NCBI GenBank assembly: GCA_937958645.1
Contig: CALGNI010000004.1
Location: 1 to 33,398 of the forward strand
Source: Candidatus Absconditabacterales bacterium
GTDB taxonomy: Bacteria; Patescibacteriota; Gracilibacteria; Absconditabacterales; Absconditicoccaceae
Direction of reading: 5' to 3'
Length of the DNA stretch: 33,398 bases
Position numbers and translations under genes: made by a program. Shown in pieces: positions 1-33,398 of this stretch (its first letter is position 1; each line of letters starts with the position of its first letter). The notes beneath the pieces were generated by a model. The model saw only the letters and a program-made list of their open reading frames with translations. It did no database searches and was not told the DNA's origin.

Positions 1-1559
1 TATTCTTGTGGGTAGTTGCGTCGTCGAGGACTCCTTGGCTTTGTCGAGGACGGGGGTGGGCTCGGTAGTGGTGAGCCCAGTGTCATGTTGAGGAACAACC
101 GCGCCGCATCGCAACCAGCATTTCCACTCACAGCACCGTCGTCCCTCGGAACTAAGAACACGTATACACACGTTGTCACGTGTCATCGTACGTCATCGCA
201 ACAAAATCCATCATCCGATCGCGCGTGTCGGCAGCAGTATTCCACTGCAAAGTCAATGAGGCTTTCCGCTCCTCACTCATTCGCCTAGGCCGTAAATCTC
301 AGGTACCTCCTCGGTTCATGCAGTCGACACTCGCAACCGTCCCCAAGTCTGCGAATAGTGAGACATTCTGGTTATCCATCCTCCGTCTTTCGCGACGCGA
401 CCCCAATATCCCAACCAGGCTCCTGACGAGGACAGTACCCCCGATCTCCAGCTCGACGGCGAACGTTTCCAACGAGCTTCCCCTTTGGTTTCTCCCTCCG
501 GCATCTCCATCCCGAATTTACCAAGCCTGCTGCATACGAGCACTTCCGTGAGAATCCCCAGCACCCCTAATCTCGGGACCGCGGCCTTCGTCACAGCTAG
601 AATTAAAAATGAGGTTTCTGCTTTCAAACACGATGTTTTCTGCCCTTCGACTTCCTCGACCCCCCCGATGTATGCGGTCCCCAACTCTAGCACGACCTCA
701 ACTCGTATCCCTCTTCCTTTAACTTTCCTGACAATTCCCTCTTGCCTGGACGATGGCACTGTACGTCCCTCGACGTCAAAACCTGATGCGAAGTTTTCTC
801 CGGGTCGTGGGGGGCCTTCTTTCCTCCTGGCCGTTCTTCTCATCCGAATCCTTGACAATTCCCCCTCCATCCATGACATTTCCCAGCGGTCCCCCCTTGT
901 TCAGCCTTTCCTTCTCTATTCGGTGAACCTAACTAGGGTGACAATCTTGTCACCGGAAACGTACAACTATTTTCCTCATTTTTTGCGAGGGATCTACTGT
1001 TTTCACCTTCCTTCCCTCGTCAATCAGCTGGAGATCTCCGTCTCTAGAGGCGTCGCTCCCCTAGCGGATGTGACTCGCGTGTAGAAACACGACCAGTTAC
1101 ACTGTGCGCGAATAGGGCTTGCAAATCACTCGTCACGATCCTTTCGTTTCCAGCCCATTGAGACCACCAGGAGCACGTCATGCCGTAGGGGACGGAGGGG
1201 GACGACGGGTGGATTCCTGGAGTGCTCGGGTGGACTCTCGAGCAGCGTCGCCCGAAGTTGAATTTCGAACCGAGTAAAGAACCTAGCTCTCAGTGCGACA
1301 AGGAGTGGTCACAACAGTACGGCAAAGATTTTAATTTTACAAATCGGACACTAGGTCTCTGATGCAAATATCCAGCTTTCGGCCAAACTGTATTCGCATA
1401 CTCAGCGACTCGGTCTCTTACGAAATGACAAGGTCATTCAAAGACAGTACATTTATTGCAAATTCAATTACAGTCGTTGTAATTCACTACCGCTTAGTGA
1501 TAAAGACTTGCATTCGCTCAATACACCAGCAACTAGGGAGAGACCAGATCTCTTGACTC
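1..1559. other. Eukaryote-like stretch without a recognised gene
   Basis: This GC-rich stretch belongs to the eukaryotic part of the window. Several frames stay open for 90 to 200 codons on both strands (for example 316-879 minus and 485-1084 plus). None gives a protein family I recognise, and overlapping long frames on both strands are expected in GC-rich non-coding or decayed transposon DNA. No rRNA, tRNA or clear repeat unit was seen. Confidence 0.5.
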
Positions 1560-2824
1560 GGGTCTCGGCCGAGTAAATCCAGGGCACAACTTGCGCGGAA
1601 CTGACGCTGCATGAGATCGGCTCTTTTCTCTCGGTACCGCTTTTGAATGCGGAGTCTTCGCTCTAACTGGCTATTCTCAATTTGGCACCAGCGGTTCGTC
1701 AGCTGCTGGTACAAAGTCATGTCCTGTGCCCGCAGTGGCCTCCAACGAATGTGAAAATGGGTCAGACCGAGACACAGCCTGAACACTGGATCATAGTTGT
1801 TTTCCGACCACTTCCATTTTGTACCTACCACCGACCACAGTCCACACATGCGACCAAAAACATTTTCGACAAGAATGCGATCGCTGGAAATAGCTTTGTT
1901 CTCAGAAACCTCTCCAGAAGACAGGAACGCGCCAGGGCGATTTCGTTTCTGGTGTAAGACCCTGCAACATTTTCGGCGGCTCCTTGCTAGCCCTTGTCTG
2001 CCAAAATCGCCCACTGCCCCGGATATTCCTCTTCGAGGGGCCCAGAGTCTTCAATTGTAGCCTCATTCTCCTTTTTGCGCAGCGCGCGTCCGTGAAACCA
2101 CTGAATGTCCCTGAAAAGGACCAAATCAGAGACCGAACCAGGCTCATGCAAACTTGAACAAATCGCAAACCCGTTCAGCGTGACACTCACTTCGACTTTG
2201 TAGCCATAGAGTTTATGTTTGCCACTAGAATATTTTTTCCCTCCTCGAGGCTTCCAGACGGGCGAAAACAGGGTTGGAAGGTGACATCAGTGGCATACCG
2301 CGCCATGGGGTATTCTTTGAAGAGCTTGTTGTTTTCGGAAAGGGCTTTCATGGACCAACGTGTGTGGCGGTAAGTCACGTACTGTCCATACAAATGTTCA
2401 GAGAGGATTCGAACGAAGCGAACAATCAATCGCTCAAAGGCGGGTGTCTTTTGGCCAAACATTTTGGCCAAAAAATCCCAGGTTCCACCATGTTTAAGAA
2501 CCGAAAGGGTCATGAACAGCACATCTTTTGGGCTTTGTATGCTTTTACGCCCCCTTCCCACATTGTAATTCTCCGAAATAAGGTTCTCAAACCCAGTCCC
2601 AATGCCGATAAATTGGGCTGGGTTACGTTGATCACTTCTATGATTGCGCAAGCCCCGCCCTGGTCGTAAAATTGGTCGAAAATGGGCGAGTCGGAGCCGT
2701 TGTCCTCGTCGCTGTCATCGGGGCGCTCTGCTTCGTAGAGCTCGAGCTCGTTCCTTCGCTCAATTGCGGCGGTGGATAGCAGTTGGAGAGTTTTGGCTGC
2801 CTCTTGTGCGGAGAAGGTGGCCAT
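1560..2824 (-). pseudogene. Decayed DDE transposase, PIF/Harbinger-like (DDE_Tnp_4 type)
   Basis: Read on the minus strand, three frames join into one transposase. An acidic N-terminus starts at the ATG at 2824. A second frame (about 2640-2240) has NVGRGRKS and ARYATDVTFQP, the latter carrying the first catalytic Asp. A third frame (about 2240-1987) has SGKHKLYGYKVEVS and then WAILADKG with the second Asp. A fourth frame (about 1970-1560) has SSDRILVENVFGR with the catalytic Glu. The D-D-E order and spacing match eukaryotic Harbinger-like endonucleases such as those common in oomycetes and fungi. At least three frameshifts (near 2600, in the A-run near 2240, near 1970) and a TAG where the family has Tyr after ADKG show that it is dead. 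The 3' limit is uncertain. No terminal inverted repeats were identified. Confidence 0.75.
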
Positions 2825-3713
2825 CAGGGAGTGCCGAGTGTCCTGCTACGCTGGTGGGTGATGGTGGCCGGGCTCGCTTTGGTGGTTGCAGACTGACGTT
2901 TATACGAAATGTCCAGGTCATTCGCGCAATGACCCGGCTATTTCGGTATTTTTTCTCCCGCGTCCTCGCACTACTGTTGTGCGCAGGAATTTAACACGTA
3001 TTTGTGCATGCGTGCTTTGTATGCAGTAATTAATTTCTTTTCTCGATCTACAGGGTGTATGAAACTTCATTTGATCATAACGAGTTTAGGACTGCCTTTT
3101 TATCGCATGATTGAGTCTCTTACATGTCCCCCCTTATTTCCGTAAAGGGTCTACTGTGTATTTCGACCAAAGGAACATCATTTTGTCTCCCACCTGGTTC
3201 TGTCGTCGAAAGGGGTCTTGTGCTTCGCGCGCGCTGCTCTCTGTACGATCGGAGAGCGGGATTGGCGCGCGGGGAAAAGGGAGTGGATGTGATGAGGAAG
3301 GAATTAGAGAAGGGGGAGTGAGTGGTGGAGACGAGAGGGGGGGTGATCCGGTGTCGTGCCTTCTCGTGAGAACGGGCTCCGGCTGATTGCCTTTGCGGAA
3401 AGAGTTGCGTCGTAGCGTGCACGTTTGCTTTATTGTTCTACCTCGCGCGTAGGGAACGCGGTCGTGCGTGTAGTACATATAGGTCCGGGTAAGCTTGCTG
3501 TCTGTGGGGACGGTAAGCTTACAGCCATGTTCCGTAAGCGCGCGCTCGTAGACCTAGATCGCAACTACGCCGTACAGTGCAGTAGTCTATGTGCGCGTGA
3601 ACAGCACACGCGCTCGTAGACCTAGCTAGCACTTACGCAGTACAGTAGTGTATAGGAGCGCGTGCGCGACACTCCCTCCTATGGGCGTCGGACCGTCGGG
3701 AGATCACAGCGTA
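2825..3713. other. Eukaryote-like intergenic stretch with a tandem repeat
   Basis: No convincing gene. Short open frames exist on both strands but match nothing I know. The left part is G-rich around 3290-3345, and the right end holds the duplicated segment listed separately. Confidence 0.4.
3541..3664. repeat. Imperfect tandem duplication, about 57 bp unit
   Basis: CGCGCTCGTAGACCTAG starts at 3541 and again at 3609. The two copies (3541-3599 and 3609-3664) stay alignable through the TACGC.GTACAG and TAGT.TAT segments to a final GCGCGTG. It lies just upstream of the decayed ORF at 3714 and may be a promoter or element-end repeat. Its function is unknown. Confidence 0.7.
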
Positions 3714-5186
3714 ATGGCGCCACAGAGGAAACGGAAACGCAGAGGTGGTCAGCGCCACAAGCCTCAGCAGCGCCAGCAGGAGGGAGCCAGCCAAGGAAAC
3801 GCGCAGTCGCCGTCGCCTCGTAAGCGAGCACCCCGTGTTCAAGTTCCCCGCGCCCAATCCACTCGCGTTTCTAATCCCTGCGTCCCTTCGCCCCTCGTTT
3901 CCCCGCCTTGCCTTCCGTCTCCGACGCTGTTGGAGACCTATTCTTGGCTGCGGTCGACACCGTCTCTCGTTTCGTCCTCCCGTGCCTCGTCTCCGCCCGC
4001 CCCGTCGTCCCACAGTGTGTCATCCTCTGCCACGTCGTCTCGTGCTCCATCTTCGCGGGCCCCGTCGTCCCACAGTGCATCATCCTACGCCACGTCGTCC
4101 CGTGCCCCATCACTTCACGGTGACCGGCCTCAGACGCCGCCAAGCGCGCCAGGGACTGGTTCCGCAAGGCGCGCTACGGTCGATGCGTCCACGGCAGCCA
4201 GGACGGAGGAACCTCTGTCCAGGATTGCGCTGTTGGCCAGTTTTCCTGGGTAATTGAGTGCCCCGTCCGCGGTTGCAAAACCAACTGTTGTGTACGAGGC
4301 CGCAGGGAGGTGGGTGGTAGAGGTCATGGTTGTTGGGGAAGGGGAAGCCGTGGCTGGTGGGGCCAGGGGGATGCCGGGCGTGCCGCATGCGAGCGCGCAG
4401 GGCAGTGCCCCGAGGGAGGCGTTCCACGCTGTGGAGTGGGAGGCCAGCATCTTCGCGGGTGTCAGTGAGGGGGAGATCACCTTGCAGACGTACCCGTTGC
4501 CCGGCTCGCAGGCTGCAGAGCGCATCCGACCATGGCCGCCGTGCATTGTTCCAGCCTGACTTAGGGCTGTGTCCAGGCAGCCCCGAGAGGAGGACGTGTC
4601 CAGGCAAGTCATGGCCTTCATGCGGCAGCATGGACGGGTAGTGGTCCGAGTGTCCGGTATTGGCTCACGGGAGGCGGTGGCGTGGCGTGCGTCGACCCGG
4701 CGACACCTCCCGGGGCAGCCAAGATGCACTGCAAAAACGCACGACTGCGTGAAGGCGGCCGTCATCAACGCCGCGTTTGCCTTCGGTGAACTTGTGGCAG
4801 CAGAAGCGTTGGAGAGGGAGGTAGCCAGGGAGTCGCGGGTAGTCCACAACTTCAGGCCACTCGCGGATATGTTCTGCAGGGCGCATGAATCGGTGACGGT
4901 CTGTCGCGTGGGTCGTGACGAGGAGATTCAGAGGGCCATCCAGTGCGGTGATAGGGCAGCACCCTTTCGCGTACTTGCAGGCAGGAGAACTGGAGTCTTC
5001 ATTGTGCGGATCCAAGAAGAAAAGCGCGTGGATCACGCTGTCGTGGTGGATGCTCGGAATGGGGTCATCATCGATTCAGAGGAGCCAACGGCGCTTGCGC
5101 TTTCGGTTGAAAACCTTGGTAGGTGCGGAGGGGACAGTGCGTTGAAGCTTCGAGTGATAGAAGTGCGAGAGGTAAGGGGTAGATAA
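3714..5186 (+). pseudogene. Decayed eukaryotic ORF: basic Arg/Ser/Pro N-terminus, C-terminal cysteine-protease-like domain
   Basis: One plus-strand frame runs from the ATG at 3714 to TAG at 5186, broken only by TAA at 4251-4253 and TGA at 4557-4559. The N-terminus is basic (MAPQRKRKRRGGQRHK). It is followed by a Ser/Pro/Ala-rich region built partly from a 60 bp tandem repeat. The last 206 codons look like a real folded domain: a Cys in KTHDCVKAAVINA, a His in RVDHAVVVDARNGVIID and an acidic/Asn residue just after it, the order of a papain-like Cys-His-Asp/Asn triad. Similar small Cys-protease-like ORFs occur in oomycete repetitive DNA, but I cannot name the family. It converges on the copia fragment, whose stop is 47 bp away. 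The domain call is inference. Confidence 0.45.
3999..4118 (+). repeat. 60 bp tandem repeat, two copies
   Basis: CCCGTCGTCCCACAGTG occurs at 4001 and 4061, and the following bases keep the 60 bp period to about 4112. The unit is 20 codons long, so it keeps the reading frame of the surrounding ORF and encodes Ser/Ala/Pro-rich sequence (APSSHS.SS.ATSSRAPS). Confidence 0.75.
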
Positions 5187-5232
5187 GGGGAGTAAAGGTA
5201 GCTGCTGGGTGGGAGAAGAAAGGGAGCTTGGA

Positions 5233-6130
5233 TTAGTTGCGAATGATCCACTGCTCAGGGTGAATCGCGAGCATTCCCGTAGATACAGCAGCTTGTAGTG
5301 CAGCTTGTGACATAGACTTGGTCAGGCCGTCGGCTATGTTATTCGAGCTGCGAATAAATCCAATGTCTGAAATAACCTTGTCGCCAAAACCTTCCCGGGC
5401 AGCTCCAATATCCAACATAGTGCGCTTCTCTGACGTCCTTGACCCCTTCGAAATTACATCAAAGAGTGACTTAGAACCGGCGAGCAGCTGGACAGGGATG
5501 CGACGGCCGTAGATATCGCCGAGTTCAGAGGCGAGGGTGGCGGCGATGTCGAACAGATCACTGAAAGCGATGACCTCCCCAGCCATGGCGGAGCGGACAA
5601 CCCGTTTAGACATGTAGGACTTGAAGCTGATCGGCACGGAGCGACTATGGCCATCAGTAAGGAAGCAAATATGGCCCAGCTGGGTCGACAGGTCGTGGTT
5701 GTTGGCAAACGAGGCGTCGGCAAAGCCTACGACGCCAAGAGATTCTTGATCAACGGCGGCGATCTTGAGGGAGACACGGTGTTCTGCGGCGTATCGCGTC
5801 GCTCTGTTGAGACGGCGGACAATTTCAGGCTGCTCCGGAAGATAGCGGTCCTCGTTGACCTGTGCAGGTTGAGATATTTCAAACTGGCAGTCCGGGCGAG
5901 TATTTACGAGCCATGCAAGTCTCATGCGCATTGACCGAAACTCTGAGAAGGACGCGTCGAGATGGAGACGCTCCAGCTTCTGCAGATAGAAGTGCTGGTT
6001 CTGTTCCAGACTTCCATCCTTGCCGCGTGCAAGCGAGAAACCAGAAAAGGTGCAAGGTATGTGCTCGTCCTCGCCCATCTGGAAGCGCTCGTTGGTCTTC
6101 TTTGCCAGTTGAAGGAAACGAGGGGAACCT
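5233..6130 (-). pseudogene. 3' end of a Ty1/copia pol gene (RT tail and RNase H), truncated
   Basis: The minus-strand frame ends at TAA 5233-5235. It gives a reverse-transcriptase tail (PCTFSGFSLARGKDG, LAWLVNTRPDCQFEIS) followed by a copia-type RNase H domain. Diagnostic blocks are VGFADASFANNHDLSTQLG (catalytic Asp), AMAGEVIAFSDLFD (catalytic Glu) and NIADGLTKSMS near the end. The frame has no stop from 5235 up to the junction. The beginning of pol, the integrase, gag and both LTRs are missing because the contig switches to bacterial DNA near 6130. Related copia elements are known in fungi, oomycetes and algae. The sequence alone does not decide the host. Under the standard code this stretch is intact, so it may come from a functional element. 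Confidence 0.85.
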
Positions 6131-6145
6131 GCGCATGGTTGTGTT
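6120..6145. other. Junction between eukaryotic and code-25 bacterial DNA
   Basis: On the minus strand the bacterial frame reads TCVWDVTGTQP, with the Gly encoded by TGA at 6145-6147. It passes directly into the copia frame PRFLQLAKKTNERFQ without a stop. Both motifs are recognisable right up to about 6136 and 6123, so the switch lies between them. There is no repeat, target-site duplication or element end. Base composition changes from GC-rich to AT-rich at the same place. Confidence 0.8.
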
Positions 6146-7908
6146 CACGTCACATCCCAGACACATGTTGTTTCGTTAAACGTTGCTGTTTCGTAACATT
6201 CTATTGTCGGAGGAATATTTGGATCCTCCGCTCCACATACATTTGCTACACATTGAATAACTGGTGTAGGCAGCGTACATATAGGAGTACAATCTGAACA
6301 TCAAGATGGAAGATTAGACAAATCACATGTATTTACACAACTATTAGTTACCGTTACACTATTTTCTATTCAATCTCAATTATAATCTACTAATTGATTA
6401 TTCGCGTTACATGTGTCATTAATACTTTCTGAACATGTATTATCTGCACACAAAGCATCATCCGGCACCTCATTACATTCTCATCTGTCACATACACCAG
6501 TAGTACATACATATTCATCCTCAACACATGGGTCACCTTGTGGATCAGGCAACTCACATTCTTGATCATATACTGAAACAGTTTCTACGCATGATTCCGA
6601 TCTATCATCACAGATAAATGTTGTAAATGTCACCTCTTGAGTTCATAGCAGATCACATGCATCTCATCCTGGATTTGGGATACATTCTGTTGTTTCTTCA
6701 GTATTATCTCCACATCTGGATCAATCAGGACCAATATATGTACATCACACATCTCATCATGGTGCAAAACATGGCGGACAACTTGATCATCACGGACTTC
6801 AAGTGGGAACACAACATAATGCTGTTGGTCATGCTCATGAACATACTCATGATACAGGTGGGCCAAATCCAGTACAAACAGAACATGGATCTCTACTGCT
6901 ATTACAATTAAATACTGGATCTCATCCTTGAGTCACTCAGCAGGTATTCGTATAATTAGGTGCAGAACAATTGTATGCAATTGATCCTCATCCTCATACT
7001 GAAAATTGGCATGCATATGTTACTCAAATTCCTCAGGAAGAATCTAGTGAAAAATTTGTAACAATATCTCTATCTGGAACTCAATTTATACATATAGCAT
7101 TTGGGTTACTAGTATATTGATTGGTCGCAAACTGTAATCATCTTCCATCATGAATATCAATCAAAATTTGTTGATCTCATTGCGTTGTAGGAAAAGGCAG
7201 TTCGATTTTTACTGGTGGGCCATCGATCAAAACATGACTATCAAATCAATCTCATAGATTTGATTCAATAGCGGCATTGATTTTAAATCAAGGATTGCTT
7301 GCTTCAAAATTAACAAAAATTTGATCAGACAAATTTGCTGGCCTAATATCAATCTCTGCAGCTTGTAATTTTTCATTTCACCTAGTTGATTTTATTATCG
7401 TATCTTTCTTAAATTCTATTGCATATGATCAATCTTTCAGAGCTAAAGAATTTTCAACATACAGATCTGTTGATGATTGGTTTGCTAAAGGAATTATTTT
7501 TTCTGACAATATTTTCTTGGAGTCTAAAAAATTTTCATTTGAAAGATCAATTTGTTGATAAGCCGATATTCTCAACTCATCACAAATTCAGCAAAATAAT
7601 TCACAAGTTTTAGTTCTAGATCAAGGCAAAGATAAACATGATGGTACACATACATCCCCTCATGAGGTTTCACAGAAACTCTTGAGAGTTTTATTCTTCT
7701 TCTGATCAAATCAATCACATGATCTTTGCACTAGTCATGTACTAAAATCAATTTTTTCAGAAACACGACATGCATTCTCTGCAGCTTCTTGATATTGAGC
7801 AACAGCTGTCAATGAGAGAAATCCTGACATCAAAAGCAGCACAAGGAATGTAGTACGTGTGAAAAGTCATCATAATGGTCTAAGAAAATTAATTTTTGGA
7901 AATCACAT
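6131..7908 (-). CDS. Secreted Cys-rich protein, 3' end missing
   Basis: Reading TGA as Gly, the frame is open from ATG 7908 to the junction, about 592 codons. The N-terminus is a signal peptide: a basic stretch, then FLVLLLMSGFLSLTAVA with likely cleavage before Gln. The first 300 residues have scattered Cys (CVPSCLSLPG, CELFCGICDE) and a beta-rich region I do not recognise. From about residue 330 it becomes very Cys-, Gly-, Asp- and Asn-rich (GDPCVEDEYVCTTGVCDRG). It ends with CYETATFNETTCVWDVTG, a repeat unit known from very large secreted or adhesin-like proteins, especially of Bacteroidota. More units probably followed. A surface or adhesion role is inferred. The start was chosen because it precedes the signal peptide and follows a terminator. 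TGA encodes dozens of glycines, including adjacent pairs. Confidence 0.75.
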
Positions 7909-7923
7909 TATTTTTTATTTTTA

Positions 7924-7953
7924 TAAAAAAAGCCTTAGCATAAGTATACTAAG
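7924..7953 (-). terminator. Rho-independent terminator after the 5'-3' exonuclease gene
   Basis: On the minus strand CTTAGTAT-ACTT-ATGCTAAG folds into an 8 bp stem with one G-T pair (7934-7953), followed by GC and a run of seven to eight T (7924-7932). It lies 100 bp past the stop at 8052 and just ahead of the start at 7908. Confidence 0.75.
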
Positions 7954-8051
7954 ACATTCTCATGAACAAAATTACTAGAACTTCTGACATCAATAGATTT
8001 GACAAATTAGCTATAGACTCAATTGATATATTGACATATATAAATTTATAT

Positions 8052-8960
8052 TTACCCAAATAACCCCAACTGCTTCCCCCCACTTATTTCATTTTTGAGC
8101 TCTTTGATCGATTTTTCGAGTCTAGAAAATTTCCACTCGTTGACCAACACCTTGTGTACATGGGTAAAATCTAGAGAAATATTTGCATGTTCCAGGTCAT
8201 ATCATACGAGATCTGGAACTTCCATCAGCTGAATCAATTGTTTAGAGTCATAAGCATTCTTTTTTCATTCTTTTAGCTTCTTATACGTTGCTCCAGTAAT
8301 TTCATCCAAGTGAGCATAAATCTCATCCAGACCCCCGTATTCTTTTATCAGCTTCGCAGCTCACTTAGCCCCTATTCATGGGACTCACTTTATATTATCT
8401 GCAGCATCACCCACCAGGGCAAGAAAATCAACGATCAAAAGTGGCTCATAATCATGCTCCAAGATAAACCTCTCCACATTCGTCTCCTCATCCTTCATCC
8501 CATCATACACCACCACCGTATCACTCAGCAGTTGCTTCAGATCTTTATCAGATGAAACGATCTTATATACCAGATCTCACTGAGCACCTGATATCAGTGG
8601 ATTTGGCTGCACCAAAGTACCGATAATATCATCAGCTTCATATCCAGGCGCTTCGAAATACGGTATCGCACACTCCTTCACCAACTGTTTGATACTTCAC
8701 ATCTGATACCCAAATTCATCCGGCATCTTCGTTCTATTCGCTTTATATTCAGCAAACTGTTCTTTCCTGATGGTTTGCTTTGGACTATCTCGCGCTATCG
8801 CAAAATATTCTGGATTTTGTTTGAGCAAAGTAAATAACATACGAAAAAACCCATAAATCGCTTGCACCGGGCGACCTTGTTCATCCTCTAGTGGAGGCAT
8901 ACCATAGTACGCACGAAACACAAATCCACTACCATCCAATATCGTAAACGTCTTTTTCAT
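8052..8960 (-). CDS. 5'-3' exonuclease (DNA polymerase I N-terminal domain, stand-alone)
   Basis: A 302-residue protein of the FEN/PolI 5'-nuclease family, which removes RNA primers and 5' flaps during replication and repair. Visible blocks: TILDGSGFVFRAYYGMPP at the N-terminus, IARDSPKQTIRKEQFAEYKANR (the usual D.K..TFR...YKA.R block), YEADDIIGTL near residues 106-115 and SSDKDLKQLL. The helix-hairpin-helix region VGDAADNIKGVPGIGAKGAAKLI also matches the family. The protein stops after this domain; no polymerase domain follows. At least seven Gly codons are TGA, including those in KGVPGIGAKG. ATG 8960 was chosen because the family starts at this point; the frame upstream has no similarity. 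It is divergent from the VC0807-like gene, with 156 bp between. Confidence 0.9.
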
Positions 8961-9052
8961 GTCCCAAATTAGAAATAAATTCGTATACACAGTATACTGA
9001 AGTTCAATGATAGTAAAACTCAAGAAAAGAGAAATTGTAGAAGGAGAATTAC

Positions 9053-9083
9053 CCGTCATCCTGAACGCAGAGAAGGATGACGG
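9053..9083. repeat. Perfect 10 bp inverted repeat in a divergent intergenic region
   Basis: CCGTCATCCT (9053-9062) and AGGATGACGG (9074-9083) are perfect inverse copies around an 11 nt loop. TAATTTT follows on the plus strand. The position, 34 bp before the start at 9117, makes a terminator odd unless it ends a short transcript. An operator, a 5'-UTR hairpin or a dispersed repeat are alternatives. It resembles the GTCATCCTGA...AGGAT repeats scattered in many bacterial genomes. Confidence 0.7.
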
Positions 9084-9116
9084 TAATTTTAAACTTTAAA
9101 CTTTCAACTTTAATTT

Positions 9117-9788
9117 ATGTCCAAACAACAGCTCCAACGACTCTCCATCCTGATCAACATATTCATTCCTATGATCGTGTTAACCAAATTTTCTGGTGAA
9201 GCGCAATTGGGTACTACTGGATGACTCATTGTAGCACTATCCTTTCCTCTTTTATACTGAATATGGGAACTTTGGAAAGAAGGAAAACGAAGTTTCATCT
9301 CATGACTTGGACTGTTTTCGGTCCTTATGACCTGATGAATTGGTTTACTCAAACTTCCTACACAATGGATAGCAATCAAAGAAGCCATGGTGCCCGCTAC
9401 GATCTGATTAGTACTGCTATGATCAATGTATACTGGTCATAATCTCATCGAAAAACTCTTCCTATGAATACTAGACACTGACAAGATCTTCTCAAAACTA
9501 GAAAACAAGATGCACCATCGGCATGATTGAGTAAAAAAACTGAGCCGACGAATCATAGGGTCATTTGCATTCTCTACAGTTCTAAACTACTTACTTGCTA
9601 GCTGGATTGTCGTGAGTCCATCTGGAACTCAAGCATTCAATGAAGAAATATGAAGACTCACTGGTCTGAGTTTTCCTGCGATTGCATTACCTTCGACACT
9701 AATACTAACAGCAGCGCTAATGTTTTTCTTGTCAAAAATGTCTACTGAGACATGACTCGAAATTGAAGACATGATCAAGAAAGAATAA
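9117..9788 (+). CDS. VC0807-like integral membrane protein
   Basis: A 223-residue protein with about five to six hydrophobic segments, starting MSKQQLQRLSILINIFIPMI. Its sequence of motifs (an N-terminal helix ending in FSGEAQLG, PLLYGIWELWKEGK, then a helix, then KEAMVPATIGLVLLGS and a C-terminal two-helix region) matches my memory of the VC0807 family, membrane proteins of unknown biochemical role. About ten glycines are encoded by TGA. The ATG at 9117 follows the inverted repeat at 9053-9083. The stop TAA is 80 bp ahead of the secreted MopE-like gene. Family assignment is moderately sure; function is unknown. Confidence 0.65.
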
Positions 9789-9807
9789 AAATGGTCGAGA
9801 TATACCA

Positions 9808-9835
9808 TTGACTACACAAGAAATATACTTAAAAT
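9808..9835 (+). promoter_or_regulatory. Candidate promoter of the MopE-like gene
   Basis: TTGACT (9808-9813), a 16 bp spacer and TAAAAT (9830-9835) fit a sigma-70 promoter. It is about 33 bp ahead of ATG 9869 and lies in the 80 bp gap after the previous stop. A Bacteroidota-type -7 box (TAnnTTTG) was not seen. Confidence 0.45.
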
Positions 9836-9868
9836 ATAAAACTTACAGTCACCTTTAAAATACATAAT

Positions 9869-11548
9869 ATGAAAAATTTACTACTAATGATTTTCCTAAT
9901 ACTAGGAAATCACTTTTCTTACTCACAAGAAGTTCAGAGGGACACCCTAGAAATACTACTTACAGAAATAAGTAGCCAGGCCAGCATACCTCAAAATCGA
10001 TATCCATATATCGAAAGTAATGTCAGAGAAATATTAATGACAATGCTACTCAAGGAAAATAATGAATCGTGCGAAGAGTGTTTTCCAATAATGAAAATAA
10101 AAGACACACTCAATATTAACATTAATGATATTCCAAGTAGTTGGAATGAAGTAAATCTTGTATCAGCCATGAATGCTAATGGATTTCCAGGGTTATTCTA
10201 TTTGAATGACAGAGTAATTGCTAAAGCCAGCATAACTAGACCCAAGTTTGTACTATTACATCTAAATGAAAGTAATTGGACAACTTTTGGCTCAGTGTTT
10301 GCTCCTTTATCTGCAGCAGTAGATCCAGATTATATCGATTATGGGTATTTCAAGAGCGATAATTCTGAATCAGATGAAGATTACTTAGCCTTGTGTCAAA
10401 GAATTGCTAGCGTGATTGCTCGCTCTAGCTATTCCTTAATGGATGGATTGCTACCAAGCGAATATGCGTGGCATGATGGACTTCCGGATATGGTCATTGT
10501 AAATGGAGATACTATTTCCTGCAGTCTTATGCATCCTCTAGCTCCCTCCCATCCAGAATGGGTCAATCAATACGCAAAAGATAGTTCGAGCTATTTTGCA
10601 AGAACAAACAGACTTCATGGGCAAAAGCAAATTAATGAGAAAGAGCATATTACGTATATTGTTGCATATGAGGATAGTGATGGCGACGGATTCGGAGACA
10701 ACTCTGGTGATCCCTCTAAGATCCATAGTGGTTGCTCAAATAATACACCTAATGGATTCGTAACTAATGCAACAGATTGCAACGACAATGCTTTTCTTAT
10801 TAACCCAAGCACCAATGAAGTATGTGACAATGTCGACAACGACTGTGATGGGATGATTGATGATAGTCTTACTCTTTTCACATATTATCAAGATCTTGAT
10901 AATGACGGAGATGGAAATATTGACTCAGTCTTAATAACTTGTTTCGCAGAACCAATGCCAGGGTACTCGAGAGATAGTACAGACTGTGATGATCGAAACG
11001 AATTCATCAATCTAAACTATAAAGAGATTTGCGACAATCTTGATAATGATTGTAATGGAATTGTGGATGACAATATCGATACTTATACGTACTACATTGA
11101 TTCAGACAACGATGGATTTGGCAATCCTACACTGCCGTTTGATACATGTGCAATTTCATTGATCATGGAAGGAATCTCTAATAATAACAATGACTGCGAT
11201 GACACCAATCCTGACATCAACCCAGCTGCCGAAGAAATTAACGGCAATGGGATAGATGAAAATTGTGATGGAGAAGATGGACCAAATAGCAGCTCTTATC
11301 TACTCCAAGAAAATTCAATCATCATAAGTCCAAATCCAACCACTGAACACATAACAATCACTGCTGCCTATCCAGAATATATACAAGACATTAGCATCAA
11401 TTCTACAGGTGGTAAATTCATGGACTTACTACCTAGATCTACTACAGAATTTGATCTAGACTACAGGTATCCACTTGGAGTATATTTTATTACCATAACA
11501 TATACTACCGGTGAAAAAATCAACAAGAAAGTAATCAAAATACAGTAA
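9869..11548 (+). CDS. Secreted protein with MopE-type Asp/Cys repeats and type IX sorting tail; acquired gene
   Basis: 559 residues. A signal peptide (MKNLLLMIFLILGNHFSYS) precedes about 250 residues of unrecognised sequence. From about residue 269 come three repeats of the putative metal-binding MopE type: DSDGDGFGD with EVCDNVDNDCDGMIDD, then DLDNDGDGN with EICDNLDNDCNGIVDD, then DSDNDGFGN with EEINGNGIDENCDGED. The last 75 residues (IIISPNPTTEHITI ... PLGVYFITITY ... KKVIKI) form a Por/type IX C-terminal sorting domain, a Bacteroidota trait. Unlike all neighbours, none of its roughly 40 glycines is TGA, so it reads identically under the standard code. It carries its own promoter and terminator. 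Recent transfer from a Bacteroidota host, prey or neighbour is inferred; a second assembly error is the alternative. Without a type IX system, the tail would be non-functional here. Confidence 0.9.
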   Translation: MKNLLLMIFLILGNHFSYSQEVQRDTLEILLTEISSQASIPQNRYPYIESNVREILMTMLLKENNESCEECFPIMKIKDTLNININDIPSSWNEVNLVSAMNANGFPGLFYLNDRVIAKASITRPKFVLLHLNESNWTTFGSVFAPLSAAVDPDYIDYGYFKSDNSESDEDYLALCQRIASVIARSSYSLMDGLLPSEYAWHDGLPDMVIVNGDTISCSLMHPLAPSHPEWVNQYAKDSSSYFARTNRLHGQKQINEKEHITYIVAYEDSDGDGFGDNSGDPSKIHSGCSNNTPNGFVTNATDCNDNAFLINPSTNEVCDNVDNDCDGMIDDSLTLFTYYQDLDNDGDGNIDSVLITCFAEPMPGYSRDSTDCDDRNEFINLNYKEICDNLDNDCNGIVDDNIDTYTYYIDSDNDGFGNPTLPFDTCAISLIMEGISNNNNDCDDTNPDINPAAEEINGNGIDENCDGEDGPNSSSYLLQENSIIISPNPTTEHITITAAYPEYIQDISINSTGGKFMDLLPRSTTEFDLDYRYPLGVYFITITYTTGEKINKKVIKIQ

Positions 11549-11613
11549 CAAAAGTTATTTACTTTTGTATGAAGAAGACGTGATTAATCGGTTATACTAA
11601 TAATCGGTTTGCA

Positions 11614-11648
11614 GCAATACTCAGTGATGAGTATTGCTTTTTTTATTA
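11614..11648 (+). terminator. Rho-independent terminator of the MopE-like gene
   Basis: GCAATACTC (11614-11622), loop AGTGAT and GAGTATTGC (11629-11637) form a perfect 9 bp stem, followed by TTTTTTTATTATT. It lies 65 bp after the stop. The T-tract overlaps the last codons of the convergent DUF1801 gene. Confidence 0.9.
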
Positions 11649-12098
11649 TTTTTTTCTTGAGTTCTCATAGATCTGGATCCACTGCTGCACAGCAATCTTC
11701 GAAGCCAACTCACCTATCAACTCATAAGGAATTTCTTCTATTTTTTTAAATCTTATACAACTCTTTCCCATATTGGGTTTCTTTCACATATTCTGTTTAT
11801 AACTCCTTACGAACCACTCCAATAATTTAGGATCAGAATACACACCCATATGATACACTGCTATAGAGCTTTTTTGATTTGCAAGATTCATGAAGGGCAA
11901 AGGCAGCGATGGGTCACAATGATATCCATCAGGATAGATACTATGAGGCACTACTCGACCTATCATTCCATAGTTTATGCATTCCTGGAATCAAGTTGGG
12001 ATATTCTCATTGATAGCTTTTCTGAGTTTCTCCACTGCTTCTTTTCTTTCTGGAGATACTTGATCGATATACTCTTGCACGGTAATAATATTGGACAT
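11646..12098 (-). CDS. DUF1801 domain protein (YdhG-like)
   Basis: 150 residues. MSNIITVQEYIDQVSPERK is followed by FQECINYGMIGRVVPHSIYP, LPLPFMNLANQKSSIAVYHMG and a conserved GKSCIRFKKIEEIP block near the C-terminus, in the order typical of DUF1801. The fold of this family is known, but no firm biochemical role is. Only two glycines are TGA (in IPTGFQE and NMGKKP). ATG 12098 is the first start after a long gap and agrees with the family length. It converges with the MopE-like gene; its TAA lies in the T-tract of that gene's terminator. Confidence 0.85.
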
Positions 12099-12181
12099 GA
12101 CGAGCAAATAACTATAAAATAAAATATACTATTGCTTCCATCTCAAAAATCAATTATCATCCGAACATTTAATCCAAAAAG

Positions 12182-12206
12182 AAAAAAGAGACGTAAGTCT
12201 CTTTTC
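12182..12206 (-). terminator. Terminator of the PiT-like gene (symmetric, may work both ways)
   Basis: AAAAGAGAC (12184-12192), loop GTAA and GTCTCTTTT (12197-12205) make a perfect 9 bp stem with A- and T-ends, 51 bp past the stop at 12257. The symmetric ends would let it act in either direction. Confidence 0.8.
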
Positions 12207-12256
12207 TCAACACATCAGGTTCTGCTAACTTTTACTTTTTACTTTCTACTTTATTC

Positions 12257-13240
12257 CTACCACCCACTCACTGCCCCAACTCCAATTGCCAACCCTACAG
12301 AGATAATCAAACCAAAGAGCACCTTAGCAAAATCCTTCAGGATCATAGGAAAGACGGTCCTGATTGCTTTACCATGGAGTTTGAAGTGAGAGAGAGCCAA
12401 TTCTCTACCAGCCAACAATCAAACAAACACCCAAGTAGTAGACATCGGGATACTATTTAGTTCCTTAAAATACAACAAAACGCACGCGTAGATGAAATCG
12501 ATCAGTGTCGCTGCTTTTATATAATCTGTTCATGATTTAGATGAGACGATGTTTTGTATCTTTCCTCCCCTTTTCCAGAAGATATAAAACAATCATGCTA
12601 CGATAATCACCAGCGTGAAAATAAGATACTCGATTCACATCTGACGTGGAAGATATACTGCGATATTCGCCATATCATGCATCAACCATACTGATCGGAG
12701 ATATCATGTAGATAATCGCTGAAGATACCTTCGATTGATATGATCACTTATTCGATCATACCACCCAAATTTAGATTTTTCCTTCACTATTTTTTCATAC
12801 AATCATACGATAGCAAATCGAAGCACATAGGCCACCAGAAAGGCAATCGCATATCACAGCATACTCTTACTCACCATCTTTGTTATCGTACTACTGGTCG
12901 CGAAGACACTCAAAATAAGTAATGAAGTACTCACAGGAATTCCATATCTGGTCAAGAGCAATAATCACAATGGCGCTATTGCATGCCAAATAGTGAAGGC
13001 CTCAGGCAAATCGATACCCTTAGTTGCTAATCTCCCTCGTGAAATATCTCCACCATTTACCACTCGACTATAAGCAATAACCACCACCGCTATCACACTT
13101 GCTGCCGTAGCAAGCTTTCGTCGAGCAGTTTTCTTATTTGATTCTAAAAATGTTCCCAATGTCTGAATACTGTCATTTGCAATTACCGAATACGCCGCCA
13201 AAGTAAATCAAATAATCATAAAGATAAAACTCCAATCCAT
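12257..13240 (-). CDS. Polytopic membrane protein, PiT-like inorganic phosphate permease
   Basis: 327 residues with about eight hydrophobic segments. Near the N-terminus YSVIANDSIQTLGTFLESN resembles the GANDVAN..GTSVGS signature of PiT transporters. Near the C-terminus NSIPMSTTWVFVGLLAGRELAL resembles the second, inverted repeat, with its PVSTT-type loop. Together these suggest a cation-coupled phosphate transporter. A basic middle section (KEKSKFGWYDRISDHINRR) would be the cytoplasmic loop. TGA glycines occur throughout, including in membrane helices. ATG 13240 starts the first helix directly. The 120 bp gap to the preceding gene makes a shared transcript possible. The permease type is inferred from motifs only. 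Confidence 0.6.
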
Positions 13241-13360
13241 ATTTTTTTGTAAGATAAGAAAAATAAAAGCACTCCCTTCCCTATAGCAATGTAATGCCGA
13301 TCTTCAAGTATTTACACGAAAAATTACTAATTCATATATGTCTATAGGCTTTTACCAATT

Positions 13361-14797
13361 CTACTTCTGCAAATACAACATCTTCACATTATCAACTCCA
13401 GCACGAGAACGATCGTCTGTATAGATCTGTTTACTTACAGAAACTGGCGTATATCAAGTAAATTCGCGATTCAACACCATGACATTATCCAAAACAGATC
13501 AAGGATTACCCGTTACATTTTTTGATCGAAGGGATCAGATTCATGCACCCATAGTACTCAATGATGATTGAGAAAAATCTGATTCGAATGAAGGATCTAA
13601 GATCATATTCGCCGCAATCACACCCCCTTCAGTCAACAAAGCACTAACATCTTCAAAAAACTCCAAACTAACAAGCTCTTCTGGCACAGACTTATCATTA
13701 TAAGCATCCAAAAAGATAAGATCAAAACGTTCTCATTCTTTTTCAAAATCATAAATAACTCCTCTCGCTGAGCGGGGAATAAATTCTATTTTACTCTCTA
13801 GTGATTCATTGAAAAAATACTCTTCCGTTATTCTTTTCACTGACGGATCTATGTCGACAGCAACAATGTCTTCAACATATTGTCTACTTGAAAGTAACTG
13901 CGGATAAACAAATCACGCGGCGCCGATAATCAATACCTTCTTAGGTTTGACGATATCGCTGATGCGAAGTATTTCATTGATATACTTAAAGGGTGATTCA
14001 TCTTCTTGATCATCAAGATAAATAGCAGATGAATATGCTCCATTTGTAGAAAAAACACGAATTGATTTTCCTTTACTTTCTGCATCATACACTTCTATTT
14101 GCTGGTATGCGCTATCAAAAGAATACACCACTGATGTTCATTGCTGATTGAGTAAATACCAACTTGATAAAAACACTCATAGCAAGAAGCTCAATAAAGA
14201 AAGCTTCTTTTTGGATCTATACAAGACAAATGAAGACAGAAAAATAAGTCAACATCACACCAACACTCATGTCATACTCACTCATATCTTTTCAAACAAG
14301 ATGATACTGGTTACGGTACTCCCAAAGAAAGACCCTACAGTACTAGCAAACAAGATCACTCCTGCAGCTTTTCCTTTTGATGGTTCATCTAGAAGATCGG
14401 TCAATAAGGGTATCGTATGAGAAGCAACAAACACAGGGAGAAAAAACAAGGCTCAGGCCACTACGAACAGTGTCAAAAGATATGATCAGCTCGATTCTAT
14501 CATAAACTCCAACAGCTGACGCTCCCACGCAAAAGAAATCAGTAAGTACCACACTCCAGCAAACAACAATGATCACCCCAATGCCACTACTCTTTGGTGA
14601 GTATTCATCTTACTAGAAAGCACTCCACCACTTCGATATCAAGCACTCAGAGCCAATAACACCACTCACAAAAATACCGAAGTAAGAACGATACTACTTC
14701 CTACCACAGGGATAGCGATTCTCATAGCAACAATCTCCACCGCCAACGTAGAAAATCATTCCAAAAAAGCGACGAGATAGATAATTCGCAAGGGCAT
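13361..14797 (-). CDS. Membrane-anchored spermidine-synthase-like protein (fused MFS/spermidine synthase type)
   Basis: 478 residues. The first half has about seven to eight hydrophobic helices (FSTLAVEIVAMRIAIPVVGS, TIPLLTDLLDEPSKGKAAG), as in the transporter-like half of fused spermidine-synthase proteins. The second half is a Rossmann methyltransferase-like fold: KKVLIIGAAGFVYPQLL near residues 286-302, VEDIVAVDIDPSVKR with the acidic nucleoside-binding residue, then DLIFLDAYNDKSVPEEL. Aminopropyltransferase activity is not proven; many such fusions have no known substrate. TGA encodes the last Gly of IIGAAG. It is divergent from the membrane protein at 14935, with 137 bp between. Confidence 0.8.
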
Positions 14798-14875
14798 AAC
14801 TACATAGATTACTAAAAATATTATTCTTATCCTATTATAATCATCCTATTTTGCAAGAAACAGATATGAAAAAAC

Positions 14876-14904
14876 TTGACGAGAGTCTAGCAATTATATA
14901 GAAT
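14876..14904 (+). promoter_or_regulatory. Sigma-70-like promoter for the membrane protein at 14935
   Basis: TTGACG (14876-14881), a 17 bp spacer and TAGAAT (14899-14904) are near consensus. The predicted transcript start is about 25 bases before ATG 14935. No Shine-Dalgarno sequence is visible between them. Confidence 0.6.
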
Positions 14905-14934
14905 TAAGTATCTTTTAATTATCAGAACCATCTC

Positions 14935-15561
14935 ATGCAAGAAATTCTCTTCTTTCCTAGTGTCATTAGATCAACAATCAATATTTGGTTATGAATTTAT
15001 TCTATCATAGTCCCCATTATAATTCTAATACTGACAGTTTCACATCGAAAAAATATTTTATGAGCAGTGAAATTATTTCCCAAAAGCAGTATTACAACCT
15101 GGTCATCTATTCTAGAAATCGGAAAATATATATCTTTACTTCTCTCTCAACTCTACAAAAAATGTAGCTGGCTTTTTATCGGAGTCTTTCTTACTTGAGG
15201 TTGATGGTTCGTTGTCAGTAGTATATTTTTTATATTTCATAGCACGAAATCAAATATAGATGAAAAATTTGATAAAAATTGAAATAAAGATGTGCTAGAA
15301 CTTTTTCCAGAAGTCAGTGAAAAATTAGATATAGCAAGACTTTTAGAACCAGAGTATATTTCACTTATTGAATATAATTCGGGAATTATATCATTATTAC
15401 TCCTTACGTTGATTATAATAGCTTGAGCATTTTATACACTTTCGTTTTGAAACAAAACTTGGAAAGCAATCTGATCAATCTTTCTAGCTCTCACATTTTT
15501 GGCACTCATTTTTTCAATGGGATATCGAGAATTTTGACTACAACTTAAAGCAATGATTTAG
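14935..15561 (+). CDS. Membrane protein of unknown function
   Basis: 208 residues, not recognised. It begins MQEILFFPSVIRSTINIWLG and has four to five hydrophobic segments: two near the N-terminus (IIVPIIILILTVS), one around residue 85 (LFIGVFLTGGGWFVVSSIFF) and two near the C-terminus (IISLLLLTLIIIAGAFYTL, SIFLALTFLALIFSMG). An acidic soluble loop (DKNGNKDVLELFPEVSEKLD) lies between, probably outside the membrane. Seven or more glycines are TGA, so no standard-code ORF longer than a fragment exists here. ATG 14935 fits the promoter at 14876-14904. It stands alone between two minus-strand units. Confidence 0.75.
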
Positions 15562-15721
15562 AAACAGTGTTGCAACTCCAACCACTGCTTCGCGAGACTA
15601 GACGCGCTTTGAAAATTAATAACTTCTGCTTACATTCTTTACCTTTCGAAAGAGTTAAAATCCAGATTGCAACTCCAATATATGCTCGCTCCTCGCATTT
15701 GTCACGAATTACGCCGTTAGA

Positions 15722-15756
15722 TTTCTAGAAAGAAAATTATATTTTCTTTCTAGAAA
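15722..15756 (-). terminator. Strong hairpin over the stop codon of a gene-end remnant
   Basis: TTTCTAGAAAGAAAAT (15722-15737) and ATTTTCTTTCTAGAAA (15741-15756) pair perfectly over 16 bp with a 3 nt loop. It is AT-rich and has little T-tract, so it may stabilise or process RNA ends rather than terminate strictly. Confidence 0.55.
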
Positions 15757-15776
15757 CCACTCTGTAGTTCTAACAT
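15750..15776 (-). pseudogene. Remnant of a duplicated ABC-transporter 3' end (MLELQSGF-stop)
   Basis: On the minus strand 15776-15750 reads M-L-E-L-Q-S-G-F-TAG. The neighbouring ABC gene ends with exactly the same eight residues before TAA (15864-15838), using different codons (CTA/CAG/GGT here, CTT/CAG/TGA there). Each stop codon lies in the first arm of a hairpin. This looks like the tail of a second ABC gene copy whose body was deleted. The few codons upstream (RGSDKQIRRI) no longer match clearly. Confidence 0.5.
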
Positions 15777-15810
15777 AATCCTACGGATTTGCTTATCGCT
15801 TCCTCGTTGT

Positions 15811-15844
15811 ATTTTAATTTTGAGATTTCATCTCAAATTAAAAT
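15811..15844 (-). terminator. Hairpin overlapping the ABC-transporter stop codon
   Basis: ATTTTAATTTTGAGAT and ATCTCAAATTAAAAT pair around a TTC loop with one bulged base. The TAA of the ABC gene (15838-15840) is inside the stem. The following minus-strand bases are AT-rich but not a clean T-run. Confidence 0.55.
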
Positions 15845-17610
15845 CAACTCTGAAGCTCTAACATCTTAGCGTACTGTCCACCTTTAGTCACCAACTCATC
15901 ATGAGTACCTCTCTCAACAATCTTTCATGCCTCCAGCAAGATGATGTCATCAGCCTCTTTTACTGTCTGGAGTCTATGAGCGATAATTATTACCGTACGA
16001 CCTTCGAACAAGCTATGCATCGCTTCAGTTATTCATTCTTCTGAGAACGAATCAAGAGCTGATGTTGGCTCATCTAGGATAATGATTTCTGGATCCTTGA
16101 GAAAGATTTTCGCAATAGCTAATCTTTGTCTCTGACCTCAGGATAATCTAATTCCTCTTTCTCCTATCTCTGTTTGCAGACCATCCTTGAAGTCATAAAT
16201 AAACTCACATTTTGCATTCTTTATTGCCTGATCAACTTTCATAAACACATCACTATCCTTTGCTTCTTCATATGACACGTGATCCACCAGTGAATAGGTA
16301 AGATTTTCTCGTACTGTGCCATCGAACACACTTGGTTCTTGGGTGAGGTATCAGATATTTTGATAATAACTTTTCAGTGAAACTTCAGAAAGATCTTGTC
16401 AATCCACAATGATTGAACCCTTATCTACTCTCAAATATCCAGCAATCAATTTCACCAAAGTAGTCTTTCCTGAACCTGAAATTCAGACTAATGCAGTTTT
16501 CTTTCATCATGCAATCGTCAATGAAAAGTCTTCAAAAACAACATCACCTTCAGAATATCAAAATCAAATTTTTTTGCATTCAATCACTCATTCACTTTGT
16601 ATAAATTCTTTTCAACTTTCTAATCATTGGATCACTGGAGTTTCATCAAAGAAATTTCGTAATCTATCTATATGAGTAAAGTTTTTACTCAAGGTTTGAA
16701 ATTTACTAGTAGCTGATAACATTAGCTGATTTAAGTACCCCGTCATTGCTACCAATCAAGTAAATTGAGCAAAATCAAACGTTCAACCTATATACGAACT
16801 GTATGAGTAAAACATAATTAATATCACTAACGCAGTAACTAACAATAGAGGAAGATTAAACATTCATCGAAGGTATGTATTAACTTTTTTATTATATACT
16901 TTAGCTTCATCTCGAATCGATTCTTGCTTTCTTATCTCCATTCAAAGTTTATTTGATGAGAGTATCTCCATCTTACTTTGCAGAACACGAACAAATAATC
17001 TAGAAAAGGCTTCTTCATTTTCTTTACGCAATCTTCTTCGATGATTTGCAAATCAATCAATATGAATTACAATCAAAAAGCACAAAAACACTAGTAAGAC
17101 AAAAGAAGCAATATAAATACCTCCCATACTCGAAATTAAGTATATCGTAAACAAAATCTTCATAACAAGCTCTATCAATGAATAACTTATCGTATCAAGA
17201 GAGTCCATTTGATAGAAAATACCTTCCTTGATAATACTAATCAATTTCCCTGTTCATACTCTTTCTATATGGGTATTATCAAGTGATATGTACTTATTAA
17301 AATACTTTGAAAATAAATACTTTGGACCAAATCGTTTTATAGTTACCCATCATGAGTGTTTAGCAAATCGCTTTCGAACATACATACAAACCACCACAAT
17401 CAGATATATTGTTAATGCGCGAGGAATAGATGACGTTTCCCCTGATTGAAAACTAGCCGCAAGTTTTTGTAAAGTTAGAACTGTATAAATATCAAATATA
17501 TAAAATGTCGAAGCAACTAGCGTTGCCCTAAAATATAACCATGGATGAGCCATAGCTGGCTCAAAAAACCTCTTCACTATCTCCCCAAAACTTCTTTCCT
17601 TTTTTTCCAT
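15838..17610 (-). CDS. ABC exporter half-transporter (membrane domain plus ATPase)
   Basis: 590 residues. An N-terminal membrane domain with about six helices ([55 protein letters not shown]) is followed by a complete nucleotide-binding domain. Seen there: Walker [15 protein letters not shown] near residue 388, Q-loop [10 protein letters not shown], signature [13 protein letters not shown] near 470, Walker [14 protein letters not shown] and H-loop IIIAHRL. TGA encodes the first Gly of both Walker A and the LSGGQ signature. It follows the ABC gene at 17713 after 102 bp and is in the same frame, so the two probably form a heterodimeric exporter. Substrate is unknown; peptide, lipid or drug are all possible. 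ATG 17610 is the only ATG in the linker frame, but the frame is open back to 17713. Confidence 0.9.
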
Positions 17611-17640
17611 ACTTCGCAAATCATAAAAGACTCTTTCTCT

Positions 17641-17712
17641 GTTTCTCTTTTTCTCTTTTTCTCTGTTTCTCTTTTTCTCTTTTTCTCCATTTCTCTCTTT
17701 CTCTTTTTCTCC
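17641..17712 (-). repeat. Three 24 bp purine tandem repeats between two ABC genes
   Basis: On the minus strand three 24 bp units (17712-17689, 17688-17665, 17664-17641) read [G/R]EKEK[K/E]RN in the frame shared by both ABC genes. The tract is pure GA apart from a few C and T. It lies where a ribosome site for the downstream gene should be. Confidence 0.85.
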
Positions 17713-19467
17713 CTACTCCTGCAACTGATACTTCTCCCACATAGTAGCAAACAGTCCTTTAGAATCTAGCAAATCTTGCAAACTTCCTTCTTGCACGATG
17801 TTTCCCTTCTCCATCACATACACATAATCAAACAGTTCTAGAAGATGTAACTTATGAATACTAGAAACAATACATGCATCAGCATAGTTAGAAAGAATCG
17901 CTTCATAGATACTTCTTTCGTTTACACTATCTACAGAACTCGTCGGTTCATCCAGCAACAGTATATCACTATCTCTGGCTACCATGAGCCCACGACACAA
18001 TGCCAACCTTTGTTTTTGACCTCCAGAGAGGTTCACTCATTTTTCTTTGATGTCAGTATCTAAGCCATTAGGTAAATCTTTAAGTACAGTATCAAATTGA
18101 GCGATCTTCGCGATACGCATCAGCTCTTCATCTTCGATCTCCAGTCACATCGCAATATTATATCTGATCGTGTTTTCAAAAATCTCAGGTTCTTGTGGAA
18201 TCAGTGAAGTAATATGAGCGAGTGGATGAAGGTCATGGTAGCGTTTACCATCAATTTTCATCTCCACGCTATTTACATCATACAGTCATCTAAGTAAACT
18301 CATCAAGGTACTCTTCCCACTTCCACTCTCTCCCACCAATGCAATTTTACTTCCAGGAATCAAATTTAATGAAAGATCATTCAACGCACTTGTCTTTTCT
18401 CCCTTAGCATAAGCAAACTTCAGATCGTCTATCTGAATAGACTTTCGCGCATGAAGCAGATCAATTTTGTAAGTATCGGCGAGGTTCTTATATTCAGATT
18501 CAACATCATCCATTGCTTCCATATCAGCTTTTTTCGTAACGATTCATGAATACTGCCGGGTGAAGTTTTCCAATGCCTGATTCATTCTTTGTGCATATTG
18601 AAACAACATTGTGAAGGTCCCGATCATCACTACTCACGTTGTCATAAACTCTTCATGAACATACATTCATAAAATCAATGCAATCACGATAGCCATCAAT
18701 ACATCCATACTCAACCACTTCCATTCGTTCAATGTTCTATACTTAAGAAATATTGGTAACACTGCTTGGATTTTTGTGTGCAGTACTTCCTTTGCTTTTC
18801 ATTCAAATCTCAAAGTAATCAGTGTCTTAATATTAGATAAAAAATCAAAAAGACTGCTCATCACGAGATGCTCCTTTTTGTTTTTTTGTTTAATCATCGG
18901 GACTAGATAAGAATCAAATCGCAATACGATCGTGAATATCACGATTCAAAATAGAAGCATTATTGCTGCTGCCTTCCATCGAATTCATGCCAGAGCTACT
19001 ACAGAACCAACTGAAAATACGATTGTATTTAGATACATATGAGTATTACCAGAATATTCTCTCAAAGCATACATTGCTTTATTGATTTTATCTATTGTGG
19101 ATCAAGTATGATTATCATTTTGCCATTTCATAGGCAATGAAGTAACTTTTTTAAATGAATCCAAGATATATGCTTCCGAGATATCAAATTTCATTCTCTC
19201 TTCCCAAACACGTGATAATCCATGAAAAACTCGAGCCAATAAGCTCACTCACACAAAGGAAAATAGGTACACACGAATCTGTCCCCATCATTCAGCTCAG
19301 TTTATTTGAATTTCGTTTACGATCTGCCCCAGCAACCAAGGCTCTATCAATCGAAGCAATTTTGAGATTACACTAAAAATCAAAATGATAACAACCATTC
19401 CTTTCTTGGGCGCATAGTTTCGCATCTTGCGAAACATAAAAATATACGGTGTATCTTTTCGACTCAT
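17713..19467 (-). CDS. ABC exporter half-transporter (membrane domain plus ATPase)
   Basis: 584 residues, starting MSRKDTPYIFMFRKMRNYAPKK. The membrane domain covers roughly residues 25-310. The ATPase has Walker A ALVGESGSGKSTLMSLLRG (about 379-387), Q-loop LIPQEPEIFEN, signature NLSGGQKQRLALCRG (about 479-493), Walker B DILLLDEPTSSVDS and an H-loop His in VSSIHKLH. All catalytic positions are present, so it should hydrolyse ATP. It ends in TAG. The partner gene continues in the same frame after a charged linker. It is divergent from the exonuclease gene at 19925, with 457 bp between. Substrate unknown. Confidence 0.9.
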
Positions 19468-19494
19468 AAATACTATCTCAAATAAATTTCTTTC

Positions 19495-19662
19495 TTAAGG
19501 AAGCTCTGAAATAGCTCATATTTCAAGAAACAATTACATCTCATGAATATGATCAAAAAATGAATTAGCTTATTTAAGCTTCCTCGAGGAGCCGTGAAAA
19601 ATGAAATAATCGAAAATAATAAAAATTCTTTTCAATTCTTTAATTTTTCAGAGGCTCCTTAA
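19495..19662. mobile_element. Possible MITE-like fold-back element or structured RNA
   Basis: TTAAGGAAGCTCTGAAA (19495-19511) and TTTCAGAGGCTCCTTAA (19646-19662) are inverted copies matching at 15 of 17 positions, both ending in TTAA. The middle (AGCTTCCTCGAGGAGCC, 19578-19594) can pair with each end. GGAAGCTCTGAAATAGCT pairs with AGCTTATTTAAGCTTCC, and GGAGCCGTGAAAAAT pairs with ATTTTTCAGAGGCTCC, giving two adjacent long hairpins. No ORF is inside. A small non-autonomous transposon with TTAA ends or a non-coding RNA both fit. Confidence 0.45.
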
Positions 19663-19674
19663 TTCTATATATAT

Positions 19675-19735
19675 AGATACGAATTTGTCAAAAACTGTGA
19701 CTTTTTTCTTGTCTTATCTCAAAATTCTCGTATCA
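19675..19735. repeat. Inverted repeat in the same intergenic region
   Basis: GATACGAATTT near 19676 and AAAATTCTCGTATC near 19721-19734 are inverse copies apart from a 2-base insertion. Inside is GTCA...TGAC followed by six T. The rest of the gap to 19924 holds AT-rich sequence with repeated TAATTTACC/CTAATTCATC words and no gene. Confidence 0.5.
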
Positions 19736-19924
19736 ATAGATTTGCTATTAGGAGTTGAATAATTCATCACAAAATACTGATAAGATACATAATGATTACC
19801 GTCGAAGCAAGCTTCTTGGTATTCTTTCTTCGAAATAATTCGCCACCAACAGCATTATTCTAATTTACCTAACTTGCCTAATTCATCTAATTTACCCAAT
19901 ATATTTAATCTATTATCCCAATTC

Positions 19925-20941
19925 ATGTACAAACGCATGACCATAGACCAACTCAAACAAACCAATACAGGATTTTTCAAAAATCTTCATGCGGTGTATA
20001 GCAAAAAAGGTCATCAGCACTTCCAAGCATTTATGCATAAACTCCTTGAGAATACAAACTCTCATTATTTTTTCACCAGTTGAAATCCCCTCCTCAGGAT
20101 CCAAAAACATGAAGAAGAATATCGTTTGGTGGATGAGGTAGATAAGATCGAAATTCTTTGTGATCAAGAAGGAATCAATGAGATCCACAATATCTTGAAG
20201 AATATGCGCTTGGTAAATAAGGCAGCAACTGAGAACAAAACAATTATCGAAGGATTGTTTCAAAAATGCATGAACGGAGATCTGCAATACATCATGGAAA
20301 AGCCTTTTGTTACTTACGATATTGAAACTACTTATACAGATGAAGGATGATTAGCTTCTCAATATTTCGAGATGGCATACTCTGTTTCTACTCAAGACGT
20401 CACCAAGGGACTTCAGTATAATTACATCGATAGAGTTAGCATGCATCGTTATCTTGATTACCTCTTAGAATACCCTGGATGGATTATTGGTTACAACCAC
20501 ATCTGATTCGACAATCCAGTATTGATCAATAATGTTCCCTGATATGGTCAAGCCGAATTAGAAATCTTAAACAAAAAATCCATCGATCCATTCCTGCTAC
20601 TCCACAAACTTCTCAGAAGAAGATTAAAGCTAACAAAAGTTGCCGAGTCTCTCGTAAGTATGGGTAAAACACTCGATTCTTGAGCAGAAGGTGCGAAATT
20701 ACTTCAAGACTGGAAGAATACAGGAGATGAAAAGACGCTTAGGATCGTGAAGAAATACTGTAAAAATGATGTTCGCATCACCTTGGGAGTATTTCTATAT
20801 CTCCTAGAACACAAGAAGATTCATATCGAAGGAGAAAGCAAAGAATTCACTCTAGAAGAAATGATCCAACGATGATGAGCAAAAAATCTTGTCCAAGAAA
20901 ACTCAGATGAATCAAACAGTCAAAGTTGATTGTTTATATAA
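19925..20941 (+). CDS. DEDD-family 3'-5' exonuclease (DnaQ / YprB-like RNase H fold)
   Basis: 338 residues. The N-terminal 120 residues are helical and charged and not recognised. An RNase H-fold exonuclease domain follows. EKPFVTYDIETTYTDEGG has the first Asp and Glu (D132, E134). YPGWIIGYNHIGFDNPVL has the second Asp. IVKKYCKNDVRITLGVFLYL has the last Asp with Tyr four residues before it (Y-x3-D, DEDDy type). Such enzymes trim DNA or RNA 3' ends. TGA encodes glycines in EGG, HIGF and elsewhere. ATG 19925 was preferred over an upstream TTG because the sequence before it is intergenic repeat. Confidence 0.75.
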
Positions 20942-21069
20942 AATAGTAACTTGGTGTTCTGGTATATTAGTAAGTTGGTGTTCTGGTTAGTCCAATATAC
21001 TAATTTACGAATATACCAATGTACTAATATACCAATGTACTAACATACTAATTTACTAACATAATCACC
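20942..21069. repeat. Short direct repeats between two plus-strand genes
   Basis: AGTAACTTGGTGTTCTGGT (20945) recurs with one change at 20969. Then ATACCAATGTACTAA occurs at 21013 and 21029 with a 16 bp period. The words resemble those in the gap before 19925. No gene or terminator is clear here. Confidence 0.75.
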
Positions 21070-21828
21070 ATGTCCCACCAAGAAGAACTCATCAATTGCT
21101 ATGACTCACAAGCCTCGCATTTTCACCATACGAGATGATTTCACAAACGACCAGAACTGGAATATATCAAGCCAGTGTTAGAATCAACCATCAGCGATAT
21201 TTCAACAAAACCTGTTATGTATGATCTAGGATGCTGATCTGGGAGAATAGCGTGATGGCTGGATGAACAATGATACGAGGTTGATTATTTTGGTGCCGAT
21301 TTTTCTCAAGGAATGATTGATGTTGCAAATAAAACCTACCCTAGCCACAATTTTTATCATCAAGATATGCTCAGCTTTGTACAAGACAGCAATCAACAGT
21401 CGGTAGATTGTGTACTAAGTCTCGCTGCCTTTCATCATCTTCCTACCAAGCAAGAAAGACTCTTGATGCTTCACAATCTCTACAGGATTCTCCAATACGG
21501 ATGAGTGGTGATTCTTATCAATCGATCTTACTCTGACTGGTTTTTCAAAAAATATCAAAGCGCCTGTCTCCAAGCAATTGGTAAATCTGCACTTAGTCTG
21601 GGATATGCAAAACGAAATGATATCTTAGTCCCTCGAAAAGACCCAAAATACCATGAGAACAAAAACATCTATCATAGATACTATCATATATTTACGCTCA
21701 ATGAACTGAAAAAACTTATTCAGCTCACAAATTTCAGCATTCAAGAAATTAGTTATATCGATCAACAAGGAAACAGTACTCTAGAAAGAAAGAATAGTAG
21801 AAATAGTATCTGCATACTAAGAAAATAG
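21070..21828 (+). CDS. Class I SAM-dependent methyltransferase
   Basis: 252 residues. Motif I is VMYDLGCGSGRIAGW (residues 49-63), with the central Gly of GCGSG encoded by TGA. It is followed by YFGADFSQGMIDVA (acidic ribose-binding region), FYHQDML and VDCVLSLAAFHHLPT (motif IV region), then an RILQYGGVVILI strand. The general layout resembles TRM9/ALKBH8-type tRNA methyltransferases, including a His/Tyr-rich ending (YHRYYHIFTLNELKKLIQ), but the substrate cannot be fixed from sequence alone. It lies 128 bp after the exonuclease gene on the same strand and converges with the PBP gene, only 8 bp apart. Confidence 0.85.
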
Positions 21829-21836
21829 TATTATCA

Positions 21837-24800
21837 TTACTGAGCTCCAGGATTTGGGAAAAGGTTATTTACTGCGTCAGCAATTTCTTGTTCGGTTAAC
21901 GATCATGAATCCTCTTGAGTTGGCTCTACTTCGATCACTTCTGGCGCAGGTTCGACGATTTCTCCCGCTACTGGCTCAATAGTCGGTTCGACTTCCACTA
22001 CTGGCTCAGGTGCTGGTGTAGGTGCAAGTTCTGCTTCTACTACTGGCTCGAGTGTAGGTTCGACAAGAGGCTCGGGAGCTGGTGTAGGTTCTGGTTCAGG
22101 AGATCATTCGATCGTAATCGTTCATGTGACCTCATTTCCACTGGTGTCATATACTTGATAAGCAATATTTCCTACTACAGAAGTAGTGAAGTTTGCAAGA
22201 TTTCCTTTAAATGCGTGGATTTGCTCACCATTATGAGTGATATATCCATCACCAATACCTGATGCATCATCACCAAACAAGAGTACTAAACTCGTTGTTC
22301 AGTCAGCATTTTTTGTTACTTTTACTTTATCTTCAAGCAAATTTGGAGGTGTTCTATCAAGATCCTTAGATCAGATAAAAATTTTCACTGACCTAGAATC
22401 ACTGTATCATTTTTCATCTCGAATAATTGCTTTCAGAACATACTCCCCATCTTCAATGGCTTCGGGTATCGTAATGTCAGCAATATCTACAATTTGATTT
22501 GGCTTGTCATAGGTCTTAGTAGTGAGTTCGATATCATTGAGGTATAATTTCATATCGGTGATCGTAAACGGAGATTCTGTTTGATGTCGCAAGGTAAAGG
22601 TTCTCGTGACATTTTGTCCCTCGACTGGTTGCATCAGATTCATAGAGATTTCTCCAAGTTCTGCGATTTCTGCTCTTTCAGCACACTCTCCAGCGATTCC
22701 CGTGACTGTGAAATATTTTCCTGTTGCTCTAGAATAACTTGCTGCACCTCATCCTCTCCACCAAGTCATAATCTCTTCTTGGTCATACTTACTTGGCATG
22801 ATCGTCTCTGGTCTGATATACCAAGCAGTTCCCAAACTATTCTCAGGTGTGAGTTCACTAGGTCTACCATTACAAAGCGTATCTATTTGAAGCTGTGAAA
22901 CATGGTTATCATATTCTGTAGGCAATGAGTGAATATATCATAAAGACTTTTTCATCAATGATAGCGGAGTACTCACTGTTGATAATTTTCAAGATATTTG
23001 TGAAACGCTCGCCTGTTTCACTTCTCTTTCTTCCATCGTCTCTGAGGCAATATATTTACTTCTACTGAGTTTCCCGACAAATGATTTCCATGTTGGGCTA
23101 TTTAGCCATCAACCATATGCATCATATCTCAAAGCACTACCATCGGTATTTCCCGCTCGATGAATCAGCACTTTAGATGGCGTATAGGTTGCCAACCAAC
23201 CATCTCTTGGAAGTTTTTCTTCTCCTTTTACTACATTGGTTGTCCCACTCTTTGTCGCAAAAGGAATATTCCCGGGTGCGGTAAAGTTAGCTCTCCATTC
23301 TTCTGGAAAATTTTCTTTTTCTGACAAGGTCTTCCAAAGAAGATAACTAACTCCTGCTGGAATCGTTTGTTCTTGAACCTCCACTTCTTTCTTATATAAG
23401 ATCGAACCATCAGATCCTCTCACTTCTAATACGGGATCAATCTTCGCCGGTTTACCCATTGCACTAAGATGAGCGTAAGCATTTGCCATCTCTAGCATCG
23501 GAGTTTCCGCCGCACCCAATGAAAGTGCATATCCATAATGGTCTCTATTCATAATCAAATTTGACATCCCAAGATCCTCCAGGAAATTTTTCATTGCTGA
23601 TTCTCATCATGCATTCATAAACATCTTGATCGCGGGAATATTTCTACTTCATGCCAAAGCTTTACTAATCGTAGTCAATCCCCAAAATTCTCCATCAGAG
23701 TTTTGTGGTTCGTTATCACCGATCTTCATTTCGATATCATAAATCGGACTATCCATAGTAAGCTTCATATTCATGTATCACAATGAATAGATGAGTGGTT
23801 TCACAATTGATCAAGGTTGCCTCAATGCTCTCACCATATCTACTTGCCCATCAATCTTGTCATTATTATAATCTTTAGATCAAACATAAGCGATTACATC
23901 TCCATTGAGACTATCCATATACAACAATGAAGCGTTGTCCGCATTATATGAATTATAATGTCATGCATTTTCTGCAATACTCGATTCCGCTAGTTTTTGC
24001 ACATCATAATCCAATGAAGTCTTGATTGTTAGTCATCAAGTACGCAACACCTCCTCATCATATTTCTTTTCCAATTCTGAAATCACCCAAAACACAAAAT
24101 GTGGTGCTTTGATCTGTACACTACTACGAGAAAATTCATAATCCAATCAATCGATAAGACTTTGTTTAAGATCTTCTTCCTTAATATATCCTTCGTCGTA
24201 TAACCTCGCAAGCACTCTATCCTTTCTTCAGATTTCATAATCAACAACATACTCTTTTCATCAAATAGTTTGTTTTGAGGACAACAGACCTCCTAAGAAT
24301 GACATAAACTGGTCATCATCTCTTTTGTTAGAAAATGAAGTTCATCTTAAGGTAGTTTTTGCACGATTGATCGCTTCTTTTTTGACAGCTTCACTAATAT
24401 CTACAGGGGTTTCTACGTCATCAGCGACACTAGGATCCTCGATTACCAACTCTCCCATCAGAAGTCATCTGTTCGTATATGGATCATATCTAGAAGGAGC
24501 TTGTGGAATACCTGCTAAGATTGCTCACTCTAAGACATTCAGTTCTTTAGCTGATTTTCCAAAATAGGTCTGTGCAGCAATCTCTACACCATAAGAATTA
24601 TTTCCTAAGAAAATGTAGTTCGCGTACAGCTCCATAATTTTTTCTTTCATTTTTCTATCTACTTCCTTAGAACTCAAATCTTGATATGAATCACCAATAT
24701 CTTCTCTTACATAAGAAACCAACTTCACCGCCAAGATAATTTCTTTCATTTTTCTTGTGATTTTCTTCTCTGGCGTGAGAAGTATATTTTTTATCACTTG

Positions 24801-25358
24801 CTGGGTAATAGTAGATCATCATTGGATAGATTTACCACCACTAGAAATATCAACCAGTCAAGCTCTAATCGTCCCCTTCCAATCCACTCATGGATTATCT
24901 CGATATCTCTGATCCTCAGTAGCTACAATAGCATTTACAAAATTTTCTGAAATATTGTCATAAGAAATATAATCTCTATTTTCTTCATACAATTTATAAA
25001 GCACTTGATCATTTCTATCAGTGATTACTGTGGTTTGATTGAAGTCAGCATCCTCTATTTCTTCTATGTCTGGTAGTTCACTAATTACATTGGCATATAC
25101 TCGCACTCAACCTATGATCAAGGGTAAGCCAAACAGAATACCCAAGATCCAAAACCAAACCCAAAATCTAGATCCATCTTGGCTCTTTTGAGACTTATGA
25201 GTTTTTTTATTCTTTGTAGTAAAGACCGATGAAGATCAAAGTTTTTTCTTTTTTCCCATAGATCACGAAGAATAGCCAGGAATCTTAGAAACCTGACGTC
25301 CTGCTGGAGGATTGAAGAACTTCTTCAGCTTTTTCTTTCGTTTTTTTCGTACTGACAT
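21837..25358 (-). CDS. Class A penicillin-binding protein (PBP1A-like) with extended C-terminus
   Basis: 1173 residues, longer than a typical PBP1A of about 800. A Lys-rich cytoplasmic start (MSVRKKRKKKLKKFF) precedes one membrane helix (FWVWFWILGILFGLPLIIG). The GT51 glycosyltransferase has VATEDQRYRDNPGVD with its catalytic Glu near residue 145, and QGGSTITQQVIKN, whose two glycines are both TGA. The transpeptidase has SIVK (RQPGSIVKPLIYS, about residue 515), SRN (GSRNIPA) and KSGTTN (about 700). After it come two Ig-like beta regions (about 870-1070) and a Pro/Glu-rich tail of about 60 residues. It polymerises and crosslinks peptidoglycan at the outer face of the membrane. It lies 91 bp downstream of the LysM/CHAP gene on the same strand. 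TAA ends it. Confidence 0.93.
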
Positions 25359-25425
25359 TTCGATAATTCATTAAAACGTATGGAGCATACACTTTTTATA
25401 TCACAAACACAGAGAATTAACGAAT

Positions 25426-25444
25426 GCGCGGTCGGTGACCGCGC
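25426..25444 (-). terminator. GC-rich hairpin between the CHAP and PBP genes
   Basis: GCGCGGTC (25426-25433), 3 nt loop and GACCGCGC (25437-25444) form a perfect 8 bp stem just after the CHAP stop at 25450. It is unusually GC-rich for this region. The minus-strand tail is only ATTCGTTAATT, so it may attenuate rather than fully stop transcription into the PBP gene. Confidence 0.65.
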
Positions 25445-25449
25445 TTTCA

Positions 25450-27333
25450 TTATTTCTTCCTTGGATATACGTATCAAATCAATCCTGCTTCATTCATAGA
25501 CATCCAACGTTGAGTCACGATATATCTCCCTGCATAGTTCATATCCTCTACTAGGATAGAGTTAGAAGCCCAATCTACCTTAATTACGATTCATACATGA
25601 CCATATGAAGATCGTCTTCCACTACCAGAATCAGCAACAAAGATTGCTCATACTTCTGGATTCTTCCCTACTTGTCGTCAAGCAGCACTTGCATTCCAAT
25701 ATCGTTGTCCACCATTTCATCTCCAATTTGTCATAATACCATAATGCTTCCATCGATACCATCAAGAATAATGCGTACAATGTCCTGCACCCCAACCATT
25801 TCCATATCCGTCATTATAAGGATTGAAATATCGTTGAGCTATCGTTCCACTCTTTTTGGGTTGAGTTCATCTGTTGCTGGTTTGTTCTTCGTATTTCTTT
25901 TCTTCTACACATGATCTTCTAGTGTCTACATATCCTTCTTCACATTTCCATGCATTTTGATTATCATCTGGCGTACAGTATGCATTTGAAGGAATTGATC
26001 GGCATTTTCCTTTGTGAAGACATTTGTTTTCACCACATGAAGTGATTTGTTCTATCTTTTGTGTAGTTTCTTCCGCAGTAATAACTTCTTGCACAGGTTC
26101 AGGAGTTGGTTCTGGTTCTGGAGCATTGGCTTCATCTATTTGATCTGTAGTTTGTTCTGCAGTAATTACTTCTTGTACAACTTCCGCTTGAATAGCTTCA
26201 GCTTCAGCTGCCTCTTCTCTTGCCTTATTAGCAGCTCTTTCTTTCACTAATTTTTCTTCTAAGATTTTCTTCTCTGCTTCCAGTTTCTTTCTTTCTTCTT
26301 CATTCTTAGCTTGCGTAATTGCCTCTAACAATGCTAATTCCTGTTCTTCCAATTGATTGGTGGTGTCTACAGCTGAAATTACTCTTTGTTGTGGTTCTCC
26401 CTGATCTATCAGTTTTTCAATATCAGTTAACTCTTCTTCGACGTCGCTGTCTATTTGTGTCTCTCATTCACCTGATGCTCATCATGTAATTGCTCCTATT
26501 AAGGTATCTACCAATGATCATGATCCTTCTTCAGCATCCTTCACCAAGAAGTCCTCCGGTAGGTCTTCTACCAATCAGGCTGGTCTCACATATTCGGGTG
26601 TTTGCCAAAGATCTTTTAGTTCTGCTTGCTCTCTAGTTAGGTTCAAGAATAACTGCTGTCCTTCCACCAAGATAAAATCTTCTCCAGGGAAATAATTCAA
26701 CTCTATAACTTCCTTCAAATCAAGATCATAGTTAGCTGCAAAATCTGCAACTACTACTTCACTCTCAACATTATAAATAATATCGTCACCTGCATTAGAA
26801 ATATCAAGTTTCTGTCCAGGCTGCAAATCATTTGCATCATTCATGCCGTTTACTTCTATCAATTGATTTGTCGTTGTTCAAAAAGTCTTAGCAATCTCTG
26901 ATAGGGTATCTCATGCTTTCACCTCATATACTATTTCTCCTTCTTCGTTACTTCCTGGGATAAACAGATCAAACTTCACTGATCCGTCGTTTTCAGCATT
27001 TCATTTTTCTGAGATCTGAGCATATACTACACTTCCTGCAATATTTTTCTTCGTTTCTATTTTGAATCTATTTGGCTGCAATATTACCAATCATAAAACA
27101 AACAAAATAGTCATATTCCCGATGCGATTCCATGCAATAGTTGGTCATGTAGTCTTGGAGAGTCTGTGTTCAACTGCAGAAGCTGAACTAGTAAAAAAAT
27201 TCTTGCTTGAAGAAACAAACGCAAGAAGAGAATCTTTGATATTTTTGAAAAATCTTATAATACGACGTTTTGAAAAAACTAACTTTTTACTTCACTTATC
27301 TGATTGCAAAGGTGAGAAGTTAAATTTAGTCAT
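25450..27333 (-). CDS. Secreted or anchored LysM/CHAP peptidoglycan hydrolase with coiled coil and EGF-like region
   Basis: 627 residues. A basic N-terminus and one hydrophobic segment (ILFVLGLVILQP, about residue 95) form an anchor. A LysM domain follows (EGEIVYEVKAGDTLSEIAKT ... TTNQLIEVNG), then a second LysM-like unit (IIYNVESEVVVADFAANYDL). Next come an acidic linker, a coiled coil rich in Glu/Ala/Lys (about 330-390), a Pro/Glu stretch and a Cys-rich EGF-like region (CGENKCLHKGKC ... CEEGYVDTRRSC). The C-terminal 110 residues are a CHAP amidase/endopeptidase with C519 in GAGHCTHYSGW, H579 in SYGHVGIVIK and E596/N599 in VEDMN. It should bind and cut peptidoglycan. Being next to a PBP suggests wall remodelling; attack on a host wall is possible. 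Many Gly are TGA. Confidence 0.85.
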
Positions 27334-27516
27334 AGGAGAAAGAAAATAAACTACTTCTTAGTTGAGGGACACTCACTGCATGGAAATCATGCTTGTCATC
27401 AAGGACACTAAAGAAATATTTATAATAATTGAGAATGGAGGATGGATAATTGAAAATTAGTCATCAATTACCAATTCTTCATTATGCTATGTACTTAATT
27501 AAGAATCAAATCAAAT

Positions 27517-27603
27517 CGGAGAGAGAGGGATTCGAACCCTCGGTTCCCGTGAAGGAACAATAGTTTTCAAGACTATCGCATTCAACCGCTCTGCCATCTC
27601 TCC
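27517..27603 (-). tRNA. tRNA-Ser, anticodon UGA
   Basis: The minus strand gives acceptor GGAGAGA/TCTCTCC with G as discriminator, a D-arm (GGCAGAGCGGTTGAATGC), an anticodon arm ATAGT-CTTGAAA-ACTAT with anticodon TGA, a long variable arm (TGTTCCTTCACGGGAACC) and a T-arm with GGTTCGAATCC. The long variable arm and G73 fit serine. CCA is not encoded. It reads UCA serine codons, so it is not the tRNA-Gly(UCA) that code 25 requires; that tRNA is not in this window. Confidence 0.95.
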
Positions 27604-28273
27604 ATTATGGACTTTATTTTCCAACTATAGTTTGTGTTTATTTGTTTTCGTTTGTATTTAACCCATCGCTCTGCATTCATCCATTGATCAGTCTATCACT
27701 TCGTTCTGCCTTCTCAAGGATTCATGCGCCTCTGCCATCTCTCCGTGTGTAAGTTGCGTGTGTAATTCATAATTTGTTTGTTTACTTCGTTTTTATTCAA
27801 CCCATCGCTTGGCTTTCATCTATCATTTAGATTGTCGCTGTCGCTCCATCTAAACAATGATTCAAGCCTCTAGGATACATCAATGTTAACTTACGTTTTT
27901 GTATTTCACCTTAGTAATTTTAATTTCATGCGACGATTGCTAGATACCTATATTCCTTCCAACACATCACTTCGTTCTGTGGGAAGTAATTATCTGCTAC
28001 CGCACCTTACGTTTTTATTATATTGCATACTGTTTTTTGTTCCCATCGCTCTACATTAATACATAATTCTACTTCTTCTTTTTGCCATGTTTTTGATGAC
28101 GAAACACGAATATAGAAATATAACGGGTGGTTGCAAGGGTTTTTTGTCTTGAAATGTTTGTTTATGATACCCTATTGTTATCGCTTTTCAAGAGAACGGG
28201 AAAATGGGCAAAAAGCGCTTTTATTAGAGCCAAAGATTACTATTGTGAATTTAATTAATTTCTTATACAATTT
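27604..28273. repeat. Gene-free region of degenerate repeats next to the tRNA
   Basis: No gene. The word ACCCATCGCT occurs at about 27661 and 27799, with a related CCCATCGCTC at about 28044, each preceded by a TTTTCGTTT/TTCGTTTTTAT-like T-rich stretch and followed by a CATTCAT-like word. CACTTCGTTCTG occurs twice (about 27698 and 27966). CTCTGCCATCTCTCC, the last 15 bases of the tRNA locus (5' end of the tRNA gene), is repeated near 27730. This looks like decayed copies of tRNA-flanking DNA. Confidence 0.6.
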
Positions 28274-28798
28274 ATGAGATTGTTTAGCAAATCAGCACTC
28301 CAAAAAAAATATCCTCTTATTACGGGAGAAAATACTCCTATTCTTAGGATAGTTTGTGATGAAGTTAAAAAGATAACTCCTGAAATAAAACAATTTTGCA
28401 AAGATATCATTGAATTGATGCGGGAATATGATGGTGTGTGACTTGCTGCTCCACAGATTGATCAAAACTATCGTATCGCTGCAGTTACCCAACGAGACAC
28501 CAATCATACCAATAGAAAGTGAGAAAAAGAACGAAAACTCACCGATGAATTCGTGATGATAAATCCTAAGGTCCTTTCTACATCACACGAAACTTCAATC
28601 TCTGAAGAGGCTTGCCTTTCTCTGCCCAAGATAAAAGGAGACGTCTCTAGACCAGATTCAATCACTATCCAATACATGTGCAGCAAAGGAAAAACTCATG
28701 TCCACAAAGCTACAGACTTCAACGCAAGAGTCATCCTCCACGAGATGGATCATCTAGATGGTGTGTTGTTTATTGATAAGTTAGTAACTAGTTTATAA
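28274..28798 (+). CDS. def: Peptide deformylase
   Basis: 174 residues. It removes the formyl group from the N-terminal Met of new proteins with a metal ion. Motif 1 is GVGLAAPQ (residues 54-61), with the middle Gly encoded by TGA. Motif 2 is EEACLSLP, with the metal-binding Cys at 114; the usual EGCLS has Ala in place of Gly here. Motif 3 is HEMDHLDG, with H156, E157 and H160. It also has a 15-20 residue polar insert after motif 1 (TQRDTNHTNRKGEKERKLT). ATG 28274 gives a normal N-terminus for the family. It is transcribed alone and converges with the HD-like gene 64 bp away. Confidence 0.92.
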
Positions 28799-28861
28799 GC
28801 TAGAAGTTTACGTAATCATTATAGTTGCAGGGATATATATATCTTAGGTAATGCGTAGAAT

Positions 28862-29848
28862 TTATGTACTGCTTACTCCCTGAACCGATAAGTTCAACAT
28901 ATCAACTTCAACTGCATTTCTAAGCTCACTAATTCGTTTTTTCTTTTTCGTCAAAACTGACTTATATCATTCTCGCTTATCATAGGCAGCTAGGAAGCTT
29001 TCATCGGGTGATCTTTCCAAAATATACTGAAACATTTTCTCTATCTCATCTTTATAGTCATCGATAAAAAGCAACACACTTGCTTTTTCTGAGTCAAAAG
29101 CTGATTCAAAATTTTTCATTTGTCTTTGCAGCATTACAGTAAACATTCAGTGAATATCATTCAAGTTGTCTGGTTCATGTAGTGCGTAGACTCCACCCAA
29201 CACATATGACATTTTTTCATATAAGGAAAAATGTTTATGAAGTTGATGGTCTGGATTATCATTGATTTCATAAATCTTCAAAAGTTTTTTTTCGATATCA
29301 TATACGAGATTATTTTCTGATTCGGTCAATTTATCAGGTGAGTTGAAAATATTCAAATGACAAAAAACTCACTCCAAATATTCTGCAAACATAGCTGTTT
29401 CGTTTTGATTATTTTCCTTTTTCATAGCTACAATATCTCAATGTAGTGTTCTTGCCTCACCACTATCGTGAGTGTTTCAAAGCACTACCATTGATTTATA
29501 TGAATCAAGTGACACATTTCAGGCAACCACATCAGCATATCAATAGTAACTGATAATGTTTGATTGTCATTTTTGATGACCATAAACGTTTCCATCCTCT
29601 TTTATAGACATGTGCCTAATTCAATTTTCCGTGATTGCTATTTCTCCATCTTTTATATAAGGATCTCGATGATCACCCTCCATTCACTTAGCTCTCAAAC
29701 TCAAAATTAGCATAAGTTCTTTTTCAGAGAATCAAAATGTTCATCGACGATTCGTTCTTTTTTCAAACTTCTCCTGCTCATCTAGATAATCACTATCACA
29801 TAATTGATCGTCGACTCAAAGATAGCTTAGCGCTTCACGAAAAGACAT
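28862..29848 (-). CDS. Unrecognised protein with a possible HD-type metal site
   Basis: 328 residues, soluble, charged, no signal peptide. I do not recognise the family. A block around residues 90-140 has HQKGQSNIISYYGYADVV followed by MVVLGNTHDSGEARTLHGDI. The single His, the His-Asp pair (127-128) and a nearby Glu resemble the metal ligands of HD phosphohydrolases, with H91 as possible first ligand. The C-terminal half is helical (LSERSPDES-like and coiled Lys-rich segments). The nucleotide-hydrolase idea is inference. About ten glycines are TGA. It lies 90 bp after the DUF3179 lipoprotein gene and may share its transcript. Confidence 0.6.
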
Positions 29849-29938
29849 GAGATTTATTATTAATAAATATCTCAAACCTAAGACTTCTTGAAGTAATGTC
29901 AATATTCTATATGCGTCAATGAATGAATGTAAGTGTAA

Positions 29939-30970
29939 CTATTCATCCCAAACATATTTAGACCTTTCGTTCTTATTCGCTCGTGAGAATCGCATCTCAA
30001 AGTACCCTGGTAGTTCATTTCCTTCTGGATCAGTGATTTTTCGATCTCATTCTTCAAAGCTTGCAGTGTATATGACTCCATCAACATCAATTTCTCATTC
30101 TCAAGCGGTTCTTAGGTTTTCCATATGGTATGCTAGTGAAATCTCATCAGAAATATTGGTGATAAACATACGAGTTTTGAGAGGGAGACGCGCATCCTCT
30201 AAATTTTCTACAGGGAAGAAAAGATCGTCATTGGTGTCATAGGTCCCATAAGGAATTCTCTCATAGCTTCTCTGCGCTCAAGTATCTGTACTCAAAATTA
30301 CTGCTTCTGGGTGATATTCTTTTACTTCTTCTCGAGTGATTACATCGGCATCAACAATATCAAGCTTTGTGTCTAAATACTCTCCAACTACAGCCTTTCC
30401 CAGCGCTTGTGACCAAAGCGATTCTGTACTACGATCATACATCAACAGATTTGAATTGAGCAACTTCCCCGACACACCAAACTCTAGGATATTTCCATCC
30501 ACTAGCCTATCAAAAACTATAGCAGAACCACACAAAGGACAAAAAGTTACCGAAAGATGACGCTGAGCATCTCCTTCACCAAATACATCATTTACGATTT
30601 CATGTCGGTTCAAAATATTGTATGAATACCGTCTTTTTTCTCCCGCCATTTCTACAAAAATACCTTCAGATTCATCTGATAGATAGTCATTACTCTCATC
30701 ATCGATCTGCACAAAGCTAGGAGTATCGATACTTGGGATACCGTCCTTTCATGGTCATCAGTCCAACACCAACTCTAAGTCAATAGAGGTTTTACTCGTA
30801 TCCGTAGCTAACCCATCACTTTTAAATCATTGGTTATCAGCTGAATCAGGCTGCTGAAGAACTCAAGAGTCTCAGTCGCCAGTATCCAAAGAATTTTTCG
30901 GCTGTGAACTTCCACATCATGAAAGCACAACAGCACTACCAATCAATATCATAAGAGCAAGATTTTTCAT
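29939..30970 (-). CDS. DUF3179 lipoprotein
   Basis: 343 residues. A lipoprotein signal MKNLALMILIGSAVVLSGCGSS has its lipobox LSGC with Cys19; the lipobox Gly is TGA. A low-complexity Asp/Ser-rich linker follows. The DUF3179 domain then shows GIFVEMAGEKRRYSYNILNR, HLSVTFCPLCGSAIVFDR with its paired Cys, FGVSGKLLNSNLLMYDR and ESLWSQALGKAVVGEY. The domain is widespread in bacteria and archaea; its function is unsettled. The protein should sit on the outer face of the membrane. It ends in TAG and lies 114 bp after the next upstream gene, separated by a terminator. Confidence 0.88.
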
Positions 30971-30987
30971 AGTAAGACATGAGCATG

Positions 30988-31020
30988 TAAAAAAACATTA
31001 CTATCAACTATACTGATAGG
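30988..31020 (-). terminator. Terminator of the anchored NTF2-like gene
   Basis: On the minus strand CTATCA and TGATAG (31001-31006 and 31014-31019) form a 6 bp stem, followed by TAATG and seven T. It lies 66 bp after the stop at 31085 and just ahead of the lipoprotein start at 30970. Confidence 0.65.
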
Positions 31021-31084
31021 TTTTCAACTTTTATGAAAATAAAATTAGGCAGATTTAGACATTCGACCTTACACATCACTACTC

Positions 31085-31756
31085 TTATTTAATATTCCCC
31101 ACGCAATATCTAGCATTGGGTTCTATGGGGCAGGCCCTATTTCCTGATCATTCTTTATATTTCTTTTCACATACGCGATCCGTGATTTTCAAGTTTCCGT
31201 TTTCTTCATCCACATAAAAACTCATGATCTCTGATACGAGTCTCGGATCGTTATCATCTTTATATCTAAAGGAGTATTTTACACACACGACGTCTTTTCC
31301 ACTTGGACTTTTGAAGCCAAGATCTTTTACATTGATATATTCATATCCATTTACGAAGCTTTGATATTCCCTTGCAAACAAATCAACTGATCTTGGATTG
31401 GTTGCTCTACACCTATCAGTGGATACAGAAGAACACGCTAAGGTGAAGTTTTTGGCTTCCATAGCAGCGAAGTATTGTTTCACGAGATTTGCCGAATCTG
31501 AATTAACATTTTCTACCAATCTTGGTAATACCTCTATACTTGGGATATCTTGCTTAGCGATTTCATCAGCATTTTTAAATTCTACGGTATCAGCTACTGC
31601 TCACTGCTGTACTCTCACCGCAATAGGAACAGTAGTTGCTGCTGGCAAAGGTACTGAGCTCTCTTTATTGCTAGCTCTAATAAGCGTCAATCACAAAAGG
31701 GCAATGATGATCATTGCAACAGCTATTTGGACGACTAAGTTATCATTACGATTCAT
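31085..31756 (-). CDS. Membrane-anchored protein, NTF2-like region
   Basis: 223 residues. It starts MNRNDNLVVQIAVAMIIIALLG, a single membrane helix, then an Ala/Val/Pro-rich linker. The extracytoplasmic part has SANLVKQYFAAMEAKNFTLAC, then DLFAREYQSFVNGYEYINV, VVCVKYSFRYKDD and EIMSFYVDEENGNLKI. This helix-plus-beta order resembles NTF2-like or lumazine-binding-type small domains. Four or more Cys near the end (CRATNP, CEKKYKE, CPIEPNARYC) may form disulfides. Read with the standard code it would stop 21 codons early at the TGA after KYKE. Function unknown. Confidence 0.65.
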
Positions 31757-32080
31757 TATCACTTATTATATTTATTTTTATAAATAATTCAAATTTTCGA
31801 TCACTTCATTTTCGATCACTTCATTATTTAATCATATAAGCACAAACAAAAAAAAACACCCAATAGCTTTAAACCCGAGAGGTTTCTTGCTAAAGGGCGC
31901 CAACAAAAACAAAAACTAGAGTCTAACCGGAATTATCATGAGAGAATTTCGCTTAGAGTCTAATTATAAAATATCGAATATCGACAGAAGTTTTTGGTGT
32001 CTTCAAATAAGACAATGACAATATAGACAATTAAAACACAAAGTCAATAGCAATAATCTTCTTCGAATCTTCTTCATCTA
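31757..32080. other. Intergenic region with a tandem 15 bp duplication and a spaced direct repeat
   Basis: ATTTTCGATCACTTC occurs twice in tandem (31793-31822), 37 bp before the minus-strand start at 31756. TAGAGTCTAA occurs at 31917 and 31954. A terminator lies between the two (listed separately). No gene was found. Confidence 0.7.
31846..31897 (-). terminator. Terminator of the TrhO gene
   Basis: On the minus strand the order CCC, TAGC, AAACC, loop, GGGTT, GCTA, GGG makes an interrupted stem (31859-31897), followed by TG and nine T (31847-31855). It lies 184 bp past the stop at 32081. Confidence 0.7.
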
Positions 32081-33166
32081 CTACCATTCATATAGCACCT
32101 TCTCCTTTTGACTCTTCTTATGTGGAAATTCTGCATGCAAGGTTTTCTTCTTGATAATCTTTTGAACCTTATCCCTAATAGCTTGTTTTTGAGTAGGATC
32201 TTGAATTATCAAACCACGAAGAGATTTAAAATCGACAGGATCTCGATCAATATTTTTGATCAATAAATCGTTCATTCCCTTATCGCGACATTCAGTTGAA
32301 CAAAATCCATAATGTTTACGGTATGCTTTTGGTTCTGCGATGATACGTGCATTACAAGGACTATAACGACAGTTTGCACAGTGATCACTTGGTTCTCATG
32401 TATAGATACAATGAGCAATCGTAGTATGAGTATTTTCGTCTCAAATAGGACAGCTTACACGACCATCAAAGGTATACAGATTTCCTTCTCGGTTTCCGTC
32501 ATTATGTACATTGGTGTACTTCACGACTCCTCCATCCAATGCAAAAAAATTATCTACTCACTCGTCTTTCAACAATACTGAGAGCTTTTCACATCTGATT
32601 CATCCGGTACAATACATCACCACTTTCTTATCTTGGAGTTTCTCTTTATACTTCTTGATCAGTTCTTGCACTTCACGGAAATTCACTGTCCCTGCAGGTA
32701 TCGCTCACTTGAAATGACCTAGCTGCCACTCATAATCATTACGCATATCCAAGATTGCTCGCTCATCATCACCTTCATCGATAATACGCTTGAGCTCATC
32801 CACGGTAATTTGCTTATCTGACTCGCTCACTTGTTTTGCTGTTACTGTTTTACCTAAAGCAACGATTTCACTACGATATCTCACAATCATCTTATCGAAT
32901 TGATGATTGTCTACCTCTGTCGCTTTCAATTCAATATCAGGTATCTTCGAGAAATAATGATTTGAAGCAAGAAATAAGGTATACGCCTGAATCTGTCACA
33001 CATTTCCTGTAACTGTCGCACTAATTCATTCCTCTCCTATATACACCCTCCCCATCATACCAATATCAGTACAAAATTGCTTATGCAAAGCCACCTGATC
33101 TTGAGGATCAGTTATGTCGACAAATTGGTAGAAGGTGAGAAGTTGGTAAGAGGTACTATGATTCAT
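32081..33166 (-). CDS. trhO: tRNA uridine-34 hydroxylase, rhodanese family (TrhO / YceA)
   Basis: 361 residues. The N-terminal ferredoxin-like domain has YQFVDITDPQDQVALHKQF and GRVYIGEEGISATVTG. The rhodanese domain runs from about residue 120 (AILDMRNDYEWQLGHF, GAIPAGTVNFREV) to the active-site loop MYCTGGIRCEKL, with catalytic Cys186 and CTGGIR as the six-residue loop. A Cys-rich C-terminal region follows (HCANCRYSPCNARI, FCSTECRDKG), then a basic tail. The family makes 5-hydroxyuridine at position 34 of some tRNAs. TGA encodes several glycines, including the second Gly of CTGG. ATG 33166 gives the standard N-terminus. Confidence 0.92.
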
Positions 33167-33348
33167 TTGCTAAATATTCAATATTACTAAATGAATGATA
33201 TCTATAGTCAAAAGAGATGATTTTTCAATTGAAATTCGATCTACATTGTCTATTACTACCTAACCTTCGGCACCAAAAAAGAGAAAAAACAATGAAATCA
33301 TATAGAAGAACTGTATCTTGAGAAGTTTAATTTGACAGGTTGGGTATG

Positions 33349-33385
33349 AAAAAAGCACCAAAATCGTAAGATAAAGGTGCTTTTT
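33349..33385. terminator. Symmetric terminator near the window end
   Basis: AAAAAAGCACC (33349-33359) and GGTGCTTTTTT (33375-33385) form a perfect 11 bp stem with a 15 nt loop. It may end a minus-strand gene lying beyond the window, or a short plus-strand transcript from 33167-33348, where no ORF is seen. Confidence 0.75.
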
Positions 33386-33398
33386 TAGTTGTTCAATT

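Follow-up and report, generated by a model that had tools for sequence, protein, structure and literature searches.

A reading frame that joins two kinds of DNA

The window analyzed here, a complete contig of 33,398 bp (C4) in a draft bacterial genome of 105 contigs (G000; 91.5% completeness and 4% contamination), contains an open reading frame that starts as a repetitive bacterial protein and finishes as what reads like part of a eukaryotic retroelement. Does this frame record the transfer of a gene or a fault of assembly? On the minus strand, 7908..5233 is open throughout under genetic code 25 and encodes 891 amino acids and a stop, which is the in-register frame of 892 codons that a first-pass annotation of the DNA had described. 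All 39 in-frame TGA codons lie at or to the right of position 6145 (the last is codon 588, at 6147-6145), and the copia-like part of the frame has none. The first-pass annotation attributed the shared register to chance, and we estimate that two such frames would agree in both strand and register about 1 time in 6; the shared register needs no explanation of its own.

The switch, first proposed to lie between the bacterial repeat and the copia reverse transcriptase (RT), can be located more sharply from protein content than from composition. A Markov change point fell at 6193-6236 (orders 1-3), with ranges within 4 nats extending over 6125-6300. The bacterial repeat ...TTCVWDVTGTQP (unit ECYETATFNETTCVWDVTGTQP) finishes at 6136-6138, and the matching unit in the sister genome G002 finishes ...VSGDQP. 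Past the repeat end, CAGSPRFLQLAKK... is presumably copia RT/RNase H on motif reading, and the residues that immediately follow the bacterial unit, CAGSPRFL, are also read here as copia-like. Based on the repeat end matching that of G002, the last TGA glycine codon, and this reading of CAGSPRFL, the joint can be placed at about 6134-6139 (Table 1). No direct or inverted repeats of at least 9 bp were found between the 200 bp to the left and the 200 bp to the right of the joint, so there is no sign of a target duplication. The first-pass annotation had listed an element end, a duplication, and a repeat as all missing from the joint; the lack of a duplication holds, but a bacterial repeat unit ends exactly there, and this unit is found in tandem in sister genomes. 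A search of IMG/VR for the exact junction pattern gave no match, and a search from the contig's own side of the joint found no shared k-mer able to cause the join.

Table 1. Features of the 33,398-bp window around the junction, with the evidence for each
Positions	Strand	Feature	Basis or remark
1..6135	.	Foreign GC-rich DNA at contig end, probably from a eukaryote	Composition; no second copy
1490..2845	-	Broken Harbinger/PIF-type transposase	PF13359 DDE_Tnp_4 in two frames; additional overlapping open frames hold the upstream part
3648..5186	+	Open frames, kind not assigned	Matched no family; oriented convergently to the copia-like frame
5233..6135	-	Copia-like RT/RNase H frame, 3' end	Motif reading; no family or PDB match
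6134..6139	.	Junction of the two DNAs	Last TGA-Gly (6147-6145); composition; repeat end compared with G002
6136..7908	-	Putative repetitive secreted or surface-type protein, N-terminal 591 codons	Code 25; truncated where a repeat unit ends
8052..33398	.	Code-25 bacterial segment	5'-3' exonuclease, ABC transporters, penicillin-binding protein, tRNA-Ser

Composition and genetic code on either side

Two compositions and two codes meet abruptly within this one contig. The GC content per 3 kb is 0.52 to 0.58 in positions 1-6000 and 0.34 to 0.39 rightward, where it stays near the genome value of 0.36, bearing out the description of the DNA left of about 6130 as GC-rich. A comparison of tetranucleotide profiles, proposed as a check by the first-pass annotation, also separated the two sides, with 1-kb pieces of 1-6000 lying 0.62 to 1.01 from the genome median (genome 1-kb mean, 0.33; standard deviation, 0.06) and the two 3-kb halves lying at 0.60 and 0.77. 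The window and about 1.52 Mb of other contigs were scanned in this way, covering more than 99% of the assembly (the small contigs C53 and C96 were masked), and no other 3-kb stretch exceeded a GC content of 0.445 or a tetranucleotide distance of 0.43. At 800 bp, the outliers were the rRNA operon on C38, the start of C16, an inner stretch of C21, and the end of C34.

Two of these outliers are contig ends. From position 1 to about 750, C16 (L022) carries a Tn3 transposase fragment (PF01526, 6.3e-12) with a GC content of about 0.49, cut in the middle of the gene against AT-rich DNA, and this start could be a second misjoin like the one proposed at 6134-6139, or an insertion that has decayed. The compositionally odd end of C34 (L040), at 4500-4921, includes a stretch that we take to resemble interspersed repeats of Proteobacteria, and the gene preceding it is presumably ribonucleotide-reductase-like.

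To the right of the joint lies an unremarkable stretch of bacterial chromosome in which UGA is read as glycine (code 25). From the exonuclease to 17619, the order of its genes is partly conserved in three sister genomes (G002, G003, and G004). The claim that every gene but one uses UGA in this way holds for the larger frames on this side, the exception being 9869-11548 on the plus strand, which encodes a 559-amino-acid protein carrying MopE repeats and, at its C terminus, a T9SS-type tail (the tail match is just below the Pfam cutoff). None of its 31 glycines is encoded by TGA, compared with roughly 25 to 70% of those in neighboring genes, and the flanking code-25 genes occur without it in sister genomes. 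This gene was probably gained recently from a standard-code bacterium, perhaps a member of the Bacteroidota. A similar TGA-free gene, also encoding MopE repeats and a T9SS tail, sits on C97 (L103; 988-2907, minus strand) between genes with 20 and 42 TGA codons, and a TGA-free frame of 951 codons resembling the same protein lies on contig C30 of G002 at about 2741-4666. Such genes are possibly a recurrent imported class in the genus.

The foreign piece

The left 6.1 kb is probably broken, transposon-type eukaryotic DNA in the standard code. This assignment to eukaryotes rests on a predicted Harbinger-type DDE transposase, recognized with Pfam, and on our reading of copia RNase H motifs. Matches to DDE_Tnp_4, a domain expected of PIF/Harbinger transposons, fall in separate frames at 1990-2286 and 1490-2050, with E values of 1.5e-6 (above the cutoff) and 4.5e-5 (just below the cutoff), and neither the Harbinger frame nor the 4563-5183 frame has a relative in IMG/VR. 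Thus, of the copia and Harbinger-like genes named by the first-pass annotation, the Harbinger-type gene was recovered by a domain search, whereas the copia-like frame matched nothing in Pfam, NCBIfam, or PDB sequences and was recognized by motif reading. The motifs ADASFANNHDLSTQLG, SAMAGEVIAFSD, and NIADGLTK are presumably those of a copia-like RT/RNase H, in which the usual TDSKS would be changed to AGSKS, with Asp replaced by Gly. RVT_2 was sought in 21 genomes, with no match over the cutoff, and structure prediction for the copia-like part from its sequence alone gave no usable fold (mean pLDDT, 33). Searches with the protein and its pieces in IMG/VR, GTDB contigs, phages, plasmids, and 380 genomes of the phylum, including this one, returned only the query itself. 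No second copy of the foreign piece turned up in its own genome or in 48 others of the same family, and the bin yielded no further contig from that foreign source.

The left piece could instead have come from some other foreign source, such as a GC-rich bacterium or a large virus, in which case the join would be no less artefactual, but we consider such a source unlikely. Broken transposase frames and few convincing genes in 6 kb speak against it, as do RNase H motifs that we take to be typical of Ty1/copia elements, even though DDE_Tnp_4 transposases occur outside eukaryotes too and the copia assignment has no confirmation from any library. The lack of any relative in IMG/VR or GTDB contigs speaks for such a source, but a bacterial one would more likely have shown relatives among GTDB genomes.

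The truncated bacterial gene

Cysteine-rich repeats and an N-terminal hydrophobic stretch suggest that the protein encoded by 6136..7908 is secreted or surface-type. In G002, a 3.3-kb contig begins with the matching repeat in tandem (PAAPATECYETATFN...), and in G003, a distant homologue of the cut gene is itself cut off by the end of a 214-kb contig, indicating that genes of this type tend to break assemblies. In its own assembly, the repeat was found in the window and nowhere else, and the true continuation of the cut gene is therefore missing from the assembly. We rejected C76 as the continuation because it carries a separate complete gene. At 9531-11687 (minus strand), C76 (L082) encodes a surface-type protein in which VEEVEE forms a long stretch of low complexity, beside other repeat proteins.

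Origin of the join

We conclude that the contig is very likely an assembly chimera and that the apparent fused gene is almost certainly an artefact rather than the product of gene transfer. The foreign piece lies at the contig end and starts inside an element, without a terminus, duplication, or second copy, and the joint falls where assembly would stall in a repetitive gene. Synteny of the bacterial side with sister genomes and the Tn3 fragment cut at the start of C16 also favor this reading; the lack of a shared k-mer and of another contig from the foreign source in the bin counts against it. In such a scenario, the assembler would have run out of unique sequence within the repeats of the bacterial surface-protein gene and then extended the contig with unrelated DNA, whose most likely source is a eukaryote in the same sample. 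The first-pass annotation had also favored a chimeric contig, and the uniqueness of the piece, its absence from 48 other family genomes, and the repeat gene at the joint strengthen that interpretation.

A real insertion of eukaryotic DNA, as a transposon cluster, into the code-25 chromosome, splitting the surface-protein gene, is extremely improbable: the joint is clean and the frame open across it, and genes free of TGA with code-25 neighbors on either side make uptake of foreign DNA plausible in this lineage, but the foreign piece begins within an element and extends to the edge of the contig, leaving a single boundary in the contig with no element end, target duplication, or repeat marking an insertion and no bacterial DNA on its far side, and the piece is unique, has a broken transposase, and is absent from sister genomes. 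The first-pass statement that nothing supports a real transfer agrees with everything that could be tested. Were the insertion true, it would give an ultrasmall bacterium eukaryotic DNA that carries a retroelement, of which there would be few examples. As an assembly chimera, the contig matters for databases only: its first 6.1 kb should be removed from the genome, and the chimeric 891-amino-acid protein should be kept out of protein families and not be cited as a eukaryote-to-bacterium transfer.

Comparison with known systems

The broken transposase resembles PIF/Harbinger transposases (PF13359) in its DDE_Tnp_4 matches in two frames but differs in that its frame is broken and, as read, would be nonfunctional. 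The copia-like frame appears to share with the C-terminal RT/RNase H end of Ty1/copia retrotransposon pol the order of RNase H motifs and a C-terminal NIADGLTK; unlike pol, it is truncated at the joint and has apparently lost one catalytic Asp. Misassembly is a source of chimeric contigs in MAGs, although a relatively rare one (GUNC, PMC8201837), and in a mock-community test chimeric sequence was always found at contig ends (PMC8172020). The contig described here resembles those chimeric metagenome contigs (PMC8172020; GUNC, PMC8201837) in having foreign sequence at the end of a binned contig and a repeat context, and it differs from them in its partner, which is probably eukaryotic and not a second bacterium.
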